64,000 bases of DNA from Bdellovibrionales bacterium RIFOXYC1_FULL_37_79 (lineage in GTDB: Bacteria > Bdellovibrionota > Bacteriovoracia > Bacteriovoracales > Bacteriovoracaceae), in assembly GCA_001770015.1 (NCBI GenBank), contig MEQB01000067.1, positions 1 through 64,000 of the forward strand. The letters run 5' to 3'. Below, in pieces: positions 1 to 64,000 of this stretch; the first letter of the stretch is position 1; each line of letters begins with the position of its first letter. A program made the translations under genes and the position numbers. The notes below the pieces were generated by a model, which searched no databases, was not told the DNA's origin, and saw nothing but the letters and a program-made list of their open reading frames with translations.

Positions 1-114
1 ATATCCAGTTAAACTTGAATAAATAAATCAAGTAACTGAAAACTTTGAATTATTGGGAATGATACATACTGCACAAGAATTCTAGATATATAATAGTCGA
101 ACCAGTGTCCATAA

Positions 115-146
115 AAAAGCCACCAAGTTTTGGTGGCTTTTTTTAT
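115..146. terminator. Rho-independent terminator, probably bidirectional
   Basis: A perfect 7-bp stem (GCCACCA / TGGTGGC) with a short AGTTT loop is preceded by a run of A and followed by a run of T, so it can work on either strand. It probably ends a gene lying left of the window and insulates the gene starting at 225. Confidence 0.85.
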
Positions 147-224
147 TCATCCGATTGTTAACAAATATAGCATAAATGACGATAATTAACTGTGCAGAAT
201 TATTTAGTTCTGATGAGAAAAAAT

Positions 225-1277
225 ATGACTAAATTAATAACTTTACTAGTACTTGCGCTGTGGATCAACCCTGAGTTATCTTATGCCCAGGGTAGAATGA
301 AAACATGTCTAGTAAATATATTAGCAGAAGCGACTGCCCAAAAGAAAAATGAACTTTTAAGAGAGGCTGTTGCCCGTCAGCTCGAATTTTCTGCCAGGCA
401 AACAGTGAGAAGTATTTTTCTATTGAGATCTGATTGGCAAAAATTAACTCTCTTTCCCATTAGTGGACCTATAGGTGTTGTAATGGATGGAATAGGGTTA
501 GCAAAAAGTGAAGGAAGCAAAAGCCTCTGGAAGCTTCCATTTCAAATGATTCATAAAGATGGAGGTGTGTTAGCAGGGGCAGTTATATTATCTTATGTCA
601 GACCTAGACTTATAGTTGAGCAAATTGATTTTGATAAAGGTACTAGTGAATACTATGACAAGCTTGGTAAAAAAGTTTATGTTTTTGCCTCAATCTTAGA
701 GGCAGGTGCTAGACTGGCATCGGTACCAAGATATGAGTTTTCAGAGAAATATGAAAAATATCCTAATACCCATTTTATTCAGGCCAATGGTTATGAGGAT
801 CTTAAAGAAAAGTTAATTGAAATTAAAAAGAACTATGGGAGTATTTATGGATTGGAGATATTTGGTCATGGAGCAATCGGTGAGTTGGAGGATATCGATA
901 TAAAGTCTTTGATAGGAAGTGGGCAATATTCGCCATTAACAAATGTATTTCTTCCTGGTGGGAAGATCATATTAACTAGTTGTTCTACAGGAGGGGGGGA
1001 GAGAGGCAAAAAATTTACTGAAGAGTTTGGAAAATTATTTTTGGACAAAGGAGGAAGAGTATACAGTTCAAAATTAACCATCAATTCAAGGCTATATGAA
1101 GCTTATCTTAAATCAAAAGGCTTACCTGACATAGCTACAAAAACAATGCTATCCATCAGCAGGAATACGGCGTTAAATTTCACTGTACCTGTTGAATTAC
1201 TTTCTCGTATTTTATCTCAAGTTGATGAAGTTCTTGTCTCCGAACCAGTAAGAATCACTGATATTCCTAGTCAATAA
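225..1277 (+). CDS. Secreted caspase-like (clan CD / DUF4347-like) protein
   Basis: Predicted exported protein of 350 aa. The frame is open from a GTG at 192, but the start at 225 gives a normal signal peptide (MTKLITLLVLAL...SYAQ), like several neighbours. Near residue 215 is a Phe-Gly-His-Gly motif after a hydrophobic strand. Near residue 253 is a Thr-Ser-Cys-Ser-Thr-Gly motif after a second hydrophobic strand (IILTSC). The order HG then SC about 40 residues later is the catalytic layout of clan CD peptidases (caspase, legumain, gingipain) and of DUF4347 domains. The N-terminal 190 residues match nothing I recognise. Peptidase activity is inferred from the dyad only. A possible -10 box (GATAAT) lies at 181-186. 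Two other proteins in this window share the dyad (starts 5845 and 28264). Confidence 0.7.
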   Translation: MTKLITLLVLALWINPELSYAQGRMKTCLVNILAEATAQKKNELLREAVARQLEFSARQTVRSIFLLRSDWQKLTLFPISGPIGVVMDGIGLAKSEGSKSLWKLPFQMIHKDGGVLAGAVILSYVRPRLIVEQIDFDKGTSEYYDKLGKKVYVFASILEAGARLASVPRYEFSEKYEKYPNTHFIQANGYEDLKEKLIEIKKNYGSIYGLEIFGHGAIGELEDIDIKSLIGSGQYSPLTNVFLPGGKIILTSCSTGGGERGKKFTEEFGKLFLDKGGRVYSSKLTINSRLYEAYLKSKGLPDIATKTMLSISRNTALNFTVPVELLSRILSQVDEVLVSEPVRITDIPSQ

Positions 1278-1283
1278 CGTGGT

Positions 1284-1305
1284 GAAACGTTGCCTGACAC
1301 GTTTC
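1284..1305 (+). terminator. Possible weak terminator hairpin
   Basis: Seven-bp arms GAAACGT and ACGTTTC flank an 8-nt loop just after the stop codon at 1277. The T-rich tail is poor, so this may be only a transcript-end hairpin. Confidence 0.4.
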
Positions 1306-1405
1306 TGTTATTAACCCAAATCCCCGAATAACTTTTTTCTTTTTGCCTAACCCCTGAGGGCATAAAACCTGGGAGGGATACTTGCGCCCATTTTTCCCAG
1401 TATTA

Positions 1406-1771
1406 TTAAATTTGTTTTATAAATTCCATATCTTCATCACCTGTAGACTTAACGATCATGCCACGATTAGTTTTTATATACATGACCTCTGCAACCGACT
1501 GATTGCCAGCTAAAATGTGAATAGTGACTGTGTCAGAAGAGCATGCTGCACTATAGCTCATTCCCTCAGATAATGCATGATTTTGCCCATCCAGGATTAC
1601 ATCCCTCTCTTCATTGTTGAGAATGTATACTCCGTCATTGTTTTTTTGCATAGATAAATTCATTCTCATTGTTCCGTTTTCAACAGCATAGCTTCCATTT
1701 AGGTCTGGGCATGCAAATGTTGAAAATGAAATAAGGTTTGTTAACACCAATCCAAGTAATAATTTCTTCAT
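1406..1771 (-). CDS. Small secreted protein, unknown family
   Basis: A 121-aa protein with a clear signal peptide (MKKLLLGLVLTN...STFA) and predicted cleavage just before Cys21. The mature part has two cysteines (CPDLNGSY and AACSSD), which could form a disulfide after export, and mostly beta-type sequence. CPDLNG followed by alternating polar and hydrophobic stretches recalls small lipocalin-like periplasmic proteins, but no family is recognised. It lies 36 bp downstream of the lipoprotein gene 1808-2464 on the same strand, so the two may form one transcript. A GGAG-type ribosome site lies just before the start. Confidence 0.7.
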   Translation of the reverse strand: MKKLLLGLVLTNLISFSTFACPDLNGSYAVENGTMRMNLSMQKNNDGVYILNNEERDVILDGQNHALSEGMSYSAACSSDTVTIHILAGNQSVAEVMYIKTNRGMIVKSTGDEDMEFIKQI

Positions 1772-1807
1772 AAGCTTACTCCTTTATAATGCAACTTTAA
1801 AAATTAG

Positions 1808-2464
1808 TTAGAGTGTAAGATTAGCAATTTCTTCTTGAAGTTTGAGTATTTCTTCGTAAATTTGTGGATCAAGGCTTGTTCCATTTTGCTTAGCCAATAA
1901 AACTTCTTCTTTTAATTGAGAAAGTCTATCATTGAGATCATTATATTTTTTCAAAAGTTCGGGACTAACATCGGTAACATCTTCTATCGCAAGTGAGGTA
2001 ATACCGTAGGGATTATGTACCGCATATCTAGTCAATCCTGTCATCTTACCTAGCTCGTAATATTCTGCGGTCGTCTCTGACAATTTCACTGAAAGTGTTT
2101 GCCAGTTTTTTAGATTGATTGCTTTGTAAGACACAATCCCTCGATCACTCAATAATAGAAGTTGAACTTTTGAATTTATACATACGGTATACGAGATATT
2201 GTTATCTAATTCACTTACAGCAAATATTATATTTTTTACATTACATTGTTCAGTGCCATCAGTTAAAAAATTTAAAGCGGTAACTTGAAGTAGGTGAACA
2301 TATTGTTTAGTCGTTGAACCTGACTGAGAGTTACTATTATCTGTTTTTAATTGAGATGAGATTTGAGAGCCTTGGGAGGGCGTGCTACTATTTGACTTAT
2401 CTTTGCAGCTAGCCACTAAAAACAATAATGATATTAAGACCAAAATATTTAAGCACTTCTTCAT
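1808..2464 (-). CDS. Putative lipoprotein with C-terminal coiled coil
   Basis: A 218-aa protein with a type II signal peptide ending in the lipobox LVASC, so the mature protein should be acylated on Cys20. A Ser/Thr/Gln/Asn-rich linker (about residues 24-52) follows. The middle section is probably beta-rich, with two further cysteines (EQCNV and TVCIN). The last 50 residues are charged with Leu/Ile spacing typical of a short coiled coil. Lys-Asp after the lipid Cys would favour inner-membrane retention in gamma-proteobacteria, but this rule is uncertain elsewhere. No family recognised. Confidence 0.7.
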   Translation of the reverse strand: MKKCLNILVLISLLFLVASCKDKSNSSTPSQGSQISSQLKTDNSNSQSGSTTKQYVHLLQVTALNFLTDGTEQCNVKNIIFAVSELDNNISYTVCINSKVQLLLLSDRGIVSYKAINLKNWQTLSVKLSETTAEYYELGKMTGLTRYAVHNPYGITSLAIEDVTDVSPELLKKYNDLNDRLSQLKEEVLLAKQNGTSLDPQIYEEILKLQEEIANLTL

Positions 2465-2858
2465 AATTTTTCTCTCAGTTAGATATCAGCTAATTTCCCT
2501 TTTCGTGTGAGATCACAGTTTGTTAATAATGTTTTTACAGAAATGTAACAGAAGCGACGACCCGGCGCAACAGTAGTCACAATGTCGGATAATATTTTCA
2601 ATACCAAGCGAATTTCCCTCGAGTGTCTTTTGAAATAATCAGCTACGAATAAAAAAGTTACTGGTATTGAAAGTTCAATTACTAAATTCAGATAGTTATA
2701 GTCAATTCAGAACTAGTGGATATTTTATGGAAGTTAAGTGATTGAATTTATATTCAAGAAATTATTTTAAAAATCCTCCATTTGGAAAAAAAATACATAT
2801 CAGTAAATATATTTTATTTTTCGTTCTTCTGGATTATTGTATCATCAATATAATTTGC
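2465..2858. other. Intergenic region with a long-spaced inverted repeat
   Basis: About 390 bp without a convincing gene separate the divergent lipoprotein (minus) and toxin-antitoxin operon (plus). It holds a perfect 11-bp inverted repeat, TTTCAATACCA at 2596-2606 and TGGTATTGAAA at 2662-2672, with 55 bp between the arms. A 61-codon frame at 2742-2927 lacks a ribosome site and runs over the toxin promoter, so it was not called. Confidence 0.5.
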
Positions 2859-2898
2859 GCCAACCGTGGTTGGCAAATTTACCAACTTGTGTTACACT
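2859..2898 (+). promoter_or_regulatory. Toxin-antitoxin promoter with overlapping operators
   Basis: A perfect 16-bp palindrome, GCCAACC-GT-GGTTGGC (2859-2874), covers a -35 box TTGGCA (2871-2876). A 16-bp spacer leads to a -10 box TACACT (2893-2898). A second inverted pair (GTTGG 2869-2873, CCAAC 2882-2886) shares one arm with the first and sits in the spacer. This places start of transcription near 2905, about 19 nt before the TTG start. The layout is typical of autoregulation by an antitoxin. Confidence 0.65.
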
Positions 2899-2923
2899 GG
2901 GGATGCTGGAAAGGGGAATTGAT

Positions 2924-3250
2924 TTGATTATAAGACCTGACGAACTAGAGATTATTGAAGCTAAAATTGAATTTAATATGAAAGAGTTTATGTCTCTAGA
3001 AGTTGATTTGAGTCATATTAATAAAAATGGTCGTTCTTGCTACAGTGTTTTAGAGGTAAAAAAAATAGTAGCTACTCTTATTGATGGATTGCTTCTTTCC
3101 CCTTCTGGAGAAAAAGAGTTTGGAGATGAATTTTGCTCCTATTTTGTAAAAACTGGTGAAGTAATGGAAAAGAAATTAAAACTAGTTTTTTGTATTTGTA
3201 GTGATAAACCAGATTGTATTGGAGTTATTACTCTTTATAATGTGAGGTAA
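2924..3250 (+). CDS. Putative toxin of a type II toxin-antitoxin pair
   Basis: I place the start at the TTG at 2924 (108 aa) because AAAGGGG lies 6-7 nt upstream and the predicted transcription start is near 2905. The longer frame from 2837 would run through the promoter. The protein has a two-part pattern: an Asn-Gly-Arg-Ser-Cys-Tyr-Ser segment followed by a helix, then two beta strands rich in Leu/Val (KLKLVFCICS and IGVITLY). The C-terminal strand pattern resembles small RNase toxins of the RelE or BrnT/DUF4258 type, but no catalytic residue can be assigned. The stop lies 2 nt before the antitoxin start, so translation is coupled. The toxin role is inferred mainly from context. Confidence 0.6.
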   Translation: MIIRPDELEIIEAKIEFNMKEFMSLEVDLSHINKNGRSCYSVLEVKKIVATLIDGLLLSPSGEKEFGDEFCSYFVKTGEVMEKKLKLVFCICSDKPDCIGVITLYNVR

Positions 3251-3252
3251 CA

Positions 3253-3531
3253 ATGAATCCTTATGAAATTGATATTGAAAAATTAAAAGAATCTGAAGAG
3301 ATTAAAGATGAAAAAGACTTTCTAAAATTAAAACTTGTCACTGAGTTCTTAAAGATTATTTCAACCATGAAAACGGATCAGGTTTTATTTCTTACCGGCC
3401 TTGATAAGTCAGACCTATCAAGGCTTCGATCATTCAACACAGAAAGGTTTACCATTGATAAAATTGTTGGTCTAATCGATGCGCTAGGATTTTCTACATC
3501 TGTTAAAGTAAAACTAAAAAAAGTTTCTTAA
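3253..3531 (+). CDS. XRE-type antitoxin / HTH repressor
   Basis: A 92-aa protein with a charged N-terminal helix, then a helix-turn-helix of the lambda-repressor type. The pattern is MKTDQVLFLTGLDKSDLSRL followed by FTIDKIVGLIDALG, characteristic of the HTH_37/HigA group that partners small RNase toxins. It follows the toxin gene with a 2-nt gap. It probably neutralises the toxin and binds the palindromes at 2859-2886. Unlike the usual XRE consensus, the first recognition position reads Thr-Asp-Gln-Val rather than Ser-Gln-x-Glu, but the fold signature is intact. Confidence 0.7.
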   Translation: MNPYEIDIEKLKESEEIKDEKDFLKLKLVTEFLKIISTMKTDQVLFLTGLDKSDLSRLRSFNTERFTIDKIVGLIDALGFSTSVKVKLKKVS

Positions 3532-3533
3532 TA

Positions 3534-3765
3534 TTATGAAGACTTCCTTGATTTATTTTTATTAAAAACTAACTCATCTAGGGGGGGATATATCTAACTT
3601 ATGAGCAATTTGAATAATATTTTCCAAGCTTTTTGGAATCACTCCATAAAGATAACCATGCAAAGTAGAGGGACTTATCTCAGTTAATTCAGATAATTTT
3701 TGTTGGGTAATTTTTTTTGATTCTAGGTAGGTAACTAAAGTTTTATTAAGTTGAATTTTTTTCAC
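3534..3765 (-). pseudogene. XRE-family regulator frameshifted in a C7 tract
   Basis: The open frame (GTG start at 3765, ending at 3574, 63 aa) encodes a textbook XRE helix-turn-helix: ITQQKLSELTEISPSTLHGYL, then IIQIAHKLDIS. It stops abruptly after SPPR within a run of seven C on the coding strand (forward G7 at 3581-3587). With six C the frame continues as SPLDELVFNKNKSRKSS and stops at 3534, three bases from the antitoxin stop. LDEL after this helix is the usual end of such regulators. The sequence therefore shows either a recent one-base insertion, a sequencing error, or a phase-variable tract. A GAGGAAGG ribosome site precedes the GTG start. Confidence 0.65.
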
Positions 3766-3860
3766 AAGTGCCTTCCTCTATAGAATTGGCCTTACCTGCT
3801 TTGATTTTACTTGTCTATTTGTCCAAAAAAACTGTAGGAATCTCTCCTTGAAATAAATAT

Positions 3861-3898
3861 AACTAAACTCTTAGTAGATAGCAACTAAGTTCTTAGTT
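3861..3898 (-). promoter_or_regulatory. Twin palindromic operator sites
   Basis: Two related 16-bp palindromes lie 22 bp apart, about two helical turns. They are AACTAAACTCTTAGTA at 3861-3876 and the perfect AACTAAGTTCTTAGTT at 3883-3898. They sit about 100-130 bp upstream of the XRE gene. They look like paired dimer-binding sites, most simply for that regulator. Which protein binds them is an inference. Confidence 0.5.
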
Positions 3899-4040
3899 GG
3901 AAAATATAGGCTAGGATTAAATTGATCAAGGAAGTACATTACACGCACTAAAACTGTCTATCATTCGGTTTATGCTGCAAGAAAAAAGCTCATTTCAAGA
4001 TTTTGAATTTAATTCTAGCAATTTTAACCGAACAATTATT

Positions 4041-4625
4041 TTATATGGAGAAAACATCATAAGGAATATTAAACGAAAGTCCAAATAACCCTGAAAGCTC
4101 TCTAAATTCATTACCGATGGATGAGCTACTATTTAAATCAACTGTTGGGATATATAAGGCTCCCAGCGATGCTTTGTTTTTCAGAAGATAGCTCACTTCA
4201 AGTTTAGCACTTGGAGCATCTCCTTCATATCCCCTCTCACTTGCAGCAGTTAGATTCGTGGACAGGTATAGGGATACGGAAACTTTGACCATGTCCAAAA
4301 AAGTATATGCAACATATGGCCCTATCATTTGACCGGAAATTACGTCGTTACCAAGGTTATTGTTGTACTGAGGATCGTACTTGGCTGAGAAGTGTCGATA
4401 AGCAAAGTCTAATCCGGCTTCAAAACCGCTGTAGGTTAAGCCTGTTTTAAGTCCCAGCCCGTACCCAGTAAGATCTCCATTTCCAGATGTGCTCGAAGCT
4501 CCCGAAGTATTTTGTCCACCGATCAAAAAATATTCCATATAAGGACCGGCCTGGAATTTAAAAGAGGCTTGGGCGGAAAAGGCCAGGAGTGTTGTAAGAA
4601 GAACTATGGGCAATAACTTTGTCAT
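4041..4625 (-). CDS. Predicted outer-membrane beta-barrel protein
   Basis: A 194-aa protein with a signal peptide (MTKLLPIVLLTTLLAFSAQA). The mature part is built of alternating hydrophobic and aromatic strands separated by Gly/Ser/Asn turns, for example AGPYMEYFLIGG, GLGLKTGLTYSG and AYRHFSAKY. This is the pattern of a small 8-strand OmpA/OmpW-like barrel. The C-terminus (LFGLSFNIPYDVFSI) ends in a hydrophobic residue rather than the usual Phe. No adjacent partner gene is evident. The barrel assignment rests on strand pattern and leader only. Confidence 0.65.
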   Translation of the reverse strand: MTKLLPIVLLTTLLAFSAQASFKFQAGPYMEYFLIGGQNTSGASSTSGNGDLTGYGLGLKTGLTYSGFEAGLDFAYRHFSAKYDPQYNNNLGNDVISGQMIGPYVAYTFLDMVKVSVSLYLSTNLTAASERGYEGDAPSAKLEVSYLLKNKASLGALYIPTVDLNSSSSIGNEFRELSGLFGLSFNIPYDVFSI

Positions 4626-4766
4626 AAATAACCCTCAATGATTTAAAAATATTTATCAAGCTGTGTGTACACAGAATATTCTCAATAATTCTTATGTCTT
4701 TGTCAAATCCAACTGGGTGTACTGGCTGTGCATATACATTCCATCCGCGGGAAGAAAAATTTTACT

Positions 4767-5165
4767 TTATTTTTTTACAATAAAAAACACCCTTTTATGA
4801 TTTTCAATGTTTTCGACTAAAAGTTTATTTTTAAATTTCATGTCAGAGTAGTATTCAATACTTTTAAAACCAGCTTTTCTCAATTGTGCTATAACTTCTT
4901 TCTCTGCTGGGAGATAAATTCCGCTTTGGATTTTATAAAGTTCATCTGTATCTTGAATCCAAAGCCCTCTATCCCAATTTGTTTGCAATGCCACAAGGGT
5001 GCTTAGGTCAAATAAAAAATACCCATTATTGCTTAGATGTTTTCTAATCGCCTTGAAGCAACTGCAAAGAGACTTGATGTTAGGCAAGTGATTTATAGAA
5101 TCAAAATTGTAGCAGATCAAATCAAATTTCCTAGGTAATTTCAACTTCTTTATTCTCCAAACCAA
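4767..5165 (-). pseudogene. Remnant of a class I SAM-dependent methyltransferase
   Basis: The 132-aa frame begins inside a methyltransferase fold. KFDLICYNFDSINHL matches the strand-4 region, GYFLFDLSTLVAL the next, and LRKAGFKSIEYYSD the C-terminal part. The N-terminal 80 or so residues with the glycine-rich SAM-binding motif I are missing. The segment between the central strand and the AGF motif is also much too short. Bases 5166-5476 upstream contain no recognisable missing part in any frame. It is therefore almost certainly a non-functional fragment with both 5' and internal deletions. Confidence 0.6.
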
Positions 5166-5476
5166 TTAAAAAAATTGTTTATTTATTTTTATGAAAATAC
5201 ATTGAGATTGTTGTTCTATTCGCACTACTTCTGGTAGCACTAATATTTACGACCTCCATGTCATAAATAAATGAGTACTGGAGTAAATATATCAGGTTTG
5301 AGTAATTATAATTGTTGTTAGACAGGCAAATTCGACGCCACTTGGCCACTATAATTAACGATGATTTCATGTATGTAATACTTGAACTTCCTTCTAAAGA
5401 TATGAACAATAATTGCCTATTAATATTTTATACGACGATAATTTCTATAAATTAAAAAAATTACGATAAATAACTC
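5166..5476. other. Intergenic region; possible promoter for the downstream pair
   Basis: No gene is recognised. A plausible plus-strand promoter (TTGCCT 5413-5418, 18-bp spacer, GATAAT 5437-5442) lies 35-65 bp before the small secreted protein gene at 5477. A minus-strand frame at 5179-5409 has no coding character or ribosome site. Confidence 0.4.
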
Positions 5477-5857
5477 ATGAAGTTTTTTTTTATTATTGTA
5501 TTTTTTTTTATTGTTTCAGCAGGAGCGGAAACAAAATATCCCCTAAAATGTGGTGACTACGAAATATTTTCTAAGGCAATTCAAAAACGATCTAATGATC
5601 GCCTGATTATAGAAATAATTCTAAATCCACAAAGTTACTCTAAAACTAAATTGATTTTAGAAAATCAAATCAGTGTTTTTCAAAATCAAATTTTTAAAAA
5701 ACATGTTTGGGTTAAATTAAATGTAGAATTACAAAAATCCAAAGGACCTTATGTATTTATGGGAAATATTAATACCATACAATATTATCCTCAAGCTATC
5801 GTTAGTAAAATTGATAGTTTTGTGCATGTAATTAAGGAAAAGGAATGTGGCAGATAG
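5477..5857 (+). CDS. Small secreted protein paired with caspase-like peptidase
   Basis: A 126-aa protein with a very hydrophobic signal peptide (MKFFFIIVFFFIVSAGA). The mature part has a Cys near each end (LKCGDYEIF and KEKECGR), compatible with one disulfide, and mixed helix/strand sequence. Its 3' end overlaps the start of the 483-aa gene by 13 nt, so the two are almost surely co-translated. An inhibitor, propeptide or chaperone role for the peptidase-like partner is possible but purely contextual. No family recognised. Confidence 0.65.
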   Translation: MKFFFIIVFFFIVSAGAETKYPLKCGDYEIFSKAIQKRSNDRLIIEIILNPQSYSKTKLILENQISVFQNQIFKKHVWVKLNVELQKSKGPYVFMGNINTIQYYPQAIVSKIDSFVHVIKEKECGR

Positions 5858-7296
5858 TTCTGATACTATTATTATTTTTAACATCAAATTTAGTTGAAGC
5901 TAAAAAAATTGCTGTACTAATGGGAGGTTCATCTTTAGCGGAATGGGATAACGATTTATTTTTATGGAGAATGGAACAGTCATCTCATCGATTAACAAAT
6001 CGTGGTTGGGATGTAAAAATTTTATTCGGCAATAAAAACACAGATATCGATGGTTGGAAACGCTTTCCGGCAAATTCCCGAGGAGTTGCACCAGGGTCTC
6101 CGGCCAGTTGGATGTCACCCGACAATTATAATAAACAAATCGATAGTATTATATCTAATGGAGTGGGGCCGAGTGATAGTATAGAAATACAAATGAATGC
6201 ACATGGAGCCACTGTTCTTGGTAAACATTTTTCGGCTTGGCAGTTATGGCAAGATAACCCTGCGTATAATTATACTACAGCAATGATTCTTACTCTAGTT
6301 AAACCAACAGTGGGAATTCTTGGTCCCAAAATTGAAGATTTATTAAAGACAGGTGCAAAAGTTCATCTGGATATTTATTCTTGTTATAGTGGCGAAGTTT
6401 TGGATGATATGAGTGAACTTGTAAAAAAATATAAAGGACAATTGTGTATAACTGCTGGAACAACCGGAGATGGAGTCCAAGATGAACGTGGAGATTTCTA
6501 CTCCTTTATTCCTGAAAATCCTCATAGTAGAGTTTCTGTTCTTGATCAATTTTACACTTCAAAGAACCCCGATGCTCAAATTTCATCGTTGCCAAGTTTC
6601 CAAAAATTTATTGAAAACTCTCTCGCGCCCGACAAAGAATTTTATCAAATTAAATGTTCTGATATTATGAATTCTAGCTTGCCAAATCAATTCCTCCAAA
6701 CTTATTCGTCAATTGTATTAAAAATAGGAGATGGGCAGAAAAATATTGAAATGAAAAAGCTTTCAAAGTTGGATCGATTGTGTACAAAAGATTATCAACA
6801 AAAATTACTCATTACAGTTAATCACAAACTTTCTGAACTGAAAAATAAATTTAACTTTTCAATATCGGTACCCCAAAATGAAGAAAATCTCCATTTTGCA
6901 TTATTTATGAGTGACTGTTTGCCCAGCGATGATGTCTGTGACTGGAATAAAGAAGAACTCACAAAAAAAGGATATCCCACAACATACTCTTTTTTTGATA
7001 TTGCCAGTTTACTTGATAGTAAGATTAATTATGAGTATGCAAAGATGGCCAAGAGAAAATTATTTTCTTTAATAAATCTAGACCCAAACACTTCAAATGC
7101 GTTCCAGCAATTTATGAAAGAATGGAAGGAGATAAAAGATTTTGTTGATGTCGAAAGTTGCGATAAAAATAAAGTTAATCAATTAAAGATACTTCTTAGG
7201 CAAAATTTATTGTTAGAAGAAAAACAGAAAAATCTTAATTCACCCGATACCTTAGATTCAAAGCTGTCTAAGGCATGTTCAAGTTTTTACTATTAA
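5845..7296 (+). CDS. Secreted caspase-like (clan CD, legumain-like) cysteine peptidase
   Basis: A 483-aa exported protein with signal peptide MWQIVLILLLFLTSNLVEA. The first strand of the fold (KKIAVLMGGSS) directly follows the leader, as in C13/C14 peptidases. Catalytic candidates are His120 in the Met-Asn-Ala-His-Gly motif and Cys180 in VHLDIYSCYSGEV. The form hydrophobic strand, Ser-Cys-Tyr-Ser-Gly is close to legumain/caspase active sites. A third core strand (LCITAGTTGDG) follows, as expected. The C-terminal 230 residues contain several cysteines (for example SDCLPSDDVCDW and VESCDKN) and helices of unknown role. It overlaps the preceding small secreted protein gene. Confidence 0.75.
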   Translation: MWQIVLILLLFLTSNLVEAKKIAVLMGGSSLAEWDNDLFLWRMEQSSHRLTNRGWDVKILFGNKNTDIDGWKRFPANSRGVAPGSPASWMSPDNYNKQIDSIISNGVGPSDSIEIQMNAHGATVLGKHFSAWQLWQDNPAYNYTTAMILTLVKPTVGILGPKIEDLLKTGAKVHLDIYSCYSGEVLDDMSELVKKYKGQLCITAGTTGDGVQDERGDFYSFIPENPHSRVSVLDQFYTSKNPDAQISSLPSFQKFIENSLAPDKEFYQIKCSDIMNSSLPNQFLQTYSSIVLKIGDGQKNIEMKKLSKLDRLCTKDYQQKLLITVNHKLSELKNKFNFSISVPQNEENLHFALFMSDCLPSDDVCDWNKEELTKKGYPTTYSFFDIASLLDSKINYEYAKMAKRKLFSLINLDPNTSNAFQQFMKEWKEIKDFVDVESCDKNKVNQLKILLRQNLLLEEKQKNLNSPDTLDSKLSKACSSFYY

Positions 7297-7326
7297 ATAA
7301 TTTCAACTTTAAAAGCAAAACGTTCA

Positions 7327-7839
7327 TATGTTGAATGGGACATTTTTATTACGAAATTTCCAGTGCAATGTTATAAACAAAGGAAGTCAAATTATAAAAA
7401 TTAAGCTTGAAGTTGATACCATCCCTCCTGAAAATTTTGATTTGAGGTGAGAGATTTATATCGTCCGATTCCTTTTCAAGTAAAAACAATGCCTTTTTCT
7501 GATTTATTTGCGGCGAAAGTTCATGCTGTTCTTGCAAGAGGGTGGGAATCTAGAGTCAAAGGAAGAGATTTTTTTGATTATCTTTGGTATTTAGGACAAA
7601 AATCTCTCCATCTTAAACATCTTGAGCCTCGCTTAGTTCAAAGTGGAGGTTGGAATAAAAAAGAAGTTCTTACTAAAGAAAAATGTTAGAAACTTCTAAA
7701 CGATAAATTTGAAAGTTTTGACGTTAAGCAAACAAAAAAAGATGTCTCACCATTTTTAAAACAAAAAGAAAGAGAGTCTTTGGAAGTATGGACCAACAAG
7801 TTTTTTATCGGAACAATTAAGAAGCTGACTTTCATTTAA
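7327..7839 (+). pseudogene. Decayed AbiEii/AbiGii-type nucleotidyltransferase toxin
   Basis: Three fragments in two frames reconstruct the C-terminal half of an AbiEii toxin. The first (about 7327-7447) reads ...IIKIKLEVDTIPPENFDL. After a frameshift, the second reads EVRDLYRPIPFQVKTMPFSDLFAAKVHAVLARGW and RVKGRDFFDYLWYL (shown in parts). An in-frame TAG at 7687-7689 interrupts it, and KLLNDKFESFDV, KKDVSPFL and LEVWTNKFF follow to 7839. The order matches the family: IKLEID, PF.VK, DLFA.K.HA, GRD.YD, Dv.pF. The N-terminal nucleotidyltransferase motif and any AbiEi antitoxin are absent. One frameshift and one stop make it non-functional. Confidence 0.75.
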
Positions 7840-7960
7840 CGGTTATTTGTTAATTAATGTGTGAACGAACAAATTATTTGAAATGATACCTCACCCCCTA
7901 TGAGGAAGCAACAAATCACGCTCAATTGCTCCCATTGCCTTATAGTTCAGAATTTACACA

Positions 7961-7992
7961 AAGCCCTCGGTTTGATTGATCGAGGGCCTTTT
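7961..7992. terminator. Rho-independent terminator
   Basis: A 7-bp GC-rich stem, GCCCTCG / CGAGGGC, with an 11-nt loop is followed by CTTTT on the plus strand and preceded by AAA. It could end the AbiEii-type gene on the plus strand and the minus-strand remnant at 8008-8142. Confidence 0.7.
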
Positions 7993-8007
7993 AATATACG
8001 CCTTTTA

Positions 8008-8142
8008 TTATTCTGATGGGCGACCGTTAAGGGAATCAATAAAAGATTCCAGCTCTTTAAGTTTTTCGCCCACGCCTTCCAGTAATCTCGCAACCTCCAC
8101 TATAAGTTTTGCGAGTTTTTTACAAAACTTAAATAAAAAACC
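8008..8142 (-). pseudogene. Short coiled-coil gene tail
   Basis: The minus strand encodes about 44 residues without a start: FCKKLAKLIVEVARLLEG..., then EKLKELESFIDSLNGRPSE and a stop at 8008. The heptad-like Leu/Ile spacing and the terminator immediately after it suggest the real 3' end of a lost gene. The family cannot be named from so little. It overlaps the truncated ATPase fragment at its 5' side, consistent with a deletion junction near 8133-8142. Confidence 0.35.
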
Positions 8143-9014
8143 TCATTAAGTTTCTGATTTATGGTGATATTCTTAAAGTTCTTGTTACAGGATCGGTTAG
8201 GCTTGATCATTTTCGAAAAGGTGGAGACTCACTATTTGGACGGTACCACTATTATCGCTTACATCCTCTTACCATTAATGAGGTGTTGACAAATAATCAT
8301 AAGGAAACGATTCATAATCTTCTTAAGTTTGGTGGCTTTCCTGAACCTTTTTTATTAAAGGATGAAGTCTTTCATCGAAGATGGCAAAGAGAAAGAATCT
8401 CCCGAGTGGTGGCCCAGGATATCAAGGATCTTGGCTCAGTAAAAGAGTTATCCCTCATGGAGCTTTTAGTGGATGCCCTTCCAAGTAAAATAGGCTCGCT
8501 ACTTTCCATTAAATCAATAGGGGAAGATTTGGAAGTATCGCCTAATACGATCTCTCATTGGATCACTCTCCTCGAACAGATTTATTACTGCTATCGTATC
8601 TTGCCCTATGACCCTACCAAAATTAGAGCAGTCAAGAAGGCCAACAAGCTTTATCTATGGGACTGGTCTGAAGTGGAGGACGTGGGATACCGTTTTGAAA
8701 ACATGGTTGCCTCCCATTTACTGAAATACTGTCACTATCTGGAGGACACGCAAGGTTATAAAATGGAACTTCGCTACCTTAGAGATATCGATGGCAGAGA
8801 GGTTGATTTTGTCGTATTAAAAAATAAAAAGCCACTTTTTGCGGTAGAGTGCAAAACCGGAGAAAAAAATCTTTCAAAACATTTGTTCTATTACAGAGAA
8901 CGGTTAACCATTCCTCAATATTATCAAGTCCATCTAGGAGAGAAGGAGTACTCCGAATTAAATATTCACTTACTTCCCTTTACAAAATTTTGCATACTGG
9001 AAAATATTCCTTAA
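8133..9014 (+). pseudogene. N-terminally truncated DUF4143-type AAA ATPase
   Basis: The open frame from 8133 encodes the C-terminal two-thirds of the family. It has a sensor strand KVLVTGS, then GGDSLFGRYHYYRLHPLT (highly typical), a winged-helix region (SIGEDLEVSPNTISHWI), and the DUF4143 nuclease-like end with YLRDIDGREVDFVV and PLFAVECKTGEK. The Asp-Phe...Glu-x-Lys signature resembles a PD-(D/E)XK core. The Walker A and B region is missing; upstream sequence belongs to another remnant. The only in-frame start is a GTG at 8283, well inside the domain. It therefore looks like a 5'-deleted gene. Confidence 0.75.
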
Positions 9015-9255
9015 TTATTTCATAGGTAATATAACATCTTACCACTAAGTTTACAGATCCGAATTTATGACTTGCTAAAAAATGAATCTAATGGTGTATA
9101 AATCATTAGACATGACAGCAGAAATTATTTTTCATCAGAAGATTACTTGAAACCATCAAGATGGGAAACGAACTGCCATATTTTCCACGCATCCAAAGAT
9201 TATCCATAGGGAATTAAATATAGAGCTTGGTTTTTAGAAAATGAGGGATTTGTTT

Positions 9256-9620
9256 ATGAAAATGAATAAAGCATTATTAATTGTTGAACCAACCAAAGAT
9301 GCTTTTGCTCGTTTTGCTTCAGTTTTAAAGCATCCGAATAGGGCTAAATATAAGGGATACACTATTATTAGTTTTCCTTCTTTTAAAACATTGGGAAAAG
9401 TGATTATTGGAGCACGTCTTGAGCTTCTATCAATTATTAGAATTCAAAAGCCAAGCTCGATTCAGGAATTAGCCCGCATGGTTGAGCGTGATTTTAAAAA
9501 CGTTCATAGTGTGATGTAAAGCTCTTAGCTGAATATGGGCTCATTGAGTTAAAAGAAAATGGTGCCAGGAAGTCAGCACACCTAAGAGCGCTTTATAGCG
9601 AATTTTTAATAGCGGCATAA
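9256..9620 (+). pseudogene. Frameshifted winged-helix antitoxin (HVO_A0114/TumA-like)
   Basis: The frame from the ATG at 9256, with GAGGGA upstream, encodes a winged-helix regulator. Its core reads RLELLSIIRIQKPSSIQELA and DFKNVHS, ending early at 9519. Two extra bases (a GT repeat near 9510-9515) throw it out of frame. In the restored frame it continues DVKLLAEYGLIELKENGARK and ends FLIAA at 9620, giving the complete DNA-binding domain. Such wHTH proteins often act as antitoxins to a TumE/DUF6516 toxin. The 240 bp upstream hold only a disrupted frame (SRWETNCHIFHASKDYP, then stop) that I cannot assign. Confidence 0.7.
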
Positions 9621-9836
9621 TAAAATGATTGGGGTACAAAAGGCCTTACGTTGAAAGTATCTGAGAATTTCTTTTCTCCATTTTAGGATTTATGGTTTTC
9701 AGTCTGAAGATTTAAAAAGTTTTGCAAAATTCTATATTAATACACTCAATAATATTGATAATAATCAATTAAGCGAAAGATCGTTGCTTGTTAGGATATC
9801 CACGAAACATGGTTTTCACCCGATAGGAGAAATTAT

Positions 9837-11156
9837 ATGATCTATGAAAAAACGGAAGCTTTTTGCAATCAATGTAATCAATATCACCCTGCCGAAATAG
9901 AAATCGATGATAAGAGGGTTCTCGGAAAGGTTTGGTGTCCAATAAAACCGTCAATTCACCAATTGTCTGATCATGCTGATTTATATCTTAAAATTAGGAA
10001 TAAATTAAATTTTAATTTAAATAATGACCTTCCAGTTAGTGATCGGGCATTTGTCTATTCCATTGAAATAACAAACGCATGTAATTTTAAATGCCCTATT
10101 TGTTATGCGGATAGTGGCTCTAACCCAAAGTCACTGTTTTTATCTGTCTTTGAAATTGAAAAAAGAATATTAACAATTAAGAAGCACGGGGCAAAAGTGG
10201 TTGTTTTGACTGGTGGTGAGCCCCTGATGCATCCAGAGATTTTAACTATTTTAAAATTTGTTAAAAAGTATAGAATGAAATCCATAATTTGTAGCAATGG
10301 TTTATTGATAGCGCAAAAACCAAACCTTGCCAAAGAACTGAAAAAAGCTGGATTGAATAAATTTAATCTTTCACTTGATACGCTAAATACTCAAACCCAA
10401 ATGCAAATGAAGGCCAATGATTATATTGATATGAAAATAAGAACCATCAAGAGTGTCATTGATGCGGGCCTGGGAATAGGTATTATTATTACTGTCACAA
10501 CAATTAATCTCGAAGAGATTCATCGCCTTCTGGCTTTTATCCTTCCTTATGCTCCCCGCCTTAGGATGATAACAATACAAGGAGCAGGACCAGGTATAAG
10601 ATATGAACTTGATCATAATACTCTTGTTGATAGAGAAACTATTATTAAAAAAATTACACATAAAAGTATTCTTGAGAAAATTTCATGCGATGATTTTAGG
10701 CCTTTTCCAAACTATGCTCCTTGGAAAATTCAAGGACACCCAGATTGCATGGTTAACACACTTTTGGTAGTAAAAAATAATGAAATAACGCCACTGTCAA
10801 AATATCTAGATGTTGATGGTTTTTATTACGATCTTAGTAGAGTTAATCGATCATCATCATATTTTACAAAAAATATTCTTCCTGTTTGGTTCGTAATCAA
10901 AAGAGCCAAAAAAAATCAATTATTAAATTTAATTGACCTTTTCATGTCTCGCAAATTTGGAATTGGTAAACACTCTTTAGTCATTTTAGGAGTAGTGAGT
11001 TACGCTTTCACCGCCTTCCAAGAAAAGAAAAAATTGCATCTTTGTCCCATGGCTTTTTTGACTGCAACTGGCCCTAAAGGTGCATGTGCATATAATGGGA
11101 TGGGAGAGGGGGAAGTTAACAGTAGACTTTATAATGAAAAAAACAATATTTTTTAA
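9837..11156 (+). CDS. Radical SAM enzyme, tetraether-synthase (Tes)-like
   Basis: A 439-aa protein with AGGAG before the ATG. The radical SAM cluster motif is Cys82-x3-Cys86-x2-Cys89 (ACNFKCPICY), followed by LTGGEPL for SAM binding. The N-terminus has Cys10-x2-Cys13 and Cys34 in the arrangement CNQC...YHPAEIEIDDKRV...WCP. The C-terminus has Cys403 (HLCPMAF) and Cys417 (GACAYNG), and an HPDC motif lies in the middle. An N-terminal zinc-like CxxC, a radical SAM core and extra C-terminal cysteines match archaeal Tes and bacterial relatives that join lipid tails. The lipid substrate is an inference, and related enzymes act on other molecules. It lies alone, with no lipid gene beside it. Confidence 0.6.
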   Translation: MIYEKTEAFCNQCNQYHPAEIEIDDKRVLGKVWCPIKPSIHQLSDHADLYLKIRNKLNFNLNNDLPVSDRAFVYSIEITNACNFKCPICYADSGSNPKSLFLSVFEIEKRILTIKKHGAKVVVLTGGEPLMHPEILTILKFVKKYRMKSIICSNGLLIAQKPNLAKELKKAGLNKFNLSLDTLNTQTQMQMKANDYIDMKIRTIKSVIDAGLGIGIIITVTTINLEEIHRLLAFILPYAPRLRMITIQGAGPGIRYELDHNTLVDRETIIKKITHKSILEKISCDDFRPFPNYAPWKIQGHPDCMVNTLLVVKNNEITPLSKYLDVDGFYYDLSRVNRSSSYFTKNILPVWFVIKRAKKNQLLNLIDLFMSRKFGIGKHSLVILGVVSYAFTAFQEKKKLHLCPMAFLTATGPKGACAYNGMGEGEVNSRLYNEKNNIF

Positions 11157-11297
11157 TAAATAAACCTCATGTCTGTACTTTCAATTATTTTGCAATGTTG
11201 ATTGTTTTAAATAGCAACAAAACGAGACGTCTTACATAAACTTCTTTCCTGATCAATAACAAACTCTTTTTTCTAAGCGTAGAGATTATAAAGCATG

Positions 11298-11792
11298 CTA
11301 GGGGTTGGTAAGGTCGATTGACATTGAAACAGATTGTTTATCTTCTAGGCCACCGAAAACTCTTTCATATATACTATAATAATCAAGAACATATTCAAAG
11401 TTTACGGGATATTTGAATTTTACCTCATTTTCTATTGCTGAAAGTTTTCCTACGTTAAATCTTTCTGATCTATCGATGTTATCGTCATTATCAATATCAA
11501 TCTTAGCATCCAAGAAAATTTCATCTTGGTCATATGAAAGCTCACCATAACAATTCTTGATCCCACATTCTATACCGTCTACCTGGCCTTTAATTATTAC
11601 GTTTTCAACTAAATGTGCAAATGGTATTACACATTCTCTGAATTTGTCTGGTAGACATCCATGGATAACAAAATGGTTAAGAGCATCCATCTTCACTCCC
11701 TGATTAGCACATTTCAAAGTATAAATCGTTTGCGCTGCCTGAGCAAAATTTCCAATGAGGGCGAGACACACAATACAAATTAAATTTTTCAT
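11298..11792 (-). CDS. Secreted Cys-rich protein with an EF-hand-like loop
   Basis: A 164-aa protein with signal peptide MKNLICIVCLALIGNFAQA. The mature part has Cys28, 46, 54, 76 and 81. Residues 99-110 read DIDNDDNIDRSE. They have acidic residues at loop positions 1, 3, 5, 9 and 12 and a hydrophobic residue at 8, a good calcium-binding EF-hand-type loop except that Gly6 is Asp. No enzyme family is recognised. A GGGAG ribosome site precedes the ATG. It stands alone between the radical SAM gene and the RelA/SpoT gene. Confidence 0.65.
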   Translation of the reverse strand: MKNLICIVCLALIGNFAQAAQTIYTLKCANQGVKMDALNHFVIHGCLPDKFRECVIPFAHLVENVIIKGQVDGIECGIKNCYGELSYDQDEIFLDAKIDIDNDDNIDRSERFNVGKLSAIENEVKFKYPVNFEYVLDYYSIYERVFGGLEDKQSVSMSIDLTNP

Positions 11793-12179
11793 AATAATCT
11801 CCCTTAGTAATATGGCTGATATTCAATATTAATTAGCTTCGATCAACCTTATTTTTTGCATGTTGCAAATTTAATCCCATTGCTACAAGCAACATTTTAC
11901 AATTTCCATTGTGTCAGCATCATAACAAGTTCTTTCTTTTTAGTTTAACATCGCTGGTAATGGTAAATTGTTTTATCTAAATCTCTTTGTATAACGATTA
12001 ACATTCTGTGTCAATACGTTCTAGCGCACCATGAAATTTGTTCATGTTATCCTTTTAGGCAATTTTCTGTTCCGTCTTGCTGCTTTGTCGCTTTTCACCT
12101 GACCGACACCAGTTTGCTTAAAGCAGTATCCGATTTTTCAAGGAAATACTGTATTATCGTTAAGCTTAAGATCTAGGCT
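11793..12179. other. Gene-free region
   Basis: About 390 AT-rich bases lie between two minus-strand genes. I see no conserved frame, clear hairpin terminator or repeat. It presumably carries the 3' untranslated end of the RelA/SpoT gene and the promoter of the secreted protein gene. Confidence 0.4.
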
Positions 12180-13220
12180 TTAAAAATTTCCAAGTACGAT
12201 GTGGGATAAAATATTTGAAAGCATTCTAGTATCCATGAAATAATTAGGATAAGCTTTTTCCAGATTTTCGATGTTATCAAGATTGACAAGCACAATATTT
12301 ATCTCATCGCTACTATGATAAACTTTTTCCATTGACGAGTATTTAGTCAGAGCTTCTTTAAATTTGCTTTCAGGAAATATCTCTACGCTTGTGGTATTGG
12401 TTGAAGCATTCAAGGTTAGTAGGGCATATCGGCCATTTCTACCTTTTGGACGATTCTCTCTCCAATTGCTTGTGTAAATCGAAGTGTAGGCATTAAGTTG
12501 TTCAATAATATTAAGATTACGGATTGCCTTTATGAGTAGTTTGTTTAATTGAGAGGTTGAATATATTTCATGCTCTTTTAATACTGGAGACTGTTCCTTA
12601 ATAGCAAAACGGGAGCTTAGGAGCTTGAAAAACTCCTTCCAGTCGTTGGTGCCTTCACCGGTTTTAAAAGATGTTTTTTCCAGCGTACCAAAAACCTCAA
12701 TTCCGGTTGCCCAATAATGTTGTAATAGGCTTCTAATTTGAATTTCAATCTGTATGGATGCGGGAGTTTTGTCTATCTGGTAGATGGCATGAATGCTGCG
12801 GTATCCGTCATCTTTTGGATGAGCTATATAGTTATTGATTTTTATAATTTTATGTTTTGAATTTCTTTCTTTAAGGATATTGATCAAGCTTATAACTTCA
12901 TTATTGCTTGGAACCACTATTCTGGCTCCAGCGATGTCGTCCATTGTTGATAGCTGCATCTGGGGAAAGCGTTTTAGCTTTAAAATAATTGAATGAATTC
13001 TTTTTATTCGATGAGTGAGCGTAAATTGATCGCTGCTTAGGGGAAGGTTGGTGGCCTCTTTTTTTAATAAGTCGGTGAAATAGTTCAGTGAGGGAGCATG
13101 ATAACTTCTCCACTCTTTCAGAATTTTGAGATCGTTATCGTTTAATTTTTCATCAGGTTTTGCACACCGTAGTCTTTTTCCGATGTTTTTAATCTGACTT
13201 CTGGTAATCTTATTAATCAT
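12180..13220 (-). CDS. Solitary RelA/SpoT-domain (p)ppGpp synthetase-like protein
   Basis: A 346-aa protein with the synthetase domain at about residues 45-200. Diagnostic segments are RIKRIHSIILKLKR (71-84), MDDIAGARIVV (93-103), DDGYRSIHAIY (138-148) and IEIQIRSLLQHYWATG (158-173). These hold the residues that bind ATP and GDP/GTP in Rel enzymes. There is no HD hydrolase, TGS or ACT domain. The C-terminal 150 residues are not a known regulatory domain to me. Such proteins are either small alarmone synthetases or toxic synthetases (toxSAS) of toxin-antitoxin or anti-phage systems. No antitoxin or hydrolase gene is adjacent, so the role is open. Confidence 0.8.
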   Translation of the reverse strand: MINKITRSQIKNIGKRLRCAKPDEKLNDNDLKILKEWRSYHAPSLNYFTDLLKKEATNLPLSSDQFTLTHRIKRIHSIILKLKRFPQMQLSTMDDIAGARIVVPSNNEVISLINILKERNSKHKIIKINNYIAHPKDDGYRSIHAIYQIDKTPASIQIEIQIRSLLQHYWATGIEVFGTLEKTSFKTGEGTNDWKEFFKLLSSRFAIKEQSPVLKEHEIYSTSQLNKLLIKAIRNLNIIEQLNAYTSIYTSNWRENRPKGRNGRYALLTLNASTNTTSVEIFPESKFKEALTKYSSMEKVYHSSDEINIVLVNLDNIENLEKAYPNYFMDTRMLSNILSHIVLGNF

Positions 13221-13229
13221 ATTGATAAA

Positions 13230-13258
13230 ATTATATTATAAGTTCTAAAAACAAGCAA
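13230..13258 (-). promoter_or_regulatory. Promoter of the RelA/SpoT-domain gene
   Basis: On the minus strand TTGCTT (13253-13258) and a perfect TATAAT (13230-13235) are 17 bp apart. The -10 box ends only 9 nt before the ATG at 13220, and no ribosome site is visible. The transcript would thus have a leader of only about 2-3 nt. Confidence 0.6.
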
Positions 13259-13694
13259 TATTTTACATAACATATTGATTATTCGATATATTATGTAATT
13301 TATGACATCTATAAATAATATTTTACGACGTAAATGTAATAAAAAAAATGGTTTAATGATCAGGTCTTGAAATGGATTCCTGAAAGTGTAAAACTATCTG
13401 AAATAATATTGAGGACTTGCCCCAAAGTTAGCTAACCTTACGATTGTTACAAACTTATCCAGTCTATGTTCTAGCTTATTTAATATTTAGCTCATCACAT
13501 TTTTTCGAGTATCCAAAGATCTTTTAGTAGGTCGTGCGAAAAAGTAAAGAAATTTGACAATTAGATGACTTTACTCGTTTTTAATTTCAAAAAAATGGTG
13601 CAACCATGTAATTATAGGCACAAGGAAAGATCGTAGTATTTTGCAAGCTTAATTTGTGATAAGAGACAGTATAAATTTTTTGAGGGAAGTTATA
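13259..13694. other. AT-rich divergent intergenic region
   Basis: About 430 bp separate the RelA/SpoT gene (minus) from the secreted protein gene at 13695 (plus). A TTGACA box occurs at about 13555, but no well-spaced -10 is seen. Short open frames, for example around 13370-13430, have no ribosome site. No repeat or RNA gene recognised. Confidence 0.35.
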
Positions 13695-14327
13695 ATGACA
13701 AAACTATTGGTTATGATGGTTTTATTGTTGTGTATTGTTAATAAGCTCTGTGCTTATGATAAATACGATGTCTTGGGAGTTTTAAAATCTAGTATCTCAA
13801 GGGAGCCTCAGGTAATTCGTTTGGAAGAAATTAAAAAAGATCAGATCGTTTTTAAGTTTTGTGACACGATTGAAAGTGACAATTGTCAAATGCTTGGAAG
13901 GCAAACTGGATACAGTATAGCTGAACTTGAAAATTTTTCTATTCAAATGAGAGCGCGTGCAAAAGTAACGATGTATGGGACCCCTCTGATGGCGCTAGTC
14001 CCATATGTTGCCGCCTATAGCGTTGCCGCTACGCCAGGATTAGGAATAGGGGTGTTATTTTTGATTTTTATCACATCCGATCAAGCAAACAAGGCAATTG
14101 TTAGCGATAAGATGCTTGATAGTCTGATGCTTAAAAGAGTTGGGAAAGTGCTTGACCCTGAAGCACTTAATTATCCGATGAAATTAAAGGAAAGTATTAG
14201 TATTGTAGAATTTTCTTATTTTTTAGAAAAGATTCTTAATGCAGGTGAAAAATCAAGTTTTGAGAAAATGCTTGATATGGGCCGACAACATATGATTCCA
14301 GAGGAGTACTATAATAACGAAACTTAA
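13695..14327 (+). CDS. Exported protein with a central hydrophobic hairpin
   Basis: The ATG at 13695 (210 aa) is preferred over the GTG at 13656 because GAGGGA lies upstream and it begins a signal peptide (MTKLLVMMVLLLCIVNKLCA). The mature protein has a Cys pair (FKFCDTIESDNCQML) and then a strongly hydrophobic section (LMALVPYVAAYSVAATPGLG, then VLFLIFITSD) that could span the membrane twice. A charged C-terminal helical part follows. The next gene (14366) has the same plan of leader, Cys pair, two hydrophobic stretches and helical tail. The two may be diverged paralogues or partners. Function unknown. Confidence 0.6.
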   Translation: MTKLLVMMVLLLCIVNKLCAYDKYDVLGVLKSSISREPQVIRLEEIKKDQIVFKFCDTIESDNCQMLGRQTGYSIAELENFSIQMRARAKVTMYGTPLMALVPYVAAYSVAATPGLGIGVLFLIFITSDQANKAIVSDKMLDSLMLKRVGKVLDPEALNYPMKLKESISIVEFSYFLEKILNAGEKSSFEKMLDMGRQHMIPEEYYNNET

Positions 14328-14365
14328 CCGCTGCCTAAACAGCTTAACTTTTAAGGAGTGAACAA

Positions 14366-14959
14366 ATGACAAAGCTACTTTATTATTTTTTAATCACATC
14401 TTTTATCTGTTCCAGCTCTTTTGCTTTTATGATCACAGATAAGGAGGGGGATGTTTTTCTTAAGATTGTCGGAGTCAAAAATCAAACAAACTCAGTTCAG
14501 CTTTTTGTCTGCCATAAAACGTTTGGTAGCGATAATTTCAGCAATTATCAAGCTGGAATTGAATGCGATAACAACGCTATAGGTGATAAAATTTTTGACA
14601 AATCTTTTCTTGTTAAAAAAGCTAAAAAACTTGAAAATGGATATACTACCAAGCAGATTGTTGATCTGGGAGCCGGTCTGGTGGTTGGGGTGTATTCAGG
14701 AAAGATGTTTGTACGAGGCAGCGGATGTCTCGGCGGCAGTGAAGGTTTTGGCGCATATAAAACTAAATTATTCCTCACAGTTGCTAGCTTAACAGGTACG
14801 GCCACATATTTTACATCAAAAGTATTAACTTCGTTATTATTTGATTTAAAATTACAACACTCTCTAGAAAATATTTCAGAGTCTGAGGAAGTGATTGTAG
14901 TGTTAAAGCAAAATATTGAAGATTTTATTTCAGATATTTCTGATGCAGTTTTGGAATAG
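14366..14959 (+). CDS. Exported protein with a central hydrophobic hairpin, partner of preceding gene
   Basis: A 197-aa protein with AAGGAG 8 nt before the ATG and signal peptide MTKLLYYFLITSFICSSSFA. A Cys pair (LFVCHKTF and GIECDNN) is followed by a Gly-rich hydrophobic stretch (IVDLGAGLVVGVYSGKMFV) and a second one (LFLTVASLTGTATYFTSKVL). An acidic helical C-terminus follows. The Gly/Ala-rich middle (GSGCLGGSEGFGAY) could act as a flexible loop. It lies 38 bp after the similar gene at 13695, presumably in the same transcript, and is followed by a long hairpin. No family recognised. Confidence 0.6.
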   Translation: MTKLLYYFLITSFICSSSFAFMITDKEGDVFLKIVGVKNQTNSVQLFVCHKTFGSDNFSNYQAGIECDNNAIGDKIFDKSFLVKKAKKLENGYTTKQIVDLGAGLVVGVYSGKMFVRGSGCLGGSEGFGAYKTKLFLTVASLTGTATYFTSKVLTSLLFDLKLQHSLENISESEEVIVVLKQNIEDFISDISDAVLE

Positions 14960-14979
14960 GATTATCTATCGATATGAAT

Positions 14980-15031
14980 TTGGTAAGAAATGACCTCGAA
15001 GAGAATTATCCCGAGAGTCATCTCTTACCAA
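14980..15031 (+). terminator. Long imperfect stem-loop after the exported protein pair
   Basis: Arms of about 20 nt (TTGGTAAGAAATGACCTCG and its near complement ending CTCTTACCAA) flank a roughly 12-nt AT-rich loop. No T-run follows, so it may be an mRNA-stabilising hairpin or a remnant inverted repeat rather than a true terminator. Confidence 0.45.
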
Positions 15032-15139
15032 GCAAGAGAACGTCATGTGCCTTTCAGGTAAGTGGCTGTTCGATCAATGATTGGCGCATGCCTAAGATTT
15101 AACCGTGATGTAATAGGTAAAAGCGTTCAAACCCTTTAT

Positions 15140-15358
15140 TCATCGATTCTGAGGAACTTTGGGTTGCATTTTATTCGGGACTTTAGGTTTTAAGCAACGA
15201 TCAAAGAAATTGATACATTCTTTTATCATATGTTCAACATTCTTTGGTGTGAATATTAAATGTCCTTCATTCGTGTATTCAATCAATTCGACCTTTTTAC
15301 CTAAGGACAATAATGTACTATAGTATGCTTTTATATGATCGACAGGGCACTTGTCGTT
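15140..15358 (-). pseudogene. C-terminal fragment of an S9/alpha-beta hydrolase
   Basis: The minus-strand frame encodes about 72 residues without a start: NDKCPVDHIKAYYSTL, then KKVELIEYTNEGHLIFTPKN and a helical end. An Asp near the start (the charge relay) and a Gly-His after a strand (the catalytic His) are the last two landmarks of prolyl-oligopeptidase and acyl-aminoacyl peptidase domains. The nucleophile Ser region is missing. Its 5' end abuts the stop codon of the trypsin-like protease gene, marking a deletion junction. Confidence 0.6.
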
Positions 15359-15361
15359 CTA

Positions 15362-16618
15362 TTAATTGCTCTTAACAGTAAATGGAACTTTATTTTTTTT
15401 CATAACAAGTTTTATCCATTCAAGCCCAACTTTTTCTCGATGCATACTATTTGTACATTCATTGGTTTGACAGAATGACTTTATTTGATAACAAATATTG
15501 TTGTTATTATCATTGAGAAATTTGGCCAAAGCAGATTTTTCTGCATTTTTCGACTGGTTCATATTGCATAAGTCGAGTTGAGTAAAAGTTGAAATTAAGC
15601 TAGTTGCAATACCTGTCCGATGCCAAATAGCGACAGCCTCCGATTTCAAATTAACTAAAGGAGATCCACTGGAACCTGGCCCCCCAGCAATATCATAAGA
15701 GACAAGTTTTTTGGGAGTAATTAAACTATTGAGGATGTCTTCTTTTTCTATTATATCTTCAGAAAATTCACGCTTTGATCGTATAGAAATAATTGCTGGG
15801 TCACATCCCAAGCATCTGGTTGGGAATTGTTTAGGTACTTGTAGAGATGAAATTCGACCTGTACTAAATACTAAGGGATCCCAGGAAAAAAAAGATACTA
15901 TTGAGTTACGACCTGAATTTACGACAGGGTATCTCTGGGTATTTCTTAATTTTTCAAGATGAATCAATTCCCATTTATCGTCATAAGTTCTTAGAGGAAA
16001 ACCTGCCGCAAAAATTCTGTCTCCTTTTTTTGGAAGTTCGATCGAAATTTTTAAGAAACTTGAATTGGTAACATCAGTTTTTTTCATTAATACATAATCG
16101 TGATATCCAAAATATTTGGACTCTTGTGGATATGCGTAGAGAATGTAACCATTCTTACATTTTATTTTATCATCGAAATTTCCGTCTTCCGGTATATCAC
16201 AAAACACTTTGGCAACATGATAATTGGTTAAAAAGAAGCCGTTGTTTGAAATAAAAAAACCGGTTGCTTGATTATCTAATGAAAAAACAGCTTTTGATAT
16301 TCGTCCAAAGTCGACTGAAAAATCCTCTTTTGCAAATATTGAGTTATATTTCCAATAAAGTTTCCAAACCTCGAAACAGTCAACTTTTTGAATTTGATCA
16401 AGTAATTCATTCTCGGGAGAAATTTGAAAATTTTCAGTAAAATTATCTACCAATATCCATTGATCAGCTTCTGAGTATTTCCAATAAAATGAATTTTGAG
16501 ATGTTATTAAATTACATTTTTCAGCACCTGCCCTACTGAAACCATCTTCCGCTATTAGATAGAAACTAAAGAGCACAAATGTACTTACGATTAATAATTT
16601 AATAATTAATTTTGTCAT
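15362..16618 (-). CDS. Secreted trypsin-like (chymotrypsin-fold) serine protease
   Basis: A 418-aa exported protein with signal peptide MTKLIIKLLIVSTFVLFSF...IA. The fold is marked by ATGFFISNNGFFLTNYHV, giving the catalytic His134, and by GGPGSSGSPLVN, giving the nucleophile Ser317. The acid is probably an Asp between them, such as in GYHDYVLMKK. NGFFLTNYHV and SSGSP resemble S46 dipeptidyl peptidases and other S1-type bacterial proteases, though it is shorter than S46 enzymes (about 700 aa). The N-terminal 100 residues have a Trp/Tyr-rich part resembling the S46 helical insertion only loosely. Several Cys (CLGCDP, CYQIKSFCQTNEC) suggest disulfides. It likely acts in the periplasm or outside the cell. 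Confidence 0.75.
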   Translation of the reverse strand: MTKLIIKLLIVSTFVLFSFYLIAEDGFSRAGAEKCNLITSQNSFYWKYSEADQWILVDNFTENFQISPENELLDQIQKVDCFEVWKLYWKYNSIFAKEDFSVDFGRISKAVFSLDNQATGFFISNNGFFLTNYHVAKVFCDIPEDGNFDDKIKCKNGYILYAYPQESKYFGYHDYVLMKKTDVTNSSFLKISIELPKKGDRIFAAGFPLRTYDDKWELIHLEKLRNTQRYPVVNSGRNSIVSFFSWDPLVFSTGRISSLQVPKQFPTRCLGCDPAIISIRSKREFSEDIIEKEDILNSLITPKKLVSYDIAGGPGSSGSPLVNLKSEAVAIWHRTGIATSLISTFTQLDLCNMNQSKNAEKSALAKFLNDNNNNICYQIKSFCQTNECTNSMHREKVGLEWIKLVMKKNKVPFTVKSN

Positions 16619-16687
16619 TTTTTTTCATATGGTTAATATCCTGCTCATTTTGTTAATTTTAAAAAATTCTTGGTTATTTGAATTTTT

Positions 16688-17059
16688 TTAAAGCCTACAA
16701 TTGGTAGATTTCTCTGCCATTTCCAACAAGCGCTCAGAAAGTTGCTTTGCATGTTCAGGCATTCTTTTTCGATACATTTTGGCCATTTCATCATTTCGTG
16801 ATACCTCACTTGCTCCAATTGCATCAGCACTGATTGATAGAGCATCACTAGCAAGCCCCATAAGAATATTAGTTAACTTAGAGTTAAATTCTTTGCAGTC
16901 TGTAATTCCTTGAATTTCATCCTTTCTATGCTGTATAGTCTCCTCCCCCAGAGCTTTAATTTCGTTTGTCAGCTTTTCTATGTCATCCGGGTAATAAGTA
17001 AAGGCAAGCAAGGATACTGATGACGTCAGCGATAATAATCCAATTAATAATTTTTTCAT
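16688..17059 (-). CDS. Small secreted helical protein, unknown family
   Basis: A 123-aa protein with signal peptide MKKLLIGLLSLTSSVSLLAF and a GGAG ribosome site. The mature part is mostly charged helix with two cysteines (ITDCKEF near residue 55 and STNCRL at the very end), suggesting a disulfide that ties the tail to the middle. It lies 69 bp upstream of the trypsin-like protease on the same strand and could be co-transcribed. An inhibitor or accessory role is possible by position only. Confidence 0.6.
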   Translation of the reverse strand: MKKLLIGLLSLTSSVSLLAFTYYPDDIEKLTNEIKALGEETIQHRKDEIQGITDCKEFNSKLTNILMGLASDALSISADAIGASEVSRNDEMAKMYRKRMPEHAKQLSERLLEMAEKSTNCRL

Positions 17060-17431
17060 GTTTATTCTCCTTCTCGGGTATGGTCATTAGATATATGTCA
17101 TGTCAATTACGAGCATGATAAATGAAAGAGATGTTAATTTCAATAAAAATGACGCACAGTGTATTTTCTTCAGTTGGTATCGCTAGTTAGCTAATTGTGG
17201 GGGATAAGTTCCTGATATTATTTATGACAGTTTTGGATTAAACTAGTGTGTAAAGCTCTGGCCTTAACTGTGGCCTGCGTCCATTACAGTACGGAAACTG
17301 GGCACGGTGGCTCTTGGTCGATGGGATTGCTGCGCATTTAGTTGGATGTTGTTGCCAGATATTATCCCATCAAGAAATCAACTATAATGTTATAAGAGCT
17401 TGTGGTTCCCGAATTTAAAAGGGAGATGGTG
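17060..17431. other. Gene-free region
   Basis: About 370 bp lie between divergent small secreted protein genes. A 23-codon frame at 17117-17188 has no ribosome site and was not called. No hairpin, repeat or decayed family could be recognised. Confidence 0.35.
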
Positions 17432-17740
17432 TTGAAAGTATTAGTGGTATTAATTTTTATGATGATGAGCAATAGCATGTATGGAAGACGTCCCGCCATT
17501 ATTGGTAACGCTAGAACGGCGGAGGATGTGTATTGTTCTTATCAAAACAGCTTGATTGATCCAGGCGCAAATAAGGAAGATTTTATTGCTTTATTTGAAA
17601 ATTATTTTAATTTGGGGCAAATTAAAGACGTGGTATTAAAAGAAAAGATTTTTTGCGTGCTTTATGATTTTTATCTAATAAATGATCTGGTCTATGCCGA
17701 GGAATTTAGAAGTCGAATGTCTCATGTTGATTGTCCGTAA
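17432..17740 (+). CDS. Small secreted protein, unknown
   Basis: The frame is open from 17402. AAAGGGAG ends about 6 nt before the TTG at 17432, and starting there gives a compact signal peptide (MKVLVVLIFMMMSNSMYG). ATG and GTG codons at 17426 and 17429 sit too close to the ribosome site. The mature part, about 85 aa, has three Cys (DVYCSY, IFCVLYDF, and the penultimate Cys) and is helical and acidic. It has no recognised family. Confidence 0.5.
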   Translation: MKVLVVLIFMMMSNSMYGRRPAIIGNARTAEDVYCSYQNSLIDPGANKEDFIALFENYFNLGQIKDVVLKEKIFCVLYDFYLINDLVYAEEFRSRMSHVDCP

Positions 17741-18157
17741 TTACCGTCATCCGCTTTTAAAACGATTTTACTGTTGGCATTAAGATAATAAAATCTGTTG
17801 TAACACTTTCTCTATCATATAAATGGGAATGGTACAGAACCGTTCATTGATACAAATAAATTCACCCTTCTAGTATTTTGCCGCCTAAGTATCATAGTCA
17901 TTTCGGTTAAAAAATAAGCGAAATATGTATATTTATTCCTTGGTTATAGTTATCGTCTGTCGACGTTTTTTAAAGTTAAATTTAGGCTAAAATGATTGTT
18001 TTTAGTCTTAAAAATAGCCAACATATTGAAATTATTTATCAACATTCATATTCGCACCATATTTATCAATGGTGGATTGATTCTTTGGACAGACTAGTTA
18101 AAAGATTGATGACAATATGATAATATACTCGCAAAACAACCAACGAGGAGATTTCTG
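17741..18157. other. Upstream region of the DUF134 operon
   Basis: About 415 bp without a gene. A weak plus-strand promoter (TTAAAA, 17-bp spacer, TAATAT near 18119-18126) lies about 35 bp before the DUF134 gene. No RNA element is recognised. Confidence 0.35.
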
Positions 18158-18463
18158 GTGGCACCTTGGCAAAAAAAATGTAGGTATATTGAGAGGGAAT
18201 ACAGCAATCATGTGTTTAAACCCAAGGCCATCCCCATGTCCCAATTGGCAGTCATTAATATTGGACATGATGAATTGGAAGCTGTCAAACTGGTGGATGT
18301 TGAGCACTTAAGGCAGGTCGATGCAGCTGAGAAAATGGGAATATCCCCTGCTACCATTCAACGGATTATCGAAACGACACGAGAAAAAATTGTAAAAGCA
18401 TTGATTGAAGGCCACGCCATTATTATTGATGGCGGAGACTACGAAATTAAAGAAAAAAAATAA
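18158..18463 (+). CDS. DUF134 (UPF0251) family putative DNA-binding protein
   Basis: A 101-aa protein. The GTG start at 18158 is supported by GAGGAG 7 nt upstream. The family pattern is complete: basic N-terminus with KKCRYIE, a short F-x-P motif (HVFKPKAIP), then HDELEAVKLVDVEHLRQVDA. The helix-turn-helix AAEKMGISPATIQRIIETTR and the terminal GHAIIIDGGDYE follow. DUF134 proteins resemble sigma-factor region 4 and are found next to COG1433 and COG1149 genes, as here. It probably regulates the operon, and a palindrome lies just after the gene. No ligand or target is known from sequence. Confidence 0.85.
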   Translation: MAPWQKKCRYIEREYSNHVFKPKAIPMSQLAVINIGHDELEAVKLVDVEHLRQVDAAEKMGISPATIQRIIETTREKIVKALIEGHAIIIDGGDYEIKEKK

Positions 18464-18500
18464 ACGTATTATTTGTTATATATTAAAAATACCACTTGAT

Positions 18501-18522
18501 TATATGGGTATATACTCATATA
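18501..18522. promoter_or_regulatory. Near-perfect palindrome upstream of DUF5320 gene
   Basis: The 22-bp sequence has arms TATATG and CATATA and a GTATATAC core, with one mismatched pair. It lies between the DUF134 gene and the DUF5320 gene, about 65 bp before the latter. It is a good candidate operator for the DUF134 protein or another dimeric regulator. Confidence 0.5.
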
Positions 18523-18585
18523 CTACACTTGAAATAGTCACTATCTTCAAAATTAATCAATTTAATATAATTAAGGAGGGGGAAA

Positions 18586-18891
18586 ATGCCAGGGGGAGAC
18601 AAAACAGGACCGATGGGTCAAGGACCAAGAACGGGTAAAGGGATGGGATTATGCAGTCCTCATCCAGGAATCCATCATCGAAGTGGTTTTGGCTATCGGA
18701 GAAGGTGTGGCAGAGGAATGGGGTTTTTGAATCGTTTTGGTAATTTATGGGGATTCATAAAACAGGCTTTGCCCAGAGAAAAAGATCTGCAAAGTTATTT
18801 AAACGAGTTAGAAGCTGAACTCAATGAAGGTAAAGAAGTATTAAAAAATATTATTGATTTGAAGAATAAGGAAGATGACCAATCAGAATAA
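18586..18891 (+). CDS. DUF5320 family small Gly/Arg-rich protein
   Basis: A 101-aa protein preceded by AAGGAGGGGGA. Its first 20 residues (MPGGDKTGPMGQGPRTGKGM) are the hallmark of DUF5320. A Gly/Arg/His-rich stretch with two cysteines (GLCSPHPG and RRCGRGMG) follows, then a C-terminal coiled-coil helix (LQSYLNELEAELNEGKEVL). Members occur in anaerobes beside COG1433 and MinD-like ATPases. Its biochemical role is unknown. The Cys/His residues could bind metal, and the helix may mediate oligomerisation. Confidence 0.85.
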   Translation: MPGGDKTGPMGQGPRTGKGMGLCSPHPGIHHRSGFGYRRRCGRGMGFLNRFGNLWGFIKQALPREKDLQSYLNELEAELNEGKEVLKNIIDLKNKEDDQSE

Positions 18892-18949
18892 CGTTAAGGT
18901 TGTTAAAATTATCAGCATACAGATGTTACAGACATAAGGATGAATTACA

Positions 18950-19912
18950 ATGCATGTATTTGGCCCAGTTCCTTCTAGGCGTTTAGGAACATCCCTCGGA
19001 GTGGATTTGGTGAAGCATAAAATATGCTCACTAAATTGTGTCTATTGTGAGTGTGGGGCAACCACTGACTTGACGATTGATCGGAAATCTTTTTTTCCCC
19101 TAAGTGATATTATTTTTGAAATCGATAGTATCCTCGTGGGAAAACCATATTTGGATTACATTACTTTTTCGGGAAGCGGGGAACCCACGCTTTCAAGTGA
19201 TATTGGAGAGGTGATTCGTTATATAAAAAAATATTATCCTCAATATAAGATTGCGCTACTGACTAATGCTACCTTGTTAAATGATATAGCTTTAAGAAAA
19301 GAGCTTTTGCCGGTTGACTTGATTATTCCATCCGTAGACGCTGGAAGCGAAGAAGTTTTTAAGAAAATTAATTGCCCGCAAGTGAATTTATCCCTAGGAG
19401 AACTGGTAAACGGTCTGAAGGCATTTGCTGATGAATTTGAAGGACATGTCTGGATTGAAGTATTTATAGTTCCTGGTATTAATGATGATGATAGCGAGAT
19501 TGAAAAAATTAAACAGATATGTCATTTGATAAATCCAGAAAAAATACAGCTAAACACCTTGGATCGTCCTGCCCCTCATAATCCTACTATCACCTCGGCA
19601 AACATTGAATCACTTATGGCGATGGAGAAAATATTTTATCCACTAAAAACTGAAATTATAAAGTCATCAAACAATAATGTTTTAAAACAAACCAATTCAA
19701 AGTTCACCTCTCACATCCTTTTAAATATCATGGATATGATTTGCAGACGCCCCTCCACCACGCAAGATATAGCCAGTGCGCTTGGTTTAAGGATGGTCGA
19801 AGTAAATAAATATTTAAAACAACTTAAGGATAAAGGTATCCTGCTTTTTAAAGATGAGGCCAGAGGACGATTTTACTATATAGAAAATAAAAATTCCGAG
19901 GATACAAGATGA
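18950..19912 (+). CDS. Radical SAM protein (COG0731-like) with C-terminal winged helix
   Basis: A 320-aa protein. The N-terminus FGPVPSRRLGTSLGVDL is typical of this radical SAM subgroup. The cluster motif is ICSLNCVYCECG (C-x3-C-x2-C), followed by TFSGSGEPTL for SAM contact. After the barrel, about residues 240-315 form a winged-helix domain (RRPSTTQDIASALGL, then VNKYLKQLKDKGIL). The stop overlaps the start of the double ATPase gene by 4 nt (ATGA type), indicating coupling. The family is often encoded next to MinD-like ferredoxin ATPases and COG1433 proteins. The substrate is unknown. Confidence 0.85.
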   Translation: MHVFGPVPSRRLGTSLGVDLVKHKICSLNCVYCECGATTDLTIDRKSFFPLSDIIFEIDSILVGKPYLDYITFSGSGEPTLSSDIGEVIRYIKKYYPQYKIALLTNATLLNDIALRKELLPVDLIIPSVDAGSEEVFKKINCPQVNLSLGELVNGLKAFADEFEGHVWIEVFIVPGINDDDSEIEKIKQICHLINPEKIQLNTLDRPAPHNPTITSANIESLMAMEKIFYPLKTEIIKSSNNNVLKQTNSKFTSHILLNIMDMICRRPSTTQDIASALGLRMVEVNKYLKQLKDKGILLFKDEARGRFYYIENKNSEDTR

Positions 19913-21777
19913 ACAATATTGTAATTGCCAGCGGAAAAGGGGGAACCGGGAAAACCACCGTTGCTGTCAATCTTGCTTATTATTTATCTACCAGCGAGCA
20001 CCAAAAAGTGACTCTCCTTGATTGCGATGTAGAGGCACCTAATGACAATCTGTTTATTAATGCAAAATTTTCCGAAACTCGGGAAGTTAAAATTCCAAGA
20101 CCGGTATGGATAGAAGACCGATGTAGTTCTTGTGGCAAGTGTGTCTTGGTATGTAATTATAATGCAATTGCTAAAGTCAAAAATAAAATTTTAATTTTTA
20201 ATGAACTATGCCACTCATGCGGTGCCTGTATTTCGCTTTGTCCTCACAGCGCTTTAAGAAAAGAAGAGCTAGCAATTGGGAGGGTGGAATTTGCGAAAGA
20301 AAATGCACCCTTTGCGTTTGGCCACGGGATTTTAAAGATTGGAGAAAGTCTTGCTCCGCTAGTGATCAAGCACTTGAAAAAATATATGGACAAAAGTTCC
20401 ATCAATATAATTGATGCTGCTCCCGGCACGACCTGCCCTGTAGTTAAGTCAATGGAAGGTATGGATTACTGTCTGCTAGTAACAGAGCCAACACCATTTG
20501 GATTAAATGATCTAACTCTTGCCGCATTGTTGGCGGCTAAATTAAATCTTCCAACAGGAATTGTGATTAATAGGTCTTACGGAGCGGATCAAATAATTGA
20601 AGATTTTGCGACGTCATGCCAGATCCCAATTGTCGGGAAAATCCCTTTTGATAAAAAATATGCTCAAAGTTATTCCAAAGGAGATGTTTTAATTAAAAGT
20701 TTCCCAGAATTAAAGGCGATCTTTGCGGACATATACTTGCAAATGAAGTTGATTCAAAGAGTGCCACTGGTTGATGAGATCAAGGACCAAGATGTGGGAG
20801 CAATGGTCAATATTTTTAGTGACAATAATAAAATACAAAAAACGCCCTATCAAGAGATGGTGGTGATTAGTGGTAAGGGGGGAACTGGAAAAACCACAAT
20901 TACGTCTGCGCTAGCAGAGCTTATGGAAAATAAAGTGTTGGCAGATAATGATGTTGATGCTTCGAATCTTTATTTATTGTGTAAGCCGGAAGTTCTAAAA
21001 TCAGGCGATTTTACTGGAGGTAAAAAATATTTTATTGACCAGGATAAATGCGTTGGTTGTGGTGCATGTCTACATTTATGTCATTTCGATGCTGTTCATT
21101 TAGCTTCTGGCAAACCAGGTAAATATGAAATTAATAAATTGTCTTGCGAGGGATGTGGCCTTTGTTATCATCTCTGTAAGTTTGGTGCAATTTCAAGCTA
21201 CGAAACCGTATCGGGGAAATGGTATATCTCAAAAACAAAACAGGGATATTTAAGCCATGCCAAATTAGGTACGGGGGAAGAAAATTCTGGAAAGTTGGTC
21301 AGTTTAGTTCGCAATAATGCATCAGACATTGCTCAACATTTCGGGATGAAGCACATTTTAAGCGATGGGCCGCCCGGTACGGGATGTCCGGTGATCTCCG
21401 CCATAACCGGAGTGGATCAAGCTTTGGTGGTTACAGAGCCGACATTATCAGGCATCCATGATATGCAGAGGGCTCTTGATTTGGCCAAACATTTTAGTGT
21501 GCCTTCTTTTATTGTTATTAATAAGTTTGATTTAAATAGGGAAATGACGGAGAGGATTAGAAGCATTGCCAAGGAATATAAATCCAAAGTTATTGGAGAA
21601 ATACCGTTTGATAAAAATGTTCATGATGCTCTTATGAAGGGGGAAAGTGTTGTTACTTATAAAAAAGGTGAGGCCTATCTGGCAATTTTAAATCTCTGGA
21701 AAAATTTAGATTCACAAATAAACCAAGATGAAATGATGTCAGTATTTAAGAATATCTTAGAAAGGGGTGTGAAATGA
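19909..21777 (+). CDS. Fusion of two MinD/Mrp-type ATPases with ferredoxin inserts
   Basis: A 622-aa protein made of two copies of a COG1149-type module that is normally encoded by two genes. Copy 1 has the deviant Walker A SGKGGTGKTT (residues 8-17), LLDCDVEAPN, an inserted 2x[4Fe-4S] ferredoxin (CSSCGKCVLVC at 72-82, CHSCGACISLC at 101-111) and DAAPGTTCPV. Copy 2 has the same Walker motif at about 321-330, a ferredoxin insert (CVGCGACLHLC, CEGCGLCYHLC) and DGPPGTGCPV. Copy 1 reads APGT where PPGT is usual. Such ATPases handle iron-sulfur or Mo-Cu clusters with COG1433 proteins. The gene is overlapped on both sides by operon neighbours, so it is probably cytoplasmic and co-made. Confidence 0.9.
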   Translation: MNNIVIASGKGGTGKTTVAVNLAYYLSTSEHQKVTLLDCDVEAPNDNLFINAKFSETREVKIPRPVWIEDRCSSCGKCVLVCNYNAIAKVKNKILIFNELCHSCGACISLCPHSALRKEELAIGRVEFAKENAPFAFGHGILKIGESLAPLVIKHLKKYMDKSSINIIDAAPGTTCPVVKSMEGMDYCLLVTEPTPFGLNDLTLAALLAAKLNLPTGIVINRSYGADQIIEDFATSCQIPIVGKIPFDKKYAQSYSKGDVLIKSFPELKAIFADIYLQMKLIQRVPLVDEIKDQDVGAMVNIFSDNNKIQKTPYQEMVVISGKGGTGKTTITSALAELMENKVLADNDVDASNLYLLCKPEVLKSGDFTGGKKYFIDQDKCVGCGACLHLCHFDAVHLASGKPGKYEINKLSCEGCGLCYHLCKFGAISSYETVSGKWYISKTKQGYLSHAKLGTGEENSGKLVSLVRNNASDIAQHFGMKHILSDGPPGTGCPVISAITGVDQALVVTEPTLSGIHDMQRALDLAKHFSVPSFIVINKFDLNREMTERIRSIAKEYKSKVIGEIPFDKNVHDALMKGESVVTYKKGEAYLAILNLWKNLDSQINQDEMMSVFKNILERGVK

Positions 21778-22136
21778 TTTTAGCAATTACTTCCAATGGG
21801 AAAAGTCTTACTTCTGGAATTGATCAACGATTTGGACGAGCAAAGTATATTATTTTTTATAATACAGATGACTCCAGTTTTGAGTGTTATGACAACGATC
21901 TCAATCTCAATGCTCCACAAGGTGCTGGAATTCAAACCGCTCAAAATGTCGTGGATAAAGGAGGAGAGGTTGTTATTACGGGAAACTTGGGGCCAAAGGC
22001 TTTTAGAGTTTTAAGCGTGGCGAACATCAAGGCTTTTTGTGCTGTTGATGTGACCGTAGCAGAGACAATTGAGTCTTTCAAAAATTGTAAATTAAAAGAA
22101 TTAACAAATCCTAACGTTGAAGGACATTGGGGTTAA
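21774..22136 (+). CDS. NifX/ORP-like (COG1433) cofactor-binding protein 1
   Basis: A 120-aa protein of the dinitrogenase iron-molybdenum cofactor family. Landmarks are the Asp-Gln-Arg-Phe-Gly-Arg-Ala motif near residue 22, NAPQGAGIQTAQNVVDKG, and ITGNLGPKAFRVL. It starts inside the stop of the double ATPase gene (ATGA overlap). Homologues bind FeMo-co precursors or, in the Desulfovibrio orange protein, a Mo-Cu-S cluster. The gene order ATPase then COG1433 protein fits cluster delivery. Nitrogenase genes are absent here, so nitrogen fixation is not implied. Confidence 0.85.
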   Translation: MILAITSNGKSLTSGIDQRFGRAKYIIFYNTDDSSFECYDNDLNLNAPQGAGIQTAQNVVDKGGEVVITGNLGPKAFRVLSVANIKAFCAVDVTVAETIESFKNCKLKELTNPNVEGHWG

Positions 22137-22151
22137 CTAAAGGAGTTTTCA

Positions 22152-22490
22152 ATGAAAATAGCAGTACCTGTAGCAAACCAGCTTTTATGCATGCACTTTG
22201 GACATTGTGAAGTTTTTGCTTTCTTTGAAGTGGATGAAGCTAAAAAAATTATTAAAAGCTGTACTGAGGTTACTCCTCCCGCTCACGAACCTGGGATACT
22301 TCCCCAGTGGGTAAAAAAACAGGGGGCTGATCTTGTTTTAGCAGGAGGTATGGGACAAAGAGCGCAGGAACTTTTTAATCAAAACGGCGTCCATGTGGTT
22401 GTCGGTGTCACTGAAAATAATCCGGCCAAGGCAGTGCTTGATTATTTAAAGGGAAATTTGATCACTGGAACGAACGCTTGTGATCATTAA
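22152..22490 (+). CDS. NifX/ORP-like (COG1433) cofactor-binding protein 2
   Basis: A 112-aa protein with AAGGAG before the ATG. It has HFGHCEVFAFFEVD, then PPAHEPGILPQWV and GGMGQRAQELF, with TGTNACDH at the C-terminus. The His and Cys residues at these sites define the His-rich subgroup of COG1433 and may ligate metal. They are absent from the first copy, so the two are not simple duplicates. It ends 27 nt before the VKOR-DsbA gene. Cofactor identity cannot be told from sequence. Confidence 0.85.
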   Translation: MKIAVPVANQLLCMHFGHCEVFAFFEVDEAKKIIKSCTEVTPPAHEPGILPQWVKKQGADLVLAGGMGQRAQELFNQNGVHVVVGVTENNPAKAVLDYLKGNLITGTNACDH

Positions 22491-22517
22491 AAATGTGGAA
22501 ATTAACGAGGTGAAAAA

Positions 22518-23780
22518 ATGTTAGGGATATTTTATTCATCCAAAGACCCAGAAAAATTTGGTAAAAACTGCGGCGAAGAAAAAAGAACAATACCTTACGT
22601 CCAATTAGTGATAGTTCTGATTGGTTTAGGTGCTTCGTTTTGGACGTATCTTCTTCATCTTCAGCTTAAAGCACAATTGGGATCTCCCTTGATTTGTGAT
22701 GTAAACGAAACACTTAATTGTTCTAAAATTATAGGGAGTGCGCAGGGGGAGTTTTTTAATATTCCGCTTGGAATCTGGGGAATGAGCTATTGGTTGATTG
22801 GATTAAGCCTGGTTTATTTCTTGAAATTTTCGCAGGCTTCTTTCAGATATATTGTTTTTTGGAGGATGCTGGTTTCTTCGGTTGGATTTCTTTTTGCTTT
22901 AGTCCTGATTTATATTTCATACTTTATATTAAATGGGATTTGCGAATTTTGTTCAGTAGTCCAGGCATGTTGTATCCTTTATTTTATTGCATCATTTATC
23001 TCTTATAAAAGAATGGACAAAAATTCGGTTTACTACGCTTTGTCGCTGGATTTTTATAAGTTAGTTGGCAGTGTGGTAATTGCTTTTATTATACCTTTAA
23101 TGATTTTTGCTGCTACCAATACATTTTTATATGAATATTATAAAAAAAATATTGAGCAAAATAGTGCTTCTAAAGAAGGGCCAATTGCATCTCAAACGAG
23201 TGTTTTGCCCCTTCCTTTCTTAGATAATGAGGATGTTGACTTTTCTTTAGGAGATGATAATGCCCCGGTGGATTTAATCGAATTCACTGATTTTGAATGT
23301 CCTTTTTGCCAGCTGTTGCACGAAAAACTGCAAGAATTAAAACCTTTAATCGATAAAGGGATGATAAAAATTTATTTTAGAAATTGGCCTCTTAGTTATC
23401 ACCAGTATGCCACCACTTTGGCGATTGCTGCCAGGTGTGCGGGTTGGCAAAACAAATTTTGGGAATTTGCCAATTGGTCATTTAAAACGGCAAAACAATT
23501 TGCAGAAGATCCAAAGAAGAAAGAAAAAGCTTTTTCTGATCATGGGATTATTTCACAAGCAAAATTAATAAAGTTAAACCTTGTTGATTTTGAAGCTTGT
23601 CTTCAAGACCCCAAAATGCTTGCTAAAATTAAAAAAGATAGTTCGGATGCTGCTCTTCTCGGAGGAGAGGGTACTCCGTTTTTATTGGTGAACGGCATAC
23701 AATATGAGGGAGATTGGTTAAACCCAGACGAATTAAAAAACGACATTCTTAAAATCATTAATAAAAAACGTAAAAAATAA
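22518..23780 (+). CDS. Membrane VKOR-DsbA thiol oxidase fusion
   Basis: A 420-aa protein with five or so membrane helices and a periplasmic thioredoxin-fold domain. The VKOR part has the loop cysteines Cys60 and Cys68 (LICDVNETLNCSK), the conserved GEFFNIPLGIWG, and the quinone-side CxxC Cys142/Cys145 (NGICEFCSVV). A membrane segment (180-200) leads to a DsbA-like domain with Cys261-Pro-Phe-Cys264 and the cis-proline loop GTPFLLVNG. It should form disulfides in exported proteins and pass electrons to quinone. This suits the many Cys-containing secreted proteins in the window. It is the last gene of the 18.1-23.8 kb operon. Confidence 0.9.
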   Translation: MLGIFYSSKDPEKFGKNCGEEKRTIPYVQLVIVLIGLGASFWTYLLHLQLKAQLGSPLICDVNETLNCSKIIGSAQGEFFNIPLGIWGMSYWLIGLSLVYFLKFSQASFRYIVFWRMLVSSVGFLFALVLIYISYFILNGICEFCSVVQACCILYFIASFISYKRMDKNSVYYALSLDFYKLVGSVVIAFIIPLMIFAATNTFLYEYYKKNIEQNSASKEGPIASQTSVLPLPFLDNEDVDFSLGDDNAPVDLIEFTDFECPFCQLLHEKLQELKPLIDKGMIKIYFRNWPLSYHQYATTLAIAARCAGWQNKFWEFANWSFKTAKQFAEDPKKKEKAFSDHGIISQAKLIKLNLVDFEACLQDPKMLAKIKKDSSDAALLGGEGTPFLLVNGIQYEGDWLNPDELKNDILKIINKKRKK

Positions 23781-23932
23781 ATAAAGTCTCCAATATTGAG
23801 AAGCTGAAGTTAAATATCTGATTTGAGTAAAACAGTCGGATGTTACAGAGAAGCGGGCCAGTAAAAAAAGCATGAAACGCGAAATCTAATCCAAAGGTTT
23901 GCGAAATACTCATGTATAATTAATGCTAGCCT

Positions 23933-26125
23933 ATGGAAAATAAAATCTTAAATAAAATGATCAAGCCTGAAATCTTCCTGCCAATATTTATTATAGCTTA
24001 TGTTATTTTGAGTTCATTATTGTTTTATAAATTTTGGAATTATAGCAATGATCAAACATCTAAAATGGCAATTCAAGCAACGGAAGCGATGGCGATTGGA
24101 TTGAATGGCGAAATGTATAGAAGGTTGAGAGGAGTGCCTGAGGATGTTGGAACAATTCATTTTGAAAGTGTAAAAAAAAGAATAATGAAATTAGTGGAAC
24201 TTTATAAGGGCGTTAAGTTTATCTATCCATATATTTTGAGGGACGGAAAGTTGATTTTTATTGCGGATTCTGAACCACCCGAATCAAAGGATTATACCCC
24301 TCCGGGGACTGAATATTCTGAAGCCGATCCTGAATATTTTCGGCCTTTTAAAGAGAAACGGGCCATTGTAACCAAACCCGTAGTGGATAGATGGGGGACT
24401 TGGGTGTCGATCCTGGTTCCTATGATTGATGAGACTACCGGTGAAGTGACTTCCGTTTTGGGGGTTGATTATCCTGTCAGCAAGTGGAATGACGATGCGG
24501 TAATACATATAACCCAATTGTTTGTTATTCTTTTATTCTTTCTTCTTCTCTTGATAACGATTTATCGATTAGTCGTAAGTATTCATACTCGCAAGACCAA
24601 GGAACAAATGCTGCGGGAAAAAGAAAAGTCATATCAAGAGTTGTTTGACGGAAGTCGGGATGGACTCGTGATGGTGGATACGCAAGCAGGTATCCTTGAT
24701 GTTAATTCTGCATTTTGCCAAATGCTTGGGTACAGTTTACAGGAACTTAAGGAAAAGGAAGATTTTTATTCAATTACTCCGGAAAAATGGTGGAGGTATG
24801 AAAAAGAAGAAATTTGGAATAATCGATTGCTTAAGCAAGGCTATTCCGGGATATATGAAAAAGAATATATTAGAAAAGATGGGACCATTTTTCCAGTTGA
24901 ACTTCAGGCCTATACCCTAAAAGATGAATCAGGGAACGTTAGTTCCTTGTGGGCCGTGGTTCGTGATGTCACCGAACGGAAAAAAATGGAGCAACATACC
25001 CTCAAAACTCAAAGACTGGAATCAATTGGAATTTTAGCGGGGGGTATTGCCCACGATTTGAATAATTTACTTGGTGGAATCTTTGGGTACATAGAGTTGG
25101 CAAGAAAGAATGTTAATGAAGGAAAATTCGATGATGTTTTGAAATATTTATCAAAGTTGATGACGATGTTTTATCGGGCCAAGGATTTGTCACTACAACT
25201 TTTAACTTTTTCAAAAGGTGGGAATCCGGTTTCTAAAAATCAATCTCTGATACCGATTCTTAAACGGTTTTCAGAGTTTTCTTTGAGTGGTTCCAATGTC
25301 AAGTTGAATATTTCAGTGCCCGATGATTTATGGAATGTATGGGTGGACGAAAACCAAATGGGGCAGGTTATAGATAATATTATCATTAATGCCAAGCAGG
25401 CGATGCCGGCTGGAGGAGAAATTACAGTTTCAGCTAGGAATGTGTTACCTGGAGAAATTCTTCCGATAGGACTTAAGGCAGGCCAGTATGTTTGCTTTTC
25501 GATTGCGGATAATGGTGTGGGGATTTCACCAGAAAATTTGACTAAAATTTTTGATCCATTTTTCACGACCAAGCAAAAAGGAAGTGGGCTGGGGTTGGCT
25601 ACGGTTTATTCAATTATAAAAAGGCATGAAGGTGAGATTGACGTTAAATCACAGCTTCATGGGGGGACAATTTTTACGATTTATCTGCCGGCTTCAATCT
25701 CGCAAGAAAAAAGTGAGCCAGCGCAAGCGAATGAAGAATTTAAATATTATGGCAATGTTTTAATTATGGATGATGAAGAGGATTTACTGGATCTATTTGC
25801 ATGTAATTTGCAAGAGTTGGGTTGCACTGTTACCTGTGCTCATAATGGAGATGATGCGGTGGAATTGTTTTTAAAGGCCAAAGCTGCTTATAAACCTTTT
25901 AATTTGGTGATTTTGGATTTGACGATTCCTGGAGGGATGGGCGGAAAAGATGTAATCAATCGTTTGAGGGCAATTGATAATTCATTTATTGCTATTGTAT
26001 CAAGTGGCTATTCTGATGATGATATTATGGCAAAGCCATGTGAATATGGATTTAATGATTCAATTGCCAAACCCTATTCTAGTCAGGAGTTTATTGAAGT
26101 GCTTAGACGAAATGGTTTGAAATAA
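23933..26125 (+). CDS. Hybrid sensor histidine kinase with PAS and receiver domains
   Basis: A 730-aa inner-membrane protein. A membrane helix (residues 15-37) and a second (about 197-218) enclose a periplasmic sensor region with Cache-like features (DYPVSKWNDD end). A PAS domain follows (about 235-360, ending VRDVTERKKMEQ), then HisKA with His374 in GGIAHDLNNLLGGI. The HATPase domain has NIIINAKQAM, DNGVGI, DPFFTTKQKGSGLGL and GGTIFTIYLP. A C-terminal receiver has the acidic pocket DDEE and phospho-Asp662 (VILDLTIPGGMGG). Output is by phosphotransfer only. The convergent response regulator gene at 26133 is a possible partner. No ribosome site is obvious. Confidence 0.9.
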   Translation: MENKILNKMIKPEIFLPIFIIAYVILSSLLFYKFWNYSNDQTSKMAIQATEAMAIGLNGEMYRRLRGVPEDVGTIHFESVKKRIMKLVELYKGVKFIYPYILRDGKLIFIADSEPPESKDYTPPGTEYSEADPEYFRPFKEKRAIVTKPVVDRWGTWVSILVPMIDETTGEVTSVLGVDYPVSKWNDDAVIHITQLFVILLFFLLLLITIYRLVVSIHTRKTKEQMLREKEKSYQELFDGSRDGLVMVDTQAGILDVNSAFCQMLGYSLQELKEKEDFYSITPEKWWRYEKEEIWNNRLLKQGYSGIYEKEYIRKDGTIFPVELQAYTLKDESGNVSSLWAVVRDVTERKKMEQHTLKTQRLESIGILAGGIAHDLNNLLGGIFGYIELARKNVNEGKFDDVLKYLSKLMTMFYRAKDLSLQLLTFSKGGNPVSKNQSLIPILKRFSEFSLSGSNVKLNISVPDDLWNVWVDENQMGQVIDNIIINAKQAMPAGGEITVSARNVLPGEILPIGLKAGQYVCFSIADNGVGISPENLTKIFDPFFTTKQKGSGLGLATVYSIIKRHEGEIDVKSQLHGGTIFTIYLPASISQEKSEPAQANEEFKYYGNVLIMDDEEDLLDLFACNLQELGCTVTCAHNGDDAVELFLKAKAAYKPFNLVILDLTIPGGMGGKDVINRLRAIDNSFIAIVSSGYSDDDIMAKPCEYGFNDSIAKPYSSQEFIEVLRRNGLK

Positions 26126-26132
26126 TGTGGTA

Positions 26133-26522
26133 TTAGTAGTTGCACGGTAATCTATATAAAGCCGATTTTATTAACTGGACCAGTTGATGAAGTGAATATG
26201 GCTTGTATAGTAAATCAAATCCTCCCTGTTCTTTAATAAATTTTTGGGTATAGGCACAATTTCCCGTTACCAGTAAAACAGGAAGAAGTGGCCGGATTTT
26301 TTTTATTTCTTTTAGAAGTTCTATACCGGTTAGTTCTGGCATTTGGATATCTGAAATGACCATGTCAATGTTGTCCTGGTGTTTTATGATTTCCAAGGCC
26401 TGTTTTCCATTAGTGGCTTCAAAATATTGGGTGATTTTTTCGTATGCGTTTAGACACATAATTAATGTGTTAATTTGCTCTGGATCGTCATCAACAACAA
26501 GTAAAGTGATTTCTTTTTGCAT
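26133..26522 (-). CDS. Single-domain response regulator (CheY-like)
   Basis: A 129-aa receiver domain without an output domain. It has the acidic pocket DDDPE (11-15), phospho-acceptor Asp58 (MVISDIQMPELTG), the switch Thr86 (LLVTGN) and Lys107 (LLYKPYS). It converges with the hybrid kinase gene, ending 7 bp from its stop. This suggests a shared pathway but separate transcription. The output target is unknown. Confidence 0.85.
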   Translation of the reverse strand: MQKEITLLVVDDDPEQINTLIMCLNAYEKITQYFEATNGKQALEIIKHQDNIDMVISDIQMPELTGIELLKEIKKIRPLLPVLLVTGNCAYTQKFIKEQGGFDLLYKPYSLHQLVQLIKSALYRLPCNY

Positions 26523-26556
26523 GGGTTTTCTCCCGGATTATATGGATCTCATCCAA

Positions 26557-26973
26557 TTAAATTTTTTCCTTGGATAATTTTTTCCGTCCACTATCTTCCA
26601 ACGTAAGGTAGATTTCAGTCAAACCTCTGGTCCTAAGAGTCTCAAGGGAGGGTAAAAATTCTTTTTGATATTTAATTGCCCTTTCTTTTAGGGAAGATAA
26701 TTTTTCTCGGGGTGTTTTAGGAGCTATGAGAACAATTTTATTATTTAAGTGATCTAAAAAAATTTCCATCCAGGAGCATTTGGCTGAAAATTCAACAATG
26801 ACCCCGTCGAATAAGGCGGAATCAGGATTGCTTTTAGCTTCATATTTATTACGTCGTCCTTGCTTGATCAAAGCTTTGGTGAGTGCTCTAATAACAACTC
26901 TATAATGGTTGGCATTTTTAAAAACACGGTGATTGGGCGCTAAATATTCTGGAAATTTAAGATCGTCTATCAT
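26557..26973 (-). CDS. Hypothetical basic protein
   Basis: The start at 26973 (138 aa) is chosen because GAGG lies 6 nt upstream; an ATG 12 nt earlier lacks one. The protein has no leader. It has a central alternating pattern (VIVEFSAKCSWMEIFLDHLNNKIVLIAP), suggesting a small alpha/beta fold. A charged helical C-terminus ends in SGRKKLSKEKI. It lies upstream of the response regulator on the same strand with a 34-bp gap and may be co-transcribed. No family recognised. Confidence 0.6.
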   Translation of the reverse strand: MIDDLKFPEYLAPNHRVFKNANHYRVVIRALTKALIKQGRRNKYEAKSNPDSALFDGVIVEFSAKCSWMEIFLDHLNNKIVLIAPKTPREKLSSLKERAIKYQKEFLPSLETLRTRGLTEIYLTLEDSGRKKLSKEKI

Positions 26974-27123
26974 GTAAAGCCTCATTTAAAAGAGTTACTG
27001 ATAGAACCCATATTATAACAATAGTTACTTTAAGTAAACATTGATGTTGACCTTTGATTGGCGATGACAAGTAAAAGTATTGGTGTTATTTTATTATTTA
27101 TTGAATTACTTGGCGGGTTTGGT

Positions 27124-27570
27124 ATGGGAAAAAAAATAAAACTGAATGATGCGGAGTGGGATAAGCTTATTGATGATGGACTCAAGAAACTTGCAAGTTC
27201 TGCCACCAAGAAGAGGGGGAGTGCAGCCAAGCTAGCAAAAATTCTTAATAAGAGCAGATCATCTATTGTCCAGATGAAGACCATGGCAAAAGGGAGTACT
27301 TCTTCTTGGATAAGATTACTTTTTTATAAGGCAGACATTGATGATTTACATGCTAAAGAAATCATTGAAAATTTAGATTCTATTCTATTGAATATAACGC
27401 CCCCGTCTCAACTAGATAAACTCTATGAGAGATTAAAGGAGCTTTATTCTGAGCAAGAAGTGGCGGCTTTGTTTCGGGTATTGATTTCAAAAAGTGCGGT
27501 CGAGGAATTCCTGGGAATTAAAAAGGAGTCTACTAGAATGATAAAAATCAAAGACCACAAATCCGTATAA
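27124..27570 (+). CDS. Hypothetical protein with possible helix-turn-helix
   Basis: The frame is open from a TTG at 27058. The ATG at 27124 (148 aa, MGKKIKLNDAEWDKL) is the likely start because the extra N-terminus would be an isolated hydrophobic stretch. Residues about 28-60 (GSAAKLAKILNKSRSSIVQM) have the spacing of a lambda-type helix-turn-helix. The C-terminal half is acidic helical (LDKLYERLKELYSEQEVAALF). It converges with the secreted protein gene at 27582. A phage-type or host regulator is possible. Confidence 0.5.
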   Translation: MGKKIKLNDAEWDKLIDDGLKKLASSATKKRGSAAKLAKILNKSRSSIVQMKTMAKGSTSSWIRLLFYKADIDDLHAKEIIENLDSILLNITPPSQLDKLYERLKELYSEQEVAALFRVLISKSAVEEFLGIKKESTRMIKIKDHKSV

Positions 27571-27581
27571 CATGTTTAGGA

Positions 27582-28100
27582 CTATTCTTGTGGATCAATG
27601 GATAGGTATTGTGAAATGGTATCAGTATCGAGCACATATTCTAATTCATCAAAAAACTTGGAGATGATTTTGTGTGTCTCTTTGGTATTGGCTTTGGATG
27701 CTTTTTCAACCAGCAACAGCAAATAAGCTTGTTCGCCCGAATTTAAAAAGTGTTTTTCACTAACATCTTTTACATCTGTCTTGGAAAAATCAAGGTTATA
27801 TTCTTGTTTAACCTGGCCTATGAACCTAAAAATATGATTGGCCAGGGGTAAATAGTAGTGTGGGTTGACAGACTGAATTTGCGTGCCAAGTACCACGGCC
27901 CTGGCGGCTAGTTCACTTTCCAGTTTTTTAACATTCAAGGCTTCTTTGATTTGATAGGCCCTGACTGTTTTTCTGGTTTCATATTCGGTGACTGTGATAT
28001 TGGTTCCGTCTAATCTGATTCTGAAGTTGGAGGGAATGGCATAGGCGAGTGATTGAATTAAAAAAATGCCAACTGTTACTATAAAATTAATTTTAAACAT
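27582..28100 (-). CDS. Exported protein, unknown family
   Basis: A 172-aa protein with a signal peptide (MFKINFIVTVGIFLIQSLAYA). A beta-rich N-terminal section (FRIRLDGTNITVTEYETRKTV) is followed by several amphipathic helices and no cysteine. It is divergent from the 1487-aa clan CD protein, starting about 160 bp from it, so the two may share control. No family recognised. Confidence 0.6.
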   Translation of the reverse strand: MFKINFIVTVGIFLIQSLAYAIPSNFRIRLDGTNITVTEYETRKTVRAYQIKEALNVKKLESELAARAVVLGTQIQSVNPHYYLPLANHIFRFIGQVKQEYNLDFSKTDVKDVSEKHFLNSGEQAYLLLLVEKASKANTKETHKIISKFFDELEYVLDTDTISQYLSIDPQE

Positions 28101-28263
28101 ATGTTCTTTTCCTCCAAATCTTTTAACTTATAACTGGCACCATTAGCATTTTTGATCATTGCGCTCAACTATAAAGCAAATAGCTGAAAATATTTCATAA
28201 AATGGTGAAAATGCTTAAAGGAAGTCTATGGAATTACGATAACTTAAGTGCCAAGGAGTAAAT

Positions 28264-31200
28264 GTGAATTATAAGGGTTTTGTAACTACAGTGATGATGA
28301 GCGTATTTTTTGCAGTAGTTGCTACTCCTAAATATGCCTGTAGTGAGGAGATAAACTTTTTGGATAAAAGAATCCAAAAAATTGAATTAATGTATGTTGA
28401 ACAGGTTTTAAAGTCGTTGGGAAATGAGCAAGCGACGTCATTTGAAATAATTACTCGATACATAGGTGGCAAGCTATCAAATGCAAATGTTTCCCTTAAA
28501 GAGCTGGAGGTTTTAAAGGGGTTGGTTTGGAAGTATCCTCAGGTGTTTGTGAATATTTTGGGTGAACAAAGTAAAGCAACTTCTAATAATAATGTGTCGC
28601 AGTTAGTGCCCATACTATGTTTGATCATCCTGGCGGCGGATGAAGCGTTGGTGTTTAAGTCAGTGCAGATCATTCAAAAGATTGATGTGCAAAAAAGAAA
28701 AATGATATTGGATCAAGCACTGCGTTTTGTGTTTTATCCCGAACATGTAAAAAACTTTGCCAGTTATTTAAATAATTTTGAAGATTATTTTAACAGCAGT
28801 AAAATGAATATGATCCATGTGGCCGCAAGACGAAATCATCAATCAGGTTTTGTCGGTTTAGTCTATGAACAAGTACTAGATAGCAAAGGTGCTAGGAAAG
28901 AATTAGATGAGTATATTTTAAAAATTAGAGACAATTTAGAAAGAGAAGCGGTTTCGACCTATCAGATAATGGCTGATTTCAAAAAAAATTACTATTTGCG
29001 ACTGGAGGTAATTGATATCTTGAGAGGGAATCCTCAAATAGATTTTAAAGAGTTTATAAAATTGGCACAAAAGTTAAGTAGCAATCAATATGATGATTAT
29101 CAAGATTTCTTTTACGAACTTAGGGACATCGTGGAATGTACTAATTATTTGCCAGAGGCTGATTGTGAAAACCGGAAAGATCAAATTATTCAAAATCTTC
29201 TTAATAATCATCAACGTCAAAATTCATTTAGGCCAAATTTGTATGGACTTAATTCGATTTTTTATAATGAATATAAGGGGAAAGTTTTTGAGTTTGTTGA
29301 AAAAACCGTTGACCATTTTGATATTCTCTCAATACATCAACAAGCGTATAGCGTGTACCTGATGGCTCTAAAGATCGGGGATGATTCTCTTAAGGAGATA
29401 GCTAAGGAAAGTATTACGACTAGTATCTTAGGGGAAAATGCCAGTTTTAATAGCATAAGTCCAGAGATTTTTGAGCAACCAATTTTTATAGATGATGATG
29501 GTATGGTGCCTGATAGAATTGGGATATTAAAAAATAGATATACACAACAAGGCAAAAGCTATTATCAAATTCAAAACAAAGTTGACACCGTGGAAAATAG
29601 GTTTGCTTATTTTATTAATCAGATAGCAAGTTCCCTGGAAATTAAATTCCTCATGACGGTAGAAGATATCCAGGAAGTTGGATTAAATGATGACATGATT
29701 AATAAATCAAAGCAGATTGCTAAACTGCTTACGCAATTGTGGGAAGGTATCATTATTGACAATCCCCAGGTCGTTGAAGAGGCGAAAAGAATTTTAAATC
29801 GTCCTGAAAGTGATTTCGGTAGGATTTCAGCGGAGGCTTTTTTGAAGGCCAATAAGGGACCAGAGGAGCTTTCAACATATCTCAGGGAAATTGAAAATAA
29901 AGACTGGATTAATTATTTGGAGAAGTTAGAAAAATTGGATGTATCCAAAAAACCGGTACCAACGCATCCCAGTTATGAAGAGCGCACGGTGAATCAGGCG
30001 TTATACAGTCAAAAGATCAAAACGTATCAAGAATATCATCAAGCAAGAGAAAGGGTGAAGGTGATAACCAGATCCTTGGTGTATTATAATAACCGGTTTG
30101 AAATTAAAAAGTGGCTTAAAGATTTTTTTCTCAATTCAAAACATATTGAATGTGAAAATGATATCGAGCTTGATATTGTCATGGCGGCGTTACTCAGTTT
30201 TGATGATGATTTGCAGTATATTGCTAGTCAATATGTGTTAAGTAAAATGAATCGTTCCCTTCCAAAACCTGCCTGGGAGCAAAATCTTTTAGGAGGGCTG
30301 CGGGTTTATTTACATCAGTCAGATCAACATAAAATGAAGATGAATGTTTCTAAGCTGGTCAGTTTATTTACAACTCAATGTGATGAACAATTTATAAAAA
30401 AATCTTTACTTCCAGAATATATGCAGGAAATAAACCATGACATGAAAAAAATCCTGGAGAAGATTATCAGCGGTTGCTTAAGTAATGAACAAATTGATCT
30501 AATCATATCTCAAATTGTTGAAAAACAACTAATTGGTAACATCCCTGATATTGAGAGTATGGTGGAGGGTATAACCCGTGTGGATCACGCTTGGTCAGGT
30601 TTAAGCAAAAGTGAGCTTAATGCGCTTGAAAATTTTTTCTCGTTTGCTTCTTATGATATGCCTCAAGTCCGTAGCAGATTGCTGCAAATCATAACTTATT
30701 TATCCATTTATCATGAGGAATCCTTGGTAGGTAAAATTTTATTTTTAGGTTTAAAGAAAAAAGGTGAGTTCGATGAGTTTGTAACTGAACTTATCTTGCA
30801 GAGAATGAAAGGCAAGGATGAATTATTTAATCGGACTCTTGGTAGGATATATAAGACTGATAAATCAAAAGAAGAGTATTTCTTTTTAAAAATTTTATAT
30901 GGCGTCAGGTATGGGTTACTTTCTAAAGAAGAAATTCTTTCTCTACTTTTAAAACTTGATTTTAATTATAGATTGATTCAAGAGGCGGTCGAGTTCGAGG
31001 CAAGGTATCACTCATCTTATACTCCTTCGTTAGAGGTTGAAATTGCGCAAAAATATATTAGAGAAAAAAAAGGAGCGGATTATCTTAATCAGATTTTGCT
31101 CAATAATGATATAAGAAATTTATATATGGTAGTTAATGGAGGATATTCCCCTACTTCTAATGATGAGTATCAAGAAATTGCGATTGAATCATTTGATCGT

Positions 31201-32727
31201 TTTTTATTCCATCAGGAAGCGGTGGTGTTAAATGCAGGAGGGCCACAGACATTATATGCAGTCGTTGATGATTTGGGTACGCAGCAAAGAGATCAGGACG
31301 GAATGATTCAAGTTAAAGAGAGTACTTATTCCAAGACCACCCTCAAGGCTATTTTTAAAAACATAGACCGAGTGGTAGATGATTTTGTAAAAAAGAAACC
31401 AAAAAAAGTCAGTTTTGCCTTTATTGATCATGGTGGACCGGAAGGCATGGCCCTATGGGGCGAACGCATGGATATGAATAAACAAAGATCATATCTTGAT
31501 AAATTTGATGAAAATACCATAGTTCAAAGTTTTTTTTCAGCTTGTCATGCAGGCGCTAATTTGGTGTTCCCTCATCGGGTTTATCCTTTCCAGAGTGCAA
31601 ACATGTTTGAATTTCTTGAGTTTCATTATCCCTATAATAGATGTGCTCTTGGTATAAGCATGCATGATGAAGTCAGCTATAGTTATACCGTGGCAAAGAC
31701 CAGTGCCGCTGATAGTAAATGGTCTCAGATTTTTAAAGCCTTTCCTAAGTTGACTCTGGCCACATTCCAGCGAATTTTATATGGCAGTGGAATTCACGAC
31801 GGTCTTTCAGATGGCAAAGTTAGCAGTACTCCTATATTGACATCAGATTATTTCGTTGATGATATCGCAAAAATTATATGTTTGGAAAAATTACAAAAAC
31901 CAGAAAATACTGATGTGATGAACTCACCATTTTTTGTAGAGATTATTCCTAAAACACTTGAAGAAAATTTACAAATTACCTCGGCTCGTCTTATTAATGA
32001 AATTGTGGCGCTTTCTTGTGGGGACGAACATCGACAAAAGATGGATAAATTTACCAAAGAATATAAGGAGTTTGAATTGTGGTATGATAAATTTCAATCA
32101 CTGCTAAATAGTGTTACGGTTAAGTATCTAAAAGAAATTCGGCCTGAAGCATTTATGGAATATACAAAATATTTGAAAGAAATTGAAGGTTTAAAGGCAA
32201 AACTTTTAACTAATGAAATTACGGGGGAAGAAAAGGATAAATTATTTTATTTAAGAGATAATCCGCCTCTTTCTTATAGCAAAATAAAAAGTTCTATAGA
32301 AAAGGGGTATCAGTTTAATAAACAATTTAATGAAATTTTTATAAATATAATTGAATCAAAGGAAAATGAAGTGGTGCTGGAAAATGGGCAGTTGTTTGGG
32401 CCATCGGCCATGTATATAGAAAATAAGGATAAGATCTATAGTTCTACAATCACCTTTAAAAAAGAGGAGCTTGAATACCTGCGAAAAAAATTTTCAAATT
32501 GTTTGATTAATAAATCAAGCTGTGTAAATGGTAATTTAATAAATGATCTGTTGGATGATTGTTATCAAAAAGGCCGCACTGCTCAAGTTGAGCGACAAAA
32601 GTATTACCAAAAATATCGCAGCACACTTAGAAAATTAGTAGAGGAATTATTGGATGATCCTTATTTGCTGTCAATCAGGAGAAGATATGAGTCTATTCAC
32701 CATTGCGAGAATATACCTTTTAATTAG
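28264..32727 (+). CDS. Giant secreted protein with clan CD (legumain/gingipain-like) peptidase domain
   Basis: A 1487-aa exported protein. The GTG start at 28264 has AAGGAG 5 nt upstream and gives a signal peptide ending near KYACSEE. Residues 30-950 are almost all amphipathic helices with Leu/Ile spacing like HEAT/ARM-type solenoids, with no recognised domain. A peptidase-like domain follows. The strand AVVLNAGGPQTLYAVVDD opens it, then KVSFAFIDHGGPEGM gives His1056 and VQSFFSACHAGANLV gives Cys1094. The Asp-His-Gly-Gly and Ser-Ala-Cys-His-Ala-Gly motifs are strikingly like legumain and caspase active sites. The last 300 residues are helical. Its 3' end overlaps the lipoprotein gene that follows. 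Confidence 0.75.
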   Translation: MNYKGFVTTVMMSVFFAVVATPKYACSEEINFLDKRIQKIELMYVEQVLKSLGNEQATSFEIITRYIGGKLSNANVSLKELEVLKGLVWKYPQVFVNILGEQSKATSNNNVSQLVPILCLIILAADEALVFKSVQIIQKIDVQKRKMILDQALRFVFYPEHVKNFASYLNNFEDYFNSSKMNMIHVAARRNHQSGFVGLVYEQVLDSKGARKELDEYILKIRDNLEREAVSTYQIMADFKKNYYLRLEVIDILRGNPQIDFKEFIKLAQKLSSNQYDDYQDFFYELRDIVECTNYLPEADCENRKDQIIQNLLNNHQRQNSFRPNLYGLNSIFYNEYKGKVFEFVEKTVDHFDILSIHQQAYSVYLMALKIGDDSLKEIAKESITTSILGENASFNSISPEIFEQPIFIDDDGMVPDRIGILKNRYTQQGKSYYQIQNKVDTVENRFAYFINQIASSLEIKFLMTVEDIQEVGLNDDMINKSKQIAKLLTQLWEGIIIDNPQVVEEAKRILNRPESDFGRISAEAFLKANKGPEELSTYLREIENKDWINYLEKLEKLDVSKKPVPTHPSYEERTVNQALYSQKIKTYQEYHQARERVKVITRSLVYYNNRFEIKKWLKDFFLNSKHIECENDIELDIVMAALLSFDDDLQYIASQYVLSKMNRSLPKPAWEQNLLGGLRVYLHQSDQHKMKMNVSKLVSLFTTQCDEQFIKKSLLPEYMQEINHDMKKILEKIISGCLSNEQIDLIISQIVEKQLIGNIPDIESMVEGITRVDHAWSGLSKSELNALENFFSFASYDMPQVRSRLLQIITYLSIYHEESLVGKILFLGLKKKGEFDEFVTELILQRMKGKDELFNRTLGRIYKTDKSKEEYFFLKILYGVRYGLLSKEEILSLLLKLDFNYRLIQEAVEFEARYHSSYTPSLEVEIAQKYIREKKGADYLNQILLNNDIRNLYMVVNGGYSPTSNDEYQEIAIESFDRFLFHQEAVVLNAGGPQTLYAVVDDLGTQQRDQDGMIQVKESTYSKTTLKAIFKNIDRVVDDFVKKKPKKVSFAFIDHGGPEGMALWGERMDMNKQRSYLDKFDENTIVQSFFSACHAGANLVFPHRVYPFQSANMFEFLEFHYPYNRCALGISMHDEVSYSYTVAKTSAADSKWSQIFKAFPKLTLATFQRILYGSGIHDGLSDGKVSSTPILTSDYFVDDIAKIICLEKLQKPENTDVMNSPFFVEIIPKTLEENLQITSARLINEIVALSCGDEHRQKMDKFTKEYKEFELWYDKFQSLLNSVTVKYLKEIRPEAFMEYTKYLKEIEGLKAKLLTNEITGEEKDKLFYLRDNPPLSYSKIKSSIEKGYQFNKQFNEIFINIIESKENEVVLENGQLFGPSAMYIENKDKIYSSTITFKKEELEYLRKKFSNCLINKSSCVNGNLINDLLDDCYQKGRTAQVERQKYYQKYRSTLRKLVEELLDDPYLLSIRRRYESIHHCENIPFN

Positions 32728-33130
32728 TTTTTTGCTTTTGGGTTGCAGTAATAAAATGGGGTTTTCTCCACTTACCAAACAGGAAGCAAAAACTATTAAT
32801 AGCTGGCAAATTTCGCCGGTTTTTCCTTGCGGAATTTATATTTTAAAAGGTCGCTTAATTGAAAGTGATGGATTATATAAAATAATTTTAAGAGAAAAAA
32901 CCCCAACTCAGTTAGAATTTGTTCTATTAGGGGGAAGCTTGGATCAAAGATTTTCAAGGTTAAATACGAACGTGGTGGTAAAGGTTTATAACCCAGCTCT
33001 TATTGAAGATAGAAGTAATCCGAGTGTCTATGTTAAAGAATATCTTCAGTATGAACCAGAGGTACCGGATTATGAGATTAAAGAAAAAAAAGCTTGCAAG
33101 CTTAGCGGTGAGTTTGTTACACCCCGCTGA
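32687..33130 (+). CDS. Putative lipoprotein, partner of the giant clan CD protein
   Basis: The ATG at 32687 (147 aa) has AGGAG just upstream and yields a lipoprotein leader with lipobox LLLGC. An earlier in-frame start at 32654 lacks both. The gene starts 41 nt inside the end of the 1487-aa gene in another frame, so the two are translationally linked. The mature protein is beta-rich with two cysteines (FPCGIYIL and KACKLSG). An anchor, inhibitor or maturation partner is possible. No family recognised. Confidence 0.65.
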   Translation: MSLFTIARIYLLISFLLLGCSNKMGFSPLTKQEAKTINSWQISPVFPCGIYILKGRLIESDGLYKIILREKTPTQLEFVLLGGSLDQRFSRLNTNVVVKVYNPALIEDRSNPSVYVKEYLQYEPEVPDYEIKEKKACKLSGEFVTPR

Positions 33131-33168
33131 GAAACTCTCTGGGTGATTTAAAGCTTAACCATGATGGT

Positions 33169-34380
33169 TTAAGGCTTGACGGCTTCAATCATCACAGATT
33201 GGACGTAATCTTCAATGTTACTACCGGGGAGCCAGTTTTTAATAAATTCTCGACTCTCATCTTTAGGAGTGATTTTGATTTTTTTAAAACCAGCATGGGT
33301 TAAAAATATTTTTATTTCTTCCAAGGTACTAGCACCGGCTATACAACCTGTATAAGCTTCTATCATTTGGTCCACTTCTTTGGGTAGAGGACAGGTCTTA
33401 ATAACGTCAGATATGGCCAATCGTCCGCCTTTATTTAGCACCCTAAACGCCTCTTGAAAAACGCTTTGTTTGTCGGTAGATAAATTAATAACACAGTTTG
33501 AAATAATGACATCAATGGTTGAGTCTGCAATGGGAAGTTGTTCAATTTCACCAAGGTGAAATTCTACGTTGGAATATTTTCCTTTTTGGGCATTTTTATT
33601 TGCCAGACTGATCATTTCAGGGGTCATATCAATTCCAATGACTTTTCCTTTTTTACCAACTTCTTTGGCGGCGATAAAACAGTCAAAGCCACCACCACTG
33701 CCCAGGTCTAAAACGGTTTCGCCCTTTTTCAAGGAGGCAAATATTTGGGGATTACCGCAACCAAGTCCCATGTTGGCACCTTCAGGAATACTTTCAATAT
33801 CTTCCTTGGCATAACCAAGCTCAAGAGAGGTTTTTTTAGAATCAATGGATGGTTTTTGACAACAAGAAGGTGAACAGCCGCAGCTTTTTGAGCTGGTGGC
33901 GATCTGAGAGTAAACTTTTTTTACTTCGCTTTTTAATTTTTTACTTTGGCCATCTTCATGGTTATCAAACAGATAGTGTAATCTCTTCATTAGCTCATCC
34001 CGAATTTTTCTAAAGGATTTGAGGTCTTTTGACGGGTCAGGAAGGCCCCAATGTAAACGAACCGCCTTGCCCAAAAATACCGGGCAGATTTCCTCTGCAC
34101 ATAAGGTAATGACGGCATCCACATCTTTTGGATTTATGGAATCAACACTTTTTGACTGATTCGCGTTTATGTCAATACCAATTTCCTCCAGCGCTTTTAT
34201 GGCCAAAGGATTAACCTGGCTTGGTTTTGATCCTGCAGAAGAGATTTTAATTGTTTTAGATACCAGTGATCTCGCAATCCCTTCTGCCATCTGACTGCGT
34301 GCTGAATTGGCAACACATAAAAATAAAATATGTTTTGGCTTTATTTTTCTAAGTTCGTCAGCTTCTTTTTTCCATTGCAT
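33169..34380 (-). CDS. Arsenate reductase - arsenite methyltransferase fusion (ArsC-ArsM)
   Basis: A 403-aa two-domain enzyme. Residues 15-140 are a thioredoxin-coupled, LMW-phosphatase-type arsenate reductase with CVANSAR (Cys22), the redox pair Cys94/Cys99 (LCAEEICPVF) and GLPDPS. A linker rich in Cys (SCGCSPSCCQ, 167-174) leads to an ArsM-type methyltransferase (about 185-400). Its SAM motif is LDLGSGGGFDC, and Cys208, Cys296 (SNCVINL) and Cys346 (YTGCIAGA) match the three arsenic-binding cysteines. One polypeptide could thus reduce arsenate and methylate the arsenite product. It is the third gene after arsR and acr3, 2 nt downstream of acr3. Confidence 0.9.
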   Translation of the reverse strand: MQWKKEADELRKIKPKHILFLCVANSARSQMAEGIARSLVSKTIKISSAGSKPSQVNPLAIKALEEIGIDINANQSKSVDSINPKDVDAVITLCAEEICPVFLGKAVRLHWGLPDPSKDLKSFRKIRDELMKRLHYLFDNHEDGQSKKLKSEVKKVYSQIATSSKSCGCSPSCCQKPSIDSKKTSLELGYAKEDIESIPEGANMGLGCGNPQIFASLKKGETVLDLGSGGGFDCFIAAKEVGKKGKVIGIDMTPEMISLANKNAQKGKYSNVEFHLGEIEQLPIADSTIDVIISNCVINLSTDKQSVFQEAFRVLNKGGRLAISDVIKTCPLPKEVDQMIEAYTGCIAGASTLEEIKIFLTHAGFKKIKITPKDESREFIKNWLPGSNIEDYVQSVMIEAVKP

Positions 34381-34382
34381 GA

Positions 34383-35435
34383 TTATTTATCCTTTGAAAA
34401 CCAATGTGATGTTTTATTGGCGAATTTTACTAAAATAAGCATAACAGGGACTTCAACAAGCACACCGACAATTGTGGCCAAAGCGGCTGGAGAACTTGTG
34501 CCAAAAAGGGAAATTGCCACTGCTACTGATAATTCAAAAAAGTTTGAAGCTCCAATCATGCCGGCAGGTGCTGCTATGTCATGTTTTAGTTTTAATAGTT
34601 TGGATGCCAAATAGGCTATAAAAAATATTAAAAAAGTTTGCAGTGTTAATGGGACAGCAATCATTACAATATGTAGAGGATTCTTTAAAATAACATCCCC
34701 TTGAAAAGAGAAAATAATGATCAAAGTTAATAAGAGTCCAATAATAGTAATATTGTTAAATTTAGGAATAAAAGAATGATTGAAATAATTTTCTCCTCTT
34801 TTTTTGATCACAAAAAGACGTGTTAAAATTCCAAGTCCAAGAGGAATAACGACAAAAAGGATTACTGATAAAATCAAAGTGTTCCAGGGAACAGCAATGC
34901 CACCGATGCCCAATAAGAACGCCACAATGGGCGTGAATGCGATAAGAATAATTATGTCGTTTGTGGCGACCTGAACCACGGTGTAAGCAGGGTTTCCCCT
35001 GGTGAGATGACTCCAAACAAAAACCATGGCCGTACAAGGAGCGGCTCCCAGCAGAACTGCTCCTGCTAAATATCCTTTGGCCAAATCTGCGGGAATAAAA
35101 CTTTCAAAGACAACATAAAAAAAGAAAGCTGCGATTCCATACATTGTAAATGGCTTAATAAGCCAGTTGGTAATCCAGGTTACATAGAGTCCCTTGGGAT
35201 TCTTTCCGACATTTTTGATACTTTGAAAATCAACTTTCATCATCATTGGATAAATCATAAGCCAAATCAAAACAGCAATTGGAATTGAAACGTTCGCATA
35301 CTCAAATTGGCTTAGAAATGAGGGTAGAAATGGTAAAAATTTTCCAACGAAAACTCCGATGGCCATACAAAGCATTACCCATAAAGTTAAATACTTTTCA
35401 AAGAAGCTGATGCCGATGTTTTTTTTATCACTCAT
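34383..35435 (-). CDS. acr3: Arsenite efflux permease ACR3
   Basis: A 350-aa membrane protein with about ten helices of the bile/arsenite transporter superfamily. Typical segments are WLMIYPMMMKVDF and WLIKPFTMYGIAAFFF. The strictly conserved Cys134 lies in GAAPCTAMVFVWS and is needed for arsenite transport in characterised members. It exports arsenite across the inner membrane. It lies between arsR and the arsC-arsM fusion in one operon. Confidence 0.93.
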   Translation of the reverse strand: MSDKKNIGISFFEKYLTLWVMLCMAIGVFVGKFLPFLPSFLSQFEYANVSIPIAVLIWLMIYPMMMKVDFQSIKNVGKNPKGLYVTWITNWLIKPFTMYGIAAFFFYVVFESFIPADLAKGYLAGAVLLGAAPCTAMVFVWSHLTRGNPAYTVVQVATNDIIILIAFTPIVAFLLGIGGIAVPWNTLILSVILFVVIPLGLGILTRLFVIKKRGENYFNHSFIPKFNNITIIGLLLTLIIIFSFQGDVILKNPLHIVMIAVPLTLQTFLIFFIAYLASKLLKLKHDIAAPAGMIGASNFFELSVAVAISLFGTSSPAALATIVGVLVEVPVMLILVKFANKTSHWFSKDK

Positions 35436-35501
35436 ATAGTTCTCCTCGTCCCTCTATCAAACGATAACAATATTTTTTGTCAAATAATTACCTTCCTAAA
35501 G

Positions 35502-35840
35502 TTAAATTTCTGCTATCAGCACCCTTAGTCTTTTTAATCCATGATAATCTATACAATAGCAAACCGCCGTTCCTTCTATTTCTCCCCGTATAAGACCTGC
35601 CTCTTTTAATATCTTCAGGTGTTGAGAAACGGTCGATTGTGCCAGTCCATTTATTTGCTCGACAATTTCACCACAAATACAACTTTCTTTTAAAGACAGG
35701 ACTTTTAAAATGTGTACACGCACGGGATGTCCAAGTGCTTTAGCTAGAAGTGCCAGTTCATCACTAGTCTTTTGATTAATAGTTATATCGTCATTTGGCG
35801 ATTCAGTACAGCAAATATATTTGCTTTTTCTAGCTGTCAT
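35502..35840 (-). CDS. arsR: ArsR-family arsenic-responsive repressor
   Basis: A 112-aa winged-helix repressor. HPVRVHILKVLSLKESCICGEI places Cys54 and Cys56 in the classic As(III)-binding ELCVCDL position, and QSTVSQHLKILKEAGLI is the recognition helix. An N-terminal Cys pair (Cys10, Cys11) might be a third ligand. The promoter carries a palindrome between -35 and -10, and the -10 box lies only 6 nt before the ATG with no ribosome site, so the mRNA may be leaderless. It should repress itself, acr3 and arsC-arsM until arsenite binds. Confidence 0.9.
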   Translation of the reverse strand: MTARKSKYICCTESPNDDITINQKTSDELALLAKALGHPVRVHILKVLSLKESCICGEIVEQINGLAQSTVSQHLKILKEAGLIRGEIEGTAVCYCIDYHGLKRLRVLIAEI

Positions 35841-35846
35841 TGTTTA

Positions 35847-35875
35847 TTATTATCGTAATATAACGATTAAGTCAA
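35847..35875 (-). promoter_or_regulatory. arsR-acr3 promoter with internal operator
   Basis: On the minus strand TTGACT (35870-35875), a 17-bp spacer and TAATAA (35847-35852) form a strong promoter. A palindrome ATCGT-N6-ACGAT (35852-35867) fills the spacer, the classic position for an ArsR operator. Transcription is expected to start at or next to the ATG of arsR at 35840. Confidence 0.75.
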
Positions 35876-35890
35876 TACTGTCTATATGAA

Positions 35891-36334
35891 TTATTTGATG
35901 ATTGGATAACCTTTTTGAAGCCACTCACTTATCCCGCCTTTAAATAATAAAATACGGTTGGATGGAATTTTCCACTTCGTAGTAGCGATTTTAGCAGCAT
36001 TAGGGGATCGGTCAAATCCAGTACAATAAAATATAATTTTCTTTTTATGGCCGTGCTTTTTGAGGGTTTCTTGGGTTAAGGTATTTTGGGGATCACCTTC
36101 AATGAAATAGACCAGATTAATAGCACCTTTGATGTGACCTGCCTGATATTTTTCAAAAGGCCTGTTATCAATTAAAACATAATCTTTGTTATTTAGATAA
36201 TTATTAAAGAGTTCGCTGGCGGTAATAATTTCAAGGGAGCCTTCAACTGTTCCAATACAAGTAAGTGGAAATAATATTAATAAAATAATTAATAGTCTTT
36301 TTATATAAAAATTTATCATTTTTATTCTCTTCAT
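35891..36334 (-). CDS. Exported rhodanese-domain protein
   Basis: A 147-aa protein starting at 36334, where ATGA overlaps the stop of the ArsG-like gene. The longer frame to 36643 runs antisense-frame through that gene and is rejected. A signal peptide or membrane anchor (YIKRLLIILLILFPLTCIGT) precedes a rhodanese fold. It has DYVLIDNRPFEKYQAGHIKGA, then FYCTGFDRSPNAA with the catalytic Cys, and LLFKGGISEWLQKGYPI. It may move sulfur or reduce and bind arsenic/sulfur species in the periplasm. It is the last gene of the second arsR cluster. Confidence 0.8.
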   Translation of the reverse strand: MKRIKMINFYIKRLLIILLILFPLTCIGTVEGSLEIITASELFNNYLNNKDYVLIDNRPFEKYQAGHIKGAINLVYFIEGDPQNTLTQETLKKHGHKKKIIFYCTGFDRSPNAAKIATTKWKIPSNRILLFKGGISEWLQKGYPIIK

Positions 36335-37017
36335 AAAATGTTTAATAAGTATGTCAACGTAAAATAAATACCAATTCCAATTAGAAGGGTTCCGGTAACC
36401 ATTCGGACCCAATATTCCACTTTTCCAATTTTTTGAAAAATTTTTCCCACACTGGTTACGCCAACAGCGATAAGAATGGAAAACAAAAACACCGGAAGTC
36501 CTGTACCAATCCCATACATTGAGGAAAAAAGAGTTGCAGAAGAATATTTTGTTGCCAGAGGAATTAGGCTTCCAAAAAAGAGTGCTGCCGAAACCGGACA
36601 AAATGAAAGGGCAAACAGCATTCCAAGCGGAAATGCGCCCCATATGCCCGCATTTTGAAAAAAACTTTGAAATTTTCCACCTCCCCCCATGGAGGGTAGC
36701 GGCATAGTAATCAGCTCGAGTAAGAACATTCCAATTACAATTAGGAGGGGCCCTAAAATTTTTAGCATATGAGTTTGAAGAAAAAAGGAAAGGCTTGGAA
36801 TTTCCAAAATACTTTTTATCACAATATAGGAAAGAGCGATATAAGTGAACATTCGCCCAAGTGTGTAGAGTGCTCCTGTCATTAAAACAATTTTTTTATT
36901 TTCAATTTTTTTGGAGATAAAGGATATAGCGGCAATATTTGTCGCCAGCGGACAGGGAGATATTGCGGTTAATATTCCAATCCAAAAAGCGGTGGAAAGT
37001 CCAATGAGCAGATCCAT
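36331..37017 (-). CDS. arsG: ArsG-like permease (CcdA/DsbD-type membrane fold)
   Basis: A 228-aa protein with six membrane helices. The conserved Pro/Cys pairs SPCPLATNIAAISF (helix 1) and FALSFCPVSAALFFGSL (helix 4) identify the CcdA/DsbD-like family. The subgroup beginning with SPCPLATNIAA and lying after an ArsF-like gene corresponds to ArsG, described as an aromatic-arsenical efflux permease in the arsEFG set of Shewanella. Two Cys facing across the membrane could relay electrons, as in DsbD, instead of exporting arsenicals. It starts next to the ArsF-like stop and overlaps the rhodanese gene. Confidence 0.75.
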   Translation of the reverse strand: MDLLIGLSTAFWIGILTAISPCPLATNIAAISFISKKIENKKIVLMTGALYTLGRMFTYIALSYIVIKSILEIPSLSFFLQTHMLKILGPLLIVIGMFLLELITMPLPSMGGGGKFQSFFQNAGIWGAFPLGMLFALSFCPVSAALFFGSLIPLATKYSSATLFSSMYGIGTGLPVFLFSILIAVGVTSVGKIFQKIGKVEYWVRMVTGTLLIGIGIYFTLTYLLNIL

Positions 37018-37018
37018 G

Positions 37019-37504
37019 CTATAGCTCCAGATGTTTTTTTATCTCTTGTTTGATATAGTTTTTGAAATTTGATTCATTCCCAGCTAATTTCCAGATTTGA
37101 TCTACGTTGGTAAATTTTACTTCCTTACCTTCTTTTTTGATAGAAAGAAAAAAAGATATGGAATTTAATTGATAATCTTGAATGTAGTGACTTTTAGATG
37201 GCTCTTCCACATTAATTGATTCAAACGTTATAAGTCCTTCTTTGACTTCTTTATCAAATGATTCTTTTAAAACATCTAAAATATACCCTTCCATAAGGTT
37301 GCATGTATAACATCGGTTAGTTCCATGGAAATAGAGTCCTTCAACCCGTTTGGATAGAGTGGGCCTAGAGGTATCGCTGGCTTGTAAATCAGTCGAAGAA
37401 GCATTGTTGTTTGCATTTTGATTTATCTCACTTACTCCCCAATATAAAATAGATAAAAAAACAAACAAACCAAGTGTGATGCTAATAATTCTTTTTAATT
37501 TCAT
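37019..37504 (-). CDS. arsF: ArsF-like membrane-anchored thioredoxin-type protein
   Basis: A 161-aa protein. I start it at 37504, where GGAG lies 6 nt upstream, not at the ATG 12 nt before. A membrane anchor (IISITLGLFVFLSILYWGV) and a Ser/Asn-rich linker precede a small redox-fold domain. The signature is YFHGTNRCYTCNLMEGYI (CxxC), then INVEEPSKSHYIQDYQL and SFFLSIKKEGKEV. This is the pattern of the ArsF family, named as a nitroreductase subunit in arsEFG. The visible CxxC and thioredoxin-like layout suggest a redox partner for the DsbD-like neighbour. Confidence 0.75.
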   Translation of the reverse strand: MKLKRIISITLGLFVFLSILYWGVSEINQNANNNASSTDLQASDTSRPTLSKRVEGLYFHGTNRCYTCNLMEGYILDVLKESFDKEVKEGLITFESINVEEPSKSHYIQDYQLNSISFFLSIKKEGKEVKFTNVDQIWKLAGNESNFKNYIKQEIKKHLEL

Positions 37505-37520
37505 ACATATCTCCAATTAT

Positions 37521-38828
37521 TTATCCCCAAAAGTATCCATAAATTATCCCGCTAACGGTTGCCATAATGATAACTAAAGAAACAAATACAACCGTTTTTT
37601 TAGTACCCATTACACTTTTGATAACTAACATGTTAGGTAAGCTTAGGGCGGGACCTGCTAGTAGTAGTGCCAAAGCCGGGCCTTGTCCCATTCCATTTCC
37701 AATTAGTCCTTGTAAAATTGGGACTTCCGTAAGAGTAGCAAAATACATAAATGCTCCGGCAAAAGAAGCAAAAAAGTTTGAGCCAAGAGAATTGCCTCCC
37801 ACCATAGTTACAATCCACTCTTTAGGAATTATTCCTTCGGTTTCGGGTCTTCCAAGTAAAAATCCAGCAATCACCACCCCAAAAAGTAATAAAGGGAGGA
37901 TTTGTTTGGCAAATGTCCATGAAGATGAAAACCACTCTTTGGTTTCATCGCTACTGGTATTGGCAACCAGTGATAGTCCGATAAAGCCGACGGAAAAAGG
38001 GATAAGTGGATTACTTGGAAACCATAAATAGATAATTAAAACGCTAATAAGTGTTAAGGCCAGTTTCCAAATTTGTACTAAAAACCATTTCCACAAAATT
38101 AGATTAAATAAAATATAGAAAAAGGTGGTAATGATCCATTTATTTGTAAAAATTAAAAACCAGAGACCTTCGGATTCTTGAGGTTTTCCCCAATTGGCAA
38201 AAACTAAAATTCCCACCATGGATAAAAAATAAAAAATATTCTGATACAAGGGGCGGGTAACTTCGGGTTCCGGCATCATCATTTGTTTTTTGGTTTTTTC
38301 GATTTCTTCGTTTTTAAAAATAAAATGCATGAGTAAACCAATAATGACACTGAATAAAATTGCCCCCACGGCTCTTGCGATTCCAAGAGGTGCGCCCAGT
38401 ATTTTGGCGGTTAAAACAATTGCTAAAATGTTGATGGCAGGGCCTGAGTATAAAAATGCACAAGCAGGACCCAGTCCTGCTCCCATTTTATAAATTCCAG
38501 AAAAAAGAGGTAGGATGGTACAAGAACAGACGGCGAGAATGGTTCCAGAAAAAGATGCCACCCCGTAGGCCACAAATTTATTTGCAGTGGCTCCCATATA
38601 TTTCATGACGGATGCTTGGCTTACAAAAACTGATATTGCTCCTGCAATAAAAAAGGCAGGTATCAGGCACAAAAGAACATGTTCTCTGGCGTACCATTTT
38701 ACCAGATGAAATGATTCCATAATGGCATTGTCAAATTTTGGATGACCGATTGGAAGAAAAAAAAGGCCTAGAAATAATACGGTCATCCATATTAATATTT
38801 TCCATTCTTGTTTAAAATTCATAACCAC
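37521..38828 (-). CDS. ArsP/COG0701-family permease
   Basis: A 435-aa permease with about ten membrane helices in two repeats. Conserved signatures are AVCSCTILPLFSGIYKMGAGLGPA, with adjacent FLYSGPAIN (first repeat), and the TEVPILQGLIGNGMGQGPALALLLAGPALS region (second repeat). This family includes ArsP, an exporter of trivalent methyl- and aromatic arsenicals, and uncharacterised YraQ proteins. The Cys pair in CSC could bind arsenic. It directly follows the second arsR and precedes arsF-arsG, which supports organoarsenical efflux. It could export the products of the ArsM domain. Confidence 0.8.
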   Translation of the reverse strand: MVMNFKQEWKILIWMTVLFLGLFFLPIGHPKFDNAIMESFHLVKWYAREHVLLCLIPAFFIAGAISVFVSQASVMKYMGATANKFVAYGVASFSGTILAVCSCTILPLFSGIYKMGAGLGPACAFLYSGPAINILAIVLTAKILGAPLGIARAVGAILFSVIIGLLMHFIFKNEEIEKTKKQMMMPEPEVTRPLYQNIFYFLSMVGILVFANWGKPQESEGLWFLIFTNKWIITTFFYILFNLILWKWFLVQIWKLALTLISVLIIYLWFPSNPLIPFSVGFIGLSLVANTSSDETKEWFSSSWTFAKQILPLLLFGVVIAGFLLGRPETEGIIPKEWIVTMVGGNSLGSNFFASFAGAFMYFATLTEVPILQGLIGNGMGQGPALALLLAGPALSLPNMLVIKSVMGTKKTVVFVSLVIIMATVSGIIYGYFWG

Positions 38829-38850
38829 CCCAATCTTATGTAATGAAAAA

Positions 38851-39144
38851 TTAATTAGCTCTTATCACACCTTCCACGCAATCAAGATATTTTAATACGC
38901 AAGGCGTTTTCAAGGTGTAAAAAACTTTCATTCCTCTTTTTTCGTCTTCCACTATTCCAGCATTTCTAAGCACCGCCAGATGTTTAGAAACAGTAGATTG
39001 ATCTAAGCTAACTAGTTCGTTAATCTCACAAACACACATTTCTCCTTTGGAGAGATGATCAAGTATCAGAAGTCGGACAGGATGGGCCATTGCTTTCATT
39101 ATATTGGCGCGTTTTTTGTAGTTACTGAAATTTTTTTTTAACAC
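38851..39144 (-). CDS. arsR: ArsR-family repressor of the second ars cluster
   Basis: The frame opens at 39183, but that ATG lies inside the promoter. The GTG at 39144 (97 aa) has AGG 6 nt upstream and lies after the expected transcription start. HPVRLLILDHLSKGEMCVCEIN carries the Cys-x-Cys arsenite-binding pair, and DQSTVSKHLAVLRNAGI is the recognition helix. A further Cys pair near the end (TPCVLKYLDCVEG) may add a ligand. It probably controls itself and the arsP-like/arsFG/rhodanese genes. Confidence 0.87.
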   Translation of the reverse strand: MLKKNFSNYKKRANIMKAMAHPVRLLILDHLSKGEMCVCEINELVSLDQSTVSKHLAVLRNAGIVEDEKRGMKVFYTLKTPCVLKYLDCVEGVIRAN

Positions 39145-39165
39145 CAGATACCTGCCTTTAGTGAT

Positions 39166-39209
39166 ATATGGCAATATTACCATATAGTATTGTTGACAGT
39201 CAATGTAAG
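39166..39209 (-). promoter_or_regulatory. Second arsR promoter with operator over the -10 box
   Basis: The palindrome ATATGG-N8-CCATAT (39166-39185) overlaps a minus-strand TAATAT -10 box (39173-39178). A TTGACT -35 box (about 39197-39202) lies 18 bp upstream. An ArsR-type dimer bound here would block the promoter. Confidence 0.65.
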
Positions 39210-39353
39210 ATTTGATCTTTTGATATTAAATAATAGATAGTTCTTGAGGAATTTACTTATATCAAGCTTAGGTGCCTAACAGGATTGTCTAGTAAATTAC
39301 CGGATATTTAAATATTTGTAGACGTATAAATCAGGTGATGACAAAATTCTTGA

Positions 39354-42300
39354 GTGAATACAAAATGGATTACTCCCCACAAAAACATCAATCAAATTAG
39401 CACTAACAAAGTTGATGATTATGCTGAAAACACTTTGTATTCATTATTTGAAAAAACGGTTGATAAATTTCCAAATGCTTCGGCATTAATATCTGAAGAC
39501 GTTACCGTAACCTATTTTCAACTTGATCAAAGGGCCAACCAGCTTGCTAATTATCTTCAAACAAGTGGCATAGGTGTCGGCGATTTTGTGGCTATTTATC
39601 TTGATCGTTCAATCAAACCAATCATCTCGATAATCGCAATTTTAAAATCAGGTGCCACCTATATACCCATTGATCCTAGTTATCCCGAAGAAAGAATTAA
39701 ATATATTCTAGACCATACTGGGGCTTCATTGGTGATAAGTGAGAGTGGATTGGCCGATGCTAATAACAGCAAAATTAATTGTCCAGTTTTTATTTTGGAT
39801 GATCTAGCTATTTTAAATCAGTATTCGTCAGCTCGTTTATCCGATAAGCGAATTACTGCGATACCTAATGATTTGGCCTATATTCTTTTTACTTCTGGAA
39901 CCACCGGACATCCCAAGGGAATAATGACCGAGCACCGGAATGTTGTTGGTTTTGTCCACGCTTTTAATCAAATAATAAAAATAAATTGCACTGACCGGAT
40001 TTATCAAGGGTTTTCTTTAGGCTTTGATGGATCGGTGGAAGAAATCTGGATGGCATTTTCAAATGGTGCCTCTTTAGTGGTCAGTAATCCAATTGCGGCT
40101 AAACTTCCTGATGAAGCTGCCAGAATAATGAATTTGTATGCGGTAACGGTTTTTTCAACTGTTCCCACGTTTTTAGGCTTGATTAAGCAAGATATTGCTT
40201 CTTTACGGCTTATCATTTTAAGTGGGGAAAAATGTCCCGCTTCATTAGTAGATATGTGGGAAAAGAGTGAAAGACGAATTCTCAATGTTTATGGGCCTAC
40301 GGAGACCACCGTAAATACCACTGTCAAACAATGTTATCGAGGACAAGAAATCACCATTGGAAGTCCCTTGGTAGGATATGATCTTTATATCTTGGATGAT
40401 CATATGAACCCTGTTAGGAAGGGGGAATCTGGAGAACTCTATATCGGTGGAGTTGGGGTCTCCCGCGGATATTTTAATAACGAGGATTTAACTCAAAAAA
40501 CATTTGTAAAAAATCCTTTCTATCAAGCCGATGGTGGTTCACCAATCCTATATCGCTCTGGTGATAAGGTTTGTGAATTAGAAAATGGAGAAATCCAATT
40601 TTATGGTAGATTGGACACCCAAGTTAAAATCAGAGGTTTTAGAGTCGAGTTATCTGAAATCGAAGCGATTATAAATGAAGCACCCCACGTTAAGAGTGTT
40701 TTGGTTCAACCCTATCAACGCTCACCCTCCCATCTTGAGCTGGCGGCTTATGTAATTTCCAATTGTAAAAAAGAAGATTTTGATTATCAGGGGATTTTGA
40801 CGTTATTGAAATCCAGATTGCCTACCTATATGATCCCTTCCTACTTGGATCTTCTGGATCATTTTCCCATGCTTGCCAGCGGAAAGGCGGATCGCAAGAA
40901 TTTGCCTAAACCAATCAAACCGTTAATTGATTGCAATCAATCGATTGAATTACCAGGTAACCAACTTGAAGAACAATTGGTTTCTGCCTGGAAAACAATA
41001 TTTCAACTTGATTCCATCTCTACCGAGGCTGATTTCTTTCTTGATCTTGCCGGTTATTCACTACTTGCAGTTGAGACCATCTCTTTGCTTCGGACAGAAT
41101 ATCAAATTAATCTTTCGGTCAGAGACTTGTATCATCTAAAGACTATTAAAAAAATCGCTGCTCATCTTGGTGATGAAAAAAATAATAATCGCGATGCTAG
41201 CGTTGACAGGCAGGAAATGGCTTCTTCAGCTAAAGATGTTTTTAACTCTACTGCAAAATGGGAAAGGTTGCTTTGTCTTGTTCTGCAGACTGTTTCGCTA
41301 TTATTTCTTTATTTATATCCAGTAATGCTTATTGGATTTTTTACTTGGGTAGGCAAGCAAGCGATAGCCGGAAATGTTTCCTATACCTCCTTAGTGATGA
41401 TTTCTCTATTTTTTATTCTTTTTGGGTATCCACTCCATCTTCTGACTGGCATTGCTTTAAAATGGATAATTATTGGAACATACCGTGCTGGAAAATATCC
41501 CCTTTGGAGTCTTTATTATTTCAGATGGTGGCTGGCTTCACGAATTCAAGCTGCCTCGGGAAGTGCTCTGTTAGTTGGAACACCCATGTATAGTGTCTAT
41601 CTGCGTTTAATGGGGGCAAAAATTGGTATTAACAGCATTATTAACACCACCCATCTTGGTAGTTTCGATTTAATTTCAATTGGTGACCATTGCTCCATCG
41701 GTCAGGGTTCTCATTTACCTGGCCATCGTATAGAAAATGGAATGCTCATGATTGCCGGATGCCAAGTTGGAAATCATTGTTTTATTGGAGATCATTGCTG
41801 TTTGTCTTTAAACACGAAAATGAGAGATTATTCCAAGCTGGAAGATCTTTCTCTTCTCACTGATAATCAAGAAACGGAAGAAGGACTTTCTTATCTTGGT
41901 TCTCCTGCGGTTATTGGTGAAATTTCTTTGCCAGAAATTAAAGATGATCAGAGTAAGGCAAAGCCTATTTTTTATTCATGTTGTTTTCTTCTTGCGCTGA
42001 TTGGAATTCAAATTATTTTTTTACTACTGTCGCTTCCATTGTTGGCGGTTTTAGTTGCAGGATTTTATTGGGGAAAAATTGGTGGACTGATAGGGGCTTT
42101 ATTTTTTGATGCTGTTTTTGGGGTCATTATCTTTTGCCTTGGAATCGCTTTGGTTAGAAAAATAATCATGCCTCAAACTCCCACTGGAATTTTTAAATAT
42201 TATTCTTTATTTTATATTCGAAAATGGATGATGGATAAAATTTTTGCATCCAGTGTGGGAATCTTGCACTCTTTGTACACCACTATCTATTTACCAACGT

Positions 42301-43349
42301 GGTTACGCTTGATGGGGGCAAAAATTGGTCGTTTAGCAGAAATTTCCACAGTTTCTAAAATGACTCCTGACTTGACACTAATTGGTGATGGAAGTTTTTT
42401 TGCTGATGGTTCAATGATTGGCGGACTTCGTCTTTATAAAAACCATATTTTGCTTGCCCAAAATAAAATAGGCACCAGAAGTTTTGTTGGCAATAATGCG
42501 CTGTTGTCAGTTGGAAAAAATATGGGGGATAATTGCTTATTGGGTGTACTTTCCTCTGCGCCACAGGAGCATATCACTACTCCGGATCATTCTGAATGGT
42601 TGGGTGTCCCTTCTTTTTCTCTTCCCCATCGAAAGAAAATAACCTCTTTTGATATTACGCAGACTTTTAGCCCTACCGTTAAATTATATATTTACCGCTT
42701 TATTATTGATGGCATGAGGATACTGATTCCTAATTTTATTGCTCTGGCATCCTCCTGCATCCTTGTTGCATTTTTTTATTACGGATTTTATCATTTTAAT
42801 TTATCACAATTGTTAATCTTAAGTCCGCTAGTGGGAATAAGTTTAACGTTCATAGTTGCTCTCAGCGTTGTCATATTAAAAAAGATGATCATGGGAACAT
42901 TTAGGCCGGTAATCAAGCCACTCTGGTGCGTCTATGTTTGGTGTAATGAATTGATCAATGGCGTTTATGAGACTATTGCCGCACCACTATTATCCCCGAT
43001 GCTTGGTACTCCCTTTTTTAATGTTTATTTAAGGATGATGGGATGTAGAATTGGCAAACATGTCTATATGGGCACTACTTTATTTTCCGAATGGGATTTG
43101 GTTCAAATTGGTGATTACTCGGCGTTAAATGAAGGGGTGGTTATTCAAAATCATTTATTTGAAGATCGCATAATGAAATCATCTTATTTGAAAATTGGCA
43201 ACGAATGTTCTATTGGAAATATGTCGGTAGTTTTGTATGATAGTGATATTGGAGACAAAGCCAATATCCAGTCTTTGTCATTAGTTATGAAAGGTGATAA
43301 ATTGCCACCTAATACCAAGTGGGAAGGAATTCCAATTAGTGAAAGATAG
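39354..43349 (+). CDS. Pls/PosA-type single-module peptide synthetase
   Basis: A 1331-aa membrane-bound synthetase. Residues 25-530 are an adenylation domain: LAYILFTSGTTGHPKG, FDGSVEEIWMAF, VYGPTETT, YRSGDKV and the Lys in SGKADRKNLP. Residues 540-610 are a carrier domain with Ser569 in DLAGYSLLA as the phosphopantetheine site. From about 640 to the end are three repeats, each a membrane-helix pair followed by a left-handed beta-helix acetyltransferase-like segment (IGINSIINTT, IGDHCSIG; IGRLAEIS; IGKHVYMG, IGDYSALNEG). This layout is that of epsilon-poly-lysine synthase (Pls) and PosA. It likely polymerises an amino acid. Glu at the position after FDGSV would favour a basic substrate, a weak inference. 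Confidence 0.85.
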   Translation: MNTKWITPHKNINQISTNKVDDYAENTLYSLFEKTVDKFPNASALISEDVTVTYFQLDQRANQLANYLQTSGIGVGDFVAIYLDRSIKPIISIIAILKSGATYIPIDPSYPEERIKYILDHTGASLVISESGLADANNSKINCPVFILDDLAILNQYSSARLSDKRITAIPNDLAYILFTSGTTGHPKGIMTEHRNVVGFVHAFNQIIKINCTDRIYQGFSLGFDGSVEEIWMAFSNGASLVVSNPIAAKLPDEAARIMNLYAVTVFSTVPTFLGLIKQDIASLRLIILSGEKCPASLVDMWEKSERRILNVYGPTETTVNTTVKQCYRGQEITIGSPLVGYDLYILDDHMNPVRKGESGELYIGGVGVSRGYFNNEDLTQKTFVKNPFYQADGGSPILYRSGDKVCELENGEIQFYGRLDTQVKIRGFRVELSEIEAIINEAPHVKSVLVQPYQRSPSHLELAAYVISNCKKEDFDYQGILTLLKSRLPTYMIPSYLDLLDHFPMLASGKADRKNLPKPIKPLIDCNQSIELPGNQLEEQLVSAWKTIFQLDSISTEADFFLDLAGYSLLAVETISLLRTEYQINLSVRDLYHLKTIKKIAAHLGDEKNNNRDASVDRQEMASSAKDVFNSTAKWERLLCLVLQTVSLLFLYLYPVMLIGFFTWVGKQAIAGNVSYTSLVMISLFFILFGYPLHLLTGIALKWIIIGTYRAGKYPLWSLYYFRWWLASRIQAASGSALLVGTPMYSVYLRLMGAKIGINSIINTTHLGSFDLISIGDHCSIGQGSHLPGHRIENGMLMIAGCQVGNHCFIGDHCCLSLNTKMRDYSKLEDLSLLTDNQETEEGLSYLGSPAVIGEISLPEIKDDQSKAKPIFYSCCFLLALIGIQIIFLLLSLPLLAVLVAGFYWGKIGGLIGALFFDAVFGVIIFCLGIALVRKIIMPQTPTGIFKYYSLFYIRKWMMDKIFASSVGILHSLYTTIYLPTWLRLMGAKIGRLAEISTVSKMTPDLTLIGDGSFFADGSMIGGLRLYKNHILLAQNKIGTRSFVGNNALLSVGKNMGDNCLLGVLSSAPQEHITTPDHSEWLGVPSFSLPHRKKITSFDITQTFSPTVKLYIYRFIIDGMRILIPNFIALASSCILVAFFYYGFYHFNLSQLLILSPLVGISLTFIVALSVVILKKMIMGTFRPVIKPLWCVYVWCNELINGVYETIAAPLLSPMLGTPFFNVYLRMMGCRIGKHVYMGTTLFSEWDLVQIGDYSALNEGVVIQNHLFEDRIMKSSYLKIGNECSIGNMSVVLYDSDIGDKANIQSLSLVMKGDKLPPNTKWEGIPISER

Positions 43350-43370
43350 TAATGCTCATAGAAGATAATT

Positions 43371-44435
43371 ATGAATAATAAAATCAAATCTTTTGATGTG
43401 GCCCGTGGCTTTGCTTTATTTCTTATGGTTCATATCCATATTATGGAAGAATGTGCGTTACCAGATTTTACGGAATCTTTTTATGCTTTTATTATCCATC
43501 TTCTTTCCAGTCCTTTGACGGCCAGTCTTTTTGTGTTCATCATGGGAGTTTTTTTCCAAATTTCTGACAAACCTACCCTGAAATCATCAATCATTCGTGG
43601 CGTAAAACTAATAGCACTTGGTTATTTTCTTAATTTTATCCGCTTTACCTTGCCAGTTTATATTGCATTGAATTTGGATCTTTTCACCCTTGAGGATATT
43701 GCACCTAAAACTCCTTTATCATATATGAGGATCAATGATATTTTGCAATTTGCAGGTCTGGCACTTATCTTCATGGCGTTTGCTAAACGTTATTTTAAAA
43801 ATCCGCTTACCAATTTATTTTTATCCTTAATCTTTATAGCGGGATCACCTTTTCTGTGGGATTTTACGACCTCCAATATATACCTTGATTTGGTTTTAGA
43901 AAACTTTTGGGGGGATAGTGTTTATATGAATTTTCCATTCTTCCCCTGGATTGTTTTTCCGTTGCTGGGGATGACTTATGGAGCGATATTAAAAAAAGTC
44001 AAAGATACTTCTAGGTTTTTTTTATATTCTTTTATTCTGGGAGTAATCATGGTGCCGCTTGGCCTTTATTTATTTAGCCTGAATCCGGAATATATAAGCT
44101 TGCAGGCAATTCATGATTTTTCGGTGGGCTGCACGGATTATGATGTGATGATTTATATGATTGGAACTATTTTGCTCTTCATACCATTTTGTCACGGGCT
44201 CACCAAATATCTGCCTTCCAATTTTATTTTTGATCGCCTTTGTTATTGGAGTAAAAATGTTACCAGCTTTTATATTATTCATTGGATTCTAGTGGGGTGG
44301 CTGGCAATGGATATTAGTGATCCCTCTAGTTTTGGATCAATTGTATTGATTATACTAATTTTGATTGCCACCGATCGTTTGGTGATGTCTTGGAATGGAT
44401 TTAAACAAACTTATAAAATTAATAATCTAATCTGA
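43371..44435 (+). CDS. Membrane acyltransferase-like protein (DUF1624/HGSNAT type)
   Basis: A 354-aa protein with about nine to ten membrane helices. The N-terminal RSFDVARGFALFLMVHIH-type motif (here KSFDVARGFALFLM, HIH) and the later FVFIMGVFF and FFPWIVFPLLGMTYG are typical of the heparan-alpha-glucosaminide acetyltransferase / DUF1624 superfamily. Members move acetyl groups across a membrane to sugar amines, and the second His of HIH may be catalytic. It follows the Pls-like synthetase by 21 bp in the same direction, so it may modify or cap the polymer made there. Confidence 0.7.
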   Translation: MNNKIKSFDVARGFALFLMVHIHIMEECALPDFTESFYAFIIHLLSSPLTASLFVFIMGVFFQISDKPTLKSSIIRGVKLIALGYFLNFIRFTLPVYIALNLDLFTLEDIAPKTPLSYMRINDILQFAGLALIFMAFAKRYFKNPLTNLFLSLIFIAGSPFLWDFTTSNIYLDLVLENFWGDSVYMNFPFFPWIVFPLLGMTYGAILKKVKDTSRFFLYSFILGVIMVPLGLYLFSLNPEYISLQAIHDFSVGCTDYDVMIYMIGTILLFIPFCHGLTKYLPSNFIFDRLCYWSKNVTSFYIIHWILVGWLAMDISDPSSFGSIVLIILILIATDRLVMSWNGFKQTYKINNLI

Positions 44436-44501
44436 TTGATCTGTCTGGTATGTAAAATGATTGAAATCTTTACTGCTTTTATTTTGTCAAAAATTTGTTT
44501 G

Positions 44502-44522
44502 ATATAGGGTGGGGGGTATGCT
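44502..44522 (+). promoter_or_regulatory. G6-centred CsoR/RcnR-type operator
   Basis: The sequence TAGGGTGGGGGGTATGCTA, about 15 nt before the CsoR-family gene, has a G6 core flanked by TA-rich half sites. This is the hallmark of CsoR/RcnR-family operators. It probably binds the repressor encoded next to it. Confidence 0.55.
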
Positions 44523-44533
44523 AGCTTTGGTTT

Positions 44534-44806
44534 ATGAAACAAAAACATAATCTAAAAAGACGTAAAGAGACGTTGGATCATTTGAGCCGTATTGTAGGTC
44601 AGATTGAAGGATTGAAAAGAATGTTTGAGGAGAATGAAGAATGCATTAAAATTGCTTCACTCACCACTTCAATTGCCAAGTCTTTTGATAGTCTGAGACT
44701 TAGAACATTAGAAGGTTTTGTAGTTCATCAACTTCTTGGTAACAAATCAATTTCCAAAGAAAAATTAAAACAGTTTCAAGACCTTTTGAAACTTCAAAGG
44801 AAGTGA
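44534..44806 (+). CDS. CsoR/RcnR/FrmR-family repressor with non-canonical ligands
   Basis: A 90-aa all-helical DUF156 protein. The family core is RIVGQIEGLKRMFEENEECIKI, with the conserved Cys37, followed by a long helix. Normally the motif Gly-His-Leu-x-x-His/Cys supplies the next two ligands. Here it reads Gly-Phe62-Val-Val-His65-Gln66, so the His and the His/Cys are replaced and a His appears one place earlier. It therefore may sense another metal, persulfide or aldehyde, or use N-terminal His5. It heads the ABC-LolA-barrel-permease operon and likely represses it. Confidence 0.8.
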   Translation: MKQKHNLKRRKETLDHLSRIVGQIEGLKRMFEENEECIKIASLTTSIAKSFDSLRLRTLEGFVVHQLLGNKSISKEKLKQFQDLLKLQRK

Positions 44807-44816
44807 GGGGCCTAAT

Positions 44817-45518
44817 ATGAGTTTTATAAAATTGGATTCAGTTGGAAAAATTTATGTTAGTGGAGAACTCACTGTTCCTGCGATAAAGGACATTTCTCTT
44901 GAAATTAATGAAGCTTCATTTGTCTCCTTTGTGGGGCCATCAGGGAGCGGGAAAAGTACGCTGTTAAATTTACTTGGTTGTCTTGATCAACCTTCTAAAG
45001 GCTCTGTTTCAATTAATGGAACTCTTGTCAATAAATTAAACCAACTGGAAAGAGCAAATTTTAGAGGAAAAAATATCGGCTTTATTTTTCAAAACTTTAA
45101 TTTACTTCCGGTGCTTACAGTCTTTGAAAACGTTGAATACCCATTATTTATGGTTCAAGATATACCCAAAGAAGAGAGAAAAAAACGAGTGCTTAATTTA
45201 TTGGAAAAAGTAGGAATGCTAGATCAAAAAAACAAGTATCCCAATCAGCTTTCCGGTGGGCAAAAACAACGAGTGGCAGTGGCACGGGCACTTGTCACAT
45301 CTCCCAAGGTGGTTTTGGCGGATGAACCAACTGCCAATCTGGATAGTGTAACAGCATTTCAGGTAATCAAGGTGCTTCATCATATGCGAGATGCGTTTGG
45401 CACAACGTTTGTGTTTGCCACCCATGATCCCAAAATAGTGAAAGAAGCGGAAGTTATCTACACATTGGAGGATGGCCAGATTAAAAACCACGAAATAATG
45501 GCAAAGGAATCAAAATGA
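44817..45518 (+). CDS. ABC transporter ATPase, LolD/MacB type
   Basis: A 233-aa ATPase with Walker [11 protein letters not shown]-loop [18 protein letters not shown], signature [15 protein letters not shown] and Walker [13 protein letters not shown]. The [15 protein letters not shown] region marks the LolD/MacB/FtsE branch, which powers envelope export by mechanical pull and not cargo transport across the membrane. It begins 11 nt after the CsoR-type gene and overlaps the permease start by 4 nt. Confidence 0.9.
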
Positions 45519-46759
45519 GTAATCTGTCAGGAATAATAAGGATTGGAGTACGAAATCTCATGCGTTATAAGCGGCGTACACTATTAACGGGCTCACTGAT
45601 TGTGATGGGGGTGGTTTTGGTCATTGTTTTTGGAGGGTTGGCAACAACTTTTAAATCATCTGTGATCGGTGTTATAACCAATTCTAGTCTTTCTGATATG
45701 CAGATTCATAAAAAAGGTTACGTCGAGTCAGTTGATAACTTACCCCTTGATATTTATTTAAATCCTTTTCAGATGAAAAAAGCTGAAATGATCTTAAATG
45801 AAAATAAAAAGATCTTGGCTTACAGTCCAAGAATCCGTTTCGGGGCAATGATTAGCAATTATATAAAGACTTCCAGTATACGTATGACTGCGATTTATCC
45901 TAGCAATGAAAGTAAAACGTGTGTAGGACTTACTTCTCGAATTAAAGGAATTAAAAATCCTGAACAATTTGTAAATAAAGGTGAGGTGGTTTTGCCTGAG
46001 ATTTTGTTTAAGGGACTTTCCTTAAAAATAGGGGATGAGGTAGTCATACTTTCTACAAATCGAGAAGGTGCTGTTAATGGTGTTCCATTAAAAATAGCGG
46101 GTGTTATTGAAAGTGTAATGGGACCGTCGGGTAAAGATGGCTATATCCATATTGAAGATGCTAAAGATATTTTAAGAATGGATGAAATCAATATTTCTGA
46201 AATTGCCATTCATGTTCAAAAATTCGATGAATTAAAAAATATTAAAAAAGAAATAGCCAAGGCACTGGGAGTTACAAGTACCGAGCAGGTTTTTGAAGTG
46301 CATTCCTGGGATCAATTGGCTCCTTTTTCTAATATTGCTAAAATGATTGATGTTCTTATTATTATGGTTCGCTTGATTTTGATATCTATTGTTTTGATTA
46401 GTGTGATGAATATTATGATGATGTCAGTATATGAGAGAACTAATGAAATCGGAACTATTGCGGCCATGGGGACTGTCCCCCATAAAATATTACAGATTTT
46501 CCTTACAGAAGGTGTTGCGCTTGGACTGGGTAGTGCGGTGATCGGTTCTATGATTGGGGTAGGCATTTTGCTAACACTTAATTTGAGTAATTTGACATTT
46601 AAATTCCATACGATACAGATTTTACTTGCTCCCAGTATTTTGTGGGGGGATGTTTTCTGGACTATTTTTATTGTGTTACTTATTTCCATTTTAGGTGGGT
46701 TTTGGCCGGCGTATAAGGCGTCAAAAATGGAACCAGTAGATGCATTGAGGCACGTATGA
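45515..46759 (+). CDS. ABC permease, FtsX/LolC/MacB family
   Basis: A 414-aa protein with one N-terminal membrane helix (TLLTGSLIVMGVVLVIVFGG) and a large periplasmic MacB-type domain (about 45-270). Three C-terminal helices contain MMMSVYERTNEIGTIAAMG, which is the FtsX signature, and end PAYKASKMEPVDALRHV. That terminus is typical of LolC/E and MacB. With the ATPase it should pull a lipidated or hydrophobic substrate out of the inner membrane. It overlaps the following LolA-like gene by 4 nt. Confidence 0.88.
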   Translation: MSNLSGIIRIGVRNLMRYKRRTLLTGSLIVMGVVLVIVFGGLATTFKSSVIGVITNSSLSDMQIHKKGYVESVDNLPLDIYLNPFQMKKAEMILNENKKILAYSPRIRFGAMISNYIKTSSIRMTAIYPSNESKTCVGLTSRIKGIKNPEQFVNKGEVVLPEILFKGLSLKIGDEVVILSTNREGAVNGVPLKIAGVIESVMGPSGKDGYIHIEDAKDILRMDEINISEIAIHVQKFDELKNIKKEIAKALGVTSTEQVFEVHSWDQLAPFSNIAKMIDVLIIMVRLILISIVLISVMNIMMMSVYERTNEIGTIAAMGTVPHKILQIFLTEGVALGLGSAVIGSMIGVGILLTLNLSNLTFKFHTIQILLAPSILWGDVFWTIFIVLLISILGGFWPAYKASKMEPVDALRHV

Positions 46760-47496
46760 AAAAATTATTTCCTATAATTATGTCGGTGGTTTTGATATTT
46801 TTAACAGAGGGTGCCTGGGCAGTTGAAGATGCTAACGAAATTTTAAAAATAATTGATAAAAACCTGATGCCTGATTCTTACGAGACTTACCGGCAACTTA
46901 TTAATGAGGAACCTGATGGCAAGAAAAAAGAGTTTACTTTTTTCACACTTAAAAAGGGGAAGGATAAAATCGCAATGCTTTATCTATCTCCTGCAAGTGA
47001 GAAGGGAAGATCGACTCTTCGTTTGGGTGATAATATGTGGCTTTTTATTCCAAATGTAAACAAGCCAGTCCGAATTACAAGCCTTCAGTCTGTTGTCGGT
47101 GGGGTTTTTAATAATGCTGATATTATGACTTTGGATTATAGCGAGGAATATGACGCTACCATTGAATCAAAAACTGGCGCAGAGTATATTTTGACGTTAA
47201 AAGCAAAAACCAAAACAGTCGCGTACGATAAGCTTAGAATGTGGGCCACCAAGGATAAGAAAATTCTTAAAAAAGTCGAATGTTACGGAGCAAGTGGTAT
47301 GCTCATTAAAACTCTTGAATTTAAAAATGATAAAGATTTTGGCAATGGTCTTGTTCGTCCTTCGGTGGTTGAAACCTATAGTCCTTTGTATAAGGGCTAT
47401 AAGTCATTTATGATCTACCAAAAAGTAAAGGCCAGACAAGTCCCCGATGAAGCATTTACTCAGCAATTTATGAATCGACTTGGACAGCTTCGATGA
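46756..47496 (+). CDS. Periplasmic LolA-like lipid/lipoprotein carrier
   Basis: A 246-aa exported protein with signal peptide MKKLFPIIMSVVLIFLTEGAWA. It matches the outer-membrane lipoprotein-sorting (LolA-like, PF17131) pattern. It has KGKDKIAMLYLSPASEKGR, LRLGDNMWLFIPNVNKPVRI and TLDYSEEYDATIES, then a half-barrel C-terminus (LEFKNDKDFGNGLVRPSVVE). In such operons it would receive substrate from the LolC-like permease and carry it across the periplasm. It overlaps both neighbours by 4 nt. Confidence 0.85.
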   Translation: MKKLFPIIMSVVLIFLTEGAWAVEDANEILKIIDKNLMPDSYETYRQLINEEPDGKKKEFTFFTLKKGKDKIAMLYLSPASEKGRSTLRLGDNMWLFIPNVNKPVRITSLQSVVGGVFNNADIMTLDYSEEYDATIESKTGAEYILTLKAKTKTVAYDKLRMWATKDKKILKKVECYGASGMLIKTLEFKNDKDFGNGLVRPSVVETYSPLYKGYKSFMIYQKVKARQVPDEAFTQQFMNRLGQLR

Positions 47497-48770
47497 AAAT
47501 TCTTATCCTGGTCTTGGTAGTTGTTTTACATTCTTTTGTGGCAGCAGACGAAAATACTCCCCTACCATTCAACACAAGTAATGAAACGCTCGTCAATAAG
47601 TTAGAATGGAGTGGAAACTTGGATGTTAAATATGCCTTGCTTCATAGCAGGCAAAATTCTTCAATCTATAAAATATTGAATTATCAGCAGCAAGATACCT
47701 CCTCATTTTTATCCCAATTTCGTCTGGAACCTTATATTAATACCGATTATGTTGCCAGGCAGACGTCTTTCCACTTGAAAAGTCACGGAAAGTTTTACAG
47801 TGAAGAGGATTCACAACTTGATTTATTAGAGTTGTATGGAAGCGTTAATCCGTCTTTTGGCTCATCGTTGACCGGAGGGAAACGGGCGTTTAGTTGGGGA
47901 AAGGGGTATGCTTTTAATCCGGTGGGATATGTTAACCCACTTAAAGATCCTGAAAATCCAGAGTTGATTCAAACCGGAATTATTTCTATTTCAGGTGAAT
48001 ATACTAAAAGTATTACTTCCGATGTTTTAAAAACGATGGCGCTGACAGCAGTTATTATACCGGCCACTGCAACACTTAATCACAGCGGTGAATTTGATAA
48101 TACTGACCTGGCGGTCAAAAGTTATTTTTTATTGTGGGATACCGACGTCGACATTTTATGGTTTGCCAGTAAAGTAAATGCCCGACAAATAGGCTTAGAT
48201 TTTTCTAGAAACATTTATGAAAATATCGAAGTTCATGGAGAGTTTAGTACATTTACCCATGCCCAAAGAAATCTTGTCAAGAGTGGTACACTAGGTAGTG
48301 ATATCACCTCGGGAAGCTCTTATCTCTTTGGTATGCGATATTTGAATACACTTAATACGACGTTGATTGCAGAATACTACCATAATGGCATGGGTCTTAC
48401 CAAATCTGAATTTGATACTTATAGGAATTATCTTGATAACGTTCTTGCATCAAATAATGATCAGACTATCTTGCAAACACAACGGACTGTTAAGACCAAT
48501 TTTCAAAAACCAGTCTTAATGAGGGATTATCTGTATCTCAAAATAACCCAGCCCGAGCCATTTAACTGGGTTTATTTTACACCTTCTCTTTATTCAATCA
48601 TCAACTTGCTCGATAAAAGCTTTTCTTTGTCAGCACCCCTTAGTTATAAGCCAATTACCAATTTTGAATATGTTTTTACGCCCACATTTTTTGTTGGTAG
48701 CAATAATTCTGAATTTGGGGAAAAACAATACGGACAACGGTATGAGATGTGGTTGAGGTTTTTCTTTTAA
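47493..48770 (+). CDS. Predicted outer-membrane beta-barrel protein
   Basis: A 425-aa exported protein with signal peptide MKILILVLVVVLHSFVAA. The mature part consists of amphipathic strands with aromatic belts (FRLEPYINTDYVA, GGKRAFSWGKGYAF, YEMWLRFFF). The terminal Phe is the standard outer-membrane targeting signal. GKRAFSWGKGYAFNPVGYV recalls outer-membrane partners of MMPL/RND and Lol-type hydrophobic-compound exporters. It overlaps the LolA-like gene by 4 nt and is likely its outer-membrane acceptor. Confidence 0.75.
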   Translation: MKILILVLVVVLHSFVAADENTPLPFNTSNETLVNKLEWSGNLDVKYALLHSRQNSSIYKILNYQQQDTSSFLSQFRLEPYINTDYVARQTSFHLKSHGKFYSEEDSQLDLLELYGSVNPSFGSSLTGGKRAFSWGKGYAFNPVGYVNPLKDPENPELIQTGIISISGEYTKSITSDVLKTMALTAVIIPATATLNHSGEFDNTDLAVKSYFLLWDTDVDILWFASKVNARQIGLDFSRNIYENIEVHGEFSTFTHAQRNLVKSGTLGSDITSGSSYLFGMRYLNTLNTTLIAEYYHNGMGLTKSEFDTYRNYLDNVLASNNDQTILQTQRTVKTNFQKPVLMRDYLYLKITQPEPFNWVYFTPSLYSIINLLDKSFSLSAPLSYKPITNFEYVFTPTFFVGSNNSEFGEKQYGQRYEMWLRFFF

Positions 48771-48779
48771 AGGCGGGAG

Positions 48780-49256
48780 TTGCATATGATTTTTCTTCTG
48801 TCGCTTACTATTATTTCGGTTTTGTTTTCTTATATGTTTGATCGAAAAAAAACATACCAAGGTATTTTGAAGGGACTAAAAATGTTTTGGGGAATTTTTC
48901 CCGACTTGGTTTTGATTTTGGTTGTTGCTTCGTTGATACTTGGGTTGTTATCCCGGGAAATGATTGCCCAATACGTTGGGCAAGATTCTGGCGTTTGGGC
49001 AACCATCATGGCCGCTATCATTGGCTCAGTGGCACTTATACCTGGGTTTATTGCCTTTCCTCTGGCAGCTTTTTTAAAAGAGGCAGGAGTTTCTATAAAC
49101 GTTCTTGCCGTTTTTATTACCACCCTCATGATGGTGGGGATTATAACCTTTCCCATCGAAGTGAAGTTTTTGGGATTTAAGGCGGCTCTGCTAAGAAATG
49201 TCTTAAGTTTTGTGGGAGCGTTAGTGATTGGTCTTTTGATGGGGGTTTTTCTATGA
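48780..49256 (+). CDS. Half-size COG0701-like permease, first half
   Basis: A 158-aa protein with four or five membrane helices and GGGAG before the ATG. The core YVGQDSGVWATIMAAIIGSVALIPGFIAFPLAAFLKEAG (given here only as landmarks) corresponds to one repeat of the ArsP/YraQ permease fold. The next gene encodes the other repeat (HIGKDSGIKG...GPLYGAFPVAAML) and overlaps by 4 nt. Together they would form a heterodimer equal to the usual two-repeat protein. The substrate is unknown. Confidence 0.75.
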   Translation: MHMIFLLSLTIISVLFSYMFDRKKTYQGILKGLKMFWGIFPDLVLILVVASLILGLLSREMIAQYVGQDSGVWATIMAAIIGSVALIPGFIAFPLAAFLKEAGVSINVLAVFITTLMMVGIITFPIEVKFLGFKAALLRNVLSFVGALVIGLLMGVFL

Positions 49257-49774
49257 GACCAAAATCAAAAGTGATTTTTAAATTGATTGTGATTTTAATT
49301 ATTGTACTTTCTGTCATGATTGCTAAAATCACCGGCCAAACTTTTGCAATTTCAGCGGAAATATATTTTAAAAATTTTATACTTGAAATGATTCTTTTCC
49401 TTCCTCTTATCTTTATTCTTATTGGACTTCTGGATTTTTGGCTACCGGATAGCCTGGTGGAATCTCATATAGGAAAGGATTCTGGAATTAAAGGTAGCCT
49501 TTGGATTATTTGTTTGGCAATGCTGGCTGCAGGGCCGCTCTATGGAGCTTTTCCAGTCGCAGCAATGCTTTGGAAAAAGGGATCAAGTATTAGAAACATT
49601 TTTATTTATATCGGGGCTTTCTCAACCCTGAAAATTCCTATGCTGACTTTCGAAACTAGTTTTCTGGGTTGGAAATTTACACTTTTAAGAACAGCTATCA
49701 CCTTGCCGGTTTTTATAGTCATTGCTTTTATATTGGAATATTTTCTTGAAAAAAATGATTTTTCGGTAAATTAA
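49253..49774 (+). CDS. Half-size COG0701-like permease, second half
   Basis: A 173-aa protein with an N-terminal helix and four more. HIGKDSGIKGSLWIICLAM and AAGPLYGAFPVAAMLWKKG align with the YVGQDSG and IPGFIAFPLAAFLKEAG segments of the preceding gene, so the two are diverged repeats. The start overlaps the previous stop by 4 nt (ATGA). It is the last gene of the CsoR-led operon and converges with asnA. Confidence 0.75.
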   Translation: MRPKSKVIFKLIVILIIVLSVMIAKITGQTFAISAEIYFKNFILEMILFLPLIFILIGLLDFWLPDSLVESHIGKDSGIKGSLWIICLAMLAAGPLYGAFPVAAMLWKKGSSIRNIFIYIGAFSTLKIPMLTFETSFLGWKFTLLRTAITLPVFIVIAFILEYFLEKNDFSVN

Positions 49775-49792
49775 TTCTTTCTGGATAAATTC

Positions 49793-50833
49793 TCACAAAA
49801 GAATAATATTATTCTTAGCACATTTTTTATTCATATCATCTGGCCATATGCTGGCCTGAATCTCTCCAATATGGGCCTTTTGTAAGTAAAACATACATAG
49901 CCGGGATTGACCGATCCCTCCTCCGATGGATAGAGGTAATTCATCATTAAGTAATTTTTTATGGAATAGACAGTTCATTTTATCCTCTTGGTTTCTGATT
50001 TTGAGTTGCCTGGCAAGAGCGACCTTATCAACTCTTATTCCCATGGATGACAATTCAAAAGCCATATCCAACAAAGGATTCCACACAATAATATCTCCGT
50101 TTAACCCTGGATAGCCATTATCATTGATAGTGGACCAATCATCGTAATCTGGGGCCCTGCCATCATGACTTTGACCATTACTGAGTACTCCACCAATACC
50201 AATGATAAAAACGGCTCCGTATTCCTTGGCTATTTTATCTTCTCTTTCCTGAGGTGATAGCGCAGGGTACTTTGTTAACAATTCCTCTGCGTGAAAAAAA
50301 GTGATATTTTCTGGGAGAAACGGTGTGATTTGTGGATGTTCTCTGGCAATAAAAAGTTCTGTTCGCTTAATGGCTTCATAAATTTTTTTGACTGTTAGTT
50401 TTAAAAAAGGAATGGTTCTTTCATTGGCGGTGATAACTTTTTCCCAGTCCCATTGATCGACATAAAGAGAGTGAATGTTATCTAATTCTTCATCGGCCCT
50501 TATGGCATTCATGTCGGTATAAATTCCAGCACCGCATGGAATTTGATGGTGTGCAAGTGCCATTCTTTTCCATTTTGCCAGCGAGTGGACAATTTCTGCT
50601 TCTGTTTCATGCAATCCTTTGATCTTGAAGGTTACCGGTCTTTCTGTCCCGTTAAGGTCGTCGTTAATTCCAGTTCCTTTAAGTACAAATAAAGGAGCGG
50701 TCAGTCGCTCTAAATTTAATTCAAGAGATAGATTTAGTTGAAAAAAATCTTTTATCTGTTTAATTGCCTTTTCGGTCTGGTTGATGGTCAACGATGGACG
50801 ATAATTGGACGGAATGTAAAATCCTCTTGGCAT
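49793..50833 (-). CDS. asnA: Aspartate-ammonia ligase (asparagine synthetase A)
   Basis: A 346-aa enzyme slightly longer than E. coli AsnA (330). It matches along its length: LNLERLTAPLFV near the start, NDDLNGTERPVTF, HSLAKWKRMAL, MNAIRADEELDNIHSLYVDQWDWEK, and the C-terminal SIGGGIGQSRLCM. It makes asparagine from aspartate, ammonia and ATP in the cytoplasm, with a fold related to class II aminoacyl-tRNA synthetases. It stands alone between convergent permease genes and a UPF0114 gene. Confidence 0.95.
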   Translation of the reverse strand: MPRGFYIPSNYRPSLTINQTEKAIKQIKDFFQLNLSLELNLERLTAPLFVLKGTGINDDLNGTERPVTFKIKGLHETEAEIVHSLAKWKRMALAHHQIPCGAGIYTDMNAIRADEELDNIHSLYVDQWDWEKVITANERTIPFLKLTVKKIYEAIKRTELFIAREHPQITPFLPENITFFHAEELLTKYPALSPQEREDKIAKEYGAVFIIGIGGVLSNGQSHDGRAPDYDDWSTINDNGYPGLNGDIIVWNPLLDMAFELSSMGIRVDKVALARQLKIRNQEDKMNCLFHKKLLNDELPLSIGGGIGQSRLCMFYLQKAHIGEIQASIWPDDMNKKCAKNNIILL

Positions 50834-50975
50834 ACAATTAATTCCTTTGCTCTGATGTTATTATTACTCGAAACAGGAAAGCCGACTCTGATTTTACCCG
50901 AGAAGTTGGTTTATGACAATGTAACTTTTTTTACCAATATGAACCTTGATTGTTTCTTATATTCAATAATGAGCC

Positions 50976-51500
50976 TCATTTTTTTTGTTCACTCTCCAGA
51001 TGGGAGTCCTGTAAAATTTTTTCTGTAAACGCCAGCATGATGGCCGAAATTAAAAAAACCAAATGGATAATTATTTGTATAGTGACCTGTTCTTTTTGTT
51101 TATGTCCAATGTCGATGAAAGATTTTAGTAGATGGATTCCTGAAATCCCCGCCATGGCCGCCGCAAGTTTGACCTTTAACGTTCCTGGGTTAATCCTCTC
51201 TAACCAGTCTGGTTTGTCTTCATGCTGGTTTAAATCAAGCTTGCTAACGAAGGTCGCATACCCTCCCACAATGACCATGATAAGAAGATTGGAAACCATG
51301 CTGATGTCAATTAAAGTTAATACTCCAATCATCATAACTTCGGCGGAAATTGTATTCACTGTTTTACACAAATAAATAAGTTCTAGTAGAAATTTATAAG
51401 TATAAAGCATGGTGCTGACCATGAGTCCTAGATAGATAGGGATTTGTATCCAGCGACTGGCAAAGACAACACTCTCCAAAAGATTTTCAAACCTTTTCAT
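50976..51500 (-). CDS. UPF0114 (YqhA-like) inner-membrane protein
   Basis: A 174-aa protein with three or four membrane helices and GAGGTAAAG before the ATG. It starts MKRFENLLESVVFASRWIQI and contains the family core LIDISMVSNLLIMVIVGGYATFVSKLD and WLERINPGTLKVKLAAAMAGIS. UPF0114 proteins are widespread and of unknown function. The gene stands alone upstream of asnA on the same strand. Confidence 0.88.
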   Translation of the reverse strand: MKRFENLLESVVFASRWIQIPIYLGLMVSTMLYTYKFLLELIYLCKTVNTISAEVMMIGVLTLIDISMVSNLLIMVIVGGYATFVSKLDLNQHEDKPDWLERINPGTLKVKLAAAMAGISGIHLLKSFIDIGHKQKEQVTIQIIIHLVFLISAIMLAFTEKILQDSHLESEQKK

Positions 51501-51801
51501 CTTTACCTCATATAAACAGGATCATATCTGATATGTGATGAAAGCAATTAAATTTTACAAAAACATAGCTTTAACATGTTGATTTACACTAATAATTTCC
51601 GGGTAAAAAACATTGGCCCTGTTGTAAAAGTTATTAAATGAGGACTGGAAAAAATATGCCGATAGTTGTGATTTGGTTTGGTAGTGCAAAAAGTAAATTG
51701 ATGATGAACGTTATTTAATTCTTTGGTTGGTTTTTCTTCATATAAAATATGTTATTGGTCAAGTTCTCTACTTTTTAATAATGTTAACAAGGAGAAGATT
51801 T

Positions 51802-52101
51802 ATGTCTAAAACAGAAGCGGAAAGATTGGTTACTGATCTTAAAACTATCGCACATCATGCAGAACAAGTTTTGATGTCTTCAGCTGAAACAGCAGGAGAA
51901 AAGGTTCATAATGTAAAAGAAAAATTATTAACCACGTTTGATTCAACAAAAGCCTCTTTGAAAAGCATGGAAAATCATGCCATTCATGCTGCCAAGACGA
52001 CGGATGTACATATCCGCAAACATCCTTATCAATCCATAGGGATCGCCCTCGGCGTTGGTACCCTTTTGGGAGCAATAGCTGCTAGGCATCAAGCGCAATG
52101 A
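51802..52101 (+). CDS. yqjD: DUF883 (ElaB/YqjD-type) membrane-anchored protein
   Basis: The ATG at 51802 (99 aa) has AAGGAG 8 nt upstream; the frame open from 51727 is ignored. The family layout is an N-terminal amphipathic coiled coil (SKTEAERLVTDLKTIAHHAEQ, and again TAGEKVHNVKEKLL), a conserved RKHPYQSIGIALGVGTLLGAI membrane helix and a short tail. E. coli YqjD ties stationary-phase ribosomes to the membrane; the role here is inferred. It overlaps the YqjE-like gene by 4 nt. Confidence 0.85.
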   Translation: MSKTEAERLVTDLKTIAHHAEQVLMSSAETAGEKVHNVKEKLLTTFDSTKASLKSMENHAIHAAKTTDVHIRKHPYQSIGIALGVGTLLGAIAARHQAQ

Positions 52102-52475
52102 ATGGTGATCAAGTAACAGAGCCAGGGTTTATTGAATTATGTAAAAAATTATTAAGCAACTCATTAACAGTTGTTCAGCAGCGAGTGGAGCTGATAAATA
52201 TCGAGCTTCTTGAAGAAAGATCTCGCTTGCTTACTGCAATATTTTTAGTAAGTGGTGTGATGATATTTATTCTCATGATGTTTTTAATGTTGACGCTTGG
52301 TCTGCTGCTTTTATGTGATGAAAATTATCGTTTGATGCTCGTTGGAATTTTGTTTTTGGTATATTTGGGTCTTGGGGCAATTTGTTTTTATTTGCTATTG
52401 AAACAAATATATAGAAAAACCATTTTTTCAACGACGTTGAACGAATTAAGAAAGGATCAAGAATGTTTGGGTTAA
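52098..52475 (+). CDS. yqjE: YqjE / phage holin 3.6-like membrane protein
   Basis: A 125-aa protein with an N-terminal amphipathic helix (TVVQQRVELINIELLEERSRL) and two membrane helices (FLVSGVMIFILMMFLMLTLGLLL and a second ending CFYLLLKQIY), as in the DUF1469 family. It is flanked by the YqjD- and YqjK-like genes with overlaps on both sides, reproducing the enterobacterial yqjDEK order. Confidence 0.85.
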   Translation: MNGDQVTEPGFIELCKKLLSNSLTVVQQRVELINIELLEERSRLLTAIFLVSGVMIFILMMFLMLTLGLLLLCDENYRLMLVGILFLVYLGLGAICFYLLLKQIYRKTIFSTTLNELRKDQECLG

Positions 52476-52795
52476 GATCAGAAAGTTTACAAAAACAAAA
52501 AGAAATCTTGATAAATCAAAACATTCAGCAACGGAATGAACTTGGTAAGGTACTTAATAATTTTGAAAGCATCGAAGTACTTTGGCTCGAACGGCTGGAA
52601 TGGGTAAGGAGCCATAAAACCTGGTTGGTAGGAGGTTTGGCCCTGATGGGTGGTTACTTGATTCCTAAAGCGAAAATTTCTCAAGGATTGATTATGAAAA
52701 TAGCAACTGACGAATTGGTGTTAAAAACTTTTTTGGCATTTTGTAAAGGTTATCAAAAGAGTAAAATCGTAGAAGTTAAAGATGAGTCTCTTTAA
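52463..52795 (+). CDS. yqjK: YqjK-like protein
   Basis: A 110-aa protein with a coiled N-terminus, a central SHKTWLVGGLALMGGYL hydrophobic segment and a charged tail. Its placement after YqjE with a 13-nt overlap, rather than strong sequence motifs, supports the call. Its last codons lie inside the stem of a terminator (52781-52812), so coding and termination signals overlap. Confidence 0.65.
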   Translation: MFGLRSESLQKQKEILINQNIQQRNELGKVLNNFESIEVLWLERLEWVRSHKTWLVGGLALMGGYLIPKAKISQGLIMKIATDELVLKTFLAFCKGYQKSKIVEVKDESL

Positions 52796-52820
52796 AATCA
52801 GCGAGACTCATCTTTATTTT
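52781..52820 (+). terminator. Rho-independent terminator overlapping the yqjK-like stop
   Basis: A perfect 10-bp stem, GATGAGTCTC (52781-52790) and GAGACTCATC (52803-52812), encloses the TAA stop in a 12-nt loop. TTTATTTTT follows. It ends the yqjDEK operon. Confidence 0.85.
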
Positions 52821-53579
52821 TCAATTAATATGTGATTGCGTGGTCCAGGATTCAGGACGTTTAAAATGTTGGTGGAGTTCTTGTTCAAAATCACGGGTAA
52901 TTAAACTCATTGTAGTAAATTCGGGGCATTGGTGTATGCTTTTTTGTGTGCGATCGATATAAACTTTTTCTTCAACCCAACTTACATGATCAATCCAATC
53001 TGGCGAAATCAGCACTTTTTTACCAGGTAACCAATTATGAGTATCAATAATCAAATAGCGAATCGCCCAAGTTTTTGTATTAATGATAAAATCATCCACA
53101 TGACCTATTTCCCCATCGGTGGCCTGAATATGGTGTGCACCTACGTCCCGAGTGCTCCGTAAATGAAGGTCAAATGGTTTGCTACCATGGTCGTTTAATA
53201 TTTGTGTTTCAGGGTCATAAGTAACGTGGTGTGAATTACCCAAGCTGTTGGGGATATTCCAATACATGGGCCAGCCAAAATAGCCATGGTATTGTTCTTC
53301 AAATTGTCTCGATACAGGTTTATCAGTTTCAGGAGAAGGACAATCTTCAATTTGTTTTTTAGTTAAATTAATTTCGATGGTTTCTTTTTCCTTGTTGACC
53401 GATCTTAGCGCATGTGGGGATATTAAAACCAGCTTACTTGAAAGCCAGTCTCCAGTATCTACCACTAAATATCTAATGGTCCAATGATGGTCATCAAAAT
53501 AAAATTCTTTAACAGTACCAATCTCCCCGTCAAGACTGGCCAATTTATAGCCCTGTAGTGTTTTTGCATTGTTTAACAT
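52821..53579 (-). CDS. Tandem PRC-barrel protein
   Basis: A 252-aa soluble protein made of two PRC-barrel domains. Domain 1 (about 1-90) has SLDGEIGTVKEFYFDDHHW, YLVVDTGDWL and KLVLISPHAL. Domain 2 (about 145-230) repeats this as ATDGEIGHVDDFIINTKTW, YLIIDTHNWL and KVLISPDWI. PRC barrels bind proteins or RNA and are common in stress-linked cytoplasmic proteins. The gene converges with the yqjDEK operon. A regulatory or structural role is likely; no catalytic residues are seen. Confidence 0.9.
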   Translation of the reverse strand: MLNNAKTLQGYKLASLDGEIGTVKEFYFDDHHWTIRYLVVDTGDWLSSKLVLISPHALRSVNKEKETIEINLTKKQIEDCPSPETDKPVSRQFEEQYHGYFGWPMYWNIPNSLGNSHHVTYDPETQILNDHGSKPFDLHLRSTRDVGAHHIQATDGEIGHVDDFIINTKTWAIRYLIIDTHNWLPGKKVLISPDWIDHVSWVEEKVYIDRTQKSIHQCPEFTTMSLITRDFEQELHQHFKRPESWTTQSHIN

Positions 53580-53858
53580 AATGGTAATTCCTTGGTTGTT
53601 TTGTTTGGAACCGACTTAATTTAAACAAGAAAAAATAGCCTATAATTTATGAAGAAATATCAAAGTAAAAATGAAATGGTGTTCACTTTTTATAATATTT
53701 CTGAACATGAACAAACTTTAATTTTCAATTCAATCTTTCTTCATACTAAAGTGCTAGGGTTCAAATCATAAGTCGTGCACGTTTAATATTCCCACTAACA
53801 TAAGAAACAGGTTGTATATGATTAATGTGAGAAATAATTTTGATTGCAAAGAATCCGC

Positions 53859-56800
53859 ATGAAAATGCCTCTTGTCTTTAGAAAAAAAAATATTTCAAAA
53901 TATTCTTATTTAGTTTTTGAAGATCCAATCCGGTCAGAAATATTTAGCGCAACACACTTGGAAAGACATGGGGCCAGCTTGGCCGAAGCACAAAACGTCA
54001 CGCTTGATCCCGGTCGGGGTGTAAATATCTCGGTTAAACTTATAAAAAATGAAAGGTTGCTTAGAGAATCTTACAGAATAATTCTCAAAGAGATAGATGA
54101 GCAAAGGGCAATTACGCCAGCTGCTGAATGGTTGGTTGATAATTTTCATATAATTGAAGAACAAATTAAAAATATTAGATTTCATTTGCCGCTGGAATAT
54201 TACTGGGAACTTCCTAAGCTATCCGTAGGTCCTCTTATTGGTTACCCTCGGATATATGGTATCGCTTGGGCATTTGTGGCTCATAACGATAGCCTTTTTG
54301 ATCTTGAACTTTTGAAACGTTTTGTGAAATCTTATCAAAAAGTCCAACCACTTACCATCGGTGAATTATGGGCCATTTCCATTACTATTCAGATAGTAAT
54401 GATTGAGAATTTGAGACGGATTGCCAGTAGAATTGTTGGATCGCAGACCGGGAGATCACTTGCTGATAAAATTGCAGATGAACTTCTTGAATTAAATGGA
54501 AATTCAACCGTTATTCGTCCTATAGATAAAATTATAAAAGAATTAAATGAATTACCGCTTTGTAGAAGTTTTGCGGTTCAACTGATTCAAAGATTAAGAT
54601 CACAAGATACAAAAGTTCTTCCACTCCTTAAGTGGCTCGACGACCGTTTGCTGGGACATGGAATTAGTCTGGATAAAATTGTTATGGAGGAACACGCAAG
54701 TCTGACGGCAGCTAATGCTACAGTTAGAAATATCATTACCAGTATGCGATTAATGTCGGCATTTGATTGGCGGCCATTTTTTGAAGAAGTGAGCTTGGTG
54801 GATGAAAAGTTTAAAGACGAGCCTACGTATAGTAGAATGGATTTTATTACACGGGATCGGTATCGTCATGGGTTGGAAAAGCTGGCCAGAGCTGCAAGCC
54901 GACCTGAACTCTTTGTTGCCCAGTTATTACTTGATAAAACCAAAACAATTCGTAATCAATGTCAAAATCAAGTAACCGAAATTGACAACAAAAAAGCTGA
55001 TCTTGGATACTATCTTATTTCTTCAGGACGTTATGAATTTGAACATGATATTGGCGTCAAGATAACGTTTTTAAATCAATTTTTAAGATGGTGTATCACG
55101 CATGCGCAGCTGTGTTATTTAGGGAGTATTTTTGTTTTAACTTTATTACTTTTATATTTTTGTTCACCCACAAGCTTGCTTTGGGCCATACCCGGTTTTT
55201 TCGTAGCATTAGATATTTCAATTTCACTACTTAATTATATAACACTTGGTTGCCTGGAACCACGGCATCTTCCTCGTCTTGAACTAGCAAGCAAAATTCC
55301 TTCTGATTTGAAAACATTTGTAGTCGTACCAACGCTTTTTCATGATGAAGCAGATATTATAAAACAAATTGATCAACTTGAAGTCCACTATCTTTCAAAT
55401 CCTGATGGGGCTGTCCATTTTGCGCTTTTATCAGACTGGACAGATGCAGATCACGAAACGGTTTCTACCGACTTGACACTGCTCAATATGGCATTTTTTA
55501 AAATTAAAAAGTTGAATTTAAAATATGGCCTTGTGAATGATGGTGAAAATCGTTTTTATATTTTTCATCGTAAGCGAATATGGAATGAAGTCGAAAATAC
55601 GTGGATGGGGTGGGAGCGTAAACGAGGTAAAATCCATGAATTTAATCTCCTTCTTCGAGGTGCTAAAGACACTACATTTCTTGATTTTGCTGATAATTAT
55701 TTAAAGATTCCAATGAAGGTTCGTTATGTAGTCACCTTGGATGCAGACACCAAGCTTCCTAAAGGATCTTTAAATAAACTAGTTGGGACGTTAGCCCATC
55801 CCCTTAATCAAGCGCGCTTTGATACCTCCACTAATTGCGTGAAAGAGGGGTATGGAATTTTACAGCCGAGAATTACATCGGCTTTGCCATCAACCAAGGA
55901 TAGTACAATTTTTCAGCGGCTATATGCTGGATCTTGTGGCATTGACCCCTATACATCAGTGAGTTCAGATGTTTATCAAGATCTTTTTGGAGAAGGTAGT
56001 TATACGGGGAAAGGTATCTATGAGGTTGATGTTTTTGAACAAGCCCTAAAAGGACGAATTCCGGAAAATCGAATTTTAAGTCATGATCTTTTTGAAGGTA
56101 TTTTTGCACGTTGTGGACTTATAAGTGATGTAGAGTTTTTCGAAGACTATCCTTCACATAGCGAGGTTGCCCAGGCCCGAATTCATCGCTGGACGAGGGG
56201 TGATTGGCAACTTCTTCCTTGGATCTGTGGCCGGGAAGGAAAAAATATTTCTCTCATTAGTCGATGGAAAATGTTTGATAACCTACGCCGTTCATTAAAT
56301 CCACCGTTAATATTATTCTTACTGGTACTCATTTTTACAACGGAAATTGCAACCGTTTTACCGTGGATTTTACTTATTTTGGTCAATGTTGGATTACCCT
56401 CATTTTATCCTTTTTTCCTAAAACTCATTTCAATCAATAATAAAAATCCATTGAAACAACAATTCCAAGTTCTTTTTGAATTTTTTCATTTGGGATCGGG
56501 ACGATTTTTTTTGAATATCGTATTTATTCCTCATCACTCGGGAATTTATTTGGATGCCATCTTGCGAACGCTTTTTAGATTAATAATTTCAAAACGAAAA
56601 CTTCTGGAATGGACTGCGGCGGCTCAATCCACCATGCTTTCGAGCCATAACCTTGGGAGTTTTCTAAACAGCATGATTAAAGTCCAAATTTTTACCAGCC
56701 TGTTATTGATTTATGTTTTTAACTTTCATTTTAATAATTTTTTTCTGGCTTTGGGGGTTGCCTTTTTTTGGTTATTAAGCCCTTTTATTGCTTGGCAAAT

Positions 56801-59800
56801 AAGTATTCCCGCATCAATAAATAAAGCGGCGAAAGCATTATCGAAAAATGATATAATTTTATTGCGGGATTCTGCCCGAAAAATATGGCGTTTTTTTACA
56901 ACTTTTGTCACGGAAAGAGAAAATTTTCTGCCTCCTGATAATTTTCAAGAAGATCCAAATCCAGTGGTTGCTCATAGAAGTTCTCCTACTAACTTTGGCC
57001 TTTATTTATTATCCGTTATGGCCGCTCGTGATTTTGGATGGATTGGAATTTTAGATATGGTCAAACGACTTGAATTAACTCTTGAGCATATGCAAAAACT
57101 TCCTCGTTACAACGGACATTTTTATAATTGGTATGAAACGACAAATTTGCAAGCTTTAGAACCACGATATATATCGTCCGTCGATAATGGAAATTTAGCG
57201 GGGCATCTTTTAACGTTAGCGCAAGGTTGTGAGGAGATGTTAAAACGTCCAGTAATTTTAACCAATAGTTTGATTGGCATTCAAGACACCTTTAGACTTT
57301 TCAAATATACCCTGTCTCAACTGCCAGATGACAAAAGAATATTAACCGTTGACCGTAGTCATATTATTGTGGCAGCCTTTGAGCTTGAGACTTTATTGCT
57401 AACATTTTTTGATCGAATATTGGATAAGGATCTTTTTTGCAATCAGCTTTTAATCAAGGCTGAAGCTTTGGTGGATGTAGTGCGTACCTACATGTTAGAG
57501 AGTGAAGATAATGAAAATAACGAAATTTTAAATTGGGCACAAATGGTCAATGATGAGGTAAAAAGTCATGTGTTAAATTATCGACAACTTATTCCTTGGG
57601 ATATTTATTCCAATTTTAATGAGATGATTGCTTTTGATAAAAATCGTTCTGCTTTAGGACAAATTCCACTGGGCCTTTTATCTTCACGATGTACCGAGTA
57701 CGCGGCGTATTTGCGACGGCTGGGAAATACGTCTCTTTCAAGTGATGCTATATCCATAATTCAGGCATTGGAGTTTTCCGCTTCAACTTGTGACAATGTT
57801 TCAAAAAAATTAATTGAAATTGCATCTATTTGTCGTCATCTTATCAATGAAATGAATTTCAATTTACTATATGATAAGGAAAGAAAACTTTTTTCAATTG
57901 GTCTTCGCGTCTCGGAAAATTTACTTGATACCAATCATTATGACTTGTTTGCCTCTGAGGCTAGACTTCTTAGTTTCGTAGCAATTGCCAAAAATGATGT
58001 GGACGTGTCCCATTGGTTCCGTTTAAATCGTTCGCTTGTCGCGGTAAAAAAAGGGGCGGTACTTGCTTCATGGTCAGGGTCCATGTTTGAGTACATTATG
58101 CCTGCGCTGGTTATGAATAGTCCCCATGCAAGCTTATTGGAACAAACGAATCGTCTTGTGGTTGAAAATCAGATAAAATACGCCCAGCAAAAATCAATAC
58201 CTTGGGGTATTTCCGAATCGGCTTATAATATTAGGGACATTCATCTTACTTATCAATATTCAAATTTTGGGATCCCTGCTCTTGGTTTTAAGCGCGGTCT
58301 TGGCAAAGATCTTGTCATTGCACCTTATGCAACATTTCTAGCTGCGATGATTAATCCGATGGAAGCCGTATATAATTTAAAACAAATCCAAGTATTAAAG
58401 GGTGAAGGGATTTATGGATTTTACGAATCCTTAGACTTTACCAAGGAGCGTCTTCCAGAAGGTGCCTCGCAGGCGGTTGTTAAAACATATATGGCACATC
58501 ATCAAGGAATGTCACTGGTCTCAATCGTCAATGTTTTGTTTGATAATTTATTTTGTAAACGATTCCACCAAGAGCCAATCGTAAAAGCCTGCGAACTTCT
58601 TCTTCAAGAGAGAGTACCTACAGATGCTTTAACCACAAAATTCAGAGACAATCATGCCGAGGTAGAGCATCCTAGCAATAATAACGAAACTATTGATAGG
58701 CATTATTACACACCCAATACATCTGTTCCACGCACTCATCTTCTCTCGAATAACCAATACGTTGTCATGATTACCACTTCGGGTTCTGGTTATAGTCATT
58801 TTAAAAATATTTCAATCACCCGTTGGCGTGAGGATGTTACTCTCGACTGTTTGGGAAGTTATATTTATTTTCGTGATATTCATTCACAAAAAATATGGTC
58901 CGCAGGTTTTCAGCCTACCTGTGCAAAACCAGAAAGTTATGAAGTGGTTTTTACCGAGGATCGTGCATGTATCACCAGGGTTGATAATAAAATTTTGTCT
59001 CGTTTGGAAGTTTTTATTTCGCCCGAAGATAATGTCGAAATTAGACGTGTAACTCTTACCAATAATGGTTTAAATGTTCGAGAGATTGAAATTACTTCTT
59101 ATGCTGAAGTGGTTTTAAATACCCAGCAGGCAGATGTTGTGCATTCTTGTTTTTCCAATCTTTTTGTCCAAACTGAATATTGTGCTGACGTTGGTTGTTT
59201 AATTGCCACACGTCGTCCACGTTCAAAAAATGATGAAAGTCTATGGATGGCCCATGTTATTACTGCGGACATAAATTCCATTGGCGAAATAGAATATGAA
59301 ACGGATCGAGCACGATTTATTGGCAGAGGAAGAAGTCTTAATAATCCTGTTTCGATTGTCGATGGAAGACCTTTATCTAATACGGTCGGTGCCGTTTTGG
59401 ATCCTATCACAAGTCTTAGAAAACGTGTTATCATTTCATCAGGTGCAACTGTCTATGTAACCTTTTCTACAATAATCAGTTCCACTCGAGAAGATGTACT
59501 GCGTTTAGCAGATAAGTATCGTGATATTGCCACCCTCAAACGTGCTTCAAACTTGGTCTGGATTCAGGCCAAAGTAGTTCTTCATTATCTGGGCATCAGA
59601 CCAGAGGAAGCCAATTTGTTTCAACAACTTGCCAATAGATGTTTATATATGGATACTTCACTTCGGCCTTCCGGTGAAGTGCTTAAACACAATGTGCTTA
59701 GTATTAATTATTTATGGCATCATGGAATTTCCGGTGATAATCCTATAGTGTTAGTTCGTATTGATGATATTGAAGATAAAGGTATTATTCAACAATTGTT

Positions 59801-62597
59801 GAGAGCACATGAATATTGGGGAACTAAACAGCTGATCGTCGATTTGGTTATCTTAGTTGAAAGTGCTAATTCATATTATCAAGATCTTTATAAAGCTTTA
59901 AAAATCATGGTTCGTAAGCATTTTGCTATATCAGGTTCATATCTTCCCCAATTAAAAGGAAAGATCTTTATTTTACATGCCGATGTAATTACTTTACAAG
60001 AGCAAAATCTTTTAAAATCAGTTGCCAGAGCAGTGCTGGTGGCAGGTCAAGGTAGTCTTTTTGAACAAGTCAAACGAATTAAAATTAAAATTGATCATAA
60101 GAATGAAAAAGCTCCTTTGATGCAGCTAAAAGACAGATTTTTATCATATAATATTGCAGTTCCCAAGCTTGAATTTTATAACGGCCTTGGTGGATTTTCA
60201 TCAGAAGGAACTGAATATGTCATTTGTCTTAAAAATGGCCAAAGAACTCCAGCTCCTTGGATTAATGTCATTGCAAATCCCGAATTTGGGTTTCATGTTT
60301 CTGAAAGTGGTGCTGGTTTTTCATGGTCAATAAATAGCAGGGAAAATCAAATTACACCGTGGTCAAACGATCCAGTATGTGATCCCACCGGAGAATGTTT
60401 TTATATTTACGACGCAGACACTGGTTATGTCTGGAGTCCAACGACTGCGCCGATTCGGATTGAAGAAGCTAAGTACGTTATATCTCATGGCCAAGGTTAC
60501 AGTCGGTTTGAACTGATTTATCAAGGTATTCAAACAACACTCACTCAATTTGTGCATTGGAGTGAACCTGTAAAAATTTCTAAACTAGTTATAAAAAATT
60601 ATACAAATAGAAGGCGAACACTTTCGGTCTATGGCTATGTTGAGTGGGTACATGGTTTTTCAAGGTCGGCGAATGCCCCTTTTATAGTGACTGAAAAAGA
60701 TGAAAGTACCGAGGCTATTTTTTCCTACAATCCTTCTAATGCGGAATTTGGAAAACGAATATCGTTTGCAACTTTTGTGGGTGGTAATGATTCATTTACT
60801 TGTGATCGCACTGAATTTATTGGTAGAAACAAGACCAAGCAAAAACCCTCGGCAATTGTGAATAATAAAATACTATTAAAAAAAACCGGAGCAGGGATGG
60901 ATCCGTGTGCAGCCTTACAAAAAAAAGTTGTTCTGGAAGCAGGCCAGGAAATTACAATTATTTTTCTTTTAGGTCAAACCGATAGTAGAGAAAATTCTCA
61001 GGCATTAATTAAGAAAATTGATTTACCAACCATTAATACGGCCTTTTTTGATGTTCAAAAGGAATGGAACAAAATATTAGGCAAGATCCAAGTTGAAACT
61101 CCTGATATGTCGATGAATATTATGCTAAACAGATGGCTTTTATATCAGACAACAGTATGTCGTATGTGGGCCCGTGGTGCTTTTTATCAATCAGGTGGGG
61201 CGTACGGCTTTAGAGATCAACTTCAAGATTCTTTAGCGCTGATTTGGGCAAGACCTGAAATTACCAGAGGACAGATTCAAAGAGCATCAGCTCGGCAGTT
61301 TAGTGAAGGAGATGTCCAGCATTGGTGGCATTCTCCATCGGGAAAAGGGGTGCGAACTCATTATTCCGATGATCTATTGTGGTTACCATTTGTAGTATCA
61401 CACTATATTGCCATAACCAAAGACCTTTCCATTTTAGATGAAAGTGTTTCCTTTTTAAAAGGCCAGCTTTTATTACCAGAGCAAGAGGATGCTTATTTTA
61501 CTCCTGAAGTCAGCACTGAAATGGGGTCAATTTATGAACATTGTGTCCGCGCCATCGATAAAAGCCTTGATGTGGGTGAGCACGGTCTTCCCTTGATGGG
61601 ATGCGGAGATTGGAATGATGGAATGAATCATGTTGGTGTTGGGGGAAAGGGGGAAAGTGTTTGGTTGGCGTGGTTTTTACAGACAAATTTAAACTCATTT
61701 TCTAAAATAGCAAGAGATCGTGGAGACTTTGAAAGATCGTCTGATTGGATTAAAAAATCATTACAATTAAAAATTGCAGTTGAAAAGGAAGGTTGGGATG
61801 GTGCTTGGTATCGCCGTGCCTATTTTGACGATGGGACACCACTTGGTTCTTCATTAAATGATGAGTGTCAAATTGATTCGATTGCCCAAACATGGGGAGT
61901 AATTTCACAAATGGCAGATTTGTCCCGTGCCCAATTGGCCATGAAGTCTGTCGATAAATTTTTAATCTATGCCACTAATAAACTGGCATTATTACTTTCT
62001 CCTCCCTTTGATAAAACTTTGCTCGATCCTGGTTACATAAAAGGTTATGTTCCAGGTATTAGGGAAAACGGTGGACAATATTCTCATGCGGCAATTTGGT
62101 GTGTACTGGCATACGCACAGCTCGGCCAAGGTCAAAAGGCAGTTGAACTTTTTACCATGTTAAATCCAATTAATCATAGCTCAAATCGTGCGGAAGCGTT
62201 TTGTTATAAAGTTGAACCATACGTCATGGCAGCAGATATTTATTCGCAAGCGCCTCACGTGGGACGAGGTGGATGGACCTGGTATACCGGTTCGTCAGCA
62301 TGGATGTATCGGGTTGGTATTGAAACAATTCTAGGATTTAAGCTTGCCGGAGATAAATTAGAGATTACTCCACAAATTCATCCTGAATGGAAGCAATATA
62401 AAATTTACTATTTATACGAACTAACCCAGTACGAAATTGAAGTACATAACCCTAAAGGTTTATCAAATGGATTATCAAAGGTGACATTGGATGGAAATAT
62501 TTTAAATGTCGGTCATTCTATTATTAATTTAGTGGATGATAAAATTAAACATAAGATAGTTATAGAATTAGATTTTAATCAGGTTGGTGGTGTATGA
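53859..62597 (+). CDS. ndvB: Cyclic beta-1,2-glucan synthase (NdvB/ChvB)
   Basis: A giant membrane enzyme of about 2900 aa, the usual size for the family. The start is uncertain: TTG 53844, ATG 53859 or ATG 53865, none with a clear ribosome site. Order: helical N-terminus; GT84 glycosyltransferase with VVTLDADTKLP (about residue 630) and IHRWTRGDWQLLPW (about 780) between membrane helices. Next is a glycoamylase-like segment (YDLFASEARLLSF, ASWSGSMFEYIMP; about 1370-1560). Two carbohydrate-binding/GH94 units follow, the last with the catalytic MGCGDWNDGMNHVG (about 2585). It makes, sizes and cyclises beta-1,2-glucan at the inner membrane for osmotic balance. Its stop overlaps the phospholipase start. 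Confidence 0.95.
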   Translation: MKMPLVFRKKNISKYSYLVFEDPIRSEIFSATHLERHGASLAEAQNVTLDPGRGVNISVKLIKNERLLRESYRIILKEIDEQRAITPAAEWLVDNFHIIEEQIKNIRFHLPLEYYWELPKLSVGPLIGYPRIYGIAWAFVAHNDSLFDLELLKRFVKSYQKVQPLTIGELWAISITIQIVMIENLRRIASRIVGSQTGRSLADKIADELLELNGNSTVIRPIDKIIKELNELPLCRSFAVQLIQRLRSQDTKVLPLLKWLDDRLLGHGISLDKIVMEEHASLTAANATVRNIITSMRLMSAFDWRPFFEEVSLVDEKFKDEPTYSRMDFITRDRYRHGLEKLARAASRPELFVAQLLLDKTKTIRNQCQNQVTEIDNKKADLGYYLISSGRYEFEHDIGVKITFLNQFLRWCITHAQLCYLGSIFVLTLLLLYFCSPTSLLWAIPGFFVALDISISLLNYITLGCLEPRHLPRLELASKIPSDLKTFVVVPTLFHDEADIIKQIDQLEVHYLSNPDGAVHFALLSDWTDADHETVSTDLTLLNMAFFKIKKLNLKYGLVNDGENRFYIFHRKRIWNEVENTWMGWERKRGKIHEFNLLLRGAKDTTFLDFADNYLKIPMKVRYVVTLDADTKLPKGSLNKLVGTLAHPLNQARFDTSTNCVKEGYGILQPRITSALPSTKDSTIFQRLYAGSCGIDPYTSVSSDVYQDLFGEGSYTGKGIYEVDVFEQALKGRIPENRILSHDLFEGIFARCGLISDVEFFEDYPSHSEVAQARIHRWTRGDWQLLPWICGREGKNISLISRWKMFDNLRRSLNPPLILFLLVLIFTTEIATVLPWILLILVNVGLPSFYPFFLKLISINNKNPLKQQFQVLFEFFHLGSGRFFLNIVFIPHHSGIYLDAILRTLFRLIISKRKLLEWTAAAQSTMLSSHNLGSFLNSMIKVQIFTSLLLIYVFNFHFNNFFLALGVAFFWLLSPFIAWQISIPASINKAAKALSKNDIILLRDSARKIWRFFTTFVTERENFLPPDNFQEDPNPVVAHRSSPTNFGLYLLSVMAARDFGWIGILDMVKRLELTLEHMQKLPRYNGHFYNWYETTNLQALEPRYISSVDNGNLAGHLLTLAQGCEEMLKRPVILTNSLIGIQDTFRLFKYTLSQLPDDKRILTVDRSHIIVAAFELETLLLTFFDRILDKDLFCNQLLIKAEALVDVVRTYMLESEDNENNEILNWAQMVNDEVKSHVLNYRQLIPWDIYSNFNEMIAFDKNRSALGQIPLGLLSSRCTEYAAYLRRLGNTSLSSDAISIIQALEFSASTCDNVSKKLIEIASICRHLINEMNFNLLYDKERKLFSIGLRVSENLLDTNHYDLFASEARLLSFVAIAKNDVDVSHWFRLNRSLVAVKKGAVLASWSGSMFEYIMPALVMNSPHASLLEQTNRLVVENQIKYAQQKSIPWGISESAYNIRDIHLTYQYSNFGIPALGFKRGLGKDLVIAPYATFLAAMINPMEAVYNLKQIQVLKGEGIYGFYESLDFTKERLPEGASQAVVKTYMAHHQGMSLVSIVNVLFDNLFCKRFHQEPIVKACELLLQERVPTDALTTKFRDNHAEVEHPSNNNETIDRHYYTPNTSVPRTHLLSNNQYVVMITTSGSGYSHFKNISITRWREDVTLDCLGSYIYFRDIHSQKIWSAGFQPTCAKPESYEVVFTEDRACITRVDNKILSRLEVFISPEDNVEIRRVTLTNNGLNVREIEITSYAEVVLNTQQADVVHSCFSNLFVQTEYCADVGCLIATRRPRSKNDESLWMAHVITADINSIGEIEYETDRARFIGRGRSLNNPVSIVDGRPLSNTVGAVLDPITSLRKRVIISSGATVYVTFSTIISSTREDVLRLADKYRDIATLKRASNLVWIQAKVVLHYLGIRPEEANLFQQLANRCLYMDTSLRPSGEVLKHNVLSINYLWHHGISGDNPIVLVRIDDIEDKGIIQQLLRAHEYWGTKQLIVDLVILVESANSYYQDLYKALKIMVRKHFAISGSYLPQLKGKIFILHADVITLQEQNLLKSVARAVLVAGQGSLFEQVKRIKIKIDHKNEKAPLMQLKDRFLSYNIAVPKLEFYNGLGGFSSEGTEYVICLKNGQRTPAPWINVIANPEFGFHVSESGAGFSWSINSRENQITPWSNDPVCDPTGECFYIYDADTGYVWSPTTAPIRIEEAKYVISHGQGYSRFELIYQGIQTTLTQFVHWSEPVKISKLVIKNYTNRRRTLSVYGYVEWVHGFSRSANAPFIVTEKDESTEAIFSYNPSNAEFGKRISFATFVGGNDSFTCDRTEFIGRNKTKQKPSAIVNNKILLKKTGAGMDPCAALQKKVVLEAGQEITIIFLLGQTDSRENSQALIKKIDLPTINTAFFDVQKEWNKILGKIQVETPDMSMNIMLNRWLLYQTTVCRMWARGAFYQSGGAYGFRDQLQDSLALIWARPEITRGQIQRASARQFSEGDVQHWWHSPSGKGVRTHYSDDLLWLPFVVSHYIAITKDLSILDESVSFLKGQLLLPEQEDAYFTPEVSTEMGSIYEHCVRAIDKSLDVGEHGLPLMGCGDWNDGMNHVGVGGKGESVWLAWFLQTNLNSFSKIARDRGDFERSSDWIKKSLQLKIAVEKEGWDGAWYRRAYFDDGTPLGSSLNDECQIDSIAQTWGVISQMADLSRAQLAMKSVDKFLIYATNKLALLLSPPFDKTLLDPGYIKGYVPGIRENGGQYSHAAIWCVLAYAQLGQGQKAVELFTMLNPINHSSNRAEAFCYKVEPYVMAADIYSQAPHVGRGGWTWYTGSSAWMYRVGIETILGFKLAGDKLEITPQIHPEWKQYKIYYLYELTQYEIEVHNPKGLSNGLSKVTLDGNILNVGHSIINLVDDKIKHKIVIELDFNQVGGV

Positions 62598-63358
62598 ATC
62601 TTGTGTTGCAGTTTTTGTTCATAGTTTCGATCATATCATTTTGGTCGACTGATCCAGCGAGAACTGAGGAAGTCAAATCTTCTCCCATCCGCTTGCAGCA
62701 GTATAAAACAATTTATTTTTTAACTGGAAAACCCGATACAAAAATTCAAATTAGTTTCAAGGTTCAGCTGATCAACAATTTTGACCTGTATTTTGCGTAT
62801 TCACAACTCATGATGTGGGATGTTTTTGAGCCCTCAGCACCTTTTAGGGATTTAAATTATAATCCAGATCTGTTTTATAGATTCTTTATAAAAAAAGAAT
62901 CGAATCGATGGATTGATTTGGGTATATTTGAACATGAATCAAATGGACGAGATGGTCGAAATTCCAGGGGATGGCATAGAACATACGTTTTATTTCATTC
63001 GACTCAAACAATGGGCGGACATAAAATTCTTTGGTCAATTAAATCTTGGTTTCCTTATTCGTATAAAAATTCAAACCCTGATTTGCCTAAGTATCGCGGG
63101 TTGTGGGAATTCCAAGTGACTGTAAGTAATTTGCTTCGATCTTTCTGGGGTGAAAATGAGTTAAATCTAAGGCTTTATCCTGGAGGTAATTCTTATCTTA
63201 ATCCTGTCGCTGGGGGACAGGAGATATTATTCATCAGTAAAACAAAAATGACCGCCTTTGCGCCAGAGTTTCTTATTGGATTTTTTCATGGTTACGGTGA
63301 AAATTTACTTGATTATGATAAAGATAGATTGGGTATAAGGGCAGGTTTAAGTTTTTAA
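62594..63358 (+). CDS. pldA: Outer-membrane phospholipase A (OMPLA-like)
   Basis: A 254-aa exported protein with a leader (MNLVLQFLFIVSIISFW...). The active-site signature FEHESNGRDGRNSRGWHRTY gives His114 and Ser116, spaced as in E. coli PldA (His142, Ser144). The triad Asn156 position is taken by His128 here. Barrel strands follow, and the C-terminus (GYGENLLDYDKDRLGIRAGLSF) matches the family and ends in Phe. It should cleave acyl chains of mis-localised phospholipids in the outer leaflet. Its ATG overlaps the ndvB stop, a strong sign of co-expression with glucan synthesis. Confidence 0.85.
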   Translation: MNLVLQFLFIVSIISFWSTDPARTEEVKSSPIRLQQYKTIYFLTGKPDTKIQISFKVQLINNFDLYFAYSQLMMWDVFEPSAPFRDLNYNPDLFYRFFIKKESNRWIDLGIFEHESNGRDGRNSRGWHRTYVLFHSTQTMGGHKILWSIKSWFPYSYKNSNPDLPKYRGLWEFQVTVSNLLRSFWGENELNLRLYPGGNSYLNPVAGGQEILFISKTKMTAFAPEFLIGFFHGYGENLLDYDKDRLGIRAGLSF

Positions 63359-63450
63359 TCATGAACATTGTTTAATTTTATGCTTGGTCTTTCTTCACTT
63401 TTAATATGCTAATTTCCATTTGTGAGATTATAACCAACCAGGGAGCATAA

Positions 63451-63684
63451 ATGAAAATTAAAAAAAGAACCGGCAGAGAAGAAGAGTTTTCAAGCAAAAA
63501 ATCCCATGATTCAATGATTAAGGCAGGTGCTAATGAAAAAACGGCAACCGCAATTGCAGATGGAATTAAAGCACATCCTGGAATTACGACCTTTGAGGTT
63601 CGTAAAGAAGTTTTAAAGAAACTTCAAAAACAAGCACCCAAGAGTGCAAAACAATTTGAAGAATTTAAAAAAACATCTTTTTAA
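63451..63684 (+). CDS. Stand-alone ATP-cone domain protein
   Basis: A 77-aa protein with GGGAG before the ATG. It is little more than one ATP-cone: KIKKRTGREEEFSSKKSHDSM, AGANEKTATAIADGI, ITTFEVRKEVLKKL and a C-terminal helix. In NrdR and ribonucleotide reductases this domain binds ATP/dATP. Here no zinc ribbon or reductase domain is attached, so it may be a free nucleotide sensor. Confidence 0.75.
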   Translation: MKIKKRTGREEEFSSKKSHDSMIKAGANEKTATAIADGIKAHPGITTFEVRKEVLKKLQKQAPKSAKQFEEFKKTSF

Positions 63685-63699
63685 GCGGATTGTCTAAAA

Positions 63700-63737
63700 T
63701 AATTTTTCCGAGGCAAATTCTGCCTTGGAAAAATTTT
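63700..63737. terminator. Bidirectional rho-independent terminator
   Basis: A 15-nt nearly perfect stem (AATTTTTCCGAGGCA and its complement) with an AATTC loop has T-rich tails on both strands. It separates the convergent ATP-cone and cardiolipin synthase genes. Confidence 0.85.
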
Positions 63738-63755
63738 TTATATTTTTATGGGGAT

Positions 63756-64000
63756 TTAGAGAAGAGGTGCCATAATTCTTCCAATGCCTTCAATGTAATT
63801 GGAACCAGTGTAATTTACAAAATGAGCCAGGCGGGTGGACTTGATAATCGGGTCAAACTGATCTTTTATCAATTGAACTTCATGTTTAGAGCTGAGAAGA
63901 ACCCCCACTTCATAGTTGTAAAGTAAGCTTCTCATGTCAAAATTAGCAGAACCAATAAGCGCAAATGTTTCATCAATGACAGTCAATTTTGAATGAAGCA
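63756..64000 (-). CDS. Phospholipase D family protein / cardiolipin synthase, C-terminal part
   Basis: The gene runs off the right edge; only the last 80 or so residues are present. LHSKLTVIDETFALIGSANFD-type sequence contains the second HxK(x)4D motif (His-Ser-Lys, Asp) and the following GSANFDMRS. NYEVGVLL and the C-terminal helices match bacterial cardiolipin synthases. It would join phosphatidylglycerol units at the inner membrane, a fit with the lipid- and envelope-related genes beside it. The N-terminal half, including membrane anchors, is not visible. Confidence 0.85.
   Translation of the reverse strand, partial: LHSKLTVIDETFALIGSANFDMRSLLYNYEVGVLLSSKHEVQLIKDQFDPIIKSTRLAHFVNYTGSNYIEGIGRIMAPLL

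Follow-up and report, generated by a model that had tools for sequence, protein, structure and literature searches.

Gene content and organization of the locus

A set of seven genes lies at positions 18158-23780 of the 64,000-nucleotide stretch of DNA that was analyzed (the window). Comparison of open reading frames (ORFs) and domains places these genes where the first-pass annotation had located them and agrees with its list of products, including two COG1433 proteins that differ from each other. The features of the locus are listed below.

18158..18463, + strand, DUF134 (UPF0251) helix-turn-helix protein (PF02001, 8e-24), with a GTG start after AACGAGGAG
18501..18522, no strand, weak candidate operator, an AT-rich 22-bp palindrome with the inverted repeat TATATGGGTATATA/TATATACTCATATA
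18586..18891, + strand, DUF5320, a small Gly-rich protein (PF17253, 1.3e-17)
18950..19912, + strand, radical SAM protein (PF04055, 2.9e-15) with a winged helix (HTH) at the C-terminus
19909..21777, + strand, ATPase fusion of 622 aa with two CbiA/MinD stretches and four Fer4 domains
21774..22136, + strand, first COG1433 protein, ORP type (PF02579, ~1e-18; 2wfb match)
22152..22490, + strand, second COG1433 protein, a free-standing MrpORP Di-Nase domain (PF02579, ~1e-18; NF041136)
22518..23780, + strand, VKOR-DsbA fusion, VKOR plus thioredoxin (PF07884, 5.4e-19; PF13462, 1.4e-18)

The genes had been described as tightly packed. This is true from the radical SAM gene through the VKOR gene, where the successive spacings are -4, -4, +15, and +27 bp. 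However, the front of the operon is wider, with gaps of 122 bp between the DUF134 and DUF5320 genes and 58 bp between the DUF5320 and radical SAM genes. The palindrome upstream of DUF5320 overlaps a promoter-like sequence, TTGATT-17-TATACT (18496-18524). Scans for promoters and terminators yielded site numbers no higher than chance, and the sigma70 and palindrome signals are too weak for an assignment, leaving 18501-18522 as a possible operator.

Distant loci were collected by scanning GTDB genome contigs with an alignment as query; at least 320 were obtained, of which the top 80 (the best 80 loci) are considered here. Four relatives are also compared with the window genome (G000): G001 from the same genus, G022 from another genus of the family, and G019 and G025, members of the family with split copies of the ATPase. 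In 18 of the best 80 loci, and also in G022 and G025, a DUF134 gene lies close to the ATPase pair; in Peptoclostridium acidaminophilum it adjoins ORP-type genes. We infer that DUF134 is probably the regulator of the module. The start motif of DUF5320 is present in 31 of the best 80 loci and a radical SAM homolog in 14, one of which (L031) carries it directly behind the fusion. Both proteins are presumed to play accessory roles.

When neighbor conservation was examined at 84 loci, the recurrent families, whose names were partly assigned by reading, were COG1433 (64 loci), Mrp-type P-loop (35), NifU-like (23), metallo-beta-lactamase (21), DUF89 (15), sigma54 activator (13), radical SAM (11), and Fur (10). 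The NifU-like, Mrp, and Fur-type neighbors represent a cluster-assembly and iron context. In G022 and L035 the operon includes a gene for a flavoprotein resembling CoA-disulfide reductase, and in L050 and L055 such a gene separates the two ATPase genes. Outside the window this flavoprotein is a recurrent redox partner.

VKOR-DsbA, which had been viewed as an added part of the system, does not recur in this way. The protein has five hydrophobic segments, and its cysteines (CEFC at 142, C60/C68, and CPFC at 261) are all intact. In this family the redox centers should lie on the periplasmic side of the membrane, whereas ORP proteins are cytoplasmic. No VKOR-DsbA gene stands beside the module in G001, G022, G019, or G025, and the only trace among the best 80 loci is a weak match ~7 kb off in L108. 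VKOR genes in the genomes of relatives are unlinked to the module. Since it is not conserved beside the module, even within the genus, VKOR-DsbA is probably a bystander, a co-directional neighbor of the other genes.

Architecture of the fused ATPase

The fusion ORF is intact and encodes an N half (residues 1-281), a disordered linker (282-312), and a C half (313-622), with Walker A motifs beginning at residues 9 and 322. Four intact CxxCxxCxxxC motifs start at residues 72, 101, 381, and 413. Together with the two CbiA/MinD stretches and four Fer4 domains, they bear out the original description of two MinD-like ATPases on one 622-aa chain, each with a 2x[4Fe-4S] insert.

AlphaFold models were obtained for the window fusion (pTM 0.85, mean pLDDT 86.5) and for the fusion of a Spirochaetales MAG, which belongs to a different phylum (pTM 0.86). 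Only the linker, with a pLDDT under 50 in the window protein, and the C-terminal tail are poorly predicted. The packing of the halves on each other is predicted confidently, and such pTM values would not be expected of two equal domains lacking a fixed mutual orientation. Each half matches the folds of MinD, ApbC, NifH, and BchL, with Z scores of 22-24. A profile search of the PDB with the ATPase returned ferredoxin matches only, and no solved structure of the same ATPase type was found by sequence.

The alignment used for structure comprises fusions and in-frame read-throughs of adjacent gene pairs; the latter bring artificial linker residues and leave the domains unchanged. Across the family alignment, the Walker A motifs with their signature lysine and all 16 ferredoxin cysteines are essentially invariant. 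One further cysteine per half is also invariant (C176 in 78 of 78 sequences and C493 in 85 of 85), and a second invariant non-ferredoxin cysteine is present in neither half. Alignments show no cysteine at this switch-II position in MinD, and the Mrp proteins compared have PPGTGD there. C176 and C493 sit in the switch-II motif D-x-x-P-G-x-x-C, with the spacing found from Asp125 to Cys132 of NifH (NifH numbering). In NifH, Cys132 and Cys97 hold the subunit-bridging cluster (PMC9571451). By analogy, C176 and C493 may have a role at the interface between the halves.

Distribution and origin of the fusion

The two ATPases had been said to be separate subunits normally, with the fusion fixing their ratio. 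Both statements are supported, the ratio being that of a 1:1 pair. Separate, mostly adjacent genes encode the ATPases in 70 fetched loci; the gap between them is 120 bp or less in 60 of the 70, and most often the two genes overlap by 4 bp. The distance matrices of the N and C halves are correlated (r 0.74), a value reached by none of 1000 permutations. In Desulfovibrio vulgaris, Orp4 and Orp8 are recovered together with Orp3 on purification, and in vitro MrpORP delivers Fe-S clusters to the ORP complex (PMC6345978). The ATPase pair is an obligate unit, and the fusion is the Rosetta-stone form of the Orp3/Orp4 pair.

Among 97 relatives, a full-length fusion is present in the window genome and in one other, G022, whose stop-free fusion shares 56% identity with that of the window. 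Only the C-terminal part of the fusion remains in G001, where an insertion sequence takes the place of the N half (inverted repeats at 7595-7611 and 9083-9099 of L025). Since the N half has been lost beside this element, the module is dispensable in G001. Three MAGs, classified as Eisenbacteria (L029, 626 aa), Spirochaetales (L031, 621 aa), and Omnitrophota (L035, 609 aa), also have fused ORFs, and so does a Chitinivibrionales MAG (L033) in which a contig end cuts the ORF. A further fusion, in Lentimicrobiaceae (L044), is tentative, since a single base close to the linker is ambiguous. The remaining loci fetched have two ATPase genes each, and a scan of viral contigs with the fusion returned no relatives. 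In the phylum as a whole the module is rare (7 of 369 genomes). Full-length fusions thus recur both in G022, outside the genus of the window genome, and in MAGs from other phyla, which rules out an artifact such as a lost stop or a local assembly error.

When the concatenated halves are placed in a maximum-likelihood tree, six fusions group in one clade (bootstrap 93, SH-aLRT 98), with inner clades at 100 bootstrap. The L044 fusion falls outside this clade, and a single clade of all seven is rejected (p-AU 1.7e-67). The split copies of G019 and G025 stand far from the fused clade despite belonging to the same family. This tree suggests one old fusion lineage that was transferred between phyla, and perhaps a second fusion origin in addition, although for single MAG records misbinned contigs are possible.

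COG1433 proteins and metal context

A phmmer search links the first COG1433 protein to 2wfb, an ORP entry (E 1.5e-13). The second aligns to positions 265-365 of the 365 positions of NF041136 (E 6.9e-36); consisting only of the Di-Nase domain, the C-terminal one of MrpORP, it reaches 124 of the 450 cut-off bits. It carries CMHFGHCE and a terminal CDH, and the Di-Nase motifs of MrpORP are CXHFGHCE and CDH (PMC6345978).

Profile searches detected neither MoaC nor MoeA in G000 or G001, and no ModB match above the cut-off in either genome. MoaC and MoeA are present in G022, G019, and G025, and strong ModB-type matches are found in G019 and G025. G022 has MoaC without a ModB match over the cut-off, and the absence of ModB alone is weak evidence. 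There is also no canonical Mrp in G000, where the best match has an E value of 5.6e-15 compared with 1e-92 or better in relatives that have one, and none in G001. These genome-wide absences rest on profile searches, and with the window assembly in 74 contigs at 96% completeness, a missing gene may fall in a gap. Because several independent absences are common to G000 and G001, a molybdenum-poor cell is likely.

Among 67 good-quality relatives, FeFe hydrogenase is found in exactly the four that have the ATPase pair. The chance of such a coincidence is 1 in 766,480 (67 choose 4), a figure that is post hoc, was obtained after three markers were tried, and applies to genomes that are not independent. 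A COX1-type oxidase is absent from G001, G022, and G025; there is one lower-scoring match in G000, and there are several in G019. Anaerobic ribonucleotide reductase shows no general link with the module. The hydrogenase pattern fits the reported occurrence of orp genes in anaerobes (PMC3897727).

Possible functions of the module

The explanation we favor, and regard as somewhat probable, is a streamlined ORP-type module in an anaerobe-type cell, in which a single-chain ATPase heterodimer similar to ArsA loads Fe-S-type clusters onto, or moves them to, the two COG1433 proteins. With the equivalents of Orp3 and Orp4 on one chain, the ~30-residue flexible linker would create an obligate internal heterodimer like the halves of ArsA. 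ATP would shut the two P-loops against each other, and the four [4Fe-4S] centers of the inserts would supply electrons, clusters, or both. C176 and C493, at the position of the NifH bridging cluster, may help carry a cluster and release it to the COG1433 proteins. The fusion would operate in the absence of an Mrp P-loop carrier and, probably, of molybdenum. If so, then the product is more likely of the Fe-S type than a Mo-Cu cluster. It is also conceivable, if rather doubtful, that in a Mo-free and Mrp-free ORP module the one fused ATPase replaces three ATPase subunits and carries a cluster across its internal interface via C176 and C493; it would then be an asymmetric analog of NifH on a single chain, dedicated to COG1433 acceptors.

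The fusion could instead be an ATP-dependent reductase resembling NifH, BchL, or archerase, from which low-potential electrons would reach a cluster protein or enzyme by way of the ferredoxin inserts while no cluster is transferred. The best fold matches include NifH and BchL, each half has a cysteine at the Cys132 spacing along with four ferredoxin-type centers in the whole, and the flavoprotein of G022, L035, L050, and L055 would suit such an activity. However, the window operon has no flavoprotein, one of the two cluster cysteines of NifH lacks a candidate in each half, and the published ORP data deal with cluster transfer. We therefore consider a pure reductase unlikely.

Another reading is that the operon uses its first COG1433 protein as the site for building the Mo-Cu sulfide cluster known from the orange protein of Desulfovibrio, in agreement with the 2wfb match and with the kinship of the gene sets. 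However, a Mo-Cu cofactor is improbable in a genome without detectable MoaC or MoeA and without ModB above the cut-off. G001 shares these absences, whereas Moco genes and strong ModB-type matches are present in the split-form genomes G019 and G025. Furthermore, no Mo-transport family is prominent among the recurrent neighbors.

We give equally little credit to the idea that the fusion is a general Fe-S carrier that replaces the missing Mrp/ApbC. The lack of canonical Mrp in G000 and G001 and the ApbC fold of each half agree with such a role, but G022 has both the fusion and Mrp, G001 lacks Mrp although its fusion is broken, and the module is rare in the phylum.

A MinD-like fusion might also have a positioning role at the septum or a cell pole, given its fold, the proposed role of the D. 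vulgaris ORP complex in cell division, and the polar location of MrpORP (PMC6345978). This is very improbable, as MinD has neither the ferredoxin inserts nor the switch-II cysteine that are invariant in the fusion family, and the recurrent neighbors are cluster-assembly rather than division genes. Still harder to credit is an iron and sulfide store like Pyrococcus IssA, to which COG1433 kinship (PMC5524996) and Fur-type neighbors at some loci point, since both COG1433 proteins lack the cationic, Gly-rich IssA tail and storage needs no ATPase pair.

The variant bears on which metal ORP systems handle in vivo and on the job of their paired ATPases. The fused pair offers the heterodimer as one stable polypeptide for expression, half-by-half mutation, and crystallization, and its host, which lacks detectable Mo genes, allows the Mo-Cu question to be put directly. 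A sharp mechanistic test for the whole family is provided by the switch-II cysteine that is invariant in each half.

Comparison with known systems

IssA of Pyrococcus furiosus, which binds iron and sulfide (PMC5524996), shares the COG1433-type domain with the window proteins. In contrast to IssA, neither of these has a cationic Gly-rich tail, and their genes are encoded with an ATPase.

Like ArsA, the fusion has two homologous deviant-Walker halves joined on one chain by a flexible linker. The 583-aa ArsA of Escherichia coli has an arsenite pump as its partner, and its halves arose by intragenic duplication (PMC2963123). The window fusion differs in carrying ferredoxin inserts and in joining two distinct operon partners.

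With the nitrogenase Fe protein and BchL the fusion shares its fold, a deviant Walker A motif, and one cysteine per half at the Asp125-to-Cys132 spacing of NifH. Unlike them, it is an asymmetric single chain with ferredoxin inserts and no nitrogenase partner. NifH uses two cysteines per subunit, whereas each half of the fusion has one invariant candidate, and no equivalent of Cys97 was identified. The initial remark that no nitrogenase is present applies genome-wide, as no PF00148 match indicative of a NifDK-type component was found in five genomes, including that of the window.

The closest parallels are ORP modules with split ATPases. G019, G025, and P. acidaminophilum share with the window a homologous ATPase pair and COG1433 proteins, and the P. 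acidaminophilum and G025 loci also share DUF134. They differ in having separate ATPase genes and either an Mrp P-loop protein or a full MrpORP; P. acidaminophilum has a row of DUF134, a NifX-type protein, two ATPases, and full MrpORP.

The Desulfovibrio ORP complex comprises Orp3, Orp4, Orp5, Orp8, and MrpORP (PMC6345978, PMC3897727). It has been described as putatively tied to cell division, with MrpORP as an Fe-S carrier (PMC6345978). The window has Orp3/Orp4-type ATPases with all 16 cysteines, on one chain, and one COG1433 protein of the Orp8/ORP type; its other COG1433 protein is of the MrpORP Di-Nase type. The first-pass comparison with Desulfovibrio thus stands as regards kinship of the gene sets; its further statement that such sets build the Mo-Cu cluster goes beyond PMC6345978 and PMC3897727, in which building of that cluster by orp genes is not shown. 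Relative to Desulfovibrio, the window operon has DUF134 and radical SAM genes, and a Mo pathway was not found. MrpORP of Desulfovibrio combines a P-loop and a Di-Nase domain on one chain, whereas the window operon has no P-loop domain of this kind. A sigma54 activator of the DVU2106 type is likewise absent among the ORFs scanned in 15362-26125, although sigma54 activators stand at 13-14 other loci. Because these two defining features, the two-domain MrpORP and the sigma54 activator, are missing, the window set is classed as a variant rather than a member. Judged by gene content, it is a variant of a known ORP module and not, as first proposed, an undescribed system, the module being widespread and partly characterized in Desulfovibrio (PMC6345978). 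The fused variant is genuine and evolutionarily stable, and its molybdenum-poor setting is unusual.

Genomic company of the ORP-type ATPases

Among 67 good-quality relatives, the Orp3/Orp4-like ATPase pair, whether fused or encoded by two genes, co-occurs perfectly with FeFe hydrogenase, both being found in the window genome (G000), in G022, which also carries the fusion, and in G019 and G025, where the ATPases are split. A CoA-disulfide-reductase-like flavoprotein gene recurs near these ATPases, and in L050 and L055 it sits directly between the paired ATPase genes.

CoA-disulfide-reductase-like flavoprotein genes
L050 6628-7986, between ATPase genes
L055 6658-8004, between ATPase genes
L035 1490-2833 (Omnitrophota MAG), adjoining the fusion
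L024 7876-9213, in the G022 cluster

Several ORP-type clusters (L026, L027 and the Spirochaetales locus L031) have genes nearby that resemble serine dehydratase/cysteine desulfidase or methionine gamma-lyase, a possible source of sulfide.

Possible sulfide-source genes
L027 13804-15318
L026 1898-3160
L027 3396-4658
L031 4109-5257

In G001, from the same genus, the fusion gene is broken. An insertion sequence (L025 7595-9099) bounded by 17-bp inverted repeats sits at the broken end, and the N half is gone past it.

The window genome encodes a third COG1433 protein (L028 7246-7623), remote from the operon; its neighbors include one gene for a copper-type P-ATPase and another that resembles a cation/H+ antiporter.

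Other features of the window

Six ATGACNAA(A/G)(T/C)T starts (MTKL...) are present in the window, where 0.3 are expected by chance. Five coincide with the start of a protein that looks exported, or with an early in-frame ATG in one. No clearly common sequence was seen upstream of the six.

ATGACNAA(A/G)(T/C)T starts
225
4625, minus strand
13695
14366
16618, minus strand
39338

An arsenic-type cluster (33169-38828), whose permeases read as Acr3-like and ArsP-like, includes a gene (33169-34380, minus strand) for a 403-aa protein joining an LMWP-type (ArsC-like) N-terminal domain to an ArsM-like C-terminal methyltransferase. The 2917-aa protein at 53844-62597 reads as cyclic beta-glucan synthase-like. 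Three large proteins without a Pfam match carry His-Gly and Ser-x-Cys type motifs that recall clan-CD (caspase/clostripain-like) peptidases.

Large proteins with these motifs
192-1277
5845-7296
28264-32727
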